Source of the DNA: Aurantimonas manganoxydans SI85-9A1
Lineage (GTDB): Bacteria; Pseudomonadota; Alphaproteobacteria; Rhizobiales; Rhizobiaceae
Direction: 5' to 3'
Length of the DNA: 64,000 nt
Assembly (NCBI RefSeq): GCF_000153465.1
Contig: NZ_CH672387.1
Coordinates: forward strand, 2,085,903 to 2,149,902
The translations under genes were made by a program, and so were the position numbers. Below the pieces are notes generated by a model. The model was given only the letters and a program-made list of their open reading frames with translations, made no database searches and had not been told where the DNA came from. Shown in pieces: positions 1-64,000 of this stretch. Each line of letters opens with the position of its first letter. Positions within the stretch are counted from its first letter, which is position 1.

Positions 1-967
1 TCAGATCCATGTCGTCCAGCACCATGTCGCCCATCCGCTTGAACGCAACATCGAGCGCGCCGGCGCGATGGGCCGAGCAGAGGAAGCCGTCGAGGGTGCG
101 CACCGGGTGATCCGGCGCTAGGGGCTCCTCGGGGAAGACGTCGCTGGCGGCCTGGATATGCTTGGAGCGCACCGCCGCCATCAGGGCGTCGAAATCGACG
201 ACGTCGGCGCGGCTGAGCAGGACGAAGGACGCGCCCGCGCGCATGGCCGCAAACTGGGCGGCGCCGATGAAGGCTTGGTTCTCCGAAGTGACCGCGGCGA
301 CGGTGAAGACCGTGTCGCTCTCGGCCATGACTTCCTCCAGCGTGGCGGGGACGACGCCATGGCCGCGCAGGATCGCATCGGGAACCCAGGGGTCGAAGAC
401 CCGGATGGTGACGCCGAACCCCGTCAGCAGCCGGTGCAGCGCCCGGCCGAGATCGCCGAAGCCGATCAGGCCGATTTCCGATCCGCCGATCAGCCGCGCG
501 CCCTGATTGCCGTCGCCGCCCCAGGCTTCGCGGCCCTCGCGGAAGGCGCGCGCCGCGGTGCTGACGCCGCGGGCGAGATCGAGTGCCATGGCGAGGCCCA
601 GTTCAGCGACCGGCTGGGCAAAGACGGCGCCCGTCGTCACCACGTGAATGCCGCGCTCGAACAGCGTCGGATAGGGCATGTTGTCGATGAGGTTGCTCTC
701 GACATTGAAGATGCAGCGCAGCGATTGCAGCCGCTCCAAAGTGGCCGCGTCGATCGGAGGCTGGCCGATGATGTAGCGGGCGGCCGCCAAAACCGGATCG
801 GGCAGGGCGGCCAGACCGCCCGGTTCGCATTCCACGACCTGATAGCTGTCGAAGAGCTGCCGGCGCCGCGCATCCGTCAGGATGAGGGCGAGCGAGCGCG
901 GATGCGGTACGCTGATCACCAGCGGCCGGTCGTCGTCAGTTGCGGATGGGCCAGCCGCTCGGCTCAC
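1..967 (-). CDS. D-isomer-specific 2-hydroxyacid dehydrogenase (3' end outside window)
   Basis: NAD-dependent oxidoreductase acting on 2-hydroxy or 2-keto acids; 322 codons are visible and the frame runs off the window edge without a stop. The Rossmann motif GFGDLG lies near residues 169-174 and an acidic residue ends the following strand (VFD). The family's catalytic triad is visible late in the protein as Arg in LLSRAD, Glu in FPEEP and His in SAHRAG. The start is a GTG at 967 whose bases GTGA overlap the stop of the LacI gene by 4 nt, so translation is probably coupled. It is the last visible gene of the sugar ABC operon, suggesting a downstream step on an aldonate-derived acid. The exact substrate cannot be read from sequence. 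Confidence 0.85.
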   Translation of the reverse strand, partial: MSRAAGPSATDDDRPLVISVPHPRSLALILTDARRRQLFDSYQVVECEPGGLAALPDPVLAAARYIIGQPPIDAATLERLQSLRCIFNVESNLIDNMPYPTLFERGIHVVTTGAVFAQPVAELGLAMALDLARGVSTAARAFREGREAWGGDGNQGARLIGGSEIGLIGFGDLGRALHRLLTGFGVTIRVFDPWVPDAILRGHGVVPATLEEVMAESDTVFTVAAVTSENQAFIGAAQFAAMRAGASFVLLSRADVVDFDALMAAVRSKHIQAASDVFPEEPLAPDHPVRTLDGFLCSAHRAGALDVAFKRMGDMVLDDMDL

Positions 968-2045
968 GCGACGTTCTCCATGTTCGAATGCGAGTGCGGC
1001 GGTCTGGCCGATCCGCGGATCACCAGCCGCGATGCCAGCCGCCTGTCCGAGGGGCGACGGCTCGGATCGACCAGAAGCTCCTGCATCATGTCGGCGGCCG
1101 CGTCGATCATCGCGGCGACCGGCTGATGGACCGTCGTCAGGTCGTAGGCCGCATGGGCCGCGACGCCGATGTCGTCGAAGCCGACGACCGCCAGATCGCC
1201 GGGAATCTGCAGGCCGAACTCGCTGCGCGCCACGTCGATCACCGCCAGCGCCATGACGTCGTTGGCGGCGAAGATCGCGTCTGGCCGCTCGGCTCCCGAC
1301 AGCAGCCGCCGGCTGGCGGCAAGGCCGTCGGCATAATTGAAATTGCCCGTCTCCTCGGCAAGCAGCGCGATGCCGCGGGCCGCGAGCCGGTCCCTGAAAC
1401 CACGCCGCCGCTCGCCGCTGGTCGCCGCCCAGGGCAGCCCGGAAAGGAAGGCGGGGCGCCGGCAACCGGCATCCAGAAGCAGGTCGGCGACGGCCGCCGA
1501 GATCTCGACATTGTCGACCGTGACCGCGCCCACCGGCACCTCGTCGGCGTGGTCGGAAATGCCCTCGATATCGGAGTTGAACACGACGACCAGCGGGATA
1601 TCGAATTCGGTGTAACGGGCGGCGGACTGGGGCGAGATGTCGTTGGACAGGAAGAAACAGCCATCGACGCGGTATTCCAGCATGGACGGCATGGCGATCT
1701 GCAGATCGCTCTCCGCGTCGCCGGAAAAGATCAGCGTCTTCAGGCCGTCGTCCTGAAGGCGCCGCGCCAGTCGCTCGAGCGCGACGGCGATGAAGGGATT
1801 GTCGAGCCGGCCGGTGACGATACCGATGATTCCGGAATGCCGGCTAACCATCGCCCGAACAAGCGCGTTGCGGTGATAGCCGAGCTCCTTGGCGGCGGCG
1901 AGCACCTTGCTGCGCGTCTCGTCCGACACGCTGGCGCCCTCGGTGAGAGTGCGCGACACCGCCGAACGCGACACGCCGGCCAGTTCCGCAACGTCGAGCG
2001 CGGTCACGCGGCGGCGGGACGGGCGCGAGGGTCGCTTGGCTGCCG

Positions 2046-2049
<4 letters not shown>
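964..2049 (-). CDS. LacI-family transcriptional regulator
   Basis: 361-residue DNA-binding regulator. The N-terminal helix-turn-helix (about residues 15-35, containing VAELAGVSRSAVSRTL) is followed by the LacI hinge and a periplasmic-binding-protein-like effector domain (GIVTGRLDNPF onward, ending LVIRGSARPP). It lies inside the transport operon: its ATG overlaps the stop of the ATPase gene (ATGA) and its own stop overlaps the GTG of the dehydrogenase. It therefore most likely autoregulates by repressing the operon promoter. The perfect palindrome at 4950-4965 is the obvious candidate operator. The effector is probably the transported sugar or an early product; its identity is inference. Confidence 0.95.
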
Positions 2050-2788
<739 letters not shown>

Positions 2789-2792
<4 letters not shown>

Positions 2793-3820
2793 TCGGCAAG
2801 CCTCCGCGTGGCGGCGAACTGGTCCAGGGCCACGGCGGCCACGAGAATCACGCCGATCAGGATCTGCTGGATGAAGGAGGAGACGTTGAGCAGCACCAGA
2901 CCATTGGTGAGGACGCCGATCAGCAGCGCGCCGACGACGGTGCCGAAGATGCTGCCGACGCCGCCGAAGAGGCTGGTGCCGCCAATCACGACCGAGGCGA
3001 TGACGGTCAGTTCCAGGCTCAACCCCGCAACCGCCTCTGCCGAGTTCAGGCGGGCCGAGAGCAGGAAGGCGGCGAGGCCGCAGAAGAAGCCACTGATGAC
3101 ATAGACCAGCATCACGATCCGGCGGATTGGCACGCCATTCAGCGCGGCGGCTCGGGCATTGCCGCCGGTGGCGTAGACGTGCTTGCCGAAGGCGGTGTAG
3201 CGCAGCACCAGATGGGCGGCGAGCGCCGCGAGGACGAAGATGATCACCGGGATCGGCACCATCGAGATGCGTCCCTGGCCCCACCAGGCGTAATCGGCGG
3301 TGAAGCCGGAGATCGGCCCGCCCCCGGAAAACAGCAACGCCGCGCCGCGAAAGGCCGTGAGCCCGCCCAGCGTGACCACGAAGGGCGGCACCTTGAGGCG
3401 GGTGATCGCTAGCCCCTGGAGCGCACCGCCCGCCATGCCGACGGCGAGCGCGGCGAGGACGGCGAAGATCACCGGGTTGCCGGGAGCGTCGCCGGCGGCG
3501 ATGGCGAAGCGGTCGTCCAGCCCACCCTTGGCGACATAGGCGCCGACGAGGCCAGCCAGCGCCAGGAGCGAGCCGACCGACAGGTCGATCCCGGCGGTCA
3601 GGATGACGAAGGTCATGCCGATGGCGATCAGCCCGGCGATGGAGACCTGCCGCAGGACGTTGAAGATGTTGAGCGGGTGCAGGAAACGCGGCTCGAGAAT
3701 GGCGAAGATCGCGACGAGCAGCAGCAGGAACAGCGGGGCGGCATAGCGGGCCAGGAACTGGATCGCATCGAAGGGATGCGCTCGCGAGTGCGGCACCGCA
3801 GACGGGGGCGTAGGGGTCAT
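2789..3820 (-). CDS. Sugar ABC transporter permease (RbsC/FrcC family)
   Basis: 343-residue inner-membrane permease (branched-chain/ribose-type, PF02653 family) with about eight to ten hydrophobic segments. The first is near residues 27-45, and the conserved segment GMTFVILTAGIDLSVGS follows. It pairs with the single-domain ATPase downstream (ATGA overlap) and the binding protein upstream. A strong hairpin in the 76-nt gap to the binding-protein gene probably lowers permease expression relative to the binding protein. Substrate is likely a pentose or 6-deoxyhexose, judged from the neighbouring mutarotase and lactonases. Confidence 0.95.
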
Positions 3821-3846
3821 GGTCTCATCCGAAGACAGGGACAGGA

Positions 3847-3872
3847 AAGAGCCGGCGGCGACGCCGGCTCTT
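3847..3872 (-). terminator. Intercistronic hairpin between binding protein and permease
   Basis: The arms AAGAGCCGGC and GCCGGCTCTT are perfect 10-bp complements around a 6-nt loop. There is no long U tract on the minus strand, so this is more likely an mRNA-stabilising or attenuating hairpin at the 3' end of the binding-protein message than a full terminator. That arrangement is common in binding-protein-dependent ABC operons, where the binding protein is needed in excess. Confidence 0.6.
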
Positions 3873-3896
3873 CTGGCAGCGCGGTAACGCCCGGCG

Positions 3897-4841
3897 CTAC
3901 TGGATCTCGCCGAGACGCTCGGCCTTTTCGAGATTGTCCTTGGTGATCGCGATCGGGTTCAAGAGAACCAGCGGCTCGGGTGCCTTGCCGTCGCGCAGAT
4001 GCGCGATCATCGCCTCCAGCGCCGTTACGCTCTGGCCGCCCGGAAACTGCTCGATGGTCGCGGCAAGGCCGCCGTCGCGCACCGAGGCGAGGGCCTCGGG
4101 CAGGGCGTCAAACCCGATGATCGGGATGTCGAGGCCGCGCTCCTGCGCCACCTGCAACGCGCCGAGCGCCATGTCGTCATTGGCGGCAACGATGACATCG
4201 GGCGGGGTGGCGAGGCCGCCGAGGATCGCCTCGGTGACCGACGCGCCTTCCTCCCGGGCGAAATTCGCCGTCTGCTCGGCGACGAACTCGTAATTGTCCT
4301 TGCCGTCGAGGACGTTGTGCAGGCCCTTGTTGCGATCGATCGCCGGGCTCGCGCCGGGCTGGCCCTGCAGATTGACGACGCGGGCGCCGTCCGGGAACAG
4401 TTCCATGATGAGGTTGCCTTGGGCCTCCCCGCCGACGACGTTGTCGGCGCCGACATGCGACAGGATGCCCTCGACACCGTCGACGCGGCGGTCGATCGTG
4501 ATCACCGGAATGTCGGCATCGACGGCCTGCTTGAGGGCCGGGGCCATCGCGACCGCGTCGATCGGGCTGATGATGATGCCGTCGACGCCCTGGATGATCG
4601 CCGCTTCGACGTCACCGGTCTGCTTGGTCGTCTGATTCTGGCCGTCGGTGGCGATGAGGCTGATGCCGCCGACCTCCTCGGCCTTCTTGGTCAGCGCGTC
4701 CTGCATGTGGACGAAGAACGGGAACTCCAGCGCCGGCATGGAGGTCGCCAGTGTGACGTCCTGGGCGTGCCCCGGCACCATGGCGCCCAGCAGCGACGCG
4801 GCGACAACGCCCGGCGCCAGCAATTTCGAAAACGGCTTCAT
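3897..4841 (-). CDS. Sugar ABC transporter substrate-binding protein
   Basis: 314-residue periplasmic binding protein of the ribose/RbsB type (Peripla_BP_4). The N-terminus is a signal peptide (basic MKPFSK, hydrophobic core, likely cleavage after GHA near residue 26). Family features are visible: GVDGIIISPIDAVAMAP in the first lobe, VITIDRRVDG in the hinge region and VIVAANDDMALGA in the second lobe. It is the first gene of the minus-strand operon and is preceded by the predicted promoter and LacI-type palindrome. Secreted to the periplasm; delivers sugar to the permease-ATPase complex. Confidence 0.95.
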   Translation of the reverse strand: MKPFSKLLAPGVVAASLLGAMVPGHAQDVTLATSMPALEFPFFVHMQDALTKKAEEVGGISLIATDGQNQTTKQTGDVEAAIIQGVDGIIISPIDAVAMAPALKQAVDADIPVITIDRRVDGVEGILSHVGADNVVGGEAQGNLIMELFPDGARVVNLQGQPGASPAIDRNKGLHNVLDGKDNYEFVAEQTANFAREEGASVTEAILGGLATPPDVIVAANDDMALGALQVAQERGLDIPIIGFDALPEALASVRDGGLAATIEQFPGGQSVTALEAMIAHLRDGKAPEPLVLLNPIAITKDNLEKAERLGEIQ

Positions 4842-4936
4842 TCCATCCTCCCGAGATCCGGTGCGTTCGCGGCCTCCCAGCGTCGAACGCCCGTATTTTT
4901 CGTTGCGGAATCAATTAGAAGCGCCAACCGCCCCAA

Positions 4937-4965
4937 GTAAAACCGCCCTTTGCACACGTGTGCAA
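4937..4965 (-). promoter_or_regulatory. Predicted promoter of the sugar ABC operon
   Basis: On the minus strand, TTGCAC (4965-4960) and TTTTAC (4942-4937) are separated by exactly 17 nt, a reasonable sigma-70-type pair, lying about 95 nt upstream of the binding-protein ATG. The -35 hexamer is inside the palindrome. Prediction by eye only. Confidence 0.4.
4950..4965. promoter_or_regulatory. Candidate LacI-family operator
   Basis: TTGCACAC followed directly by GTGTGCAA forms a perfect 16-bp palindrome with central CG, the usual architecture of LacI/GalR operators. It overlaps the predicted -35 and spacer of the minus-strand promoter, so binding would block RNA polymerase. The only regulator gene nearby is the LacI-family gene at 964-2049. 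Confidence 0.7.
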
Positions 4966-5092
4966 CGATGCTACGCTAGCTTCGGTGCTGCGATCGGTCA
5001 ATGGCCGGGCTGCGGCCGGCGGATTTCAACTTGGCGCCGCATGTATAGGCATGTTGCGGTGCAAAATCCGACAGTAAAGGGTTGATCTGCGT

Positions 5093-5116
5093 CGCCTTCG
5101 AGTGACACTCAAGGCG
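5093..5116. repeat. Bulged inverted repeat upstream of the lactonase gene
   Basis: CGCCTT-C-GAGTG and CACTCAAGGCG pair over 11 bp with one bulged C and a single-base centre, giving a near-palindrome about 60 bp upstream of the chosen lactonase start. It could be a second operator or, if transcribed, part of a leader structure. It is not the same motif as the 16-bp palindrome. Confidence 0.4.
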
Positions 5117-5176
5117 AGGGGCGGCGGCATGCGAGCCGCGAAGACCCGGGACGAACTGACGGCGGGAGGGGCGAAT

Positions 5177-6109
5177 ATGGGGGAAACAGGGTCGGTTGTA
5201 GCCGCGGAGGATCCGCGCTTTGCGGAATTCTTCCCGCCCGACGCGAAGCTGGAGCGCATCGCGGAGGGGTTCATCTGGGCCGAGGGGCCAGTCTGGTTCG
5301 ACGAGATCGGCGAATTGCGCTTCTCCGACATTCCCAACAACCGCATCATGGCCTGGACGCAGGAGGGCGGCCTGCGCGTCTTCCGCCAGCCGGCGCAGAG
5401 CACCAACGGTCATACCCGCGACCGCGACGGGGCAATGATCTCCTGCGAGCATACCGGGCGCTGCGTCAGCCGGACCCGGATGGACGGCACCTACGAGGTG
5501 CTGGCGACACATTGGCAGGGCAAGCGGCTGAACTCGCCCAACGACGTTGTGGTCAAATCCGACGGCTCGATCTGGTTCACCGATCCGCCCTACGGGATCA
5601 TCTCGGACCATGAGGGCATTCGCGCCGAAAGTGAGATCGGTTCGAACAACGTCTACCGGATCGATCCCGACACCGGTGTGGTCGAGCTCGTCGCCGACGA
5701 TTTCGACCGGCCCAACGGCCTGGCCTTCTCGGTCGACGAATCCGTTCTCTACGTCGCCGATTCGGGCCGCGCCCGCGGCCACGGCTTCGGCACCGACGAC
5801 AGCCGGCCGCATCACGTTCGCGCACTGACCGTGGTCGATGGCCGGCGGCTGGGGACGAGCCAGGTCGTCTGCGAGGTCGACCGGGTGCCCGACGGCCTGC
5901 GGGTCGATACGGAGGATCTCCTCTGGGTCTCGGCGGCCGACGGCGTCCATTGCTTCACGCCGGCCGGCGAACGGCTCGGCCGCGTGCGGGTACCGGAGGT
6001 CGTGGCCAATCTCACTTTTGGCGGGCCGGACCGCTCGCGGCTCTTCATCTGCGGGACGAGTTCGATCTACGCCATCGACACCACGCGCTGCGGGGCGCAG
6101 TGGCCGTGA
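5177..6109 (+). CDS. SMP-30/gluconolactonase/LRE family protein
   Basis: 310-residue six-bladed beta-propeller lactonase. Family metal-site neighbourhoods are visible: Glu in WAEGPVWFDE near the N-terminus, Asn in LNSPNDVVV and Asp in VPDGLRVDTED. The member would hydrolyse a sugar-derived lactone to an aldonic acid. The ATG at 5177 is chosen because GGGAGGGG lies just upstream; in-frame starts at 5102 (GTG) and 5129 (ATG) would only add a basic tail lacking family similarity. First gene of the plus-strand unit, followed 67 nt later by the mutarotase gene. Confidence 0.9.
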   Translation: MGETGSVVAAEDPRFAEFFPPDAKLERIAEGFIWAEGPVWFDEIGELRFSDIPNNRIMAWTQEGGLRVFRQPAQSTNGHTRDRDGAMISCEHTGRCVSRTRMDGTYEVLATHWQGKRLNSPNDVVVKSDGSIWFTDPPYGIISDHEGIRAESEIGSNNVYRIDPDTGVVELVADDFDRPNGLAFSVDESVLYVADSGRARGHGFGTDDSRPHHVRALTVVDGRRLGTSQVVCEVDRVPDGLRVDTEDLLWVSAADGVHCFTPAGERLGRVRVPEVVANLTFGGPDRSRLFICGTSSIYAIDTTRCGAQWP

Positions 6110-6176
6110 TCGTTGGCGTCCGCAACCTCGTCGCAAGCATCCGGCGCCGGAACGGGGCCGCTCACCAGAAGGACCA

Positions 6177-6629
6177 ATGCGCATGCTGAAGGGGATCGAC
6201 CCGCTCCTGAACGCCGAATTGCTGGGCGTCCTTGCCGCGATGGGACATGGCGACGAGATCGTCATCACCGACGCGAACTTTCCGTCCGAATCGGTGGCGC
6301 GCGACACGGTGCACGGGACCGCGCTGCGCATGGACTGCTCGGCCCCGCGCGCGGTCGAGGCGATCCTGTCGCTGCTGCCGGTCGACGATTTCGAGCCCGA
6401 CGCCGTACGCTTCATGAATGTCGTGGGCGATCCCCAGGCCCGGCCGGAGGTGATCCAGGAGGGCGAGGCGCTGTTTCGGGCCGAAGGCGCGGACCTGACC
6501 GGCGTCGACCGGTTCGATTTCTACGATCAGGCGCGCGAGGCCTATGCGATCGTACAGACGGCCGAGCGGCGTTTCTACGGCAACTTCATCATCCGCAAGG
6601 GCGTCATCCCGCCGGGTTCCGGCAGCTGA
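6177..6629 (+). CDS. RbsD/FucU-family sugar mutarotase
   Basis: 150-residue protein of the RbsD/FucU fold, which interconverts alpha and beta anomers of sugars such as L-fucose or D-ribose. Recognised from MLKGIDPLLNAELL, the MGHGDEIVITDANFP segment with the catalytic-site His, and the C-terminal YGNFIIRKGVI. Length is normal for FucU. AGAAGGA lies just upstream of the ATG at 6177; a second ATG two codons later is also possible. FucU proteins usually accompany L-fucose pathways, so the module may act on fucose or a related 6-deoxy sugar. Confidence 0.9.
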   Translation: MRMLKGIDPLLNAELLGVLAAMGHGDEIVITDANFPSESVARDTVHGTALRMDCSAPRAVEAILSLLPVDDFEPDAVRFMNVVGDPQARPEVIQEGEALFRAEGADLTGVDRFDFYDQAREAYAIVQTAERRFYGNFIIRKGVIPPGSGS

Positions 6630-6637
6630 GGCGCGCG

Positions 6638-7525
6638 ATGTCGGAGCGGATCGACGCCCATTGCCATTTCTGGGAGCTGTCGCGGGGCGACTATCACTGG
6701 CTGCAGGACAATGACGATCCGGCGCTGGCGCCGATCCGGCGCAATTTCGGTCCCGCCGATCTGCGCCCGCTTTCGGCAGCGGCCGGGATCGGGCAGGTGG
6801 TCCTGGTGCAGGCGGCCGAAAGCGACGCCGAGACCGATTTCATGGTGGCGCTTGCCCGGCAGAACGCGGACATCGCCGGTGTCGTCGGCTGGGTCGATCT
6901 GGCCTCGGCCGGGGCTGCGGACCGGATCGCGGCGCTTGCAGTGGAGCCGGCGCTGACATCGCTGCGGCCGATGCTGCAGGACATTGCCGATCCCGACTGG
7001 CTGCTGGTGGCGCCGACGCCCGCGGCACTCGCCGCCCTGGAGCGCTCAGGCCTGCGCTTCGACGCACTGGTGTTGCCGGTGCATCTGTCGCGGCTCGCGA
7101 CTTTCTGCGCCGCCCATCCCGATCTGGCGGTCATCATCGACCACGCCGCCAAGCCGGCGCTCGGCGCGCCGGCGGACGATCCGCGCCATGCCCTGTGGGC
7201 CGAGGGGATGGCCCGGCTGGCCAGCGAGACGGACTGCGCCTGCAAGCTGTCCGGCCTCCTGACCGAAATGCGGCCTGACCAGCGCGACACGCCGGAAGCG
7301 GCTCTGGCCGTCCTGCAACCGGTGTTCGAGCGGCTGTTGGACTGGTTCGGGGTGGATCGCCTGGTCTGGGGCTCGGACTGGCCGGTGCTGACCCTTGCGG
7401 CGTCCCACGCCCGCTGGGTCGAGATCACAGACGCCTTGCTTGGCCCTCTGTCGGCGAGCGAGCGCGCCGCGATCCTCGGCGGCAATGCCCGCCGGTTCTA
7501 TGGGCTAGCCGACTCGAATAACTGA
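6638..7525 (+). CDS. Amidohydrolase family protein (L-fuconolactonase-like)
   Basis: 295-residue TIM-barrel amidohydrolase (Amidohydro_2). The metal-binding motif DAHCHFWE lies at residues 6-13, further histidines appear in VIIDHAAKP, and the late Asp is in WGSDWPV. Family members include L-fucono- and L-rhamnono-lactonases and 2-pyrone-4,6-dicarboxylate hydrolase. With the FucU-like gene 8 nt upstream, a sugar lactonase is the best reading. Its presence beside an SMP-30 lactonase gives the locus two unrelated lactonase folds. Confidence 0.88.
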   Translation: MSERIDAHCHFWELSRGDYHWLQDNDDPALAPIRRNFGPADLRPLSAAAGIGQVVLVQAAESDAETDFMVALARQNADIAGVVGWVDLASAGAADRIAALAVEPALTSLRPMLQDIADPDWLLVAPTPAALAALERSGLRFDALVLPVHLSRLATFCAAHPDLAVIIDHAAKPALGAPADDPRHALWAEGMARLASETDCACKLSGLLTEMRPDQRDTPEAALAVLQPVFERLLDWFGVDRLVWGSDWPVLTLAASHARWVEITDALLGPLSASERAAILGGNARRFYGLADSNN

Positions 7526-7729
7526 CCGATCTCGGCAGGGACGCCCGGCGCCGGGAACCGTTTTCGCACCCTCAGATGCCGAGGATGTGTTCTCCGGCGC
7601 GAACTGTCCTTCGCCCGCTGATCAGCAACGACGCGAAATTCAACGCGACAGTACAACGTGAACGCGCTCCTCTTCCGTTGCGAAACGTGCCAGCTTGACC
7701 AGCGTGCAATGCAGCATCGAGGCCGTTCC

Positions 7730-9391
7730 ATGATCTCGCACGGTGTTCCTTCGCATTTCAGAACCGCGGAGATCTGCGTGGCGGGCACAGGGCCCGTCGG
7801 TCTCGCCGTCGCATTGCAGTGCGCGACGGCCGGTCTCAGGGTTCTCGTTCTGGAGTCCGGCACGGAGCGGGTGAGCCGCGAGCATCAGCGTCTTTCGACC
7901 TTTACCAGCGACGACGACATCATCCATGCGCCAGCGCACCTGACAGTGCGACGGATCCTCGGTGGCACCTCGACCATGTGGGGCGGGCGCTGCGTCGAGT
8001 ATGACGATATCGATTTCGCCAGGCGCGGCCATGTCGCGGGATCGGGCTGGCCGATCGCCCATGGCACACTGCAACCCTATTACGACACGGCGCGCCGTTT
8101 CCTCAGCAGCGACTTCGACGCCATCGCTCCGTCTCCCGGTGAGAGCGGCTTCCAGACCAATTCGCTGGAAAGCTGGACCCGCGACAGGAACACGGCGCAC
8201 TACCACCGCGAGACACTGAAATTGTCGCCCAACATCCTCGTGTGCACCGACAGCACATTGGTCGACGTGCGAATGCGCGACGGCGGCAACGCCGTCGAAG
8301 CGTTCGTCATCCGGTCGCGCGGGCAGGAAACCGTCGTGCGGGCCGGCTGCTTCGTGCTCGCCTGCGGGGGGCGCGAGAACGCCCGGCTGCTTCTCAACCT
8401 GCAGAGCCGCTTCCCAGCAATGTTCGGCGGGGACGGCGGCCCACTCGGGCGCCGGTACATGGGCCACCTGGCCGGAGAGATCGCATGTATCGAGTTCGCG
8501 GATTCACAACTCGCCGAAGCGTTCTTCTTTCGCCAAGCCGGCCGGCAGACCTTCATCCGTCACCGGTTTCGCCCGACCGACGAGACCCAGCGTCGGCATG
8601 ATCTCCTCAACATCGCTTTCTGGCCGAAGAGCCCGCCGCCGGAGGATGCGTCCCACAGCGACGGCGTCGCCTCGGCACTGCACATGATGAGCCGGCTTCG
8701 CATGCGCGCCCGCCACAGGCCGGGACGTCAGATCGATCCGACCGTCGCCAGCGCGCACCTGTCCAACATCCTTCGCAAACCGGGTCCCGCGATGATCGGT
8801 GCGGCGCGCTATGCCTGCCGGCAGTTGATCCCGCAGAGCCGGTACCCGCATTATTTCCTCAGGACCCCCGACGACATCTACCTTCTCCATTATCATTCCG
8901 AACATGCGCCGAACGACGCCAGCCGGATCACCCTGTCGTCGAACAAGGACGATTTCGGGGTGAACCGGCTGTCGGTGAGTTTTCGCTATGGCGACCAGGA
9001 TTTTCAGTCCGTCGTACGCGCGCACGAATTGCTGGACGAGTGGCTGAGGGCTCGTGGCTACGGTCGGCTGCGATATCTCGACGAAAGCGAGCGTCGCGTG
9101 GACGGCATCAAGCGCGGTGCCCGCGACGGCTATCACCAGATCGGCCTGACCCGCATGTCGGACCAGCCGAGGGATGGCGTCGTCGATACGGACTGCACCG
9201 CCCACGGGATCGCCAATCTCTCCGTCGCCGGGAGTTCCGTCTTCCCGACATCCGGCCAGGCCAATCCGACCCTCGCCGCCGTCGCGCTCGCCCAGCGACT
9301 GGGCGATCACCTGACCGCAATGCTTGCCACGCGCGGCTCGTCCATCATCCGGGCTTCGCGCGAACTGCCGCGAGGTTCTGCATCCAGGTAG
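7730..9391 (+). CDS. GMC-family FAD-dependent oxidoreductase
   Basis: 553-residue flavoprotein. The N-terminal FAD motif is VAGTGPVGLAVA with the following VLESG acidic residue. LGGTSTMWGG is the GMC flavin-contact motif. The C-terminal half has the catalytic-region His in YHQIGLTRM and the closing GQANPTLAAVALAQR. Members oxidise alcohols or sugar hydroxyls. The start at 7730 leaves the FAD motif close to the N-terminus; in-frame starts at 7658 (GTG) and 7709 are possible. A 204-bp gap separates it from the lactonase gene, so co-transcription is uncertain. It is the only candidate sugar-oxidising enzyme on this strand of the locus. Confidence 0.85.
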   Translation: MISHGVPSHFRTAEICVAGTGPVGLAVALQCATAGLRVLVLESGTERVSREHQRLSTFTSDDDIIHAPAHLTVRRILGGTSTMWGGRCVEYDDIDFARRGHVAGSGWPIAHGTLQPYYDTARRFLSSDFDAIAPSPGESGFQTNSLESWTRDRNTAHYHRETLKLSPNILVCTDSTLVDVRMRDGGNAVEAFVIRSRGQETVVRAGCFVLACGGRENARLLLNLQSRFPAMFGGDGGPLGRRYMGHLAGEIACIEFADSQLAEAFFFRQAGRQTFIRHRFRPTDETQRRHDLLNIAFWPKSPPPEDASHSDGVASALHMMSRLRMRARHRPGRQIDPTVASAHLSNILRKPGPAMIGAARYACRQLIPQSRYPHYFLRTPDDIYLLHYHSEHAPNDASRITLSSNKDDFGVNRLSVSFRYGDQDFQSVVRAHELLDEWLRARGYGRLRYLDESERRVDGIKRGARDGYHQIGLTRMSDQPRDGVVDTDCTAHGIANLSVAGSSVFPTSGQANPTLAAVALAQRLGDHLTAMLATRGSSIIRASRELPRGSASR

Positions 9392-9429
9392 GTGCCCGCG
9401 CCCTTCCGGAGACAGACAGAGTCTCTGCT

Positions 9430-10094
9430 GCCCGCCCCACCATGCCGGCGTGTCGGTTACCGGAATGCTCAGCGCATTGAACTTGACCACGGGCAGGCGC
9501 GTCATGCTCGGTCCGAGGCGATCGGCGAAGAGGGTCGCCTGCAGGTGCACATTGCTATTGCGGATCTGCGGGTCGTTGGCCGTCTTCCACTTGACCATCT
9601 GCTGCTGGACCAGGCTGGCGATCCGCGTTTCGGATCCGGCGTCCAGCGTCTCCCGCAAGAGATAGAGCGGCAGGAACACCGAATGCGAGCCGGCCGACAT
9701 CGCCGGATCGGCGAGCAGTTCCTAGCCGAAGCCCAGCGCGCCCTCGAGCGGGGTTACCTTCGCCGCCGGGTGACGGTGCCGAGACTGCCGGCCGGCTGGG
9801 CCAGAAGCGCGTCGAGGAGGTGGGTCCGGGTGGCGTCAAGCAGCGTCGCGGCCCCCGCGCCGATGGTGATGTCGGCATTCGCGGTGATCAGCGGGACCAC
9901 CGAGTTGGGGAATTGCGCGATCTCCGAGATGTAGACGAAGACCTCGTTGGTGGTCTTGTGCATCGAACGCGGCGCCAGCTCGAAATTGCGCCAGACCCAG
10001 GCCTTGGTGTTGGCGCTCTGGAAATCGCCGCCCCATGCGCCTTGCGCTCCACAGCAACGATGCAGGTGAGCTTGCAGGCGTCTTTTTTCCGCAC
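9430..10094 (-). pseudogene. Broken gene of unknown function, at least two frameshifts and one stop
   Basis: Protein-like sequence continues across all three minus-strand frames. From about 10094 one frame reads CIVAVERKAHG; a second, from about 10040, carries WGGDFQSANTKAWVWRNFEL, EVFVYISEIAQFPNS and ITIGAGAATLLDATR; a third, from about 9790, carries VTPLEGALGFG, an in-frame TAG at 9721-9723, then VFLPLYLLRETLDAGSE and VQQQMVKWKTANDPQIRN down to about 9450. Together they would form one protein of roughly 210 residues or more. No family was recognised. The boundaries are approximate. It lies directly downstream of tRNA-Ser, a typical place for decaying acquired DNA. Confidence 0.6.
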
Positions 10095-10108
10095 GGGAGA
10101 AAGGCAGG

Positions 10109-10130
10109 GAATGCGGCAGGGAACGCATTC
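10109..10130. repeat. Short hairpin near the pseudogene 5' end
   Basis: GAATGCG and CGCATTC form a 7-bp stem around an 8-nt loop. There is no T tract, and its role is unclear. Confidence 0.3.
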
Positions 10131-10161
10131 AGCAAAACCAGAACAGATATATGATTCAATG

Positions 10162-10173
10162 ATTTATATAAAT
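10162..10173. repeat. AT-only palindrome beside the tRNA 3' end
   Basis: ATTTATATAAAT is a perfect 12-bp palindrome 3 nt from the encoded CCA of tRNA-Ser, in otherwise GC-rich DNA. It may be part of the transcript end or a relic of integration at the tRNA. Confidence 0.35.
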
Positions 10174-10176
10174 ACG

Positions 10177-10266
10177 TGGCGGATGGGGTGGGATTCGAAC
10201 CCACGGTACGGTCTCCCGCACGCCGGTTTTCAAGACCGGTGCCTTCAACCGCTCGGCCACCCATCC
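10177..10266 (-). tRNA. tRNA-Ser (anticodon UGA)
   Basis: Read on the minus strand it has a 7-bp acceptor stem (GGATGGG with CCCATCC), D arm with GCCGAGCGGTTGAAGGC, anticodon stem CCGGT/ACCGG with loop CTTGAAA (TGA at 10232-10230), the long class II variable arm typical of tRNA-Ser, and the T arm GTGGG-TTCGAAT-CCCAC. Discriminator G and an encoded CCA (10179-10177) complete the 3' end. It decodes UCA and, by wobble, other UCN serine codons. Confidence 0.97.
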
Positions 10267-10693
10267 GTGCATTGATTTCACAAGCTTATTCGGCTTCTGC
10301 GATCGGCCGAGGAGGGCCTTTGCTACCGAATTGCTGCTGAACGGCTTCACCCGCAAGGCTTTACCGCCTGCCGGATCGCCAGGTCAACCTGTACAGCCGT
10401 GTCCGACTGCACGCCAGTCGCGCAGACACGCAATCGGCGAGAACGATGCCGTAAGCGATCCATGATTCCCGTAAAACATTCGAGGAATCTCACGAGAGAT
10501 CCGAGCACGACAAGGCCCGCATCGTCGAGAAGCCGAAGCACAATGGACGGACGTAGCGGGGACATTCGGAGGAGATCCGAAACCGATTGCGCTGACGGAG
10601 CAGCATTGTCGCAACCGTTTCATTACGCTACCATCGCGAACGCGCAACGCGGGCGCGCAGCTTCAGTTCTGAAGAATGTAGAAGGACCATCAT
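10267..10693. other. Gene-free interval upstream of tRNA-Ser and the lipoprotein gene
   Basis: This stretch of about 430 bp should contain the tRNA-Ser promoter (minus) and the lipoprotein promoter (plus). Open frames here have low-complexity, arginine- and serine-rich translations with no family resemblance and are judged non-coding. No convincing -35/-10 pair was seen. Confidence 0.5.
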
Positions 10694-11083
10694 ATGCTTT
10701 ACCGTCTCTCAGGTTTCGTCGCTGCGGGCATCATGTTGTTTGGTGCCTCAGCCTGCACCACGCAGGGAGGAAGCGCCGGATCGGCGTCCGGGAGCGCAAC
10801 TGCTGTCGCGCAATCGAATGAGCGGGTTCAGCTCAGTCGTTCGGAGGTTGTTTCGATGTACACTGGCAAGACCCTGCGCGGATCTGGGCACTATCAGACC
10901 TACAAGGCCGATGGGACCTGGACAGGGAACAATGGGAACAGCGGACGCTGGTCGGTCGCCCCTGATGGAACGCTGATCCTGATGGGCGATGTCAATCTGA
11001 AGCTCGCCGTGTTCCGGGAAGGCGACCGCTTCTATCACCGCAACACCCAGACGGGTGAGGGCGGCTACTACCGTATCGGTTGA
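10694..11083 (+). CDS. Small secreted lipoprotein of unknown function (possibly DUF995-like)
   Basis: 129 residues. The N-terminus is a lipoprotein signal (hydrophobic LSGFVAAGIMLFGASAC; lipobox Cys at about residue 21, with the less usual Ala-Ser-Ala before it). A Ser/Gly/Ala-rich linker follows, then a compact domain rich in Trp, Gly and Tyr (MYTGKTLRGSGHY, GTWTGNNGNSGRWSV, GEGGYYRIG). The pattern of short beta strands resembles DUF995-type lipoproteins, but this is tentative. A GAAGGA ribosome-binding site sits 7 nt before the ATG. It stands alone, with a hairpin downstream, and looks like a monocistronic unit. Probably anchored in a membrane facing the periplasm. Confidence 0.75.
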   Translation: MLYRLSGFVAAGIMLFGASACTTQGGSAGSASGSATAVAQSNERVQLSRSEVVSMYTGKTLRGSGHYQTYKADGTWTGNNGNSGRWSVAPDGTLILMGDVNLKLAVFREGDRFYHRNTQTGEGGYYRIG

Positions 11084-11128
11084 TCGATCTTTCCAAGCGG
11101 TAGCCACGCATCTGTGCCACTACATCCA

Positions 11129-11154
11129 CCCGGCCACCTTCATGGGCGGCCGGG
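11129..11154 (+). terminator. Probable terminator of the lipoprotein gene
   Basis: CCCGGCC and GGCCGGG form a 7-bp GC stem around a 12-nt loop, followed by CCTTGTTGCAGTTTG, a weak T-rich tail. It is located 45 nt after the stop codon. Confidence 0.5.
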
Positions 11155-11294
11155 CCTTGTTGCAGTTTGACATTCCGTGGTCAGCAAAGAAAATTTGATA
11201 CTTAACCATTTATAAACTCTGGCGTATCCATTTCAAAAAACCTGTGCATATTCCACGACGCGGAACGACACCGTGGAACGTGCAGGAGTACAGC

Positions 11295-11900
11295 ATGCCG
11301 GTCGAAGTAGACGTCAAAGATACCTCCCCTGAAATGGCGAAATTTCTTTCGGAAGCTCTTTCGGGAGATTACGGTGAACGGAACGAAAAGTTGGCAACCG
11401 GATCCAGCGTATCGCCGGCTCCTGCACAGGGCGCGGTGGATCCGACTGTACGCCTGCCTCGCCGCATCGATGGCGGCTTTGCCGGGCTTGGTCACGATCT
11501 GGACAAGCATGGCAGAGAATGCCGCCATGCAGTGCGCCTGATGGAACAGCTTCGCCCGCCGCTCGAAGCCGCCGAAGCCGAGAGGATTCGCCTCCAGCAG
11601 TCGCTGACGCGGATACTGCCGGAGATCGATGAGAATGGCCGCACCCTTTCCGGCATGATCGAGAACGCGCGCAAGGGCGACGTGAATGGCGATCTGGCTG
11701 CAAAGTTCAGCAAGAGCGCGGCCAAGCTGGACGAACTCGAAAGTCTTGCCGAGGCGCTCAACGCGAACCTGATGGCCGTCCGGTCCGCCTGGGAACAGTA
11801 TGCTCGCGCGGCAATTCAGGCGCAGCGCCTGCGGGATACGTACAAGTCCCATCGAGCCGGTGCGGTATCCGATCGTACATCCGTGGAGGCAAACGGCTGA
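11295..11900 (+). CDS. Hypothetical helical (coiled-coil-like) protein
   Basis: 201 residues, no signal peptide or membrane segment. After a Pro/Ala linker (about residues 35-60) the rest is rich in Ala, Glu, Leu and Arg with heptad-like spacing (LEAAEAERIRLQQSL, LDELESLAEALNANL, ARAAIQAQRLRDTYK), suggesting long helices. No family was recognised. The ATG at 11295 is preceded by GGAG at a good distance; an in-frame start 51 nt upstream lacks one. An AT-rich stretch at 11180-11240 may hold its promoter. Monocistronic and probably accessory. Confidence 0.65.
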   Translation: MPVEVDVKDTSPEMAKFLSEALSGDYGERNEKLATGSSVSPAPAQGAVDPTVRLPRRIDGGFAGLGHDLDKHGRECRHAVRLMEQLRPPLEAAEAERIRLQQSLTRILPEIDENGRTLSGMIENARKGDVNGDLAAKFSKSAAKLDELESLAEALNANLMAVRSAWEQYARAAIQAQRLRDTYKSHRAGAVSDRTSVEANG

Positions 11901-12733
11901 CGCGAGATAAGAACTGCCGCCCGCACGTTGTTTCGCTGCCGGACAAGGCCGCACAGAACCTGCAAGGCGCGGCTTGAGCTCGTGGACGCCGTTGGATGTA
12001 GCGCAACTCGTCGAAGGCTCCACGGAGCCCCGGTGTTTCGGCATCGGGGCTCGCAGATTCATGCGTTCGCCAGTGAGACTGGGCGCCACCGCCACGATCG
12101 ACAGGCCCTGACGTGCCAACCCGGTCGATTTTGGCGGGTGGCCCGGTCTTCTTCCATTCAGCGACGATCGATCCGATTGCGCAGGTGCTGCAACACTTAC
12201 GTCTCAAGGCTTCAGGCTACACGCCCATGTGCACCGTCGCAGATCGGTCCTGAATCGGGATCGGATCGAAGGAAGGGCACAGTGTGGAGCCTCGTTCGGG
12301 TTGAAGAGGGCGATGTAACAATTCGTGAACAGGCCGGGTCGCATGGGGATCGGCAGTTCAACCGTGGCGGCAATGTGGCGCCCGCCTCGGGTTGGCAGGT
12401 TCGCGCGGCTGTGGGCATGCTGGCGGATCGTGCCGTGTTCGCGTGCCAGAGCCTGTTCGGACTCAAAGCCTTATTCGGTGGCGCGGCAGGGGTCCCGCCA
12501 CGTTTGGAAGGCATGGCCGCGCGCAGTCGGCGGGTCGGGAAGAGCCTTTCGGCTGCGCGCTGCCATCGGCCAAGTCAAGTCCTGAAAAGGCCGGCGGATC
12601 CGGTGTGTGGCGGCCGCTGGTTTGCCCGGCGGGTTCAGTCTTTGGTAAGCTCCAGCCTGCATGGGGGCGCAGGTGCCGGAAGTGCCGCTCGCGGATCTTC
12701 CGGATGTGTATTGAGTGATGGAAGGGGCGCAGC
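11901..12733. other. Long gene-free interval before rlpA
   Basis: About 830 bp without a credible gene. Open frames exist on both strands, including one of 276 codons on the plus strand, but their translations are arginine-rich, lack hydrophobic patterning and carry no motif. A hairpin occurs at 12025-12052. The rlpA promoter should be near its right end, but no clear -35/-10 pair was seen. It may hold eroded genes or an unrecognised RNA. Confidence 0.5.
12025..12052 (+). terminator. Possible terminator after the helical protein gene
   Basis: GAGCCCCG and CGGGGCTC form an 8-bp stem with a 12-nt loop, 125 nt downstream of the stop. No T tract follows, so a rho-independent role is uncertain. 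Confidence 0.35.
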
Positions 12734-13864
12734 ATGGGCATTGCCGCTGCGAGACTGAAACGACACGGGCTGATGACCGGCCTGATCGTTTCGTCCGGAA
12801 TGTTTCTGGCCGGCTGCACGGGGGCGCAGTCCCCGGTCGAGGAACTGGCCGACATCAGCACCACCGTGAAATTCGACTCCCGGACCTTCGGCGTTCCGGC
12901 CAGTCCGCGCATCACCACTGCCAAGCGCGTGCCCAAGGGCGGCGGCCGCTCGCAGGTCGGCAAGCCATACAAGGTGCGCGGCAAGTGGTACTATCCCAAG
13001 GACGATCCGGGCTATTCGAAGTCCGGCACGGCGTCGTGGTACGGCCCGAACTTCCACGGCCGCCTGACCGCGAATGGCGAAGTCTACGACATGCACGGCC
13101 TGTCGGCGGCCCACAAGACGTTCCCGCTGCCGTCCTATGCGATGGTCACCAATCTCGAGAATGGCAGCCGCGTCATGGTGCGGGTCAACGACCGCGGACC
13201 CTTCGCCCATGGCCGCGAGATCGACCTTTCGGCCGTGGCGGCGAAGCTGCTCGACTTCCAGCATGCCGGCACCGCCGAGGTGCAGGTCGACTATATCGGC
13301 CGGGCGCCGCTGGAAGGCGACGACACGCAGATGCTGATGGCGAGCTACGTGCCGGCCCAGGGCGCCGATCCGTATGGCGACACCGTCATGGTGGCCTCGG
13401 CCGACGATCGGCCGATCCCGCAGCGCGGCGTTCAGCCGAACGCCATCGCCTATGGCGAGGCCCGCGAACTGCCGGGTGTGCGTCCGGACGCGGCCCGGGC
13501 GGGCGAGGGCAGGGGCGCTGGATCGGGTAAAGGCTTCGATCTGCGCCGGTTGCTGCCGCTGGACGGGATTGCCGCTTTCGCCAGCTCCTATGCACCGGCG
13601 CAGAGCGCTGGCGGTGCAGGTGATGCACTGTCGGCGGCGATCGCCGCGGAGCCGGAGCGGATCGCCGTCGGCACGATCGCTGGCGACCTGGCCGAGCGGG
13701 TGCGCAGCGTCGCATTCGGTCATGGCGAACTGGTCGAGGACGCAGTCCCGGGCAAGAATGGCCGCGTCGCGACGCTGGTCGTCGCCCCCGGTGCCGACAC
13801 CGATGCCGTGCTGCGTCGGCTCTGGCAGGTCGGCGCGGAAGACGCCTTCGTCATTCGCGACTGA
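12734..13864 (+). CDS. rlpA: RlpA-family septal ring lytic transglycosylase / lipoprotein
   Basis: 376 residues. A lipoprotein signal ends in LAGC with Cys28. The RlpA double-psi beta-barrel follows at about residues 97-190: GTASWYGPNFHGR, LTANGEVYDMHGLSAAHKT and VRVNDRGPFAHGREIDLS contain the conserved His and Asp of the catalytic groove. The C-terminal 60 residues (VRSVAFGHGELVED to EDAFVIRD) have a SPOR-like look, as expected for binding denuded peptidoglycan at the septum. RlpA cleaves peptide-free glycan strands. It heads the cell-wall and replication gene run that continues with dac, tmk and holB. Confidence 0.9.
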   Translation: MGIAAARLKRHGLMTGLIVSSGMFLAGCTGAQSPVEELADISTTVKFDSRTFGVPASPRITTAKRVPKGGGRSQVGKPYKVRGKWYYPKDDPGYSKSGTASWYGPNFHGRLTANGEVYDMHGLSAAHKTFPLPSYAMVTNLENGSRVMVRVNDRGPFAHGREIDLSAVAAKLLDFQHAGTAEVQVDYIGRAPLEGDDTQMLMASYVPAQGADPYGDTVMVASADDRPIPQRGVQPNAIAYGEARELPGVRPDAARAGEGRGAGSGKGFDLRRLLPLDGIAAFASSYAPAQSAGGAGDALSAAIAAEPERIAVGTIAGDLAERVRSVAFGHGELVEDAVPGKNGRVATLVVAPGADTDAVLRRLWQVGAEDAFVIRD

Positions 13865-13881
13865 TCGGTTGCGCGACCGGC

Positions 13882-13912
13882 CCGGCAGGCGGTGCCATGC
13901 CGGCCCTGCCGG
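13882..13912 (+). terminator. Hairpin between rlpA and the carboxypeptidase gene
   Basis: CCGGCAGG and CCTGCCGG form a perfect 8-bp stem around a 15-nt loop, 18 nt after the rlpA stop. CTCGTT follows rather than a T run; it may be an attenuator. Confidence 0.35.
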
Positions 13913-14072
13913 CTCGTTAAGGTTCTGCGCGCATCCTGTCCCGCGAAAGCGGAAACAAGTCTGACGGAAAGTGACGGCGCGCATGTTGCAGCAGCGTCCC
14001 GCCGCGGCCTAAAGTTCGCTCATCTTCCAGTGCCCGCGGTCCCCAGCCGCCGCCACGTGCAAGCGGACACCG

Positions 14073-15266
14073 ATGACAGACGCATTTCCGTTCAAGGCCT
14101 TCCTCGTCACCGTCTCTCTCCTGTTGCCGCTGGCAGGGCCGGTCGGTTCGGTCCTGGCCCAGGATGAGGACGTGCCGCGGATCGAGACGACGGCCCGCGA
14201 AGCGTTGCTCGTCGATGGCGAAACCGGCACGGTCCTGTTCGCCAAGAATGCCGACGCGCCGTTCCCCCCGGCCTCTCTCGCCAAGATGATGACGATGGAA
14301 ATCGTCTTTGCCGCGATCAAGGACGGGACGCTCACCCTCGACACGGAATTTCCCGTCAGCGAGCATGCCTGGCGCACCGGCGGCGCACCGTCGCGGACCT
14401 CGACGATGTTCGCCGAGCTGAAGTCGCAGGTGCCGGTCTCGGCGCTGATCCGCGGGGCGATCATCCAGTCGGCCAACGACGCTGCGATCGTCATCGCCGA
14501 GGGCATGGAAGGCTCCGAGGCGGCCTTTGCCGAGCGCATGAACGCCCGGGCCCGCGAGCTCGGCATGATCAATTCGCGCTTCGCCAATCCGACCGGCCTG
14601 CCGGCGGACGACCAGTATGTCACCGCCCGTGACCTGATCACGCTGGCGCGTCATCTCCGGTCCACCTATCCCGAGCTCTACGCGATCTATGCCGAGCCGG
14701 CCTTCGAGTGGAACAAGATCTTCCAGCGCAATCGCAATCCGCTGCTGTCGATGGAGATCGGCGCCGACGGGATCGAGACCGGCTACACCGAGGCCTCGGG
14801 GTTCAGCCTGGTCGGCGCCACCTCGCATGGCGGCCGCGATACGCTTCTGGCGGTGAGCGGGCTCGAAACCGCCGGCGACCGCGCCAGCGAAGCCCGCAAG
14901 CTGCTCCTGTGGGCGCGGGAATCGTTCGAATCGGAGACGCTGTTTCCGGCCGGCCAGATCGTCGGGTCGGCGAATGTCTTTGGCGGCGAATCCGGGAGTG
15001 TGGCGCTGGCCGCGACGGAGGCCGTCGAGGCGCTGGTCCCCGCCGACGCACCGGAGCTCGTCAGCCTGCAGATCCGCTATCTGGAACCGCTGATCGCGCC
15101 AATCGCCGAAGGCCAGACCGTTGCCTCGCTGGATATTCTGGTAGAAGGAGAGCCGGTGCTTTCGCGCGACCTCCACGCTGCCAGCGCGGTGGCCGCCGGA
15201 AGCTTCACCGACCGCGCGCTCGGCGCGGTCAGGGAGCTCGCCGTCGGCTGGCTCCGGACGCTCTGA
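14073..15266 (+). CDS. dac: D-alanyl-D-alanine carboxypeptidase (S11 family), atypical KTG motif
   Basis: 397-residue penicillin-binding carboxypeptidase that trims the terminal D-Ala from peptidoglycan stem peptides. A signal peptide covers about residues 1-29. The serine tetrad is Ser68-Leu-Ala-Lys71, the second motif is Ser133-Ala-Asn135, and the C-terminal beta-sandwich of PBP5/6-type enzymes follows the catalytic domain. The third motif, normally Lys-Thr-Gly, reads Glu235-Thr-Gly (codon GAG at 14775-14777) inside GADGIETGYTEASG. Loss of that lysine would be expected to impair or alter activity. The gene lies between rlpA and tmk, the usual rhizobial position. Confidence 0.9.
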   Translation: MTDAFPFKAFLVTVSLLLPLAGPVGSVLAQDEDVPRIETTAREALLVDGETGTVLFAKNADAPFPPASLAKMMTMEIVFAAIKDGTLTLDTEFPVSEHAWRTGGAPSRTSTMFAELKSQVPVSALIRGAIIQSANDAAIVIAEGMEGSEAAFAERMNARARELGMINSRFANPTGLPADDQYVTARDLITLARHLRSTYPELYAIYAEPAFEWNKIFQRNRNPLLSMEIGADGIETGYTEASGFSLVGATSHGGRDTLLAVSGLETAGDRASEARKLLLWARESFESETLFPAGQIVGSANVFGGESGSVALAATEAVEALVPADAPELVSLQIRYLEPLIAPIAEGQTVASLDILVEGEPVLSRDLHAASAVAAGSFTDRALGAVRELAVGWLRTL

Positions 15267-15285
15267 TCATCCACGCGGACGCGAA

Positions 15286-15969
15286 TTGACCCGATTTTTC
15301 ATGACATTCGAGGGCGGCGAGGGGAGCGGCAAGACGACCCAGATCGCGCGCCTTGCCGGCCATCTGCGCAGCGAGGGCCACGACGTCGTCACCACCCGCG
15401 AGCCGGGTGGCTCGCCCGGCGCGGACGCGCTGCGGCACGTCATCCTGTCGGGCGCCGCCGAGGGGCTGGGCGTCGAGGTCGAGGCGATGCTCTTCGCCGC
15501 TGCCCGCGCCGACCATGTCGACACGCTGATCCGGCCGGCACTGGATGCCGGCAAGATCGTCCTGTGCGACCGGTTCCACGATTCCACCCGGGTCTATCAA
15601 TTCCTCGATTCCGAGCTCGACCAGGATTATCGCGACGCGATGGAGCGGGCGGCGCTCGGCGATCTCCTGCCGAACCTGACCATCATCCTCGACGTGCCGG
15701 CGAGCGTCGGCGTCGAGCGGGCGCGGCAGCGCCGGGCCGACCATTCGCCCGACCGTTTCGAGAAGGAGGACGAAGCGCTGCACGAACGCCGTCGCCAGGC
15801 CTTCCGCAAGCTCGCCGAGGACGAACCGGAGCGCTGCGTGATCGTCGACGGCACGCAGGCCGAAGACAAGGTCGCAGCAGAGATCCGGGACCTCATCGAC
15901 GACCGCCTCGGGGCGGCCCGGTTCGAGGCGATCGGCCAGTCGCTGGGGGCAGGGCAGGCCATCCGATGA
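15286..15969 (+). CDS. tmk: Thymidylate kinase
   Basis: 227-residue dTMP kinase, making dTDP for DNA synthesis. The P-loop GGEGSGKTTQ, the DR(Y/F)-type motif in LCDRFHDST and the LID-region arginines in RARQRRADHSPDRFEKE are visible. A TTG at 15286 gives the N-terminus MTRFFMTFEGGEG, which fits the family; the next ATG (15301) would remove part of the first strand. Its stop overlaps the holB start (ATGA). Confidence 0.95.
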   Translation: MTRFFMTFEGGEGSGKTTQIARLAGHLRSEGHDVVTTREPGGSPGADALRHVILSGAAEGLGVEVEAMLFAAARADHVDTLIRPALDAGKIVLCDRFHDSTRVYQFLDSELDQDYRDAMERAALGDLLPNLTIILDVPASVGVERARQRRADHSPDRFEKEDEALHERRRQAFRKLAEDEPERCVIVDGTQAEDKVAAEIRDLIDDRLGAARFEAIGQSLGAGQAIR

Positions 15970-17024
15970 GCGACGCGGCGCTGGACATCCCGGCGAGCCA
16001 CGACGATCTCGACGGCGTGCCGCCGCCCGCGGCAACGCCCACGCTTTTCGGGCACCGCCGTGAATTCGCCGAACTGGCGTCGGCCGAAGCGGCCGGGCGG
16101 CTGCACCATGCCTGGCTGTTTCAGGGCCCGCGCGGGGTCGGCAAGGCGACGACCGCCTTCGCCTTCGCCCGGCACCTGCTTTCACCCGCGTACGCCAAAG
16201 GCACCGAGCCGCCGGTGTTCGATCCGGCCGACCCGGCCATGCGCCAGATCGCGCTCGGCACCTATCCCGGTCTCGTCCATGTGACCCGGCCGCCGGTCGA
16301 GAAGGGCACGGGCTTTCGCACCCAGATCACTGTCGAGGGCGTGCGCAAGCTCAACCGCTTCTTCCAGGCCACCGGCTCGCGCACGAGCTGGCGGATCGCG
16401 ATCATCGATCCGGCCGACGACATGAACCGCAGCGCCGCCAACGCGCTTCTGAAAATCCTCGAGGAGCCGCCGGCGCGCTCGGTCTTCCTGATCATGAACC
16501 ATACGCCGGGCCGGCTGTTGCCGACCATCCGGTCGCGCTGCCGCACGCTGCGCTTCGAGCCGCTGGGCGACCATGATCTGGCCGCAGCGACCGCCGCGGC
16601 GCTGCCCAGCGCCGGCAAGGATGAGATTGCCGCCGCCCTGCCGCTCAGCGAAGGCAGCGCACGGCAGGCGATCTCCCTGATCGCCTACGGCGGGATCGAG
16701 ATCCGGCAGTCGCTCCAGACGCTCATTGCAGCAGACCGGCCCGATTGGAACAGCATCCATTCCATGGCCGACGCCCTGACCCAGAAGGGGCGCGAGCAGG
16801 CGTACGAGTTTCTGATCACCGCGCTTCTGTCGGCAACAGCCGAGGCGAGCGAGGCCTGCCTTTCGCGCGGCGACAGCGCCGGGGCCGCGTCGCTCGCGGC
16901 GCTCTGGCAGGACGAGACCTCAAGGCTGCGCGAGGCTGCGGCCTACAATCTCGACCGCAAGCAGGCGCTGCTGACGCTTTTCGACCGGTTCTACCGCTGC
17001 CGCGGGGCGGCAAGCGCCGCCTGA
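15966..17024 (+). CDS. holB: DNA polymerase III subunit delta'
   Basis: 352-residue clamp-loader subunit of the AAA+ type. The N-terminal region has [21 protein letters not shown] (modified Walker A, as in delta' proteins), the middle has [22 protein letters not shown], and the arginine-finger-like segment is [14 protein letters not shown]. The start overlaps tmk by 4 nt, the usual bacterial tmk-holB coupling. Longer open frame upstream overlaps tmk and is not coding. Confidence 0.95.
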
Positions 17025-17131
17025 GCGGTCTTGCGGCAGGTTTCGGACGCCGATCGATTGAGCCGCCTGCGCCAATGCACTATGTCGCAGGGATCACGTC
17101 GCCTATCGTACCGGAGTTTGACGACAGCCCC

Positions 17132-18679
17132 ATGGCCGAACGCTTCTACCTGACCACCGCGATCTCCTATCCGAACGGTCGTCCGCATATCGGCCACGCT
17201 TACGAGTTCATCGCGACCGACGCCCTGGCGCGCTTCAAGCGGCTGGACGGCTACGACGTGTTCTTCCTGACGGGCACCGACGAGCACGGGATCAAGATGC
17301 TGCAGAGCGCGCGCGAGCAGGGCATCAGTCCGGCCGAGCTCGCCCGGCGGAACTCGGCCGAGTTCGAGGCGATGGCGGCGCTTCTGGGCGGCACCAACGA
17401 CGATTTCATCCGCACCAGCGAAGACCGGCACGTGGCCGCCAGCCAGGCGATCTGGACCAAGATGGCCGCCGCTGGAGACGTCTACAAGGACGCCTATTCG
17501 GGCTGGTACTCGGTCCGCGACGAAGCCTATTACGGCGAAGACGAGACCGAGCTGCGCGAGGACGGCAAGCGCTACGGGCCGCAGGGCTCGCCCGTCGAAT
17601 GGGTGGCCGAGGAAAGCTATTTCTTCAAGCTGTCGGAGTTCCAGGACCGGCTGCTGGCGCTTTACGAGGACAATCCGGACTTCATCGGCCCGGCCGAGCG
17701 GCGCAACGAGGTGATGTCCTTCGTGCGCTCGGGCCTGCGCGACCTGTCGATCTCGCGGACCACCTTCGACTGGGGCATTCCCGTACCCGGCGACGAGAAG
17801 CACGTCATGTATGTGTGGGTCGACGCCCTCACCAACTACCTGACCGCCACAGGCTTTCCGGAGGAGGGCGAGCGCTCGGCCTACTGGCCCGCCGACTTGC
17901 ATGTCATCGGCAAGGACATCGTGCGCTTCCACACGGTCTACTGGCCGGCCTTCCTGATGTCCGCCGGCCTGCCGGTGCCGCGCCGCGTCTATGCACACGG
18001 CTTCCTGTTCAACCGCGGGGAGAAGATGTCGAAGTCGGTCGGCAACGTCATCGATCCGGCCGCCCTGGTCGACGTCTACGGCCTCGATCGGCTGCGCTAT
18101 TTCCTGCTCCGCGAGGTGCCGTTCGGCCAGGACGGCAATTATTCCCACGAGGCGATCGTCAACCGGACCAATTCCGAGCTCGCCAACGATCTCGGCAATC
18201 TGGCGCAGCGGTCGCTGTCGATGGTGGGCAAGCATTGCGGCGCCAAGGTGCCGACGCCGGGCGCGTTCATCGAGGCCGATACCGCGATCCTGACGGCGGC
18301 GAACGACCTGTTGCCCAAGGTCCGCACGATGATCGACCGGCAGGAACTGCACGGCGTTCTCGCCGCGATCATCGCCGTGGTCAGCGAAGCCAATCGCTAT
18401 TTCGCCGGCCAGGAGCCCTGGGCGCTGCGCAAGAGCGATCCGGCGCGCATGGAGACGGTGCTGTTCGTCACCGCCGAATTCCTGCGCCGCGTGGCGATCC
18501 TGCTGCAGCCCTTCGTGCCGGAGAGCGCCGGCAAGCTGCTCGACATTCTCGGGGTCGGCCCGGACGCCCGGACGTTCAACGAACTGACGCCGGATGTCCG
18601 CCTGGCCCCGGGTGCTGACCTGCCGGCGCCGCAGCCGATCTTCCCGCGCTTCGTCGACGCGGAAGACGCCGCATCATGA
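17132..18679 (+). CDS. metG: Methionyl-tRNA synthetase
   Basis: 515-residue class I aminoacyl-tRNA synthetase. It begins [21 protein letters not shown], whose HIGH variant reads HIGH at about residues 19-22. The KMSKS loop is [10 protein letters not shown]. The anticodon-binding helical domain follows, and there is no C-terminal tRNA-binding EMAP domain; this is normal for the short alphaproteobacterial form. The ATG at 17132 fits the family N-terminus; an in-frame ATG 57 nt upstream would add an atypical tail. The stop overlaps the TatD gene by 4 nt. Confidence 0.95.
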
Positions 18680-19473
18680 TGCCGTTCCTCGTCGACAGCC
18701 ATTGCCATCTGGACTTCCCGGACTTCGCCGAGGATCGCGCGGACCTGATCGCCCGCGCCAAGGCCGAAGGCGTCGGCCTGTTCGTGACGATCTCGACCTT
18801 CGTCTCGAAGATCGAGAGCTTGAAGGCGATCACGCGGGACCACCCGGAGGTCTATGCCTCGGTCGGCACCCATCCGCACAATGCCGCCGCCGAGCCGGAT
18901 GTCAGCACCGCCGATCTCGTGCGTCTGTCGCAGGATCAGCGGATCGTCGCCATCGGCGAAGCCGGGCTCGACTATTTCTATGACAAGGCGCCGCGCGACA
19001 TTCAGGAGACGGTGTTTCGCCGGCATATCGCGGCGGCACGCGAGACCGGGCTGCCGCTGGTGATCCATTCGCGCGATGCCGACGAGGACATGATCCGCAT
19101 CCTCGAGGACGAAAGCGGGAAGGGGGCCTTCCCCTTCATCCTGCACTGCTTCTCCGCCGGACCGCGGCTCGCCGAGGTCGGCGTGGCGCTTGGCGGCCAT
19201 GTGTCGTTCTCCGGCATCCTGGCCTTCAAGAAGTCCGAGGAGATCCGCGCCATCGCCGCCGACGTGCCGATGGAGCGCCTGCTGGTGGAGACCGACGCGC
19301 CGTATCTCGCGCCGCCGCCGTATCGCGGCAAGCGCAATGAGCCGGCTTACGTTCGCCATACCGCCGAGGTCCTTGCAGAAACGAAGGGAGTCGATCTGGC
19401 GACCATCGCGCGCCAGACCTCGGACAATTTCTTCGCGCTGTTCTCGAAAGTTCCCGATCCGAGAACGGCTTAG
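18676..19473 (+). CDS. tatD: TatD-family metal-dependent hydrolase
   Basis: 265-residue TIM-barrel DNase/hydrolase. Metal ligands are seen in [11 protein letters not shown], the Glu in [10 protein letters not shown], His in VIHSRDA and FILHCFSAG, and Asp in [10 protein letters not shown]. Family members have 3'-5' exonuclease or D-aminoacyl-tRNA deacylase activity. Coupled to metG through an ATGA overlap and followed 15 nt later by the MBL hydrolase gene; this trio is conserved in the order. Confidence 0.93.
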
Positions 19474-19488
19474 GCGGAGACGCTGAGG

Positions 19489-20301
19489 GTGAGCGACACG
19501 CTACGGCTGACCATTCTGGGCTGCGCTTCATCGCCGGGCGTTCCGCGCATCAACGGCGACTGGGGCGCCTGCGACCCCACGAACCCGAAGAACCGCCGGC
19601 TGCGGTCGTCGGCGCTGATCGAGCGGATCGGACCGAATGGCCGGACCGTCGTCGCCATCGATTGCGGACCGGATTTTCGCGAGCAGATGCTGATGGTCCG
19701 GGTCGCGCATCTCGATGCCGTGGTGCTGACTCATCCGCATGCCGACCACATCCACGGCATGGACGATCTGCGCGGCTACATGCTGACGCAGAAGTCCCGG
19801 ATTCCGGTGCATTCCGACCATTCGACCCATGCCCGGGTGCTGGAAGCCTTTCGCTATTGCTTCGAGACTCCGGCGGGCAGCGCCTATCCGCCGGTGGCGC
19901 GGCATGTCGAGATCAGCGCCGGCGAGGCATTCTCAGTCGACGGCGCCGGCGGCAAGCTGAGCTTTGCGCCATTTCGCCAGGAGCACGGCTCGATCCATTC
20001 GCTGGGCTACCGGATCGGTCCGCTGGCTTATTGCAGCGATGTCAGCGACTTTCCAGACGCCGCCATCGAGGCCATTGCCGGTGCGCAGCATATCATCATC
20101 GACGCGCTCCAGTACCGGACGCATCCCAGCCATCTGTCTGTCGAACAGGCGCTCGACTGGATCTCGCGTCTCGGCGTGCCCGAAGCGACGCTGACCCACA
20201 TGCATATTCCGCTGGACTACGACACGCTCTGCCGCGAACTGCCGGACCATGTGCGTCCGGGCTTCGACGGCCTGACGCTGGAGTGGCCGCTCGACGCTTG
20301 A
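19489..20301 (+). CDS. MBL-fold metallo-hydrolase (PhnP-like)
   Basis: 270-residue metallo-beta-lactamase-fold phosphodiesterase-like enzyme. The GTG start gives TLRLTILGCASSPGVPRINGDWG, and the zinc motif is LTHPHADHIHGMDDLRGY. Later ligands are likely His in RQEHGSIHSLGY, Asp in YCSDVSDFP and His in THMHIPLDY. Similar to PhnP cyclic phosphodiesterase. No phn genes are nearby, so function in phosphonate use is not implied. Last gene before the dif-like site. Confidence 0.9.
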   Translation: MSDTLRLTILGCASSPGVPRINGDWGACDPTNPKNRRLRSSALIERIGPNGRTVVAIDCGPDFREQMLMVRVAHLDAVVLTHPHADHIHGMDDLRGYMLTQKSRIPVHSDHSTHARVLEAFRYCFETPAGSAYPPVARHVEISAGEAFSVDGAGGKLSFAPFRQEHGSIHSLGYRIGPLAYCSDVSDFPDAAIEAIAGAQHIIIDALQYRTHPSHLSVEQALDWISRLGVPEATLTHMHIPLDYDTLCRELPDHVRPGFDGLTLEWPLDA

Positions 20302-20380
20302 GCCGGCTGCGACCGGATCGCTGGCCCACCGAGGCCGTCCAACGTCCGGCATATCTGCCGCCCATCAGCAGTTATCTATT

Positions 20381-20408
20381 CGGTTCCATAATCTATCTTA
20401 TGCAACTT
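20381..20408. other. dif: Candidate dif site (XerCD chromosome dimer resolution)
   Basis: The 28-bp layout matches dif: left (XerC-type) arm CGGTTCCATAA, 6-bp centre TCTATC, right (XerD-type) arm TTATGCAACTT. The hallmark CATAA-N6-TTATG core is intact; about 17 of 28 positions equal Escherichia coli dif. It sits in a 248-bp gene-free gap. The five GGGNAGGG octamers I found to the left and the six CCCTNCCC octamers to the right all point to it, as KOPS sequences for FtsK should. Genes left of it run mostly rightward and the suf operon to its right runs leftward, consistent with replication ending here. Confidence 0.75.
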
Positions 20409-20549
20409 AGGCGTATGGGTGGATGGGTATGGACTCGGCTGTGGGCCGTGTGAGATGCCGCGATGCGTGTCGGCCATCGCTGGCCCTTCCCCTCCCGTCC
20501 GCTCGTCGCTATGCGGGATCGATCCGCAGGACTGTTCCGGAGTTTCGCC

Positions 20550-21422
20550 ATGACGCCATCCAAGGACGTTGCACGCCTCGTCGAGATCATGGCGGCACTG
20601 CGCGATCCGGTGACCGGCTGTCCCTGGGATGTCGAGCAGGATTTCGCGACGATCGCGCCCTACACGATCGAGGAAGCCTACGAGGTCGCCGACGCCATCG
20701 AACGCAACGACGCGGTCGACCTGCGTGAGGAACTGGGCGACCTGCTGCTGCAGGTCGTCTATCACGCGCAGCTGGCAACCGAGGCCGGCCTGTTCGATTT
20801 TGGCGACGTGGTGGACGGCATCACCCGCAAGATGATCCGCCGGCATCCGCATGTTTTCGGCGATGCGGAGGCGCGCTCGGCGGGCTCGGCCAAGGGCCAT
20901 TGGGAGCGCATCAAGGCCGCGGAAAAGGCCGAGCGCGCGGCGCTGCGCGAAACTGTCGCCACGGTCGCGCTGACGGCCGACACGCCGGTGCCAGAGGCTG
21001 CGGACCAGGCCGGATCGGGGTTTCTCGACGGGGTTCCGTCAGGCTTTCCGGCGCTGACGCTGGCGCTGAAAATCCAGCAGAAAGCCGCGAAAGTCGGCTT
21101 CGACTGGGATCGGCCGGAACCGATCGTTGGCAAGATCGTCGAGGAAATCGACGAAGTCGCCGAGGCCGCGGAGAGTGGCGACCGCGACGCGCTGGAGGGC
21201 GAGATCGGCGATCTTCTGTTCAGTGCGGTCAATCTCGCGCGCTATCACGAGATCGATCCCGAATCCGCGCTGCGGCGTTGCGTGCGCAAGTTCCGCGGGC
21301 GGTTTCGACATATCGAACAGGAGCTTGCTGCGACGGGCCGCGCCTTGGAAACCGCCAGTCTCGATGAAATGGAAGCGCTCTGGATCGCAGCCAAGACGCG
21401 CAACCAGCCGGCTGTCTCCTGA
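20550..21422 (+). CDS. mazG: Nucleoside triphosphate pyrophosphohydrolase MazG
   Basis: 290-residue house-cleaning enzyme that hydrolyses non-canonical NTPs to NMPs. Two MazG domains are visible: the first at about residues 15-100 (CPWDVEQDFATIAPYTIEEAYEV, LREELGDLLLQVVYHAQ, with the EExxE and ExxD metal motifs) and the second at about 175-250 (GFDWDRPEPIVGKIVEEIDE, LEGEIGDLLFSAVNLAR). The start is set at the ATG with GGAG 7 nt upstream; a longer in-frame extension is not conserved-looking. The promoter probably lies between the dif-like site and the gene. Confidence 0.95.
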   Translation: MTPSKDVARLVEIMAALRDPVTGCPWDVEQDFATIAPYTIEEAYEVADAIERNDAVDLREELGDLLLQVVYHAQLATEAGLFDFGDVVDGITRKMIRRHPHVFGDAEARSAGSAKGHWERIKAAEKAERAALRETVATVALTADTPVPEAADQAGSGFLDGVPSGFPALTLALKIQQKAAKVGFDWDRPEPIVGKIVEEIDEVAEAAESGDRDALEGEIGDLLFSAVNLARYHEIDPESALRRCVRKFRGRFRHIEQELAATGRALETASLDEMEALWIAAKTRNQPAVS

Positions 21423-21479
21423 CGGGATCGGGCCGATTGTGAGGTCCCGAGCAGATACCGCCGTTCCCGGTTGCCGCAA

Positions 21480-21869
21480 TCAGGCCTTCGGAGTTTGGGT
21501 GCCCCATCTCGGCCGTTTCGGCTCGCCTTTGGGCTTCGCGGCGCCCTTTGTCCGGGCCGCGCGCCGGGAGGCTCCGTCCGCTAGCGCGATCCAGCGCTCC
21601 GCTTCGTCCGGGTCGTCGAAGGCAGCATCCGGCATCCGATAATAGGGCATCCGCACCGGGCTTCGGCCGGTGCGGGCGTAATGCCAGTTTCGCAGACCTT
21701 CGGCCTCGTAGATGGCGTCGGTCTCGGTATCGCTCTTGAGATAGAGCTCGCCGTCGACGACCAGGGCGAGGATGCGATCCCCGGCATAGATCCCCTGCTC
21801 GCCGAACATCCGGCGAATGCGAAATCCGGGAACCGAGGCGAAGAGCTCGCGGAGAAAGTCCTCGTCCAT
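21480..21869 (-). CDS. TfoX/Sxy N-terminal domain protein
   Basis: 129-residue small protein with the TfoX N-terminal fold: FLRELFASVPGFRIRRMFGEQGIYAGDRILALVVDGELYLK, then the YYRMPDAAFDD segment. A basic tail (RRAARTKGAAKPKGEPKRP) follows. Stand-alone N-terminal TfoX proteins are common in alphaproteobacteria, and the link to competence regulation seen in gammaproteobacteria is unproven here. The ATG at 21869 lies 28 nt after the iscA-like stop. A TTG further upstream would overlap that gene. Likely the last gene of the suf transcript. Confidence 0.8.
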   Translation of the reverse strand: MDEDFLRELFASVPGFRIRRMFGEQGIYAGDRILALVVDGELYLKSDTETDAIYEAEGLRNWHYARTGRSPVRMPYYRMPDAAFDDPDEAERWIALADGASRRAARTKGAAKPKGEPKRPRWGTQTPKA

Positions 21870-21897
21870 CGGACCGTTCAGATGTGATGACGGGCGG

Positions 21898-22275
21898 TCA
21901 TCCCGGCTGGCCGGCAAGCGCCGCCAGATCGGCCTGCTTCAGCTCGACGGATTCACCGCAGCCGCAAGCCGAGGTCTGGTTGGGATTGCGGAAGGTGAAG
22001 CCGGACCGCAGGACGGTCTCCTCATAATCCATCTCCGTACCGAGCAGGAACAGGACCGCTTCCGGCGCGACCAGCACCCTGGCGCCGTCCTTCTCGATCA
22101 TGTCCTCGTTGGGATTGGCTTCGGTTGCGAGGTCGATGGTGTATTCCATCCCTGCGCAGCCGCCCTTCTTGATGCCGACCCGCAGGCCGAGCGCATCCTC
22201 GCCCTTGCTCGACGTGATCGCCTTGACCCGCTCGGCAGCGGCGTCGGTCATGCTCATCACGGTGAAGCGGCCCAT
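21898..22275 (-). CDS. sufA: HesB/IscA-family Fe-S assembly protein (SufA-like)
   Basis: 125-residue A-type carrier that holds and passes on [2Fe-2S] or [4Fe-4S] clusters. The three conserved cysteines appear as KKGGCAGM near the middle and SACGCGESV near the C-terminus. A near-ideal AAAGGAGG ribosome-binding site lies 5 nt before the ATG. At the distal end of the suf operon, separated from the VOC gene by a 119-nt gap with a hairpin, so it may also be transcribed separately. Confidence 0.92.
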   Translation of the reverse strand: MGRFTVMSMTDAAAERVKAITSSKGEDALGLRVGIKKGGCAGMEYTIDLATEANPNEDMIEKDGARVLVAPEAVLFLLGTEMDYEETVLRSGFTFRNPNQTSACGCGESVELKQADLAALAGQPG

Positions 22276-22326
22276 GGCGGCCTCCTTTCGAGAAATTCTG
22301 TCACGTAGACACTATCAGAAAGATGG

Positions 22327-22344
22327 GGCGCTTCGCGAGGCGCC
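22327..22344 (-). terminator. Hairpin between the VOC gene and the IscA-like gene
   Basis: GGCGC and the facing GGCGCC arm pair over 7 positions, including a G-T wobble and an A-T pair, around a 4-nt CGCG loop. On the minus strand CCATCTTTCTGATAG follows, a modest T-rich tail. Possible partial terminator inside the operon. Confidence 0.4.
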
Positions 22345-22394
22345 ACAAGGCGAACGCTGCGTCGGCATATGTGCTGCTGGCCGTGCAACACCGC

Positions 22395-22814
22395 TTAGGA
22401 CCGCGACCAGAGTTCTCGTGTGGCGAGTTCGGCGGCATGGCCGTCGGGATCGCGGAAATAGAGGCTGTGGCCCCGGCCCCGCGACCATTTCACCTCGCTT
22501 TCGACCGCAACGCTGCAGGCTTCGAGATGGCCGCGCCATTCATCCACCGAGCCCGGCGGAATGCCGAGCGCGAAGTGGATCGGACCCCGGCCGTCATGCG
22601 GCGGGATCGTCCCGTCCGGTGTCGCCACCGGTTCCAGTGTGGAGCCGCGTGCGAACAGGATCAGGACCGTGCCGTCGGGCAGGCGGAAGACGCAGATGCG
22701 CTCTTCCTCGAACAGCGGCTCGATGCCGAGCACCGCCTGATAGAACGCCTTCGACCGCGCCATGTCATCGACATAGAGGCAGGTTTCCAGCAATCCCGAC
22801 AGCGGCGGCGTCAT
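22395..22814 (-). CDS. VOC-family (glyoxalase-like) protein
   Basis: 139 residues. Vicinal-oxygen-chelate fold: LLETCLYVDDMARSKAFYQAVLG opens the first module and HSLYFRDPDGHAAELATRE closes it with the typical metal-ligand positions. Members include glyoxalases, dioxygenases and resistance proteins; the substrate is unknown. It starts only about 10 nt after the SufT-like gene, so it is likely co-transcribed with the Fe-S assembly genes, although no role in cluster assembly is established for this family. Confidence 0.85.
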   Translation of the reverse strand: MTPPLSGLLETCLYVDDMARSKAFYQAVLGIEPLFEEERICVFRLPDGTVLILFARGSTLEPVATPDGTIPPHDGRGPIHFALGIPPGSVDEWRGHLEACSVAVESEVKWSRGRGHSLYFRDPDGHAAELATRELWSRS

Positions 22815-22824
22815 GGGTTGCGCG

Positions 22825-23238
22825 TCAGAACCAGCCGACGGCGACCTGCGCCTCTTCGCTCATCCGCTCGGGCGTCCACGGAGGATCGAAGACGAGGTCG
22901 ACGCGGACCTGGCCGACGCCGTCGACGGAGCTGACGGCGTTCTCGACCCATATCGGCATCTCGCCGGCGACCGGGCAACCCGGCGCGGTCAAAGTCATCT
23001 CGACGTCGACATTGCGCTCGTCGTCGATGTCGATCTTGTAGATCAGGCCGAGCTCGTAGATGTCGGCCGGGATCTCCGGGTCGTAGACGGTCTTCAGCGC
23101 GCCGACGATGTCGTCGGTGAGGCGCGTGAGCTCCTCGGCCGGGATCGCCGATTGCGTGCCGTTGTCGCCGGACGCCATGGCGACGTTGGCGGCGGCGGTG
23201 TCGTCCGCTACGGGCTTTTGTTCGGCTTGGTCGGTCAT
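22825..23238 (-). CDS. sufT: SUF system Fe-S assembly protein SufT (DUF59/MIP18)
   Basis: 137 residues. A poorly conserved acidic N-terminus is followed by the DUF59 domain: IVGALKTVYDPEIPADIYELGLIYKIDID and the conserved Cys in TLTAPGCPVAGEMP. The closing segment VDLVFDPPWTPERMSEEA is typical. SufT proteins aid Fe-S maturation under high demand. Located between sufS and the VOC gene on the same strand. Confidence 0.92.
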   Translation of the reverse strand: MTDQAEQKPVADDTAAANVAMASGDNGTQSAIPAEELTRLTDDIVGALKTVYDPEIPADIYELGLIYKIDIDDERNVDVEMTLTAPGCPVAGEMPIWVENAVSSVDGVGQVRVDLVFDPPWTPERMSEEAQVAVGWF

Positions 23239-23325
23239 GCGATCATCCTTGCGGCCTGCCCCGGTCTCGCGTGATCGCGATGCTGCGGGGCCATGCCTTC
23301 AAAATCTTCTCTGGCGGGCGCCTGA

Positions 23326-24576
23326 TCAGGCGAAGAAGCGCCGCGCCTTTTCGAGCGCCTCGGCCAGGCGATCGATCTCGTCGGTCGTATTATACATACC
23401 AAACGATGCCCGACATGTGGAAGTCGCGCCGTATCGCTTCAAGAGCGGCTGGGCGCAGTGGGTGCCGGCGCGCACGGCGACGCCCTCACGGTCGATGACC
23501 ATGGAAATGTCGTGGGCGTGGATGCCCTCCAGATCGAAGGAGACGATGGCCCCCTTCCCCGGCGCTTCGCCATAGATGCGCAAGGAGTTCACTGCGCGCA
23601 AACGCTCATGGGCGTAGTCGCGCAGGGTCTCCTCATGCGCCGCGATCGCCTCGCGGCCGATGTGGCGCATGTAATCCAGCGACGCACCGAGGCCGATGGC
23701 CTGGACGATCGGCGGCGTGCCCGCCTCGAAGCGGTGCGGCGGCGCGTTGTAGGTGACCGCGTCCTCGGTCACCTCGACGATCATCTCGCCGCCGCCATTG
23801 AAGGGCCGGGTGCGCTCCAGCATCTCGCGCTTACCGTAGAGAATGCCGATGCCGGTCGGGCCATAGACCTTGTGTCCGGTGAAGACGTAGAAATCGCAGC
23901 TGAGATCCTGCACGTCGACCGGCAGATGCACGGCGGCCTGGCTGCCGTCGACGAGCACCGGAATGCCCCTGGCATGGGCCATCGCGCATACCGCCTTCAC
24001 GTCGACGACGGTGCCCAGCACGTTCGACATGTGGGTGGTGGCGATCATCTTCGTGCGCGGCGTGATCGCCCGCTCGAAGGCGGCGACGTCGATGGAGCCG
24101 TCTTCCTCGACCGGTACGAAGACCAGCTTGGCGCCCTTCTTCTCGCGGATGAAGTGCCAGGGCACGATGTTGGAGTGGTGCTCCATGATCGTCAGGACGA
24201 TCTCGTCGCCCTCGCCGATCTCGTTCATGCCGTAGCCATAGGCGACGAGGTTGATCGCCTCGGTCGCGGACCGCGTGAAGACGATCTCCTCGGCGCTCGG
24301 GGCGTTCAGGAAGTCCGAGACCTTGCCACGGGCCGCCTCGAATTCCTCGGTGGCCTTGTTGGACAGGAAGTGCAGGCCGCGATGGACGTTGGCGTAGTCC
24401 TCGCTATAGGCCTTCTGGATCGCGTCGAGCATGGCCCGCGGCTTCTGGGCCGAGGCGCCGTTGTCGAGATAGACCAGCGGCTTGCCGTAGACTTCCTTCG
24501 ACAGGATCGGGAAGTCGCGCCGGATGGCGTCGATGTCGTAGGCGGGACTGGCCGCAGCCATCACGTCAGCCTTCAT
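23326..24576 (-). CDS. sufS: Cysteine desulfurase SufS
   Basis: 416-residue group II PLP-dependent desulfurase that mobilises sulfur from cysteine for Fe-S assembly. The PLP lysine is in FTGHKVYGPTG, and the persulfide-forming Cys is in RAGTHCAQPLL. N-terminal IRRDFPILSKEVYGKPLVYLDN is typical of SufS. GGAG lies about 10 nt upstream of the ATG. Second desulfurase of this operon; the other is the NifS/IscS-like protein at the operon head. No sufE or sufU is visible nearby. Confidence 0.95.
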   Translation of the reverse strand: MKADVMAAASPAYDIDAIRRDFPILSKEVYGKPLVYLDNGASAQKPRAMLDAIQKAYSEDYANVHRGLHFLSNKATEEFEAARGKVSDFLNAPSAEEIVFTRSATEAINLVAYGYGMNEIGEGDEIVLTIMEHHSNIVPWHFIREKKGAKLVFVPVEEDGSIDVAAFERAITPRTKMIATTHMSNVLGTVVDVKAVCAMAHARGIPVLVDGSQAAVHLPVDVQDLSCDFYVFTGHKVYGPTGIGILYGKREMLERTRPFNGGGEMIVEVTEDAVTYNAPPHRFEAGTPPIVQAIGLGASLDYMRHIGREAIAAHEETLRDYAHERLRAVNSLRIYGEAPGKGAIVSFDLEGIHAHDISMVIDREGVAVRAGTHCAQPLLKRYGATSTCRASFGMYNTTDEIDRLAEALEKARRFFA

Positions 24577-24672
24577 GGCACGGGAACTCCGGTTTGCGCG
24601 CGGGTCGCCTCGGCATGGCCGAGGGGCGAGACGGGCGCGGCCGAAATCTCCGGCGCGCCCGTCAGGACCGCA

Positions 24673-25908
24673 TTATCGCTCGTGTGCGAGCCAGGCGTCG
24701 ATGCGCTCCATCAGCGCGTCTCCGGCCGCTTCGTCTTCCAGCTCTTCCACGACCTCGGCGACGAAGGCCTTCACGAGCAGCGCCCGTGCCGGTTTCTCCG
24801 GAATGCCGCGCGACATCAGATAGAACAGGTGATCGGCGTTGATCTCGCCCGCCGTCGCGCCGTGTCCGCACTGCACGTCGTCGGCGAAGATCTCCAGTTC
24901 GGGCTTGGCCGAGAAGTCACCCTGGTCCGACAGGAGCAGCGTGTTGCAGGCCATCTTCGCGTCGGTCTTCTGGGCATCCTTGGCGACCTTGATCATGCCC
25001 TGGAAGACGCCGTGGCCGCCGGTGACCACGTTCCGGAAGGTCTCCGTCGCGGTGGTGTTGGGCACCTGGTGGCGCAGGGTCGTCGTCACGTCGACATGCT
25101 GGCCCTCGGTCAGAAGGTTCACGCCGCGGATGCGAATCTCGCTGTTCTCGCCAACGGATTCGACGTGAACCTCGTTGCGCACCAGTGCGCCACCGCTGTT
25201 CAGGACGAACAGCTTGAAGACGGCATTGGCGCCGACGGTCACGTTGAGCTGGCCGAGATGGGCCGCCGACATGCCCTTCGCCTGATCGATGATCCAGAGC
25301 ACTTCGGCCCCGTCGGCGATGGTCAGATGCGACACGCCGGTCGAAGGAGCGCCGGTGGCATTGCCCTCGATGCGCTCGACGAAGGTCGCGCGGGCGCCCT
25401 CGCCGACCGTGCAGCGGGCAAAGCCATGGCCGCGCTCGCCGGTGCCGGCGCGCAGCTCGATCGCGGACGTCAGCGCCGTACCGGCAGCGACGTTGACCAC
25501 GACGGCCGGTGCGCCGAAGGCGGCATTGACCAGGCGGACCGTATCGATCGGCCGATCGAGATGGTTCGGCGACTTGTTCCAGTCCGCCGCCTCGCTCACC
25601 GCCGCGATCTGCACGCCCTCGGGCGCGGTGGTCGCAGCCGGGTCGCTCATCTCGACCACATGGCTGTTGTGCAGGAGCGGCGCCAGCAGCGCCGGGGCCT
25701 CGCTCGCCGTCGCCTCGGCCGCCGGCAGGCGTCCCATCAGGGTGCGCAGATCGGTGTAGTGCCAGGCTTCGGTGCGCCGGTTGGGCAGGCCCTCACGGCG
25801 CAGGGCGTCGATAGCGGAAGCCGCCGTCGCGACGTTGCCGGCCAGCTCGGCGCTGTCGATCAGCGCTGCCTCGGCCGGGCTTCGGGTCTTGAGCTGATGC
25901 ACCGTCAT
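24673..25908 (-). CDS. sufD: Fe-S cluster assembly protein SufD
   Basis: 411-residue scaffold subunit of the SufBC2D complex, with a right-handed beta-helix core. Recognised from TEAWHYTDLRTL near the N-terminus, and DDVQCGHGATAGEINADHLFYLMSRGIPE, which holds the conserved C-terminal His used in the SufB-SufD interface. Starts 2 nt after the sufC stop. SufD helps iron entry to the scaffold. Confidence 0.95.
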   Translation of the reverse strand: MTVHQLKTRSPAEAALIDSAELAGNVATAASAIDALRREGLPNRRTEAWHYTDLRTLMGRLPAAEATASEAPALLAPLLHNSHVVEMSDPAATTAPEGVQIAAVSEAADWNKSPNHLDRPIDTVRLVNAAFGAPAVVVNVAAGTALTSAIELRAGTGERGHGFARCTVGEGARATFVERIEGNATGAPSTGVSHLTIADGAEVLWIIDQAKGMSAAHLGQLNVTVGANAVFKLFVLNSGGALVRNEVHVESVGENSEIRIRGVNLLTEGQHVDVTTTLRHQVPNTTATETFRNVVTGGHGVFQGMIKVAKDAQKTDAKMACNTLLLSDQGDFSAKPELEIFADDVQCGHGATAGEINADHLFYLMSRGIPEKPARALLVKAFVAEVVEELEDEAAGDALMERIDAWLAHER

Positions 25909-25910
25909 GA

Positions 25911-26666
25911 TCAGGCTGCCTCGTCGATCAGCTGGCCGTAGCCCTCGTTCTCGAGCTGCAGGGCCAGGTTCTTGTCGCCGGTCTTGATGATGCGGCCCTT
26001 GTAGAGGACGTGCACCGTGTCCGGCACGATGTAGTCGAGCAGGCGCTGGTAATGGGTGATGACCAGGAACGAGCGCTCCGGCGAACGCAGTGCGTTGACG
26101 CCGTCGGCGACGATCTTCAGCGCGTCGATGTCGAGGCCGGAATCGGTCTCGTCCATGACGCAGAGCTTGGGCTCCAGCAACGCCATCTGCAGGATCTCGG
26201 CGCGCTTCTTCTCACCGCCCGAGAAGCCGACATTCAGCGGCCGCTTTAGCATGGCGGCGTCGATCTTCAGATCGGCGGCCGCAGCCTTCACCCGGCGCAT
26301 GAAGTCGGGCGTGGTCAGCTCGCCCTCGCCGCGCGCCTTGCGCTGCGAGTTGAGCGCGGTCTTCAGGAAGGTCATCGTGGCGACGCCCGGGATCTCCAGC
26401 GGATACTGGAAGGCCAGGAAGACGCCCGAGGCGGCGCGCTCGGCCGGGTCCATCTCGAGGATCGACTCGCCGTTGTAGAGAATGTCGCCCTCGGTGACCT
26501 CGTAGTCGGTGCGACCGGCGAGGATGTAGGACAAGGTCGACTTGCCGGAGCCGTTCGGCCCCATGATCGCCGCGACCTCGCCGTCCTGGACGGTCAGATT
26601 GACGCCGCGCAGGATCTCGGTTTCGTCGTCCGCCACGCGGGCATGAAGGTTCTTGATTTCAAGCAT
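25911..26666 (-). CDS. sufC: Fe-S cluster assembly ATPase SufC
   Basis: 251-residue ABC-type ATPase. Walker A is GPNGSGKST, the signature reads FSGGEKKRAEI, and Walker B is LCVMDETDSGLD (the SufC-specific ETDSGLD). It forms the SufBC2D complex and drives conformational change during cluster assembly. Separated from sufB by a small embedded gene. Confidence 0.97.
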   Translation of the reverse strand: MLEIKNLHARVADDETEILRGVNLTVQDGEVAAIMGPNGSGKSTLSYILAGRTDYEVTEGDILYNGESILEMDPAERAASGVFLAFQYPLEIPGVATMTFLKTALNSQRKARGEGELTTPDFMRRVKAAAADLKIDAAMLKRPLNVGFSGGEKKRAEILQMALLEPKLCVMDETDSGLDIDALKIVADGVNALRSPERSFLVITHYQRLLDYIVPDTVHVLYKGRIIKTGDKNLALQLENEGYGQLIDEAA

Positions 26667-26680
26667 GTCAGTTCCTGCGA

Positions 26681-26998
26681 TCAGTAGCTGCGCGTGTCGC
26701 GCAATTCATAGTGTTGCGAGCGTTCGTCGAACCGCTTCAGGACGCGCCGCGCCTCGTCGGGGACGTAGCTGCGCTCGTGGTCATCGCCGACAAAGGCCTT
26801 CACGTTGTCGATGGAATCGAACTCCATGATGGTGATGAACTCGACCTCGTCGGCAAGCGGGCGACGCAACACCTCTATGCGGCGGAACCCGGGAATGGCC
26901 TTGCCTTCGATGCCCTTGATCACCTCAGAGCGAAGGATCGACTCGTACGTTTCGGCGTTTTCCGGCGTCGTGTATCCATGCCAGATCCGCTTGATCAT
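26681..26998 (-). CDS. Antibiotic biosynthesis monooxygenase-like (ABM) small protein
   Basis: 105 residues with a dimeric alpha/beta-barrel pattern: [54 protein letters not shown] and [11 protein letters not shown]. Members of this fold include monooxygenases and heme-degrading enzymes, but no catalytic residue can be assigned. Its ATG overlaps the sufB stop by 4 nt and sufC follows 14 nt on, so it is translated within the core suf operon. A role linked to iron or Fe-S metabolism is inference from position only. Confidence 0.75.
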
Positions 26999-28518
26999 CC
27001 CACCGACCCTTCGAGGCTGATGCCGATCAGCTTCTGCGCCTCGACGGCGAACTCCATCGGGAGCTGCTGGATCACGTCCTTGACGAAGCCGTTGACGATC
27101 AGCGCCACGGCCTCCTCCTCGGGGATGCCGCGCTGCATGCAGTAGAACAGCTGGTCGTCCGATATCTTCGAGGTGGTCGCCTCGTGCTCGAACTGCGCGG
27201 TGGCGTTCTTCACCTCGATATAGGGCACGGTGTGGGCGCCGCAGTCGTTACCGATCAGCAGCGAGTCGCACTGGGTGAAGTTGCGAGCATTCGTCGCCTT
27301 GCGGTTGGCCGAGACCTGGCCGCGATAGGTGTTGTTCGAATTGCCCGCCGAGATGCCCTTGGAGATGATGCGGCTCGAGGTGTTCTTGCCGAGATGCAGC
27401 ATCTTGGTGCCGCTGTCGATCTGCTGGCGACCGTTGGACACGGCGATGGAATAGAACTCGCCGCGGGAATTGTCGCCGCGCAGGATGCAGGACGGGTACT
27501 TCCAGGTGATCGCCGAACCGGTCTCCACCTGGGTCCAGGAAATGCGCGAGTTCTTGCCGCGGCAGTCGCCCCGCTTGGTGACGAAATTGTAGATTCCGCC
27601 CTTGCCGTCCTTGTCGCCCGGATACCAGTTCTGGACGGTGGAGTACTTGATCTCGGCATCGTCCAGCGCGATCAGCTCGACCACCGCCGCATGCAGCTGG
27701 TTCTCGTCGCGCTGGGGCGCCGTGCAGCCTTCAAGATAAGAGACGTAGGAGCCCTCATCGGCGATGATCAGCGTGCGCTCGAACTGGCCGGTGTTCTTCT
27801 CGTTGATCCGGAAATAGGTCGACAGCTCCATCGGGCAGCGAACGCCCTTCGGCACGTAGACGAAGGAGCCGTCGGTGAAGACCGCGGAGTTCATCGTGGC
27901 GAAGAAATTGTCGGACACCGGCACGACCGAGCCGAGATATTTCTTCACCAGCTCCGGGTGCTCGCGGATCGCCTCGGAGATCGGCATGAAGATCACGCCG
28001 GCCTTCTGGAGTTCCTTCTTGAAGGTCGTGGCGACGGAGACCGAATCGAACACGGCATCGACGGCGACGCGGCTTTCGCGCGGCGCGATCTCGTTGCCGT
28101 CCTCGTCATAGGTCGGCTCGGCCGCCGGCTTGACGACGCCGGCCAGCATTTCCTGCTCGCGAAGCGGAATGCCGAGCTTCTCGTAGGTGCGCAGGATCTC
28201 GGGATCGACCTCGTCCAGCGAGGCCGGGCCGGACATGGATTTCGGCGCGGCGTAATAGTGGATGTCCTGGAAATCGATCTCGGGATAGTCGAGACGCGCC
28301 CAGGACGGGCTCTCCATCGTCTTCCAGCGCTCGAACGCCTCCAAACGCCAGTCCAGCATCCACTGGGGCTCGTCCTTCTTGGCGGAGATCAGCCGGATGA
28401 TGTCTTCGTTGAGCCCCTTGGGCGCCACATCCATCTCGATGAGCGTCTCGAAGCCGTATTTGTACTGATCGACATCGATCTTGCGGACCTGATCGATGGT
28501 TTCCTGAACTGCTGGCAT
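26995..28518 (-). CDS. sufB: Fe-S cluster assembly protein SufB
   Basis: 507-residue scaffold subunit. Signature stretches include MYVP-type [34 protein letters not shown] (36-residue region near the middle), [23 protein letters not shown] with conserved Cys, and [16 protein letters not shown]. The C-terminal [17 protein letters not shown] includes the interface Cys/His region. SufB is where the cluster is built, with SufC and SufD. Its length is typical of alphaproteobacteria. Confidence 0.95.
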
Positions 28519-28651
28519 TCCAATTCTCCATACTCGCCGGATTCAAGGTCCGGTGGTCGGCGCGCCGCCGAAGCGCCCGGCCGCGCGGTGTAGATAGCAA
28601 CGAAGCGCCCTGATTTTTAGGGCGTCGCCGATGTCCTGCGAACTCTTGTCG

Positions 28652-29839
28652 TCACGCCGCGCGGTGCGCCCTCGCCGCCGGTGCGGCGCGCTCCGCCAGG
28701 GCGGCATATTCGCGAACGAAACGATCGAGATCGGCCGTCGCGGTGTCATAGCCGAAGCTGATGCGGATGGCACCGTCATCGGCAGAAATCTGAAGGCCTC
28801 CCCGGACCATCGCGTCGACCACATGGCTGCGACCCACCTTGCCCGACGAACAGGCCGACCCGGCCGACACGGCGAGCCCGGCAAGATCGAGACCGATCTG
28901 GGCGGTTTCGGCGCGCAGGCCCGGCGCCGCGATCGCCACCGTGTTGGGCAGGCGCGGCGCATGGCCGCCGAGAAGGGTTGCCTGCGGCACCTGCGCCAGA
29001 AGCGCGTTTTCCAGGTGCCGGCGCAATGCCATCAGATCGTCGGGCGCACGTTCGAGCCGTTCCCGCGCGATACAGGCCGCCGCGCCGAGGCTGGCGATCG
29101 CCGGTACCGCCTCTGTTCCAGCACGGCGCCCCTTCTCCTGCCCGCCGCCGCGCACGAGCGCGAAGGGCCGCGTCGCGGGATCGCGAAACATCATGGCACC
29201 GACGCCCTTGGCCGCACCGAATTTGTGGCCGGAGACGAAGGCCGCATCGGCGCCGGTCGCTGCAAAGTCGAACCCGATTCGGCCGATCATCTGGACGGCA
29301 TCGAGGACAAGCCGGACCGGGCGATCGGCGATCGCCGCCCTGATCCGATCCAAGGGCTGCAGGACGCCGGTCTCGGAATTGGCCAGCGTCAGCGCCAGAA
29401 GGCCGGTCATGCCGTCTTCGAGGGTCTCGGCCCATGCGGCCAGGGCGACGCAATCCACGATGCCGTCAGCATCGACCGGCAGGCGCGTCACGTCGGCGGG
29501 GGCGAAGGCACCGCCGTCGCGCACGCAAGGGTGATCGGTATCAATGACGGCGAGACGCGAAAACCGCGTCTCCTGCGCGTCCACGAGCCAGCGCGGCGAC
29601 AGGCAGGTGGTGGCCGCCTCACTGGCGCCACTTGTGAAGGCGATCTGTTCGGCATCGCCGCCGACCAGCCGCGCCAGTTCGTCACGCGCGCTTTCCACCA
29701 GCTTCCTGGCGCCGCGGCCTTCACTGTGAACGGACGAAGCGTTGGCGGCATCGAGCGAGTCGATCAGCGCGGCGCGCGCTTCGGCCAGAAGCGGCGCACT
29801 CGCATTGTGATCCAGATAGAGACGCTCGTCTCTGCTCAT
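28652..29839 (-). CDS. Cysteine desulfurase, NifS/IscS-like
   Basis: 395-residue group I PLP enzyme. It begins RLYLDHNASAPL, the PLP lysine is in VSGHKFGAAKG and the catalytic Cys lies on a flexible loop in SAGSACSSGKVGRSHV. First gene of the suf operon. The ATG at 29839 is preceded by GAGAGG; an in-frame TTG 39 nt upstream would add an unlike tail. The Irr-type box about 100 bp upstream suggests iron control of the whole unit. Confidence 0.92.
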   Translation of the reverse strand: MSRDERLYLDHNASAPLLAEARAALIDSLDAANASSVHSEGRGARKLVESARDELARLVGGDAEQIAFTSGASEAATTCLSPRWLVDAQETRFSRLAVIDTDHPCVRDGGAFAPADVTRLPVDADGIVDCVALAAWAETLEDGMTGLLALTLANSETGVLQPLDRIRAAIADRPVRLVLDAVQMIGRIGFDFAATGADAAFVSGHKFGAAKGVGAMMFRDPATRPFALVRGGGQEKGRRAGTEAVPAIASLGAAACIARERLERAPDDLMALRRHLENALLAQVPQATLLGGHAPRLPNTVAIAAPGLRAETAQIGLDLAGLAVSAGSACSSGKVGRSHVVDAMVRGGLQISADDGAIRISFGYDTATADLDRFVREYAALAERAAPAARAHRAA

Positions 29840-29934
29840 TGCCTCTCGCAACGGTTCGGTCCGGGGCGCGATGCGCAAAAATCTTGAATTTTCGACGACG
29901 CCCGGACTACAAGACGCCTGATAGACGCCCGTAG

Positions 29935-29951
29935 TTTTGAATCATTCTAAA
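29935..29951. promoter_or_regulatory. Candidate ICE/Irr-type iron-control box
   Basis: TTTTGAA-TCA-TTCTAAA matches the rhizobial iron-control element (TTTAGAA-N3-TTCTAAA) at all but one of 14 fixed positions. It lies between the suf operon (minus strand) and the alpha/beta hydrolase gene (plus strand). Irr and Irr-dependent control of Fe-S assembly genes is established in Rhizobiales; the match here is by eye. Confidence 0.65.
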
Positions 29952-30026
29952 CTGGACCCTACGAGGCCACTTCGGCTTCGTCAAGTCAGGCCAGCCGAGC
30001 CATCCCGCTCGCCGAGGAACATTATT

Positions 30027-30701
30027 ATGCCCGAAGTGATCTTCAATGGCCCTGCCGGCCGCCTGGAGGGCCGTTATCAGGCCGCCAAGGAGAAGAACGC
30101 CCCGATCGCCATCGTCCTGCATCCGCATCCGCGCTTCGGCGGCACGATGAACAACCAGATCGTCTACAAGCTCTTCTACATGTTCGTGGAGCGCGGCTTC
30201 ACCACCCTGCGCTTCAATTTCCGCGGCATCGGCCGCAGCCAGGGCGAGTTCGACCACGGTTCGGGCGAATTGTCGGACGCGGCCTCGGCGCTCGACTGGG
30301 TGCAGAGCCTGCATCCCGATTCCAAGCAGTGCTGGGTCGCCGGCTATTCCTTCGGCGCCTGGATCGGCATGCAGCTCCTGATGCGCCGGCCCGAGATCGA
30401 AGGCTTCTTCTCGATCTCGCCGCAGCCGAATTCCTACGACTTCTCCTTCCTCGCCCCCTGCCCCTCCTCGGGCCTGATCATCCATGGCGACAAGGACCGG
30501 GTGGCACCGCCGAAGGACGTCCAGACCCTCGTGGACAAGCTGAAGACCCAGAAGGGCATCGTCATCACCCAGAAGACGATGGAAGGGGCCAACCACTTCT
30601 ACAGCGAGCACACCGACGAGCTTCTCGGCGAATGCTCCGAATATCTCGACCGGCGTCTGGCCGGCGAACTCAGCGACCCGCGGCCGAAGCGTCTGCGCTA
30701 G
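30027..30701 (+). CDS. Alpha/beta hydrolase
   Basis: 224-residue serine hydrolase of the dienelactone-hydrolase/KANL3-like type. HPHPRFGGTMNNQIV is the oxyanion region, the nucleophile elbow is GYSFGAWIG, and the acid and base are likely Asp in GDKDRVAPP and His in GANHFYSEH. Widely conserved in Rhizobiales, with no assigned substrate. GAGGA lies 8 nt upstream of the ATG. Its stop codon TAG (30699-30701) is made of the IS630 target dinucleotide TA plus the first base of the inserted element; the insertion left the protein unchanged. Confidence 0.88.
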   Translation: MPEVIFNGPAGRLEGRYQAAKEKNAPIAIVLHPHPRFGGTMNNQIVYKLFYMFVERGFTTLRFNFRGIGRSQGEFDHGSGELSDAASALDWVQSLHPDSKQCWVAGYSFGAWIGMQLLMRRPEIEGFFSISPQPNSYDFSFLAPCPSSGLIIHGDKDRVAPPKDVQTLVDKLKTQKGIVITQKTMEGANHFYSEHTDELLGECSEYLDRRLAGELSDPRPKRLR

Positions 30702-30725
30702 AGCGGTTCATGTTTTGACGGAAGC
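30701..30725 (+). repeat. IS630 left terminal inverted repeat
   Basis: Perfect for the first 11 bases GAGCGGTTCAT and imperfect inward, with a shared TGA-GGAA pattern. The transposase stop codon (30708-30710) lies inside it. Confidence 0.88.
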
Positions 30726-31656
30726 GTATCCGGCATTGGCGAAGTAGTTTGCGCATTCGCCGGGCTGGATGGTTTCGACGAGGGCGCCGAGATGGCGCCA
30801 GGTATCCTCGATGCTGCGCTTCTCGGCCCTGCGCATCCATTGCTTGATCTTGGCGAAAGCCTGCTCGATGGGATTGAGGTCGGGCGAGTAGGCCGGCAGG
30901 TAGCGCAGGCTGGCACCGGCCGACCGGATCAACTGCCGGATGGCAGCCGATTTGTGACTGCCGAGATTGTCCATGACGACGATGTCGCCGGGCTTGAGGA
31001 CCGGCAGCAGGACCTGCTCGACATAGGCCCGGAAGCAGATGCCGTTGACCGGTCCGTCGAAGACGCAAGGGGCGGCAAGGCGGTCGCAGCGCAGGGCCCC
31101 GACAAAGGTCAGAGTTCGCCAGTGGCCATGTGGCGCAAAACCACGCAGGCGCTTGCCCTTCGGGCTCCAGCCGCGCAACGGCGCCATGTTGGTCTTGATC
31201 CAGGTCTCATCGATGAAGACCAGCCGCTGTGGATCGATCCGGGCCTGCCCCGATCGCCAGCGCCGCCGTCTGCGGGCGACGTCGACGCGTGCCTGCTCCA
31301 GGGCGTGAAGAGTTTTTTTTGAACCGCAGCCCCTCGCGGCGCAGGAACAGCCAGACGGCATGATGCGAGACCTTGATCCCGCGCGCGCCCAGTTCGTCCT
31401 TCAGCCCGTGCAGCGTCAGATGCGGGATCGCGTTGATCCGCTCGATGATGAAGTCGCGGTGCGCATCGAGCACCCGCTTGCGGTGCCCACCCATCTTGCG
31501 CGGCGCCACCGAGCCGGTCTGGCGGTAGCGCTGCGACCACTTCACCGCCGAGGAAACCGCCACCCCGAACCGACTGGCGGCTGACCGGCAACTCTCGCCA
31601 GCCAGAACCGCTCCCACAACGCGCTCACGCAAATCATTGGAAAGAGGTCGGGTCAT
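30708..31656 (-). CDS. IS630-family transposase (two frames joined by frameshift at an A8 run)
   Basis: The first frame, from the ATG at 31656, carries the helix-turn-helix DNA-binding part ([31 protein letters not shown]). The second carries the DDE domain: Asp in [13 protein letters not shown], Asp in [11 protein letters not shown] and Glu in [15 protein letters not shown]. The frames meet at a run of eight A on the coding strand (T8 at 31313-31320); skipping one A restores TTC-AAA-AAA-ACT and a protein of about 315 residues. Such A runs serve programmed frameshifting or transcriptional slippage in IS630 elements, so the gene may be functional rather than broken. Confidence 0.88.
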
Positions 31657-31722
31657 CGATGCTGGCCTCCTACTCCAGCCAGCATCTTGAATCACACATC
31701 ACGCCCCAACGGAATCCGCACG

Positions 31723-31747
31723 GATTCCATCAGTCGATGAACCGCTC
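31723..31747 (-). repeat. IS630 right terminal inverted repeat
   Basis: Reads GAGCGGTTCAT from the outside (minus strand), then an imperfect match to the left end. Confidence 0.88.
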
Positions 31748-31778
31748 TAGGCCTCGACACCCGGCACCGAGACGCCTG

Positions 31779-32996
31779 TCAGCGATCGGTGCCGGGTTCG
31801 GCGTCTCCGGCATCATCCGGCAGCGACAGGACGCCGCCGGTGACCGCTTCGCGGCAGCCGGTGGTCGTCGGCCAAGTCAGCGGCCGGCGATCGAGCGACC
31901 GGATGGCAAGATAGCCCCAGGCCTCCGCCTCCATGGCATCGCCGTCGAAGCCGGCTTCCTCCGCCGAGACGACTGCCGCATCGGGTCCGGCACCGGCTCT
32001 CAGATCGGCCATGATCGCCGGGTGGTGGCGCCCGCCGCCGCAGATGATCCAGAGCTTCGGTTTGGCCGGAAAATGCTCGGCCGACTTCAGGATGGCCGTG
32101 GCGCTGACGAAGCACAGGGTCCGCGCCACATCCTCCAGCGTGCCGCTGCCGGGCGTCGGAACCGGAAAGTCAAAACGGTCCAGCGATTTCGGCGCAGGCT
32201 TGGCGAAGAAGTCCGACGTCAGATAGCGCTCGGCCATGCCCTCCAGTAGACCGCCTTCGCTGGCGATGGCGCCGTTCTGGTCGTAGGGGATGCCCGCCTC
32301 GCGCTGCAGCCACTGGTCGAGCAGCGCATTGCCCGGTCCCGAGTCGAAGGCGACCGGATCGGTTTCGCCATCAAGCCAGGTGACGTTCGAGATGCCGCCG
32401 ATATTGACGAAGACGACCGGATAGGTCCGGCGGTCCGCCGGCAGGCTGCCAGCCAGCGCCGCGTGATAGGCGGGCACGAGCGGAGCGCCCTGTCCGCCCG
32501 CCACCATGTCGGCCGCGCGCATGTCGTGGACCACCGGCAGGCCCAGTTGCCGGGCGAGGAGATCGCCCCGGCCGATCTGGACCGTCAGCGCCTCGGCCGG
32601 TCGGTGCAGCACCGTCTGACCGTGAAAGCCGACGACATCGACCGAGGCCTTGTCGATGCCGCACTCCTTGAGGAAGCGCGTGACCGCTTCGCCGTGTCGC
32701 CGGGTGAGCGCGACTTCCAGCGCCGCCAGATCACCGGGACGCGCGTCGCGCTGCCGGATCGTCTTGGCGCTCTCCAGCGCCGCGGCGAGCTGGTCGCGGA
32801 ATGCCGCCTCATAGGCGTAGACCCGCGCCGGTCCGCGTTCGACGACGGTCTCGCCATCCGTATCGACCAGTGCCACGTCTATGCCGTCGAGCGACGTGCC
32901 GCTCATCAGACCGATGGCGCGGCGCAGCTTCGGTTGGCGCAATTTCGGCTCCACAACTGGAATTCTGGCGCAGGGCTGATAAACCGCACCCCACAT
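31779..32996 (-). CDS. anmK: Anhydro-N-acetylmuramic acid kinase
   Basis: 405-residue kinase that opens and phosphorylates 1,6-anhydro-MurNAc during cell-wall recycling. The ATP-binding opening [17 protein letters not shown] is clear, and the middle has [13 protein letters not shown] and [12 protein letters not shown], with [13 protein letters not shown]. The N-terminus before AIGLMSG is about 25 residues longer than usual; a GTG at 32954 is an alternative start. Divergent from tyrS, sharing a short intergenic region. The IS630 element ends 31 bp downstream of its stop. Confidence 0.92.
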
Positions 32997-33000
32997 CTTG

Positions 33001-33019
33001 CGGAGCGCCTGCCGCTCCG
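33001..33019. repeat. Hairpin in the anmK-tyrS divergent region
   Basis: CGGAGCG and CGCTCCG form a perfect 7-bp stem around CCTGC, 25 nt upstream of the tyrS ATG and 5 bp from the annotated anmK start. Role unknown. Confidence 0.35.
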
Positions 33020-33043
33020 GCGAAAGAACAGGATCACCATTCC

Positions 33044-34297
33044 ATGACCCGCTTCAAGTCCGAGTTCCTGGCGACACTCGCCGAACGCGGCTTCATCCAC
33101 CAGACATCCGACGACAACGGTCTCGACGATTTGTTCCGCAGCGAGACGGTCACCGGCTATATCGGCTTCGATCCGACGGCCGCCAGCCTGCATGTCGGCT
33201 CGCTGATGCAAATCATGATGCTGCACTGGATGCAGCAGACCGGTCACCGGCCGATCGCGCTGATGGGCGGCGGCACCGGCATGATCGGCGATCCATCGTT
33301 CAAGGACGAGGCGCGCAAGCTCCAGACCGAGGACACGATCGCGTCCAACCTGGCCGGCATCAAGCGGTCGTTCCAGCCCTATATCCGCTTTGGTGACGGG
33401 CCGACCGATGCAGTCATGGTCGACAATGCCGAATGGCTGCTTGAGCTGAATTACGTCGCGTTCCTGCGTGATGTCGGTCGGCACTTCTCGGTCAACCGCA
33501 TGCTGTCCTTCGATTCGGTCAAGCTGCGGCTCGATCGCGAGCAGTCGCTGTCCTTCCTCGAATTCAACTACATGATCCTGCAGGCCTACGACTTCGTCGA
33601 GCTCTACAAGCGGACCGGCTGCAAGCTGCAGATGGGCGGCTCCGACCAGTGGGGCAACATCGTCAACGGCATCGATCTCGGTCGGCGCATGGAGGGTGCG
33701 GATCTGTACGCCCTCACCTCGCCGCTGCTGACCACCTCGTCGGGCGCCAAGATGGGCAAGACCGCCTCGGGCGCGATCTGGCTCAATGACGACATGCTCA
33801 GCGCCTATGATTTCTGGCAGTACTGGCGCAACACCGAGGACGCCGATGTCGGCCGCTTCCTGAAGCTCTACACCACCCTGCCGATGGACGAGATTGCGCG
33901 GCTCGAAGCGCTGGGCGGCTCGGAAATCAACGACGCCAAGAAGGTGCTGGCCAACGAGGTCACCGCCATGCTGCACGGCCGCGCCGCTGCCGAAGCCTCC
34001 GCCGAGACGGCCCGCAAGACCTTCGAGGAAGGCGCGCTGGCTGACAGCCTGCCGACCATCGAGGTTCCGGCGGCGTCGCTGGCCGAAGGTGTCGGTCTCC
34101 TGTCGCTGCTGGTCTCGGCGGGCCTTGCCAGCTCGAACGGCGAAGCGCGCAGGCACATCAAGGGCGGCGCCGTGCGGGTCAACGACGCGCAGGTGACCGA
34201 CGAGCGGCTGATGGTCGGCACGGACGCCCTCGTCCAGGGCGTCGTCAAGCTGTCGGTCGGGCGCAAGAAGCACGTGCTGGTCCGGCCCGCCGACTGA
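33044..34297 (+). CDS. tyrS: Tyrosyl-tRNA synthetase
   Basis: 417-residue class I enzyme. The HIGH-like motif reads HVGS in [13 protein letters not shown], tyrosine-binding residues are around [26 protein letters not shown], and the KMSKS-like loop is [10 protein letters not shown]-terminal S4 RNA-binding domain ([23 protein letters not shown]) completes the protein. The start has AGGA upstream. A longer open frame upstream belongs to anmK's antisense and is ignored. Confidence 0.96.
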
Positions 34298-34327
34298 GCA
34301 ACCGGACGCGCCCGCGCTACGGGAGCG

Positions 34328-37300
34328 TCAGTACTCGAAGATGCGCCGGAAGATGCCCGGCGCGATGGCGGAGATCGGATTGACCGACAGGGTCGGGTCG
34401 TCGAGCGGCCCGGCCAGTCGGTAGGTAATCCCGATCAGCCCGCCCTCCTGGCCATTGCCGAGAATGCCGCCGAAGAAGGGGATCGCGCCGAACAGGCGGT
34501 TCACCCCATAGGCGGGCATGAAGGACCCGTCGATGGCGATGCGCTGGGCGTCGTCGACGATCACCCCCTCGAAGCTCGATCCAAAGATCGGTCCGCGAAT
34601 GATGCCGTCGCGGGCCACCAGCCGCGACCCGTTCCAGGCGAGCTGGGCCGAGGCCGCGTCGAAATAAGCATCCGAGGTCTGCAGTTCCTGCCCCACGGCG
34701 CCGGCAAGACTGGCCTCGCGGTCGCGGGTCGTGCCAACGAGCCGGGCCAATCGCGATTCGTTCACCAGCGTGAAATCCTGCAGCGCCAGCTGGCCGCCAT
34801 ACTGGGCGGGCTGATTGCCCGCCATGGCGAGCCGCGCCTTGCCGCCATACATGTTGGAATAGAGCCCGGTGAAGCGCAGCAGCGCGCCCGCATCGTCGGT
34901 GCTCAGTTCGACGCTGCGGCCTTCGCCCCGCTTCTGGATCGCCAGCCGCAGCGGCGAACCGTCCGCCGCCACGGCGGCGATGTCGGCCACCGGCGCGCCC
35001 GACGCCTGCTGGCGAAAGGCGATGGTGGCATTGCGCAGTTCCTCACCGCCGAAGCCGATCAGGCGATCCACCGCGATCGACAGGTCGAGCGGCGCCTGGC
35101 GGGTTCCGGTATCGGTGGCCGATGCCATGCCGCCGGCGCGCAGCCGGGCAAGGCCCGCCCGCGCATCGAGGCTGCGTCCCGTCAGCGCCACCTTGAAGCC
35201 GCCCCCCTCGCGCCGGACGCTGCCGGAGAAATCGTCCGACCGGCTGAACGCCGCCTTGTCGATTGTCACCGACTTCAGACCCCCGCCGTCGGCTTCGGCC
35301 CGGCCCTCTGCATGAAACCCTTCGCCTTCGAGCTTGGCGTTGGTCAGGCTGAGCGCGTTGTCGTCTGTCGTCATGTCGAAGGACAGCGAGGCCGGCACGC
35401 CGGGCCCCTTGCTCCAGCCCGTCGCCGGCAGCCGCAGGCGCGCGGCCGACAGATCGATCGCGGCGCGATAAGTGTCGCCGGACCTCACCAGGGTCGCCGA
35501 CAGGGCGCCGTCCACAACGTCGTCCAAGGTCGGCAGGATGGCCTGCAGCTGGCCCTTTTCCAGTTCGGTCGTGATGGTCAGGGACCGCTCGCCGACCGGG
35601 TTCGGCTCCAGCGGTTCGGCAAAGGCGATCCGGGCCGGGACGCCGTCGATCGTCGCGTCCACCTCGCCGAAAACCGTGCCGGGCGAGAGGCTGGCCATGC
35701 CGGTGATCGCGCCGAGTTGCCGTCCTTCCAGCCGGCGCTTCAGCCCGACATCATCGAGTTCGGCAATCACCGTCCAGTTCTGCAGAACCGATTTCTCGCC
35801 CGGCCGACCCAGAAGGAAGCGGGCGTTGACCCCGGCCGTCGCGGCGCCCGAGACCTCGTCGCTCTTCCAGCCGATCTTGTCGAGCGCCTTGACCGGGTCC
35901 CGGTCGGCGATCTCCAGAAGCGCCGGGGCCGGTCCGCCGATATTCAGCGAGAGCGACGCGATCACGCCGGCCTCCTCGCGTTCGAACTGGAGCGAGGACG
36001 GCAGGATCGTCACCTCGGGAACCGCTGCGACCGTCGCCGAGGCGACCGAGATCACCGTCTTTCCGGCTCTGAAATCCAGACCGCCCGTGACGGCGGAGAG
36101 GTCAGGAAGATCGCCGATCGTGGCAAAGGCGGCGCCGTCGATGGCGAGGGCGAGATGCATTTCCTCGGCGCTCGGGCTGATCTCGGGGTCCAGGATCTTC
36201 GGCAGCCGTTCGACGGACACGTCGAGCGCGAAATTGCCGCCCTCTACCCTGCCCGCATCGCCGGCATGGTCGATCACCCAGGATCGCGCCTCGGGCGAGA
36301 TGATGATCGGCCAGAAGGCCTTCACCGTGGCCGCATCGACGTTGTCGAAGGTGAGGTCGGCGCGGATCCGGTCCTCGGACTCCATACCGCTCAATGCAGC
36401 GGACCCGGCCAGCCCGCCCACGCCGGAATCCAGCACCAGACGCTCGATGTCGGCCGCGGCATCGGCGGGATCGATCCAGCCGCCCAATGTCAGCTCGGCG
36501 GATCGTGGCGCCGCACCAGCGCCCCCGGCGGTCGAGATCAGGCGCGAGCTGGCGAGACTGAATCCGTGATGGCCGGCAGCGTCGGCGACGAGGTTCAACC
36601 CACCGCGAAACTCCGCCTCGACCGAAGCGGTCTCGACGCGCCCAGCGGAGACGCGCGCATAGCTTCGCCCTTCGTCGACCGTCAGTTCCAGGACGCCGCT
36701 CCGCAGCGCGACGGGCATGCGGCCGACCAGGCGACCCTCGCCGGCGTCCAGCCGCACGCGCAGGTTCCGGCCAGCCTCGGTGGTGGCGAGTTCGGCGGCC
36801 AGCGAAGCCGAACCTTCGAAGGCGACGGATCGGTCCGCCGCGTCCTGCGGCGGTTCGCCGAAAGCAAGCGGCAGCGGAGCTGTCTGTAGCGTCAGTCCCG
36901 CCAGCCTATCGCCGTCCGGGGCCAAGGCGGCGCGCCCGGCCACCGCGACCTCATGGCCTGCAAGGCGCGCCGTCAGATCGATGGTTGTCTCCCTCGGGCC
37001 GACGCGGCTGACCGTCAGGCGGTCGAGCCGCGTGTCGGTATCGCCGCTCAGGCCGGCGACGTCGGCCACCTCCAGCAGGCGCAGGCCGGCATCATCGAGG
37101 GCCGTGAAGATGCGATCGGCCGTCCGGAAGATGTCGTCAGGGACGAAGGGCTCGCCATCGCCCTCCCCATCCAGGCTGCCCGGGTCCAGCCGCACCCGCT
37201 CCACGGCGAGGGTTTCGAGCGCGAGACTGCCGTAGAGCAGACTGGAGACGCCGATGCCGGCGCGCACCAGCGCCACCGTGCCGACCGTTTCTCCGGTCTC

Positions 37301-37552
37301 GCGATCGCGCAGGGCGACATCGGAGAAGCCGAGCCCGATCCTGCCGCTCGGGCCGATGCCGATCGTCTGCTGGCCCAGCGCGACGACATAGCCGGGACCC
37401 AGGGCGTTCGAGGCGAGTTCCTCGGTCTTGCGCCGCAGCAGGTCCTGGCCGGAATCGGTCCACAGGATGGCGGCGGCAAGCCCGCCGATCAGCAAAGCCG
37501 CGCAGATCGCGATGCTGGCCGTGCCGGCCAGGATACGGACGACAATCTTCAT
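34328..37552 (-). CDS. AsmA-like/DUF3971 giant membrane-anchored protein (YhdP/TamB superfamily)
   Basis: 1074 residues. A single N-terminal membrane anchor (about residues 5-32) is followed by a long periplasmic stretch of repeated beta-strand segments. The central part resembles DUF3971 and the last 150 residues match the AsmA-like C-terminal domain (LQDFTLVNESRLARLVGT, IRGPIFGSSFEGVIVD, GPLDDPTLSVNPISAIAPG). This superfamily includes bridge-like lipid transporters between inner and outer membranes. The ATG at 37552 is chosen just before the membrane helix. Divergent from bcp. Confidence 0.88.
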   Translation of the reverse strand: MKIVVRILAGTASIAICAALLIGGLAAAILWTDSGQDLLRRKTEELASNALGPGYVVALGQQTIGIGPSGRIGLGFSDVALRDRETGETVGTVALVRAGIGVSSLLYGSLALETLAVERVRLDPGSLDGEGDGEPFVPDDIFRTADRIFTALDDAGLRLLEVADVAGLSGDTDTRLDRLTVSRVGPRETTIDLTARLAGHEVAVAGRAALAPDGDRLAGLTLQTAPLPLAFGEPPQDAADRSVAFEGSASLAAELATTEAGRNLRVRLDAGEGRLVGRMPVALRSGVLELTVDEGRSYARVSAGRVETASVEAEFRGGLNLVADAAGHHGFSLASSRLISTAGGAGAAPRSAELTLGGWIDPADAAADIERLVLDSGVGGLAGSAALSGMESEDRIRADLTFDNVDAATVKAFWPIIISPEARSWVIDHAGDAGRVEGGNFALDVSVERLPKILDPEISPSAEEMHLALAIDGAAFATIGDLPDLSAVTGGLDFRAGKTVISVASATVAAVPEVTILPSSLQFEREEAGVIASLSLNIGGPAPALLEIADRDPVKALDKIGWKSDEVSGAATAGVNARFLLGRPGEKSVLQNWTVIAELDDVGLKRRLEGRQLGAITGMASLSPGTVFGEVDATIDGVPARIAFAEPLEPNPVGERSLTITTELEKGQLQAILPTLDDVVDGALSATLVRSGDTYRAAIDLSAARLRLPATGWSKGPGVPASLSFDMTTDDNALSLTNAKLEGEGFHAEGRAEADGGGLKSVTIDKAAFSRSDDFSGSVRREGGGFKVALTGRSLDARAGLARLRAGGMASATDTGTRQAPLDLSIAVDRLIGFGGEELRNATIAFRQQASGAPVADIAAVAADGSPLRLAIQKRGEGRSVELSTDDAGALLRFTGLYSNMYGGKARLAMAGNQPAQYGGQLALQDFTLVNESRLARLVGTTRDREASLAGAVGQELQTSDAYFDAASAQLAWNGSRLVARDGIIRGPIFGSSFEGVIVDDAQRIAIDGSFMPAYGVNRLFGAIPFFGGILGNGQEGGLIGITYRLAGPLDDPTLSVNPISAIAPGIFRRIFEY

Positions 37553-37807
37553 CTTCGGCGAAACGCCTCCGGACTGTGACCAGCCTCGTGCGCAGGACGG
37601 AATGGACTCTGCGCAGACATGGCGTTTCGGCGCTCCCCTGCCGACGCCGTTTCGAACCGGACGCCGCGCGTTGAACAATACGTCGCGCGGAGCATGCTTT
37701 CGCCCGCGCATCTCATCCGGCATCTTCGCCACCAGATCGTCAGCCACAGGCTGATTCGTCCAGTCACCCTCTCCTGGCGCACGATTTCCCCGAAAGGATG
37801 GCACGCC

Positions 37808-38284
37808 ATGCCGATTTCAGCCGGTGAACCCTGTCCGACATTCAACCTGCCCGACGATCACGGCGCGGTGGTTGCGTCCGACGATCTCCTCGGCAAACCA
37901 TACGTCCTCTATTTCTATCCCAAGGACGATACCTCCGGTTGCACGCTTGAAGCTGTCGAGTTCACGCGGCTGAAGAGCGAGTTCGACGCGATCGGCGTTC
38001 CTGTCTTCGGTGTCTCGCCGGATCCGGTGAAGAAGCACGGCAAGTTCCGCGACAAGCACGAGCTCACGGTCCGGCTGCTGTCGGACGAGGAGAAGACGCT
38101 GCTGTCGGCCTTCGGCATCTGGGTCGAGAAGAGCATGTACGGCCGCAAATATATGGGCGTCGAGCGGACGACGGCGCTGGTGGCGCCCGACGGCACGGTG
38201 GCGCGGCTCTGGCCCAAGGTGAAGGTGCCGGGCCACGCAGAGGAAGTTCTGAAGGCCGCGCGCCAGCTGTCTGCTGCGACATGA
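37808..38284 (+). CDS. bcp: Thioredoxin-dependent peroxiredoxin (Bcp/PrxQ)
   Basis: 158-residue thiol peroxidase that reduces H2O2 and organic peroxides. The peroxidatic Cys is in YFYPKDDTSGCTLEAVEF. The usual resolving Cys five residues later is not present (Ala-Val-Glu-Phe region), so this would be a 1-Cys type or use another thiol. The ATG at 37808 gives the family N-terminus ISAGEPCPTFNLPDD. Its stop overlaps the next gene (ATGA). Confidence 0.92.
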   Translation: MPISAGEPCPTFNLPDDHGAVVASDDLLGKPYVLYFYPKDDTSGCTLEAVEFTRLKSEFDAIGVPVFGVSPDPVKKHGKFRDKHELTVRLLSDEEKTLLSAFGIWVEKSMYGRKYMGVERTTALVAPDGTVARLWPKVKVPGHAEEVLKAARQLSAAT

Positions 38285-39117
38285 GCAGCGAACCGCGCGA
38301 GGCCGGCGCGCCCGCGACGCTGCGCCAGGCCGCGATCGAGGCGCTCAGGGCTGCCGATCTCGACGAAAAGGTCGAGCGGACCAACCTCGCCTGCCGACTG
38401 TGGTTCGGTCGCCGCCTCGGGCTGCACGCCCCGCATGATCCGGCGCTGCCCGACCGGCCGGGCCGCCCGGCCGAGCCGGTCCTCGTCTCGCCGCGCACGG
38501 TCAAGCGGCGCTCGGTGCACACCGAAACCGGCCGGATCGCGCTGATCCATGCGCTTGCCCATATCGAACTCAACGCTATCGACCTGGCGCTCGACATCGT
38601 GGCGCGCTTTGCCAGCGAACGCGTGCCGCGCTCCTTTTTCGATGGCTGGATGACCGTGGCGCTGGAAGAGGCCAAGCATTTCCGGCTGCTGTCGCGGCGG
38701 CTGGAATCGCTCGGCAGCCATTATGGCGCCCTGCCCGCCCATGACGGGCTCTGGCAGGCGGTCGAGGCGACCGCACACGATCTCGGCGCACGGTTGGCGG
38801 TGGTGCCGCTGATCCTCGAAGCCCGCGGGCTCGACGTCACGCCGTCCCTGCTGGAGAAGCTGCTGGAGGTCGGCGACGCCGACACCGCCGCGATCCTTGA
38901 GATCATCTACCGGGACGAGAAGAAGCACGTGGCGATCGGCGCCAAATGGTTTCGCTTCCTGTGCGCCCGCGAGGGCCGCAATCCGGCACAGCGGTTTCAG
39001 GAACTGGTGCGGGCGAGCTTTCGCGGCGACGTGAAGGCGCCCTTCAACGATCGCGCCCGCGCCGAGGCCGGCCTGACGCCCACCTTCTACCGGTCGCTCT
39101 CGCCGCTCTCGAGCTGA
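38281..39117 (+). CDS. DUF455 ferritin-like protein
   Basis: 278 residues. The four-helix ferritin-like fold is indicated by iron-ligand style motifs: HIELNAIDLAL, ALEEAKHFRLL and YRDEKKHVAIGAKWF. DUF455 proteins are conserved in Rhizobiales with no assigned function; a diiron site is likely. Translationally coupled to bcp, which fits a role in iron or peroxide metabolism, but that is inference. Confidence 0.88.
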   Translation: MSSEPREAGAPATLRQAAIEALRAADLDEKVERTNLACRLWFGRRLGLHAPHDPALPDRPGRPAEPVLVSPRTVKRRSVHTETGRIALIHALAHIELNAIDLALDIVARFASERVPRSFFDGWMTVALEEAKHFRLLSRRLESLGSHYGALPAHDGLWQAVEATAHDLGARLAVVPLILEARGLDVTPSLLEKLLEVGDADTAAILEIIYRDEKKHVAIGAKWFRFLCAREGRNPAQRFQELVRASFRGDVKAPFNDRARAEAGLTPTFYRSLSPLSS

Positions 39118-39274
39118 GGTCGGCGGCCGGTCACGCCGGCGAAAGCGGGCTTGGACGCGCGGCGCGAGCCGCAGGAAGGCGGTCGATCCGCCGCCGATCA
39201 AAGGAATGTTAACCTTACCCGAGTGTAATCAGGCGGTCGACGGGACATCGCGTCCCGGTATCCGGGGATGGGTA

Positions 39275-40603
39275 ATGACTGCGGTGAAGCACAGACGAAC
39301 ATTCGGCGATCGACGCGAACCGCATACGGTGATCATCGCGCGCGGCGAACAGGTTCGCTATTTCACCATCGGCCGCAAGGCCCTGATGCTCGGCTCGGCC
39401 CTTGCCGCCCTCGTCGCGGTCACCTGCGTCGCGGTCCCCTCCTACTATCTTCTGCAGGACGACCTCACAGTGCGGCATGCCGAGCGCCAGTGGAAGGTGA
39501 CGCGCGACTACGAACAGCGGATCGCGGCACTGCGGGCGCAGCTCGACACCGCCACGAGCCGGCAGTTCCTGTCCGAGAAGATGGTCGAGACCAAGGTCGA
39601 GGTGCTGCTCGACCAGCAGGAGGAGCTGACCGCCCGCTACGACAAGCTGCAGCCGCTCCTCGAACGCGCCAAGGCCACCGGAATCATCACGACGGCGGTC
39701 CCGCTGCCGACGCAGAACCCGCGCTCCTCCTCAGCAGAAGACGCGCCTTCGGAGACGGGTCCGGCGCTCGAAGCCCATGGCGATTCGCTGGACGAGGACG
39801 AGCCGATGCTCGACACGATCCGCACCAGCGCGATTCCCGGCAATGACTGGCGCACCGCGCCGATGACGGCCGCGGCGACCGCAAAGGTCGGGCCGCGCCG
39901 CTTCGACATCTCGGAAGCTGCGATCCGCCAGATCGGACGCTCCATCGACATGGCCGAGCTCCGCCAGATTGGCGACCTGCAGAGCCTCGCCGCCAAGGCC
40001 CGTACCCGCACCGTGCGCATTGCGTCGGCGCTGACTGCGATCGGGATCGACCTGCCGCCGGACACCGTCGGTTCGGCCGTCGGCGGCCCCTACGAGCCGG
40101 CCCCCGCCGATTTCGATTTCGAGGAATCCTACGCCGAGCTCGATGCGGCGCTCGATGCGCTGAAGAAGCTGCACGACGTCGCCGAGCGGCTGCCTTTGAC
40201 CGAGCCCATGCCGGCAAGCACCCGCTCGAGCACCTTCGGCATCCGTTCCGACCCGTTCCTCGGCAAGCGCGCCCTGCATGCAGGGATCGACTATGCCCGC
40301 CCGAGCGGCTCGGCGGTCTCGGCGGTGGCGCCGGGCAAGGTCGTGCGCGCCGGTCGCGCCGGCGGCTACGGCAATCTGGTCGAGATCGACCACGGCAACG
40401 GCATCACCACCCGCTATGGCCACATGTCCCGGATCGACGTGTCGGTCGGCGACGAGGTGGGGCGCAGCACGCGCATCGGGGCGGTCGGCAGCACCGGTCG
40501 CAGCACCGGGCCGCATCTCCACTACGAAGTGCGCCGCGACGGCAAGGCCGTCGATCCGATGCGCTTCCTGCGCATTCGCGACCGGATCCGCCTGCCGTCC
40601 TGA
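39275..40603 (+). CDS. M23-family peptidoglycan endopeptidase (murein hydrolase)
   Basis: 442 residues. A short cytoplasmic tail, one membrane helix (about residues 39-60), a coiled-coil stretch (about 70-130) and a linker lead to a C-terminal LytM domain: HAGIDYARPSGSAVSAVAPGKVV with His and Asp zinc ligands and TGPHLHYEVRRDG with the HxH motif. Membrane-anchored, acting on peptide cross-links in the periplasm. All catalytic residues are present, so it is probably active rather than an activator of the EnvC type. Confidence 0.92.
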   Translation: MTAVKHRRTFGDRREPHTVIIARGEQVRYFTIGRKALMLGSALAALVAVTCVAVPSYYLLQDDLTVRHAERQWKVTRDYEQRIAALRAQLDTATSRQFLSEKMVETKVEVLLDQQEELTARYDKLQPLLERAKATGIITTAVPLPTQNPRSSSAEDAPSETGPALEAHGDSLDEDEPMLDTIRTSAIPGNDWRTAPMTAAATAKVGPRRFDISEAAIRQIGRSIDMAELRQIGDLQSLAAKARTRTVRIASALTAIGIDLPPDTVGSAVGGPYEPAPADFDFEESYAELDAALDALKKLHDVAERLPLTEPMPASTRSSTFGIRSDPFLGKRALHAGIDYARPSGSAVSAVAPGKVVRAGRAGGYGNLVEIDHGNGITTRYGHMSRIDVSVGDEVGRSTRIGAVGSTGRSTGPHLHYEVRRDGKAVDPMRFLRIRDRIRLPS

Positions 40604-40690
40604 CACCGCCCGACGGTTTGCACCGGACGCGACGCAAAACGGGCCACCGTTTCCGGCAGCCCGCTGAATGTTCGTGCGTCGATGGCGTAG

Positions 40691-41819
40691 TCAGTCGATG
40701 TCGTCGACCGCGGCGTCGCCGCCATGGACCCGGTGCGCCAGCGCCCCCTCCATGAAGGGGTCGAGGCCGCCGTCCAGAACGTCCTGCGGCGAGGTGCTCT
40801 CGATGCCGGTCCGCAGATCCTTGACCATCTGGTACGGCTGCAGGACGTAGGACCGGATCTGGTGGCCCCAGCCGATATCCGTCTTCGAGGCCGCCTCGGC
40901 ATTGGCCGCATTCTCGCGACGTTCGAGCTCGGCTTCGTAGAGCCGGGCACGCAGCATGTTCCAGGCGGTCGCCCGGTTCTTGTGCTGCGAACGCTCGGCC
41001 TGACACTGGACCACGATGCCGGTTTCCAGATGCGTGATGCGCACGGCCGAGTCGGTCGTGTTCACGTGCTGGCCGCCGGCGCCGGACGCCCGGTAGGTGT
41101 CGATGCGGACATCGGATTCGTTGACGTCGATGTCGATCGAATCGTCAACGACCGGGTAGACCCAGACCGAGGCGAAGGACGTGTGCCGCCGCGCCTGGCT
41201 GTCATAGGGCGAGATCCGCACCAGCCGGTGGACGCCGGATTCGGTCTTCATCCAGCCATAGGCATTGTGGCCCTTGATGAGCAGCGTGGCGGACTTGATA
41301 CCCGCCTCTTCGCCGGAATGCTCTTCCAGGACCTCGACCTTGAACTTGGCGCGCTCGGCCCAGCGCATGTACATACGCTGCAGCATCGCCGCCCAGTCCT
41401 GGCTCTCGGTGCCGCCGGCGCCCGAATGAACCTCGACATAGGTGTCGTTGGAATCGGCCTCGCCGGAGAGGAGCGTCTCGATCTGCCGCTTGTCGGCCTC
41501 GGACTTGATCTCGCGGATCGCAGCCTCGGCTTCCTTGACGATCTCGGCGTCCTTCTCCTCCTCGCCCATGGCGATGAGTTCGATATTGTCCTGCAGCGAC
41601 TGGTTCAGGCGGTTCACCGCGCCGATGGCGGTGTCCAGGAACTGGCGTTCGCGCATGAGCTTCTGCGCTTCGGCCGGATCGTCCCAGATGGTCGGATCTT
41701 CCGCCTTGTTGTTCAGCAGGTCGAGGCGTTTGAGAGATTTCTCCCAGTCAAAGATGCCTCCTCAGCAGGCTTATGGCCTGCTTGATTTCGTCGACAAGGT
41801 TCTCGATCTCGGCGCGCAA
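40691..41819 (-). CDS. prfB: Peptide chain release factor 2 (programmed +1 frameshift)
   Basis: 375 residues after a +1 shift. A TTG at 41819 with AGGAG upstream opens a 23-codon frame ending CTT-TGA (TGA at 41750-41748). AGGAGG stands just before CAT-CTT-TGA-C, the classic RF2 autoregulatory site: slow termination at UGA when RF2 is scarce lets ribosomes slip to GAC and make RF2. Downstream are the GGQ motif ([12 protein letters not shown]) and the stop-codon recognition tripeptide as SPY rather than SPF, common in alphaproteobacteria. Convergent with the M23 gene. Confidence 0.96.
41748..41763 (-). promoter_or_regulatory. RF2 frameshift signal
   Basis: On the minus strand AGGAGG, CAT, CTT, TGA, C appear in order. 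The internal Shine-Dalgarno three bases before CTT and the UGA-C context are the elements known to stimulate +1 slippage in prfB. Confidence 0.95.
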
Positions 41820-41945
41820 GCCGCAATCTCCTAAATCCTGAGGGTATGGTCTCGCACCGGCGACGCAGGCTTCGCCGTCGCGCGGGGCGACGCCGGAGCC
41901 GATCGCCGGTCGGGGTGGCTCTATAACGGTCCGTGGCCGGCTTGG

Positions 41946-44396
41946 CTAGAACAGCCCGCCGCCACCGCCGCCCTGGACGATGGCCTGCTCGGCCTCCTGC
42001 GAGACCTGCCCGGAGCCGAAGCCACCGGCCATCTCGTCGGCGCCGATGATGTTGAAGGTGTCGGACGGCCCGGTGCCGGGCTTGAACGCCTCCATGATGA
42101 CGTCGCCGCCGGAACCGTTGGACCGCATGCCGGTCTTCCGGTTCACCGCGATCAGGTCCATGCCCTCGGGCACCTTGAACTCGACCGGCGGCACGCCTTC
42201 CAGCGCATCCTCCATGAAGTCGATGAACACCGGGGCCGCCATGCCGCCGCCGGTGGCGCCACGGCCCATCGGGGTGGGGTTGTCGTAGCCGAGGAACACG
42301 CCGGTCACCAGGTCCGGGGTGAAGCCGACGAACCAGACGTCCTTCTCCTCGTTGGTGGTGCCGGTCTTGCCGGCGATCGGAACACCGAGCTTGGCCACAC
42401 GGGTCGCGGTGCCGCGCTGGACGACGCCCTCCATCATCGAGGTGATCTGGTAGGCGGTCATCGGGTCGAGCACCTGATCGCGCTCGTCGACCAGTTCCGG
42501 CTCGCTCTGGCCGTCATAGGCCGGCGCGTCGCAGGTCTGGCAGATGCGCTGGTCGTGCTTGTAGATCGTCTTGCCGTAGCGATCCTGGACCCGGTCGATC
42601 AGCGAGGGCTCCAGCGAGCGGCCGCCATTGGCGATGACCGAATAGGCCGACACCATGCGCAGGACCGTGGTCTCGCCGGCGCCCAGGGCCATCGGCAGAT
42701 ATTTGCCGAGATTGTCGTAGATGCCGAAACGCTCGGCATATTCCGCGACGAGGTCCATGCCCATGTCCTTGGCGAGCCGGATCGTCATGAGATTGCGGCT
42801 CTTCTCGATGCCGAGGCGCAGGGTCGAGGGACCGGCCGAGCCGCCGCCGTAATTGGACGGCTCCCAGACGCCGCCATTGCCGTCGGGCAGCGAGATCGGC
42901 GCATCCATGATCACCGAGGACGGCGTGTAGCCGTTGTCCAGCGCCGCGGCGTAGACGAAGGGCTTGAAGGACGAACCGGGCTGGCGATAGGCTTGGCTGG
43001 CGCGGTTGAACTCGGACTGGGCGAAGGAGAAGCCGCCGACCATGGCGACGACACGCCCGGTCTTTGGCTCCATCGCCACCAGTGCGCCCTGCACCTTCGG
43101 CGGCTGGCGCAGCCGGTAGCCGCCGCCCTCTTCCTTCTTCTCCACATAGACGACGTCGCCGCGCGACAGCACCTCGGCGGCGGAGCTGACGTTGCCCTTC
43201 CGATCCTCGGTGTTCAGGCGCAGCGCCCATTTCATGTCGTCCCTGGCGATGCTCGCCAGTTCGCGCTCGGCGCCACGAGCACCCGACATGTCGCGCGGCG
43301 GCTGCAAGCCGATCTCCACGCGGCCCGCTTCGGCGGTCAGGACGACTGCCAGACGCCATTCGGGGACGTCGGCGAGCGGCTCGATCTTGGCCAGCGACTG
43401 ACCCCAGTCGCTGCCGATCTCGACCCGGGTCACCGGCCCGCGCCAGCCGCGCTCCTCGTCATATTTGATCAGCCCGTGCTGGAGCGCCTTGCGCGCCTCC
43501 GCCTGCAGCTTCGGATCGAGGGTCGTGCGGACGGACAGACCGCCTTCGTAGAGCGCGTCGACGCCGTAGCGCTGGATGATCTCACGGCGCACGTCCTCGG
43601 TGAAATATTCCGACGACGCCAGATAGGTGCCTGTCGGCCGCGGATTGACGTCGAGCGGCTTTTCCTGCGCCTCGCTGGCGGCCTCGGCGGTGATGAAGCC
43701 GTTGGCAGCCATCTGGTCGATGACCCAGTTGCGGCGCTCGATCGCCCGGTCCGGGTCACGGAACGGATTGTAGTTCTCCGGCGCCTTCGGCAGCGCGCCC
43801 AGATAGGCGGCTTCCTCGATGGTCAGCTCGTTCACCGACTTGTCGAAATAGGCCAGCGCCGCGGCGGCGACGCCGTAGGAGCCGAGGCCGAGATAGATCT
43901 CGTTCAGATAAAGCTCGAGGATCTTGTCCTTGGAATAGGCCTGCTCGATGCGCAGCGACAGGATCGCTTCCTTGATCTTGCGGTCGAAGGTGCGCTCGTT
44001 GGTCAAAAGGAAGTTCTTGGCGACCTGCTGGGTGATGGTCGAGGCGCCCTGCATGCGACCGCCCTTGGCCAGCACCATGACGGCGCGCGCCACGCCTTCG
44101 ATGTCGACGCCCGGATGCTGGTAGAAGTTCTTGTCCTCGGCGGAGAGGAAGGCGTTCTTGACCAGATCCGGCACCGCCTGGATCGGCAGGAACAGGCGAC
44201 GCTGGCGGGCGTATTCGGCCATCAGCGAGCCGTCGGCGGCGTGCACCCGCGTCGTGACGGGCGGCTCGTAGGCGGCCAGGACCTGATAGTCCGGCAGGTC
44301 GCTGCCCATCTTCTCGATGTACCAGGCGAAACCGCCGGCCACCACGAGGAAGAAGACGGCACCGATGGCAAAGAAATAGCCGAGCAGTCTGATCAT
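41946..44396 (-). CDS. mrcA: Penicillin-binding protein 1A
   Basis: 816-residue bifunctional peptidoglycan synthase. After an N-terminal membrane helix comes the GT51 glycosyltransferase domain (catalytic Glu in FLSAEDKNFYQHPGVD, then GASTITQQVAKNF). The transpeptidase domain has the serine motif GSSFKPF, an SxN-like SRN in EKSRNLMTI and the KTG motif AGKTGTTNE. An OB-like inserted domain lies between them. The C-terminus is glycine-rich. Downstream of the amidase gene on the same strand. Confidence 0.95.
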   Translation of the reverse strand: MIRLLGYFFAIGAVFFLVVAGGFAWYIEKMGSDLPDYQVLAAYEPPVTTRVHAADGSLMAEYARQRRLFLPIQAVPDLVKNAFLSAEDKNFYQHPGVDIEGVARAVMVLAKGGRMQGASTITQQVAKNFLLTNERTFDRKIKEAILSLRIEQAYSKDKILELYLNEIYLGLGSYGVAAAALAYFDKSVNELTIEEAAYLGALPKAPENYNPFRDPDRAIERRNWVIDQMAANGFITAEAASEAQEKPLDVNPRPTGTYLASSEYFTEDVRREIIQRYGVDALYEGGLSVRTTLDPKLQAEARKALQHGLIKYDEERGWRGPVTRVEIGSDWGQSLAKIEPLADVPEWRLAVVLTAEAGRVEIGLQPPRDMSGARGAERELASIARDDMKWALRLNTEDRKGNVSSAAEVLSRGDVVYVEKKEEGGGYRLRQPPKVQGALVAMEPKTGRVVAMVGGFSFAQSEFNRASQAYRQPGSSFKPFVYAAALDNGYTPSSVIMDAPISLPDGNGGVWEPSNYGGGSAGPSTLRLGIEKSRNLMTIRLAKDMGMDLVAEYAERFGIYDNLGKYLPMALGAGETTVLRMVSAYSVIANGGRSLEPSLIDRVQDRYGKTIYKHDQRICQTCDAPAYDGQSEPELVDERDQVLDPMTAYQITSMMEGVVQRGTATRVAKLGVPIAGKTGTTNEEKDVWFVGFTPDLVTGVFLGYDNPTPMGRGATGGGMAAPVFIDFMEDALEGVPPVEFKVPEGMDLIAVNRKTGMRSNGSGGDVIMEAFKPGTGPSDTFNIIGADEMAGGFGSGQVSQEAEQAIVQGGGGGGLF

Positions 44397-44632
44397 CGAA
44401 ACTCCGTCCGCCCTGCGCCGCCGCGCCGGTCCGGTTCATGCTCCCCGCATCGGCTCGCAGGAGCCTTGGCCGGGAATTTGCAACATCCGCCGCGCATGGG
44501 CCGCAGCGAACGTCCTTTTAACGTTTTCCTGCTGCGCAAATGCGGCGAGGCCATGGACATGGGTGCATGTCGACCCCGCAATGCAGGCAAGCGTTGTCGA
44601 TTTACCACATCCGCCCGGAGACGCGCGCCCGA

Positions 44633-45859
44633 TTAGCCGGGCTTGCGCGGTTCGGCGACCTTTTCCCCGAAGAATTCCATCACCGCCCGGGCGATCGCCG
44701 CGGCGGTATCCTTGCGCCAGGCCGCGTCCGTCAGGAGCTTCTCGTCCTCGCGATTCGACAGGAAGCCGAGCTCGACCAGCACAGAGGGGACGTCCGGCGC
44801 GGTCAGCACCTTGAATCCGGCCGAGCGTTTCGGCCGGTTGATCAGGCGGATGTCCTCGCGCCGCAGGTCCCCGACCAGCGACGAGGCGAAATGCTCGGAG
44901 AAGCTGACAGTCTCGCGCCGGGTCAGGTCGAGAAGGATGTCGAAGACGGTCGGCTCGTCGCGCTGCCATTCCTCGCCGGCAAAGCGGTCCGCCGCGTTTT
45001 CCGACGCGGCGATCTCGCGCGAGAGCTCGTCCGAGGCGGTCTCCGAAAGCGTATAGACGGTCGCGCCGCGAAGGTCGGCGTAGCGGATCGAGTCGGCATG
45101 GATGGAGATGAACAGGTCGGCGCGCTCGCGGCGGCCGATCGCCGCGCGCTCCTCCAGCGGAATGAATGTGTCATCGTCGCGGGTCAGCGTCACCTCGACA
45201 TCGCCACGGGCCTGCAGGGCATCGCGCAAGGCGAGCGCCATGGCGAGGTTGATCTCCTTTTCCAGCGTGCCGGACTTCGACACGGCGCCCTTGTCAACGC
45301 CGCCATGTCCGGCGTCGAGCACGACTTTCAGGACACGCCCCTGCGGCACGGCCGCCGGCACATCCGGTCCGGCCTTGGCGGCATCCTGCCGTGGCGCCGG
45401 CCTCGACGATGGCGCCGCCGCGGCCTTGCCGGACGTGGCCGGGCGGATGGTCAGGGAAAGCGTCTCGCCGTTCTCCGTCGCGGCGCGATCCAGTTCGGCG
45501 CTGGCCGCCCCCTTGAGCGTGAAGATGAAGCGGTAGCGATCGGCCGCAACGAGCCCGTGGCGGCTTGCGGAGACGAGCGCGTTGCCGGGCGGCGCATCCA
45601 GCGCGGCAGCCGAGAGGGTGTCCTGGAAATCGACCGCGATCCGCTCGGGATTGCGAAGATGCAGGACCCGCGCCTCGGGCTTGCCGATGACGTCGAAGGC
45701 GACGGTGAAGGCGTCCGCGTCGGCCGCCTGGGTCACCGCGGTGATGATCCGGTCCTCGGCCAGAGCGGGAGACTGGGCGCCCCAAAGCAGGAGCGCCACC
45801 ACAGCCGCCAGGGCTGTTCGGGCAAGCTCGGCCACCACGTTCCGGCATCGTCCTGTCAT
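44633..45859 (-). CDS. amiC: N-acetylmuramoyl-L-alanine amidase (AmiC-type)
   Basis: 408 residues. A signal peptide precedes an AMIN domain (about 35-130, targeting the cell wall), and a C-terminal Amidase_3 domain has zinc ligands His in VVLDAGHGGVDKG, Glu in LEKEINLAMAL and His in ISIHADSIR, with the catalytic Glu in LVELGFLSN. Cleaves septal peptidoglycan for daughter-cell separation. AAGGGGTG precedes the ATG at 45859. A 236-bp gap separates it from mrcA. Confidence 0.92.
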   Translation of the reverse strand: MTGRCRNVVAELARTALAAVVALLLWGAQSPALAEDRIITAVTQAADADAFTVAFDVIGKPEARVLHLRNPERIAVDFQDTLSAAALDAPPGNALVSASRHGLVAADRYRFIFTLKGAASAELDRAATENGETLSLTIRPATSGKAAAAPSSRPAPRQDAAKAGPDVPAAVPQGRVLKVVLDAGHGGVDKGAVSKSGTLEKEINLAMALALRDALQARGDVEVTLTRDDDTFIPLEERAAIGRRERADLFISIHADSIRYADLRGATVYTLSETASDELSREIAASENAADRFAGEEWQRDEPTVFDILLDLTRRETVSFSEHFASSLVGDLRREDIRLINRPKRSAGFKVLTAPDVPSVLVELGFLSNREDEKLLTDAAWRKDTAAAIARAVMEFFGEKVAEPRKPG

Positions 45860-46551
45860 TGCACCCCTTCCCGGTCGCACCGTGTCGCGTCATCTGCGCG
45901 ATAGGCCATCCCTGCTGACGCGACAATGTTGATGAGACTGGGGCGACGGCTCAAAGCTGCGCGGCCAGAACGCTGCGGGCGCCCGGCAGCCGCTCCGGCA
46001 ACGGTTGGCATGCCGCGCAGCGCCCATGCCTCGCGCGGTCTCTTACCTTGCGACCACAATCGCCGCGCCGCACTTGTTTATTAGGCATTCCCGTCATAAA
46101 ATCGAACTGAGGCTTAGTGATGCGGAATCACATGCAGCTGCCGATTCGGAGGCACGAGTGCCCCGCGAACGTCGGCACGGTTGCGGCGAAAACGTCGCGG
46201 CAGGTTTGCGATCCTGCGACCAGTCACCGAGCCTCGAGCAGAATTTTCATTTCGCCGCAGGAGTTTCCTTCCCGGCGAATTCTCAACGTCGCGAATGTGC
46301 CCGGCTCGCAAGCCGCCAATTCGCCCGTTTCGTCGGCCGCCCAAGCGGCCATGTAGTTGTTACAGGTCGAATCTTGTCACCAGCTCCCGTTCTCCGATAC
46401 CCGCCGCATCCCTTCACAAGGGGTCTGGCGCCGTCGAGTCGCGGCCGCGCTGCAATGCCAGATTCCACCGATACGGGCTCGCGCCCTCCCGTCGACAGGC
46501 AGGCGCATGACGCCTTGCTGCGACCTGGTGCGAGCGCCCGGGAGTCCTTTC
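45860..46551. other. Divergent amiC-rne intergenic region with rne leader
   Basis: Nearly 700 bp without a credible gene. A good plus-strand promoter candidate lies at 46074-46102, implying an RNase E mRNA leader of about 440 nt. Short open frames inside the leader have no family likeness. Long leaders are used by RNase E in other bacteria to sense its own activity; whether this one folds likewise is inference. Confidence 0.55.
46074..46102 (+). promoter_or_regulatory. Predicted rne promoter
   Basis: TTGTTT (46074-46079) and TAAAAT (46097-46102) are separated by exactly 17 nt in an AT-rich patch of otherwise GC-rich DNA. The start of transcription would be near 46109. Confidence 0.5.
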
Positions 46552-49401
46552 ATGGCAAACAAAATGCTGATCGACGCGTCCCACCCGGAGGAGACGCGCG
46601 TCGTCGTCGTCCGGGGTAGCCGGGTCGAGGAATTCGATTTCGAGTCCGAACACAAGAAGCAGCTCAAGGGAAATATCTATCTGGCGAAGGTGACGCGGGT
46701 CGAACCCTCGCTCCAGGCCGCCTTTGTCGAGTATGGCGGCAACCGCCACGGCTTCCTCGCCTTCAGCGAGATCCATCCCGACTATTACCAGATCCCCAAG
46801 GCCGACCGTCAGGCGCTGATCGAGGAAGACCTCCAGCGCGCGATGGAAGAGGAAGAGGCCGACGAGCCGAAGCCGACCCGTTCGCGTCGCGGATCGCGCA
46901 GCAAGTCTGCCGCCCACAGCGACGAGACCGTCTCGGAAAAGGCCGAGATCGACGAGAACGGTAATGAGGTTGGCGCCGACGCGGCGCAGGGCGACGCCCA
47001 TGGCGACGAAACCGAAATCCACGCCACCGAGTCGGACGACGATCACGACGCAGACGCCGATGCCGATGGCGTCACGACGTCCGGCGGCGACGGCGAGGAC
47101 GAAGACAACGGGTCGGATCGGTCTTCGCGGGGTCGTCGCGGCGGTCGTGGCCGGCGCGGGCGCACCCGCGCGTCCGGCGACGACGAGAACAATGGTGACG
47201 AGGACGGCGACGAGGAGATCGACCAGATCGGCTCCGAGGACGCCATGGAGGAAGTGCCGGTCCGCCAGGCACGCCAGCGCCGCCAGTACAAGATCCAGGA
47301 AGTCATCAAGCGTCGGCAGATTCTGCTGGTGCAGGTCGTCAAGGAAGAGCGCGGCAACAAGGGCGCGGCCCTGACCACCTATCTGTCGCTGGCCGGTCGC
47401 TATTCGGTGCTGATGCCGAACACGGCGCGTGGCGGCGGCATCTCGCGCAAGATCACCAATGCGGCCGACCGCAAGCGGCTGAAGGACGTGGTGCGCGAAC
47501 TCGACGTGCCGCGCGGCATGGGCATCATCCTGCGCACGGCCGGTGCCAACCGCACCAAGCCGGAGGTCAAGCGCGACTACGAATATCTGATGCGGCTGTG
47601 GGAGACGGTGCGCACTGTCACGCTGTCCTCGATCGCCCCTGCCCTCGTCTACGAGGAAGGCAGCCTGATCAAGCGATCGATCCGCGACCTCTACAACAAG
47701 GACATCGACCAGATTCTCGTCGCCGGCGAGACGGGCTACCGCGAAGCCAAGGACTTCATGCGGATGCTCATGCCGAGCCAGGCGAAGGTCGTGCAGCCCT
47801 ATCGTGACCCGACCCCGATCTTCGTGCGGCAGGGCATCGAATCGCAGCTCGACAAGATGGTGCAGCCCCACGTCACGCTGAAGTCGGGCGGCTACATCAT
47901 CATCAACCAGACCGAGGCGCTGGTCGCCATCGACGTCAATTCGGGGCGTTCCACCAAGGAACACTCGATCGAGGACACGGCCTACCAGACCAACATGGAA
48001 GCCGCCGAAGAGGTGGCGCGCCAGCTGCGTCTGCGCGACCTCGCCGGCCTGATCGTCATCGACTTCATCGACATGGACGAAAAGCGCAACAACCGCGCCG
48101 TCGAGAAGAAGATCAAGGAGTGCCTGAAGAGCGACCGGGCCCGCATCCAGGTCGGCAGCATCTCGCATTTCGGCCTGCTGGAGATGAGCCGTCAGCGGAT
48201 TCGCGCCAGCGTGCTGGAATCGACCATGCAGACCTGCCCGGTCTGCGAGGGCACCGGTCATATCCGCTCGTCCTCCTCGTCGGCGCTGCACGTGCTGCGC
48301 ACGATCGAGGAGCATCTGCAGAAACACGCCGACCACGATCTCATCGTCAAGGTCCCGACCTCGACGGCGCTCTACGTCCTCAACGAGAAGCGCCAGCGGA
48401 TCGAGGAACTCGAGCACCATCACGGTCTGCGCATCATCCTGGAAGCCGACGACAGCGCCGGCCACCAGGCGATCACCATCGCCCATGGTGCCGAAGCGAC
48501 GAAGCCGGAGATCACGGTCGATTCCGGCCAGCCGGACGCCCTCGCCGCCAGCGACGCGCTCGACGATGCGGCGGACGAGGAAGCGGCACGCCGCTCGGCC
48601 GACGAGCTCGACCGGATCGCCGAAGAGAAGCCGGCGGCCGAAGACAAGGGCCGTGCGGAGCGTGCGGAAGAAGACCGGAACGGGTCGGACAATTCGGAAG
48701 GCGGCGGTCGTCGTCGTCGCCGGCGTCGGCGGAAGCGGTCGGGCGACGAGGACGAGACTGTCGCCGACGGCCAGTCGCGGGACGACCGTTCGGATCAGGA
48801 CAACGGCGACGATCGCGACGGCGATGCCGAAGGCGACGACGAGACGGATGGCGCGCATCGCAGCACCAGCCGGACCGACGACGACAGCGACCGGGGCCGC
48901 AAGCGCCGCCGCCGCGGCCGCCGGGGTGGTCGCCGCAACCGCGAGGACCAGAATGGCGAGGGCGAATCCGGCCAGCAGTCCGGTGATGTCGCAGCCGATC
49001 AGGCTCCGGACGCACAGCCGATGCACGCCACTGCAACGACGGTGATGTCGGATCAGGTCGCCGCAACGCCGGCCCCGGTCGCCGAAGATGCGCCGGTGGC
49101 GTCGCCTGCCGAGCCGGTCGACGCGCAGAGCGAAGCAGCCGACAACGCCGACACGGCGGTCGCGGCAGAGCCTGCGATGCCGGCTCTGGCCGCCGAACCA
49201 GTGGCCACCAACGCGCCGGCACCGGTCGAGGCACAGCCTGCCGCGGCCGAAGAGACTGCAGGGGCCGCAGCCAACGACGATACGCCCGTCGCACAGGAAC
49301 CGTCCGACCCGGTGGTCACGTCGAGCACCTCGAACGACGCCGACGCCAAGCCCGAGAAGCCGCGCCGCACCGGCTGGTGGGCGCGCCGGAGCTTCTTCTA
49401 G
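46552..49401 (+). CDS. rne: Ribonuclease E
   Basis: 949-residue endoribonuclease. The S1 domain starts about residue 37 (GNIYLAKVTRVEPSLQAAFVEYGGNRHGFL) and is split by an acidic and RG-rich insert (about 100-245), an alphaproteobacterial feature. The catalytic Asp pair is in ALVAIDVNSGRS and IDFIDMDEKRN, and the zinc-link is MQTCPVCEGTG. The C-terminal third is disordered, with arginine-rich RNA-binding patches and an Ala/Pro/Glu tail ending in a Trp- and Arg-rich tip: the degradosome scaffold. The ATG at 46552 has GGGAG upstream. It cleaves single-stranded RNA in mRNA decay and rRNA/tRNA processing. Confidence 0.95.
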   Translation: MANKMLIDASHPEETRVVVVRGSRVEEFDFESEHKKQLKGNIYLAKVTRVEPSLQAAFVEYGGNRHGFLAFSEIHPDYYQIPKADRQALIEEDLQRAMEEEEADEPKPTRSRRGSRSKSAAHSDETVSEKAEIDENGNEVGADAAQGDAHGDETEIHATESDDDHDADADADGVTTSGGDGEDEDNGSDRSSRGRRGGRGRRGRTRASGDDENNGDEDGDEEIDQIGSEDAMEEVPVRQARQRRQYKIQEVIKRRQILLVQVVKEERGNKGAALTTYLSLAGRYSVLMPNTARGGGISRKITNAADRKRLKDVVRELDVPRGMGIILRTAGANRTKPEVKRDYEYLMRLWETVRTVTLSSIAPALVYEEGSLIKRSIRDLYNKDIDQILVAGETGYREAKDFMRMLMPSQAKVVQPYRDPTPIFVRQGIESQLDKMVQPHVTLKSGGYIIINQTEALVAIDVNSGRSTKEHSIEDTAYQTNMEAAEEVARQLRLRDLAGLIVIDFIDMDEKRNNRAVEKKIKECLKSDRARIQVGSISHFGLLEMSRQRIRASVLESTMQTCPVCEGTGHIRSSSSSALHVLRTIEEHLQKHADHDLIVKVPTSTALYVLNEKRQRIEELEHHHGLRIILEADDSAGHQAITIAHGAEATKPEITVDSGQPDALAASDALDDAADEEAARRSADELDRIAEEKPAAEDKGRAERAEEDRNGSDNSEGGGRRRRRRRRKRSGDEDETVADGQSRDDRSDQDNGDDRDGDAEGDDETDGAHRSTSRTDDDSDRGRKRRRRGRRGGRRNREDQNGEGESGQQSGDVAADQAPDAQPMHATATTVMSDQVAATPAPVAEDAPVASPAEPVDAQSEAADNADTAVAAEPAMPALAAEPVATNAPAPVEAQPAAAEETAGAAANDDTPVAQEPSDPVVTSSTSNDADAKPEKPRRTGWWARRSFF

Positions 49402-49448
49402 GGCGAGCGCGTCACCAGCGCGCAGGCGCGGGACACGGCAGACATGAC

Positions 49449-49478
49449 AAACGGGCGGTCCATCGGGCCGCCCGTTTT
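49449..49478. terminator. Rho-independent terminator after rne
   Basis: AAACGGGCGG and CCGCCCGTTT form a perfect 10-bp stem around a 9-nt loop and are followed by T. Its symmetry and the A/T flanks let it serve both rne (plus) and the convergent aminotransferase gene (minus). Confidence 0.85.
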
Positions 49479-49519
49479 GCGTTCACGGTCGTTGTTGCGG
49501 CTGGGGCCGGCGCTGCCGG

Positions 49520-50701
49520 TCAGCCGGTGCGGCGGTCGGCGATCCGGTCCAGCGCCTCGGCGAGCGTTGCGTGGTCGCAGGCGTAGGACAGCCGTACGAA
49601 GTTCTCGCCGCGGCGGGTGTCGAAGTCCGTGCCGGGGGTGATCGCCACATGGCAGCGCTGGAGGATGTCCGCGGCAAACTGCGTGGCGCCGGATTCGCCC
49701 TCGGGGATCGCGGCATAGGCGTAGAACGCGCCGTCGATGGGCGCGATATCGCGGAAGCCGAGCTGAGGCAGTCGTCTGGCGATGAGGTCGCGGTTCTTCA
49801 CATAGCCGTCGCGCACGACGTCGAGTTCGGCCGCCGCGTCGAAGACCGCCGTGGCCGCGAACTGCGACAGCTCAGGTGCGGAGATGTAGAGGCTCTGGCC
49901 GATCCGCTCGGCGGCCCGCAGCAGCGCATTGGGCAGAATCAGCCAGCCGATCCGCCAGCCCGTCATGCAGTAGTATTTGGAGAAGGAGTTGACGATGATC
50001 GGCCGGTCGGAGAACTCCAGCGCCGTTGCCTCGGCCCGGCCATAGGCGAGGCCATGATAGATCTCGTCGGAGACGAAGCGGATGTCCTCAGCGTCGGCGT
50101 ATTCAACCAGACGGCGCAGTTCGTCGCGGGGCGTGACGGTTCCGGTGGGGTTGGCCGGGCTGGCGATCAGGACACCGGCGAGCCTGTGCTCCTCATGGGC
50201 GGCGCGCAGATGCTCGGCAGTCAGGATGTAGCCGGTGGTCCGGTCGACCTCGATCTCGACCGGCACCAGTCCGAGCGCACGCAGGATGTTGCGATAGGCG
50301 GGGTAGCCCGGAGCGGCGAGCGCGATCTTGTCACCCGGATCGAAGGCGGCGAGGAAAGTCAGGTTGAAGCCCGCCGACGAGCCGGTGGTGATCATGATCT
50401 GCGCGGCATCCACCGTCTGGCCGTAGGCGTCCGCGTAGTGGCGGGCGATGCGCTCGCGCAGATCCTGGCGCCCGAGGGCGTCGGTGTAGGCGATACGGCC
50501 ATGGTCGAGCATGGAGCGGGCGGCATCGCGGGCGACCTGCGGCACCGGCGCGGCAGGCTGGCCGACTGCCAGGGACAGCACGCGGTCGCCACGGGCGATC
50601 ATCCGGTTGGCTTCGGCCAGAACGTCCATGGCGCGAAACGGGTCGATGTCGGACCGCTTTGATGCCATCATCGTGAGGGTTTCGGACAGGTCGGACCGCA
50701 T
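49520..50701 (-). CDS. Pyridoxal-phosphate aminotransferase (class I/II)
   Basis: 393-residue fold-type I aminotransferase of the aspartate-aminotransferase family. SLAVGQPAAPVP, TTGSSAGFNLTFLAAFDPGD, IASPANPTGT and the PLP lysine in IVNSFSKYYCMTGWRIGWL are visible, with the carboxylate-binding Arg in NFVRLSYAC. The substrate is not determined. The ATG at 50701 is chosen with GAGG 6 nt upstream; longer starts run into the promoter region of the divergent M48 gene. Confidence 0.92.
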   Translation of the reverse strand: MRSDLSETLTMMASKRSDIDPFRAMDVLAEANRMIARGDRVLSLAVGQPAAPVPQVARDAARSMLDHGRIAYTDALGRQDLRERIARHYADAYGQTVDAAQIMITTGSSAGFNLTFLAAFDPGDKIALAAPGYPAYRNILRALGLVPVEIEVDRTTGYILTAEHLRAAHEEHRLAGVLIASPANPTGTVTPRDELRRLVEYADAEDIRFVSDEIYHGLAYGRAEATALEFSDRPIIVNSFSKYYCMTGWRIGWLILPNALLRAAERIGQSLYISAPELSQFAATAVFDAAAELDVVRDGYVKNRDLIARRLPQLGFRDIAPIDGAFYAYAAIPEGESGATQFAADILQRCHVAITPGTDFDTRRGENFVRLSYACDHATLAEALDRIADRRTG

Positions 50702-50795
50702 GTTTCGCCTCGATTTCGCCGGATTGGGGTGAGGATTGCCAGACAGTGCCGGGATATCGCGATCGGTCACCGGCGCAGCATCGGAGGGGACTAGC

Positions 50796-52178
50796 ATGAA
50801 CATGTCGCTCGGGGCGATCTCCGCCCGCATCACATCGATGATCCTGGCGGCATCCGTGGCACTGGCACCGGTCGGCGTTCAGGCCGCCGCGAAGGACAAG
50901 GCCAGCCTGCCGATCGTGCGCGATGCCGAGATCGAGGCGCTGGTGGCCGACTATGCGCGTCCGCTGCTCAAGGCGGCGGGCCTGTCGCGCTCCGGCATCG
51001 AGATCGTGCTGGTCAATTCCGACGCCTTCAACGCCTTCGTCTCGGGCCGCCGCATCTACATCAACACCGGCGCGATCACCGCGACGCAGACGCCCAACCA
51101 GCTGATCGGCATCCTCGCCCATGAGATCGGCCATCTGGCCGGTGGCCACCAGCAGCGGCTGCGCGAACAGCTGGAGCGCTCCCAGACCATTGCCGTGGTG
51201 GCCGGCCTTCTCGGCGCCGGGATCGCGGCTGCGGGCGCCGCCGCCGGCGGTGGCAGCGCGGTCGGTGCCGGCGCAGGACTGATGATGGGCGGTGGCGGCA
51301 TCGCCCAGCGCAACCTTCTCGGCTACCAGCGCGGCGAAGAGGCGACTGCCGACCGGTCCGCCCTCACCTATCTGGAAGCCACGGGTCAGTCGGGCCGGGG
51401 GCTGGTCGAGACCTTCGAGATCCTCGATCGCGGCAATCTCTTCGCCCGCAGCAGCGGCGGGAACTACACCTCCTCGCACCCAATGCCGCGCGACCGCATT
51501 GCCGCTCTGCAGCGGCTGGCGCAGGAAAGCCGGTTCTACGGCCGCACCGACAGTCCGGAACTGGCCATGCGGCACGACCTCGCCCGGGCCAAGATCGTCG
51601 CCTACAACGACGGCGCCGGGGCGGTCCGCCGGATGTTCGCCCGCGATCCGCGCAGTCTCGCGGCCTATTACGGCGACGCGATCGGCACCTACCTTGCAGG
51701 CTCTCCTGCCTCGGCGCTGGCCAAGGTCGACGCGCTGATCAAGGCGCAGCCGAGCAACGCCTTCTTCTATGAGTTGCGCGGCGATATTCTCGTCGAGGCG
51801 GGACGCTCCCAGGAGGCGGCGGCGGCCTATACGAAGGCCGCCAGGCTGGACAAGACCGGCTCCGGCATCCTGAAGGCGGAGATCGGCCAGGCGCTGGTAA
51901 CCAGCGGCGACCCGGCCAAGATGGAAGAGGCGATTCGCCTGATCCGCGAGGGCCTGAGCTCGGATCCGGACAATTCCGTCGCCTACCGGTTCCTCGCGAT
52001 GGCCTACGGGCGGATCGGCGAAGTCGGCCGCGCCGAACTTGCCACCGCCGAAGGCTACTGGCATGGCGGTGCCTTCCGTCAGGCGAAGATCTTCGCCATC
52101 CGCGCCCAGCAGAAGCTGCAGCCGGGCACGCCACCCTGGCGGGCGGCGCAGGACATCATCCAGACCGAGATTCGCTGA
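50796..52178 (+). CDS. M48-family periplasmic metalloprotease with TPR (BepA-like)
   Basis: 460 residues. A signal peptide ends near residue 35; the zinc motif H109-E-I-G-H113 is followed by a glycine-rich segment and the third ligand region YQRGEEATADRSALTYL. The C-terminal half has TPR-like repeats (FYELRGDILVEAGRSQEAAAAYTKAARLD). BepA-type proteases police outer-membrane protein assembly. GGAGGGGA precedes the ATG. First gene of a plus-strand run with the DsbA-like gene 41 nt downstream. Confidence 0.93.
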   Translation: MNMSLGAISARITSMILAASVALAPVGVQAAAKDKASLPIVRDAEIEALVADYARPLLKAAGLSRSGIEIVLVNSDAFNAFVSGRRIYINTGAITATQTPNQLIGILAHEIGHLAGGHQQRLREQLERSQTIAVVAGLLGAGIAAAGAAAGGGSAVGAGAGLMMGGGGIAQRNLLGYQRGEEATADRSALTYLEATGQSGRGLVETFEILDRGNLFARSSGGNYTSSHPMPRDRIAALQRLAQESRFYGRTDSPELAMRHDLARAKIVAYNDGAGAVRRMFARDPRSLAAYYGDAIGTYLAGSPASALAKVDALIKAQPSNAFFYELRGDILVEAGRSQEAAAAYTKAARLDKTGSGILKAEIGQALVTSGDPAKMEEAIRLIREGLSSDPDNSVAYRFLAMAYGRIGEVGRAELATAEGYWHGGAFRQAKIFAIRAQQKLQPGTPPWRAAQDIIQTEIR

Positions 52179-52219
52179 CCGGCGATCCGCACCGAACCGA
52201 ACAGAAGGACGCCGCACCC

Positions 52220-53017
52220 GTGCTTTCCATCAGACGCCTGACCGCAGCAACGGCCCTCGCCTGCACGCTTCCGCTGATCGCAGCTGGCACCGCGCTTGCA
52301 CAGAGTGGCGCCCCCGTGGCGGCACAGACGTCGTTCGACGCCAAGCAGACCGACGCGATCGAGACCATCGTGCGCGCCTATCTGATCGAGCATCCCGAAG
52401 TGCTGCTGGAGGCGCTCGACGCGCTGGAGGCCAAGCGGACGGCCGACCAGTCGGCGGCCCAGAAGGCGGCGGTCGCCGAAGTCGGGCCGGCGCTATTCGA
52501 GACACCTGAAGGCACGGTACTCGGCAATCCCGACGGCGACGTCACCGTGGTCGAGTTTTTCGACTACAATTGCGGCTTCTGCAAAAAGGCGATGCAGGAC
52601 ATGGACTCCCTCATCGCGGCCGACCCGAACATCCGCTTCGTCCTGAAGGAAATTCCGGTGCTGGGCCCGCAGTCGCTGGAAGCGGCGCGGGTCTCCCTCG
52701 CCTTCCGCGAGATCGCCCCGAACGAATACGCCGCCTATCACCGCGCACTGCTCGGCTCGCGCGGCACCGCCGACGAGGCAAGCGCCATCGCGGTCGCGCA
52801 GGATTTCGGCGTCGAGGAAGCGGCCCTGCGCACGGCCATGCAGTCATCCGCCGTGACGGAAGCGCTGCGGCAGTCGAACGAGATGGCAACCCGACTCGGC
52901 ATCAACGGCACGCCGTCCTATGTGGTCGGCGAAGAGGTGGTTTCCGGCGCGGTTGGTCTCGACAATCTGCAGGCGAGCATCGCCAATGTGCGCGAATGTG
53001 GAACCATTGCCTGTTGA
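52220..53017 (+). CDS. DsbA-family thiol-disulfide oxidoreductase
   Basis: 265 residues. A signal peptide ends after LAQ near residue 28; an N-terminal helical region (IVRAYLIEHPEVLLEALDALEAK), typical of Com1/ScsC-like proteins, precedes the thioredoxin domain. The active site is Cys-Gly-Phe-Cys in FFDYNCGFCKKAM and the cis-Pro is in INGTPSYVVG. GTG start. Exported; probably acts as a disulfide isomerase or oxidase and may support the periplasmic protease encoded just upstream. Confidence 0.92.
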   Translation: MLSIRRLTAATALACTLPLIAAGTALAQSGAPVAAQTSFDAKQTDAIETIVRAYLIEHPEVLLEALDALEAKRTADQSAAQKAAVAEVGPALFETPEGTVLGNPDGDVTVVEFFDYNCGFCKKAMQDMDSLIAADPNIRFVLKEIPVLGPQSLEAARVSLAFREIAPNEYAAYHRALLGSRGTADEASAIAVAQDFGVEEAALRTAMQSSAVTEALRQSNEMATRLGINGTPSYVVGEEVVSGAVGLDNLQASIANVRECGTIAC

Positions 53018-53134
53018 GGACCGGCTGAGGGAACGAAACGTCCGTCGGGGCGCTTTCCCCACGCTGCCGATGCCTCTATACGGGGCTGTGAGCCGCGCGG
53101 CGCGCGTGCGATTGCCAGAAAAGACCGAGGGTCG

Positions 53135-53569
53135 ATGACCTCGACGATCTACTTTCTCAACGGCCCCAATCTCAATACGCTCGGAACCCGCGAGCCGGAG
53201 ATCTATGGCACGACGACGCTGTCCGACATCGAGGCCCGGTGTCGCGACGTGGCGGCGGACGCCGGCTTCGAGATCGTGTTCCGGCAGTCCAACCACGAGG
53301 GCGAACTGGTCGACTGGATCCACGAAGCGCGCGAACGCGCCGTGGCGATCGTCATCAACGCCGCCGCCTACACCCATACTTCCCTCGCCCTTCACGACGC
53401 GCTCCGGGTTTTCGCAAAGCCGGTCGTGGAGGTGCATCTGTCCAACATTCACGCGCGCGAGGAGATCAGGCACAAGAGCCTGATCGCGCCGGTCGCCGTC
53501 GGCATGATCGCCGGCTTCGGCCCGGTGGGTTACGAACTCGCCATTGCGGCCCTCAAGGCTCGCCTGTGA
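53135..53569 (+). CDS. aroQ: 3-dehydroquinate dehydratase, type II
   Basis: 144-residue dodecameric dehydratase of the shikimate pathway. [15 protein letters not shown] carries the catalytic Arg and Tyr, [10 protein letters not shown] and [16 protein letters not shown] carry the substrate-binding Asn, His and Arg. Precedes accB by 31 nt, the normal order in this group. Confidence 0.96.
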
Positions 53570-53600
53570 ACAATCGAGTCGAATAGACCGAAGGAATCGC

Positions 53601-54080
53601 ATGTCGAAAGAAGATCACTCTGTCGACCCGTCGTTCGTCCGCGAGATGGCGAGCATCCTGAAGGACACCGATCTGACCGAGATCGAGGTCGAGCACGGCG
53701 AGATGCGCGTCCGCGTCTCGCGCCAGAAGGACTATGGCGGCTACGCCCAGCCGATGCACTACGCCGCGCCGTCGGGCCCGGCACCCGCCGCTCCGGCGCA
53801 GCACGCCGAGCAGCCTGCCGCACTGGCGGCCGCCACCGGCCCGGAGAAGGGCACGGTCCCCTCGCCGATGGTCGGCACGATCTACCTGTCGTCGGCTCCG
53901 GGCGCGCGCGCCTTCGTCGAGGTCGGCCAGAAAGTCGCCGAGGGCGAGACGCTGCTGATCATCGAGGCGATGAAGACGATGAACCAGATTCCCGCGCCGC
54001 GCGCCGGCACGGTGACCAAGATCCTGGTCGAGAATGCGCAGCCAGTGGAATACGGCGAACCGCTCGTCGTGATCGCGTAA
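53601..54080 (+). CDS. accB: Acetyl-CoA carboxylase biotin carboxyl carrier protein
   Basis: 159 residues. A helical N-terminus, a Pro/Ala linker (about 60-85) and the C-terminal biotinyl domain with the biotinylated lysine in EAMKTMN and the family thumb region. AAGGA precedes the ATG. Carries carboxybiotin between the AccC and AccAD activities in fatty-acid synthesis; accC follows 10 nt later. Confidence 0.97.
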
Positions 54081-54090
54081 GGGGCGCGGC

Positions 54091-55440
54091 ATGGTCAAGA
54101 AGGTCCTGATCGCCAACCGCGGCGAGATCGCCCTGCGGGTGCTGCGCGCCTGCAAGGAACTCGGCATCCCGACGGTGGCCGTCCACTCCACCGCCGACAA
54201 CACGGCCATGCATGTGCGCCTTGCCGACGAGAGCGTCTGCATCGGCCCGCCGCCGGCCCGCGACAGCTATCTGAACATTCCGCAGATCGTGGCGGCCTGC
54301 GAGGTGTCCGGCGCCGACGCCGTGCATCCGGGCTACGGCTTCCTGTCCGAGAATGCGCGCTTCGCCGACATTCTCGACGCCCACAAGATCACATTCATCG
54401 GCCCCACCGCCGAGCATATCCGGATCATGGGCGACAAGATCGAGGCCAAGCGCACCGCCAAGCGTCTCGGCATTCCGGTCGTCCCCGGCTCGGCGGGCGC
54501 GGTGACCGACGACGGCGAGGCCGCACGGATCGCCGAGGAGATCGGCTATCCGGTCATCGTCAAGGCTTCGGCGGGCGGCGGTGGCCGCGGCATGAAGGTC
54601 GCCAAGACGGCGCAGGACCTGTCGATGGCACTGTCCACGGCCCGTTCGGAAGCCGGAGCGGCCTTCGGCGACGATGCCGTTTATCTGGAGAAATATCTCG
54701 AGAAGCCGCGCCATATCGAGGTGCAGGTCTTCGGCGACGGCGCCGGCAACGCCATCCATCTGGGCGAACGCGACTGCTCGCTGCAGCGCCGCCACCAGAA
54801 GGTCTGGGAAGAAGCCAGCTCGCCGGCGCTCGACCAGGAGCAGCGCGACCGGATCGGCATGATCTGCGCCAACGCCATCGCCAAGCTCGGCTATCGCGGC
54901 GCCGGAACCATCGAGTTCCTGTATGAGAACGGCGAGTTCTATTTCATAGAGATGAACACCCGCCTGCAGGTGGAGCATCCGGTGACGGAGGCCATCACCG
55001 GGCTGGACCTCGTTCACGAGCAGATCCGCGTCGCCAGCGGCCAGGGCCTGTCGGTGACGCAGGCCGACATCCAGTTCGCCGGCCATGCGATCGAGTGCCG
55101 GATCAACGCCGAGGACCCGGAGACCTTCGCACCGTCACCGGGGCGGATCACCCACTATCACATGCCGGGCGGGCTGGGCGTGCGGGTCGATTCGGGCGTC
55201 TATCAGGGCTATTCGATCCCGCCCTTCTACGACAGCCTGATCGGCAAGCTGATCGTGCACGGCCGCACCCGGACCGAATGCATGATGCGGCTGCGGCGCG
55301 CCCTCGACGAGATCGTCGTGGACGGCGTGAAGACCACGCTGCCGCTGTTCCGGGACCTCGTGGACAATCCGGACGTCGCCAGGGGCGACTACAACATCCA
55401 CTGGCTGGAAAAGTATCTCGCCCGCAGATCAGCAGGGTAG
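54091..55440 (+). CDS. accC: Acetyl-CoA carboxylase biotin carboxylase subunit
   Basis: 449-residue ATP-grasp enzyme that carboxylates biotin on Acc[17 protein letters not shown] at the start, the glycine-rich ATP loop [13 protein letters not shown], and the catalytic [14 protein letters not shown] with the conserved Arg and Glu are visible. Normal length. Followed 4 nt later by aat. Confidence 0.97.
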
Positions 55441-55444
55441 AATC

Positions 55445-56113
55445 ATGACACGGCGTGGTGGCCAGCGTTTCGAGATCACCCCGTCCATCCTGCTGAAGGC
55501 TTATGCCTGCGGCATTTTTCCGATGGCGGAAAAGGCGGACGATCCGGGCATCTTCTGGATCGATCCGACGGAGCGGGGGATCCTGCCGCTCGACGGCTTC
55601 CACCTGCCGCGCAGCCTGCGCAAGACCATCCGCCGCGCGCCTTTCGACATTCGCGTCGACACCGCCTTCGCGGCGGTGGTCGATGGCTGCGCGGAAGCCG
55701 CGCCGGGGCGCATGGAAACCTGGATCAACGGCCAGATTCGCTCCCTGACGCTCGCGCTGGCGCAGGAGGGCTTTGCCCATTCGGTGGAAGGGTGGGACGG
55801 CGACCAACTCGTCGGGGGCTTGTATGGCGTGTCGCTGGGCGGCGCGTTCTTCGGCGAGAGCATGTTCTCGCGCCGCACCGATGCGTCGAAGGTGGCGTTG
55901 GCCTATCTGTGGGAGCGGCTGTGCCGCGGCGGCTACCAGCTCCTCGACACCCAGTTCTTGACCGGCCATCTGGAGCGCTTCGGCGCGATCGAGATCGACC
56001 GCGACACCTATCAGGCGCTGCTGGCCGAGGCGATCGCGGTGGATGCGACGTTCTACCCGGCGGGCGCCGGCACATCCGATTCGCTTTTGCAGCTCTTCAG
56101 CCAGACGTCATAG
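55445..56113 (+). CDS. aat: Leucyl/phenylalanyl-tRNA-protein transferase
   Basis: 222 residues. N-end-rule enzyme that adds Leu or Phe to proteins with N-terminal Lys or Arg. [33 protein letters not shown] and [30 protein letters not shown] are family hallmarks. The last 61 nt overlap the 3' end of the convergent DUF2155 gene, so both C-termini are encoded by the same DNA. Confidence 0.95.
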
Positions 56114-56460
56114 ACCGGATGCTCGACGGCGTTGAGGCCGGGCGACGCGGCGAACATCCAGCCGGAGAAGATCTGGCGGATGTCGCGCTGCAGGGTGATC
56201 TCGTCGACCTTCACGAAGGCGTCGGTCTTGGCGGCTTCGCCCTCGGCGCTGGTGTAGCAGACCTTCGGCGTTACCTGCAGAGCGCCGAACTGCACCGTCT
56301 CGTCGATATAGACGTCGAAGCTGGTGATCCGGCCGGTGATCTTGTCGAGCCCGGAGAACACCGCGACCTTGTTGGCGATGCGCTGCTGCGCCGACGCCGG
56401 AACCAGCGCCAGACCGGTCGTCACGGCAAACAGGATCGACGCACATAGCCGACGGTTCAT
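56053..56460 (-). CDS. DUF2155 periplasmic protein
   Basis: 135 residues with a signal peptide ending near ASA at 24. The DUF2155 core is visible: [41 protein letters not shown] and [28 protein letters not shown]. The two cysteines could form a disulfide. Conserved across Rhizobiales at this place, function unknown. Convergent 61-bp overlap with aat. Confidence 0.92.
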
Positions 56461-56618
56461 GGGGACGTCCTCAACATTTCCGGCCCGCCGGGCCGGGCAA
56501 TACGCGCTGTGTCTGCCGGCAGAATGCGGCGATGACAGGGAGATTGTCCGGGCCGCGATCGAAAAGGCTCAAAGCCGATGCGGTCAGGCGACCGATAGCG
56601 CTCCGGACCGGCCCATGA

Positions 56619-56999
56619 TCAGGGCGTCCAGGCGTCGTAATCGTCGGTGACGCGCGGGCGCTCGGACGGAGTGAGCAGCGAGCCCTGCGGCCGGTAGGCC
56701 TTTGCCGTGCCGGTGTAGTTCGGCTGATGCGGCTTCTGCCAGGCGCGCGGCTTGTAGTCTTCCTTCGAAGGCGGCGTATCGACCCGGTAATGGATCCAGC
56801 CGTGCCAGCCGCCGGCGATCATCGACGCCTCTGCCGGGCCGTTGTAGATGACCCAGCGCTTGGTGCCGTCGGCGTTCTGATAATACTGGTTGCCGGCATC
56901 GTCCTCGCCGACCTTCTGGCCCTTGCGCCAGGTGTAGAATCTCGTGCCGATCGTCTGGCCTTGCCACCAGGTGAAGATCTGCAGCAGCCATTCCTTCAT
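56619..56999 (-). CDS. NADH:ubiquinone oxidoreductase subunit NDUFA12-like
   Basis: 126 residues homologous to the complex I accessory subunit NDUFA12 (B17.2): TWWQGQTIGTRFYTWRKGQKVGEDDAGNQYYQ and RWVIYNGPAEASMIAGGWHGWIHYRVD. The subunit is limited to alphaproteobacteria and mitochondria, a useful lineage marker. No other nuo genes are nearby. A proline-rich C-terminal tail ends the protein. Confidence 0.95.
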   Translation of the reverse strand: MKEWLLQIFTWWQGQTIGTRFYTWRKGQKVGEDDAGNQYYQNADGTKRWVIYNGPAEASMIAGGWHGWIHYRVDTPPSKEDYKPRAWQKPHQPNYTGTAKAYRPQGSLLTPSERPRVTDDYDAWTP

Positions 57000-57103
57000 G
57001 GGAATTCCAGTCCGTGTCGATGCGGGGACGTTATGCTGCCGCGGCCGCAAAATGTCCACCATGGATCGCGTTCGCTCCGCCCTTCGGCGGCGCCCTGCCC
57101 GGT

Positions 57104-57610
57104 TCAGCCGGCGGCCAGCTTCTTCTCGTAGACCACGGCCGGAATGCCAGAATCGGCACAGCCGCAATTGGCGGTCGAGCCGGTCTGCGTGAAACCGTGT
57201 GCGCGGTAGAAGTCGATCGCCGGCGTGTTGGCTTCCTCCACCTCGAGGCGCAGCGTGCGCGCCGTCGGGAAGCAGTCGGAAATCTCGGCCAGGAGGTCGC
57301 GGCCGATGCCCTGGCGCTGGCAGCCGGGCCGGACATAGAGCTGGTGCAGGACGACCATCTTGCCGTCGCCGGCGGTTGCGGCGGCATAGGCCATGCCGCC
57401 GATCCGCGTGCCGTCGTCGGCGATTAGGAACTCCGAGTTCAGCCGGTTGATCCGCGGCCTGAGCGCCTCGACCGAATGCCACGAGCGGGTGATCTCGCTC
57501 ACCCGTTCAGGCCCGTAGATGTGGTCGTAGGTTGCGTGCCAGGTCTCGCCGAGCAACACGCTGACTGCCTCCAGATCGGCGGTACCGGCGGTGCGGACGA
57601 AGAAGGTCAT
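57104..57610 (-). CDS. GNAT-family N-acetyltransferase
   Basis: 168 residues. The acetyl-CoA motif A is [24 protein letters not shown]; the family core runs from [20 protein letters not shown] to [13 protein letters not shown]. The substrate is unknown. Its ATG overlaps the gatB stop by 4 nt, so it is translated with the amidotransferase genes. Confidence 0.9.
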
Positions 57611-59106
57611 TCCAGGCCGAGCTTCTGCTTGACCAAGGCGTTGACCGCCTGGGGATTGGCCTTGCCGCCGGTCGCCTTCATCACCTGACCGACGAACCAG
57701 CCGGCCATGGTCGGCTTGGCGCGGGCCTGCTCAACCTTGTCGGGATTGGCCGCGATCACCTCGTCCACCGCGGTCTCGATGGCGCCGGTGTCGGTGACCT
57801 GCTTCATGCCGCGCTCGTCGACGATCTTCTCCGGGTCGCCGCCCTCGTTCCAGACGATCTCGAACAGGTCTTTGGCGATCTTCCCGGAGATCGTCTCGGC
57901 ACGGATCATGTCGAGGATCGCCCCGAGCTGCTCCGCGGCCACCGGCGTCTCGCCGATGTCCTTGCCGGCCTTGTTCAGCGCGCCCAGAAGGTCGTTGATG
58001 ACCCAGTTGGCGGCCTGCTTGGCGTCGCGCCCCTTCGCCACGGCCTCGTAATAGTCGGCGATCGCCTTTTCGGAGACGAGGATCGACGCGTCGTAGGCCG
58101 ACAGGCCGGCATCGCGGATCAACCGGTTCTTCTTGGCGTCCGGCAGTTCCGGCAGGCCTTCGAGCAGCGCGTCGACATAGGCCTGGTCGAATTCCAGCGG
58201 CAGAAGGTCCGGGTCCGGGAAGTAGCGATAGTCGTGCGCCTCTTCCTTCGACCGCATGGCGCGGGTCTCGCCCTTGGCCGGATCGTAGAGGCGGGTCTCC
58301 TGGTCGATGGCGCCGCCATCCTCGAGGATCGCGACCTGACGGCGGGCCTCGGCCTCGATGCACTGGCCGACGAAGCGGATGGAGTTGACGTTCTTGATCT
58401 CGCAGCGCGTGCCGAAATCACCGCCGGGACGCCGCACGGAGACGTTGACGTCGGCGCGCATGGAGCCCTCGTCCATGTTGCCGTCGCAGGTGCCCAGATA
58501 GCGCAGGATGGTCCGCAGCTTGGTCAGATACGCCTTGGCCTCGTCGGCCGAGCGCATGTCGGGCTTGGAAACGATCTCCATCAGCGCGACGCCGGAGCGG
58601 TTCAGATCGACATAGGACATGGTCGGGTGCTGGTCGTGCATCGACTTGCCGGCATCCTGCTCGAGATGCAGCCGCTCGACGCCGACCGCGATCTCCTCGA
58701 ACTCGCCCTTGGAATCCGGGCCGACGGAGACCGAGACGATGCCCTCGCCGACGATCGGGTCCTTGAACTGCGAGATCTGGTAGCCCTGCGGCAGGTCCGG
58801 GTAGAAATAGTTCTTCCGGTCGAACACCGACCGGTGCTTGATCTCGGCCTTGAGGCCGAGGCCGGTGCGCACCGCCTGGCGCACGCATTCCTCGTTGATC
58901 ACCGGCAGCATGCCGGGCATGGCCGCGTCGACGAGGCTGACATGATCGTTGGGCGCGCCGCCGAAATCGGTCGAGGCGCCGGAGAACAGCTTGGCCTCGG
59001 ACGTCACCTGGGCGTGGACCTCCATGCCGACAACGATCTCCCAGTCGCCGGTGGCGCCGGAGATGAAGTTCTTCGGATCGGGCGTTCGGGTGTCGACGAG
59101 GGTCAT
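57607..59106 (-). CDS. gatB: Asp-tRNA(Asn)/Glu-tRNA(Gln) amidotransferase subunit B
   Basis: 499 residues. The N-terminal kinase-like domain opens [24 protein letters not shown], the middle has [19 protein letters not shown] with conserved zinc-site and ATP residues, and the C-terminal YqeY-like tail binds tRNA. Activates the misacylated tRNA by phosphorylation before transamidation. Two genes are interposed between it and gatC's partner chain. Confidence 0.96.
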
Positions 59107-59202
59107 GGGCGTGTCCAGAAACTGAAGATGGGCTGCCAGAACGGCTGGTTCAATGCGTGAAAACGGTCCGGTGGCGCAGCACGCCGGAGCGGCTGCAGCC
59201 GG

Positions 59203-59436
59203 TCAGCGACCGAGTGCGGCGACGATCGTGTCGCGCTCGGCCTCGAGGCTCTGCGTGCTCGGCTCGCGCCCCGCACGGCGATACCAGTATTCGGCATTGC
59301 CCTGGTCGCCTTCGACGCGGTGGAGATGTGCGTGGATCCAGGCTGCGTCGGCGGAGTGATCGTCCTGCACGATCGCGTGGGCGCCGTGCCAGTCGCCCGC
59401 CGCCAACAGATCGAGTGCCTTGCGAAGCTCCGCCAT
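59203..59436 (-). CDS. Small conserved-looking hypothetical protein between gatA and gatB
   Basis: 77 residues, starting 4 nt after the gatA stop: LRKALDLLAAGDWHGAHAIVQDDHS, WIHAHLHRVEGDQGNAEYWYRRAGRE. The helix-pair pattern resembles a single TPR-like unit. No signal or membrane segment. The tight spacing to gatA argues for a real gene. Function unknown. Confidence 0.75.
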   Translation of the reverse strand: MAELRKALDLLAAGDWHGAHAIVQDDHSADAAWIHAHLHRVEGDQGNAEYWYRRAGREPSTQSLEAERDTIVAALGR

Positions 59437-59440
59437 CAGC

Positions 59441-60922
59441 CTACCACCATTTTGCCGGTTCGAAGCGGCCGGCCGCCTGCTCGATGGCGCTGCCGATCGC
59501 AAACAGGGTCTCTTCCTCGAAGGGCCGGCCGATCAGCTGGAGACCGAGCGGCAGCCCGTCGCCGGACAGACCGGCGGGAACGGCGAGGCCCGGCAGACCG
59601 GCCATGTTCACCGTCACCGTGAAGATGTCGTTCAGATACATCTTCACCGGATCGGAGGCCATGTCCTGATCGGCGATGCCGAAGGCGGCCGAGGGCGTTG
59701 CGGGCGTCAGCAGCGCGTCGATGCCGTCGGCATAGACGGTCTCGAAGTCGCGCTTGATCAGCGTGCGGACCTTCTGGGCGCGCAGGTAATAGGCGTCGTA
59801 ATAGCCGGCCGACAGCACATAGGTGCCGATCATGATGCGGCGCTTCACCTCGCGGCCGAAACCGGCGGCGCGGGTGTTCTCATACATCTCGGCGACGTCC
59901 TTGCCCGGCACGCGCAAACCGTAGCGCACGCCGTCATAGCGGGCGAGGTTCGACGAGGCTTCCGCCGGCGCGACGATGTAATAGGCCGGCAGGGCGTATT
60001 TGGTGTGGGGCAGCGAGACATCGACGATCTCGGCGCCGGCGTCGCGCAGCCAGGCGATGCCCTGCTGCCAGAGCGCCTCGATCTCCTCCGGCATGTTGTC
60101 GACGCGGTATTCCTTCGGAATGCCGATGCGCAGGCCCTTCACCGAACGGCCGACCGCGGCCTCGTAGTCCGGCACCGGCAGGTCGACCGAGGTGGTGTCC
60201 TTCGGATCGACGGAGGCCATGGATTTCAGAAGGATCGCCGCATCGCGGACGTCGCGAGCGATCGGCCCGGCCTGATCGAGGGACGACGCGAAGGCCACCG
60301 TGCCCCAGCGCGAGCAGCGGCCATAGGTCGGCTTGATGCCGACCGTGCCGGTCAGCGCCGCGGGCTGGCGGATCGAGCCGCCGGTGTCGGTGGCCGTCGC
60401 GCCGGCGCACAGATGCGCCGAGACCGCCGCCGCCGAACCGCCGGACGAGCCGCCGGGCACCAGATCGGCATTCGAGCCCTTGCGGCGCCAGGGGTTCTTC
60501 ACCGGGCCGTAATAGGAGGTCTCGTTGGACGAGCCCATGGCGAACTCGTCCATGTTGAGCTTGCCCAGCATGACGGCGCCATCTGCCCACAGATTGGCGG
60601 TGACAGTCGACTCGTAGCGCGGCTCGAACCCGTCGAGAATATGCGACGCGGCCTGGGTGTGGACGCCCTCGGTGGCGAAGAGGTCCTTGATGCCCATCGG
60701 GATGCCTTCGAGCGCGCCCGCCTCGCCCTTGGCCAGGCGTTCGTCGGAGGCCTTCGCCATGGCCAGCGCCTTGTCCGGCGTCACCGCCACATAGGCGTTG
60801 ATCTGCGGGTTGGCGGCCTCGATCGCGGCGTTATAGGCCTGCGTCAGCTCGGTCGCCGAAAACTCCTTCGCCACGAGCTTGTCCCGCGCTTCGGCGATGG
60901 TGAGAGACGTCAACTCGGTCAT
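59441..60922 (-). CDS. gatA: Asp-tRNA(Asn)/Glu-tRNA(Gln) amidotransferase subunit A
   Basis: 493-residue amidase-signature enzyme that releases ammonia from glutamine. The Lys-cisSer-Ser triad is visible: Lys in MGIKDLF, Ser in the glycine/serine-rich [11 protein letters not shown], and Ser in [13 protein letters not shown]. The ATG at 60922 overlaps the stop of the GNAT gene upstream. Confidence 0.97.
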
Positions 60923-61389
60923 GGGGACAGCTTCTTTTCGTAAAATCGACAGTAATCGGAATCCGGGTAGTCGAGCACGGCGCCGCAGCGCGTGAAACCG
61001 GATCGTTCGTAAAGTCTCCAGGCCGCCTCGAAGCCGGCCGTGGAGCCTGTTTCCAGTACCAGCCGGCCGAGTTCCTGGCGGCGCGCCTCGGCCTCGATGG
61101 ACTGCAGGACCAGCCAACCGAGCCCGGACCCGCGCACCTCCGGCGTCGTGTACATGCGCTTGACCTCGCCGATCGCGGGGCTGTGAACCTTCAGCGCGCC
61201 CATTCCCACCGCGACGGACTGGCCATTGCGCACCACGAAGACGGTGGTGTCCTCGCTCGCCATCTGCTCGGCGGTGAGCTGAAACTGGAACTGCGGCGGC
61301 GACAACGGCTGGAGATGGTCGTTCAGCCGGGCGACCAGTTCACGCAACTCATCCTGAAGCGGTGATTCCACCGCAACGGTCACCGTCAT
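60919..61389 (-). CDS. GNAT-family N-acetyltransferase
   Basis: 156 residues. [30 protein letters not shown] is the acetyl-CoA-binding motif and [10 protein letters not shown] the family C-terminal motif. Lies between gatC (5 nt) and gatA (4-nt overlap), so it is part of the operon. Substrate unknown. Distinct from the GNAT next to gatB. Confidence 0.92.
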
Positions 61390-61394
61390 GGCGA

Positions 61395-61682
61395 CTATTC
61401 CACCACCTTCGGCACGACGAAGAAATGATCTTCGCTGGCCGGCGCGTTGGCGACGATGTCGTCGGCCTTGGCGCCGTCGGTCACTTCGTCGGCGCGTTTC
61501 TTCATCACCATCGGAATCACCGACGTCATCGGCTCGACGCCCTCGACATCGACCTCGCCAAGATGTTCGACGAAGCCGAGGATCGCGTTGAGTTCGCTTT
61601 CCATCGCCACGACCTCGTCGTCGGTAACGGCGATCCGGGACAGCCGGGCGACCCGGCGGACTGTTGAAGCATCGACGGACAT
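61395..61682 (-). CDS. gatC: Asp-tRNA(Asn)/Glu-tRNA(Gln) amidotransferase subunit C
   Basis: 95 residues, wrapping around GatA to stabilise the heterotrimer. [34 protein letters not shown] and [13 protein letters not shown] are the family pattern. First gene of the gat operon; the ATG at 61682 is chosen because the upstream extension lacks family similarity. Confidence 0.96.
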
Positions 61683-61825
61683 TGCGGTCCTACTGGTTGC
61701 AAGAGGAATTGCGCGAGCTATAGCGGCGCGCCCCTTGCGAGGCAACGCCGCAATGGCCGAACGGCCGAGGCGGTTCATTGCGCCCCGGCCGTCCGGCCCC
61801 GATCCGAAAACTGAAACGGGTGCGG

Positions 61826-62527
61826 TCAGACCTCGAAGGCTTCGCCGATCGCCGGATTGAGGATCTTGCCTGCGTCGCCTTCCATCGCCTCGGTGAACTT
61901 GTCCGGGGTCTGGTCGAGGATCGGCAGCGTGCCCCAGTGGATCGGGATGATCTTGTCGAAGTTGAAGTAGCGCCGGCAGGCGAGCGCCGCCACCGCCGCG
62001 CCCATGGTCAGCCGGTCGCCCACCGGCACCATCGCGACCTTCGGGGCGTGCAGTTCCTCGATCAGCGCCATGTCGGCGAAGATGTCGGTGTCGCCCATGT
62101 GATAGACCGTCGGGCCGTTGGCGAAGTGGAAGACCAGTCCGTTCGGCATGCCGAGATAGGTCACCGTGCCGTCTTCCTCGACATGGCCGGAGGAATGAAA
62201 CGCCTGGGTCAGGGTGACGGTGAAGTCGCCGAAGCTCGCAGTGCCGCCGGTGTTCAGCGGCTCGATCGCCTCGATCCCCTTCTTGCTGAGCCAGCTGACC
62301 AGCTCGAAGGTGCCGACGACCTTGCAGCCATGCTTTCTTGCGATGTCGACGGTGTCGCCGACATGGTCGAAGTGACCGTGGCTGAGGACGATATGGGTGA
62401 CGCCTGCAACGGCGCTGTCGATATCACCCTCGAAATGCGGGTTACCGGACAGGAACGGGTCGATCAGGATGACCGACGAGCCGGTGTCGATCCGGAATGC
62501 GGAATGGCCGAAATAGGTGATCTTCAT
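61826..62527 (-). CDS. UPF0173 metal-dependent hydrolase (MBL fold)
   Basis: 233 residues. [30 protein letters not shown] opens the protein and the zinc motif is [17 protein letters not shown]. Later ligands are in HVEEDG and [12 protein letters not shown], and PIHWGT is near the end. Function unassigned. The start at 62527 fits the family exactly. Confidence 0.93.
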
Positions 62528-62634
62528 GGGGGCTCCTTGCGGTCCGATCGCCGGCCGGACCTCTGTTCTGTGGGTGGTGTCCGGCACTTGGCGTGCTAAC
62601 TGCACCGGCCCGCCCCCCGGTCAAGGAGAACGCG

Positions 62635-63105
62635 ATGGCCATCGTGTCGCTGGAAGAATTCGCCGACGCCGTCCCGAGCGGCAAGACCATCGCCGGTCTC
62701 GACCTTGGCACCAAGACCATCGGCCTCGCCGTGTCGGACCGCGGCCAGCGTTTCGCCACGCCGCGCAAGGTGTTGCGCCGGACCAAGTTCACCGCCGACG
62801 CGAACGCGCTGGTGGCGGCGCTGAACGAGGACAACATCGTCGGGATCGTCATCGGCCTGCCGCTGAACATGGACGGGTCGGAGGGGCCGAGGGCGCAGGC
62901 GACTAGGGCTTTCCTGCGCAATTACAGTCGCTTCGACGAACGGCCGGTGCTCCTGTGGGACGAGCGCCTGTCCACGGTCGCCGCCGAACGCGGCCTGCTC
63001 GAAGCCGACGTGTCGCGCAAGAAGCGGGCCGAACGGATCGATTCGGCCGCCGCCTCCTTCATCCTTCAGGGGGCGCTGGACCGGCTTTCGTCGCTGCGAT
63101 CATAG
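62635..63105 (+). CDS. ruvX: Holliday junction resolvase-like protein RuvX (YqgF)
   Basis: 156 residues. RNase H-like fold with the first catalytic Asp in [16 protein letters not shown], the second acidic cluster in LLWDERLST and the last Asp in [14 protein letters not shown]. YqgF proteins process 16S pre-rRNA or junction DNA. AAGGAG precedes the ATG. The last 40 nt overlap the 3' end of the convergent membrane-protein gene. Confidence 0.95.
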
Positions 63106-63404
63106 GCAAAACCGTTCGCCAAGGCGAGCCGCGCAGCGCGCCGGGCCTGCCACCATGCCCGAATCTTCTTGCGGCGGCGGAAAGCGAGAATCGCGCCGAG
63201 GATCAGGCTGTCGATCGCAAGCGCACGCGCCACCAGCGGCGGGATCGTCGCCGGCTCGATACCGAGGATCGCCCCGTAGACCATGAAGACCCGGTCGTGG
63301 GTTTCGCGGGAGAAGAGCGGTCCGCCGAGATCGTTCAGCGAGAGAAAGTACCAGCCCCAGAAAAAGACCAGCGGTCCGATCCAGAGCACCAGGAAGGTGC
63401 GCAT
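63066..63404 (-). CDS. Small membrane protein of unknown function
   Basis: 112 residues with about two hydrophobic segments: the N-terminal [19 protein letters not shown] (residues 6-24) and [17 protein letters not shown] near 60-76, followed by a strongly basic stretch ([18 protein letters not shown]). No family recognised. Coupled to the upstream membrane-protein gene by a 1-nt TGATG overlap, and convergent with ruvX. Confidence 0.8.
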
Positions 63405-63961
63405 CAGCGGCTCTCGCCCTTGTCGCGGAACGGCGAGCGATGGCGCCGCATCAGCGCCTCGCGCTCGGCGGCGTGGATCGACCGGAGCACCGATTCGAAG
63501 GCCGCGTCGTCGGCCGCGTCGTCGACCTCGACCAGCCGGTCGAACAGCAGCGCCCCGAAGGTCAGCGCCAGCGCGACAAGGAAGCCCGGGCCCTCCCCGA
63601 ACAGGGTGGCGAGCGGCGATCCGGCGATGCTTGCGGCGGCATAGAAGGCGAAGAGCGCGACCAGCACGGCCGCGGCCAGCGGCTCGGCCCGGCGAATGGC
63701 CAGAACCGATGCGGAGGAGAGCCCGGTGATTGCCATGCCGAGGCCCGTGGCCAGCGCCATGAATAGGCCGGCGAAGACGAGGGTCGCCTGGGCCGGCAGA
63801 TAGAGGTCTGCGGCGATTGCGAGATCCTGCAGGAGCGGCGCGGCCGCGGTTCCGGCGGTCAGCGGATCGAGCCAGCCCGAATGCGCCATGAGCCGCAGAC
63901 TGCTGACAGCCGCGAACCCAATCCAGGCACTGAGCGCCAGGGTCGTCGTCATTCTGCGCAT
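63404..63961 (-). CDS. Membrane protein of unknown function
   Basis: 185 residues with about four predicted transmembrane helices (LALSAWIGFAAVSSLRL, LVFAGLFMALATGLGMAI, AAAVLVALFAFYAAASI and FLVALALTFGALLFDRL), then an acidic and basic cytoplasmic-looking tail. An AGGAGG ribosome-binding site precedes the ATG at 63961. First visible gene of a two-gene unit with the small membrane protein; no family recognised. Confidence 0.82.
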   Translation of the reverse strand: MRRMTTTLALSAWIGFAAVSSLRLMAHSGWLDPLTAGTAAAPLLQDLAIAADLYLPAQATLVFAGLFMALATGLGMAITGLSSASVLAIRRAEPLAAAVLVALFAFYAAASIAGSPLATLFGEGPGFLVALALTFGALLFDRLVEVDDAADDAAFESVLRSIHAAEREALMRRHRSPFRDKGESR

Positions 63962-64000
63962 GGAACCTCCTCGTCACGGTTACCGATCCGTTAACGGCGA

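Follow-up and report, generated by a model that had tools for sequence, protein, structure and literature searches.

A predicted chromosomal dif site at the KOPS junction of Aurantimonas manganoxydans SI85-9A1

At a dif site, sister chromosomes that have become joined are separated by cutting before the cell divides. Six Rhizobiales replicons are tabulated in PMC2731167 (Table 1), four of which have a GCATAA left arm; the Bartonella site is printed there in reverse, and that of Brucella chromosome II differs. In the same table, the skew maximum is anywhere from about 0.1 kb to slightly more than 100 kb away from dif; dif need not coincide with the point at which replication terminates, as stated in PMC3025954 and PMC13342612. 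In Azorhizobium caulinodans, the alphaproteobacterial KOPS is given as GGGNAGGG, with a bias that runs from origin to dif (PMC2443382). Architecture imparting sequences (AIMS) are presented in PMC5993296 as a broader statistical class, likewise of strand-biased octamers pointing toward the terminus.

We analyzed a 64,000-nucleotide stretch of A. manganoxydans SI85-9A1 (hereafter the window; 2,085,903–2,149,902 of contig C1) from an assembly of 22 contigs and 4,326,814 bp, in which the main contig C1 measures 4,285,343 bp. At positions 20381–20408 of the window the plus strand reads CGGTTCCATAATCTATCTTATGCAACTT, and judging from its sequence this 28-mer is almost certainly an ordinary chromosomal dif site at the KOPS junction. 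An earlier note on this DNA had proposed a CATAA-N6-TTATG core with arms of the XerCD dif layout. We recovered that core at 20387–20402 (C1 2,106,289) as the only copy in the 64-kb window, and none of 100 shuffles contained any match. Two 11-bp arms form an inverted repeat around a 6-bp centre, as in known relatives. The note's direction of reading had to be reversed: the published dif orientation corresponds to the minus strand in this window, where the 28-mer reads AAGTTGCATAAGATAGATTATGGAACCG. Alignment with published alphaproteobacterial dif sequences places a putative XerC-binding arm, AAGTTGCATAA, at 20398–20408 and a putative XerD-binding arm, TTATGGAACCG, at 20381–20391, both on the minus strand. 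Between them lies the central hexamer GATAGA (20392–20397, minus strand), which is identical in the published sites of Mesorhizobium and Brucella chromosome I. Because the GCATAA form is on the minus strand here, the putative XerC arm would face mazG and the putative XerD arm the gene for an MBL-fold metallohydrolase, an assignment that we infer by alignment alone.

Compared with the sites in Table 1 of PMC2731167, the 28-mer is identical to the Mesorhizobium loti dif (AAGTCGCATAAGATAGATTATGGAACTT) at 25 of 28 positions, to that of Brucella chromosome I at 24/28, to that of Agrobacterium at 22/28, and to that of Bradyrhizobium at 20/28. Identity falls to 19/28 with the Bartonella site, taken in reverse, and to 15/28 with E. 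coli dif (PMC2731167). Three arm bases separate our site from that of Mesorhizobium, namely T for C at position 5 and CG for TT at positions 27–28. The 11-6-11 layout, the intergenic location, the single copy, and the position near the terminus are all common to this site and the chromosomal dif sites of Hyphomicrobiales described in PMC2731167. The KOPS octamer is likewise identical to that of A. caulinodans and has the same bias, with no evident difference from the account in PMC2443382; the value obtained here (132/140, below) comes from sampled stretches. As with AIMS, strand-biased octamers point toward the terminus, whereas here one motif tops the ranking rather than a broad class (PMC5993296). 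Judged by titles and the starts of abstracts, the papers found that mention both Aurantimonas and dif do not treat this site. This particular dif site may be unpublished; the kind of site is well known.

The 28-mer lies within a 248-bp gap between the end of the MBL-fold metallohydrolase gene (19489–20301, plus strand; PF12706, E = 1.4e-35), which follows metG and tatD, and the start of mazG (20550–21422, plus strand; NF007113, 345.5 bits against a cut-off of 208). We chose the mazG start at 20550 over an in-frame upstream ATG at 20463, since this is the ATG at which the congeners align and, counted from it, the family match starts at residue 7. The gap was described in the earlier note as free of genes. 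Two mechanical open reading frames overlap dif (19662–20453 on the plus strand and 20376–20900 on the minus strand), and we did not take them for genes. A switch in gene strand at dif, claimed in the same note, does not hold: dif sits between two plus-strand genes, and the first genes on the minus strand come after 21422, about 1 kb to the right. With both neighbours of dif on the plus strand, we dropped the strand switch as support for the site.

In all seven congeners, metG, tatD, and the MBL-fold gene lie to the left of dif and mazG lies to the right. One congener (G006) has an insert of about 1.3 kb between dif and mazG, in which open reading frames are apparently present when read by eye. 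Within the 28-mer, 7/7 congeners read GTTCCATAAT(A/C)TATCTTATGC, so that its inner 21 bases are unchanged except at one A/C position. Across an 816-bp region aligned in eight congeneric genomes (the window included), its mean column identity of 0.946 ranks third among 789 windows of the alignment, and the 28-bp windows of the gap average 0.617. Outside dif, the gap is 33%–68% identical between congeneric pairs and 90% identical between the window and G007; given this 90% identity, G007 is not independent of the window, and omitting it left the conserved runs nearly unchanged. The prediction that the 28-bp core would be more conserved than its surroundings was thus borne out among the congeners, in which the inner part is kept and the flanks are not.

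Of 30 genomes, our own included, 29 contain the bare core; as its reversed control is present in 23 of the 30, the core by itself proves little across relatives. We read the surroundings of 20 sites, from 20 of the 29 relatives, chosen by the core. TTC precedes the core in 20/20 and C follows it in 19/20, in one orientation; the 6-bp spacing of these sites is no separate evidence, since the search pattern demanded 6 bp. A looser motif with up to two mismatches was found in nine of ten genomes (G016 and nine that had not been aligned), with no control matches, and the single miss was a 1.1-Mb genome (G013). The dif site of G016 is uncertain because its looser-motif match lies elsewhere than the aligned site. 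A wider pattern, GTTCCATAATNTATCTTATGCNA, which specifies 21 bases in the core and in part of each arm, matched at least 117 loci. The 80 matches listed belong to genera such as Mesorhizobium, Brucella, Methylobacterium, Microvirga, and Rhizobium, all of which we take to be Hyphomicrobiales, or to unplaced bacteria. At these wider loci, the MBL-fold gene lies within 1.5 kb to the left of dif in 63 of the 94 with enough flank, in several genera, and mazG within 1.5 kb to the right in 18 of 84. It follows that dif has kept its place by metG-tatD-MBL through much of the order, with a right-hand neighbour that varies.

Within its own genome, the site is single. A 26-bp extended motif, searched with up to three mismatches across the whole 4.33-Mb assembly, matched the window site and nothing else, with no control matches; the search for a better dif match elsewhere, which the earlier note had named as a way to overturn its reading, thus returned none. 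The bare CATAA-N6-TTATG core occurs twice in the genome, the other copy being at C1:1,566,891. We set that copy aside, as the extended motif has no match there.

The orientation of GGGNAGGG changes around the 28-mer. Five octamers lie to its left, all on the plus strand (800, 4098, 13507, 15947, and 19117; span 800–19124), and ten to its right, all on the minus strand (20484, 23552, 30456, 36247, 37161, 38729, 45865, 47637, 57093, and 63591; span 20484–63598). All 15 therefore point toward dif, and the polarity switches between 19117 and 20484. The last KOPS of the left arm (19117–19124, plus strand) is within tatD, 1256 bp from dif, and the first of the right arm (20484–20491, minus strand) is in the gap, 75 bp from dif. 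The 11 polarized octamers listed in the earlier note are all real; its total was too low, as it missed those at 36247, 38729, 47637, and 57093, which have the same polarity. In number, 15 octamers compare with a shuffle mean of 9.84, and 15 or more were reached in 4 of 100 shuffles. The abundance of the octamer in the window is mildly above chance; its polarity is the signal.

This polarity extends along the chromosome. We sampled 44 stretches in addition to the window (939,902 bases in total, about 22%), with dif and hemE as boundaries, and found that 132 of 140 octamers point from the origin, as bounded by hemE, toward dif. Seven of the eight that point the wrong way are at most 94 kb from hemE, and the eighth is at 2,023,716, 83 kb to the left of dif. 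Over a contiguous 300 kb around dif, the octamer is on the plus strand in 22/22 cases to the left and on the minus strand in 26/27 to the right. The flip of strand at this site, which had been predicted, is accordingly visible on the sampled chromosome. In a subset of 839,902 bases, which predates four of the origin stretches and omits one near-origin stretch without an octamer, 118 of 121 octamers point toward dif. We ranked all 21,658 gapped octamers in this subset, with at least 60 counts and without prior choice, and GGGNAGGG had the strongest leading-strand bias (97.5%, against 87.2% for the second); the reversed control, GGGANGGG, was split 64 to 21. Counts over the whole assembly were 334 forward and 323 reverse, compared with 266 and 221 for the reversed control, and GGGNAGGG is therefore moderately enriched in number. 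Among the whole-assembly matches listed, the first 100 (to 821 kb) are all on the plus strand; the order of the list is unstated, and we left them uncounted.

The same pattern recurs in relatives. In ten of them, with 11 to 20 kb read per side, KOPS to the left of dif were 66 plus and 2 minus, and those to the right 2 plus and 58 minus; 124/128 were thus polarized, and the flip was present in 10/10. The octamers nearest dif point to it on both sides in nine of the ten, and in the remaining one (G017) the nearest right-hand KOPS, 438 bp from dif, points away. At the wider loci (at least 117), 382 of 422 KOPS had the expected polarity.

The gene hemE, which codes for URO-D and is the usual neighbour of the alphaproteobacterial origin, is at C1 4,157,049. 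Treating C1 as a nearly closed circle, as we presume it to be, dif is 2.05 and 2.23 Mb away by the two routes. A KOPS flip opposite to that of dif falls between about 4.15 and 4.18 Mb, in agreement with the position of hemE, and dif is nearly opposite the origin region. Around hemE (C1:4,055,001–4,245,000), KOPS orientations are mixed. We rejected dnaA (PF00308, best match at 3,703,983) as an origin marker: the sampled stretches on its two sides, at 3.655 and 3.855 Mb, hold two and zero minus-strand KOPS, respectively, and no plus-strand KOPS, so that no flip is seen there. This dnaA is off the KOPS flip of the origin region and about 453 kb distant from hemE.

GC skew shifts sign across the window. 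Among the sampled stretches (about 22% of the assembly), 19 of the 20 lying left of the window had positive skew, and 16 of the 17 on its right, up to 4.145 Mb, had negative skew. Over the contiguous 300 kb, cumulative skew peaked at 2545 at window position 13,988, compared with 2401 at dif and 1733 at the end. This peak is shallow, lies 6.4 kb to the left of dif, and is obtained from the window alone as well. The expected change of sign across the window was therefore found, but the extreme of the contiguous 300 kb was not at 20.4 kb, where the earlier note had predicted that of the whole replicon. This weak skew climbs again at about 44–64 kb of the window, and a two-segment fit in 1-kb bins gave near-equal optima at window positions −29,901 and +7,099. 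Together with the peak at 13,988, these features limit its resolution to no better than about 40 kb, and we discarded skew alone as a means of placing the terminus more finely than that. Around dif in ten relatives, skew was noisy, being positive on the left in seven and negative on the right in eight. Skew agrees with a terminus here and is too weak to pinpoint the base. The earlier note's broader proposal, that the window probably spans the terminus, gains support from the KOPS flip, the conservation, the single copy, and the position of dif nearly opposite hemE.

The genome encodes an FtsK that has a gamma domain: FtsK_gamma is matched once, at 97 bits against a cut-off of 30.6. With the XerD model, four matches were obtained, scoring 324.8, 221.6, 107.1 (on contig C22), and 22.6 bits, none of them above the curated cut-off of 329.6 bits, which was passed in just 4 of 14 control genomes. 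The two full-length chromosomal candidates (324.8 and 221.6 bits) are likely the XerC and XerD pair. The third Xer-like integrase is at C22:5121–5951, on a small contig that is possibly a plasmid or a mobile element. Given established knowledge of FtsK-XerCD, septal FtsK would load on KOPS (GGGNAGGG) and be steered along each arm to the point where polarity flips. There it would encounter XerC and XerD, each on an 11-bp arm of dif, and activate recombination across the 6-bp centre, resolving a chromosome dimer into two monomers. Binding by XerCD, activation by FtsK, and resolution of the dimer are all expected from that knowledge.

Two other explanations of the 28-mer were weighed against a chromosomal dif. 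The palindrome does lie upstream of mazG and might serve that gene as a regulatory operator or as part of its promoter, and the KOPS polarity might then be ordinary leading-strand G-bias, given that G-rich octamers are generally leading-biased, as the 64 to 21 split of GGGANGGG illustrates. Yet dif occurs without an adjacent mazG in six relatives, in which no mazG match (E up to 1e-8) was found in the 3 kb to the right (G009, G014, G015, G016, G017, and G029), and in G006 mazG is 1.4 kb from dif. Plain G-bias also fits poorly with a bias of GGGNAGGG above that of every other gapped octamer counted and with a polarity flip across the site in 10/10 relatives, and we consider this explanation extremely improbable. 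Xer-exploiting mobile elements are known, and the Xer-like integrase on C22 (107.1 bits) could be taken to suggest that such an element carries or uses a dif-like site that is not the chromosomal one. A single genomic copy, with no further match at up to three mismatches, the same flanking genes on both sides in 7/7 congeners, and the KOPS flip at the site all speak against this, and leave it barely credible.

Taking the 28-mer as the chromosomal dif, we noted one further feature beside it, the KOPS at 20484–20491, 75 bp away. It forms part of CCCTTCCCC (20484–20492), the longest run of the gap outside dif that is conserved in at least seven of the eight genomes; the next is 6 bp long (20508–20513). 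CCCTTCCCC is kept in seven of the eight congeneric genomes, the window included, and is lost in G006, the congener with the insert of about 1.3 kb between dif and mazG. At the wider loci, counting sides whose flank exceeds 2.5 kb, a permissively matched KOPS within 250 bp of dif was found on the right in 5/68 and on the left in 1/75, so that a KOPS this near to dif seems to characterize this genus and not the order. We tentatively raise the possibility, which we hold to be somewhat doubtful, that this KOPS, on one side only, may be under selection in the fast-changing gap of this genus as a final site of FtsK loading or steering, and that dif and the adjacent KOPS may be a functional unit approached from the side of the XerC arm. 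There is an even chance that CCCTTCCCC is instead a promoter element of mazG whose match to KOPS is incidental. CTTCCC (20486–20491) is 17 bp from CTATGC (20509–20514), a promoter-like spacing, and the conserved run of 6 bp covers 20508–20513. In each of the seven genomes with this KOPS, its free N is T. Against a promoter, CTTCCC is a poor match to the −35 consensus, and in G002 the CTAT box reads CTAC while the KOPS is still kept. In G006, mazG is parted from dif by the insert and lacks the CCCTTCCCC block, which tells neither way on a promoter.

Apart from the KOPS next to dif, the locus exhibits textbook chromosome architecture. The KOPS junction of this chromosome is fixed to within 1.4 kb, which provides a clean anchor for replichore-based annotation, and the dif-adjacent KOPS gives a modest starting point for asking if the final loading site ahead of dif is important.
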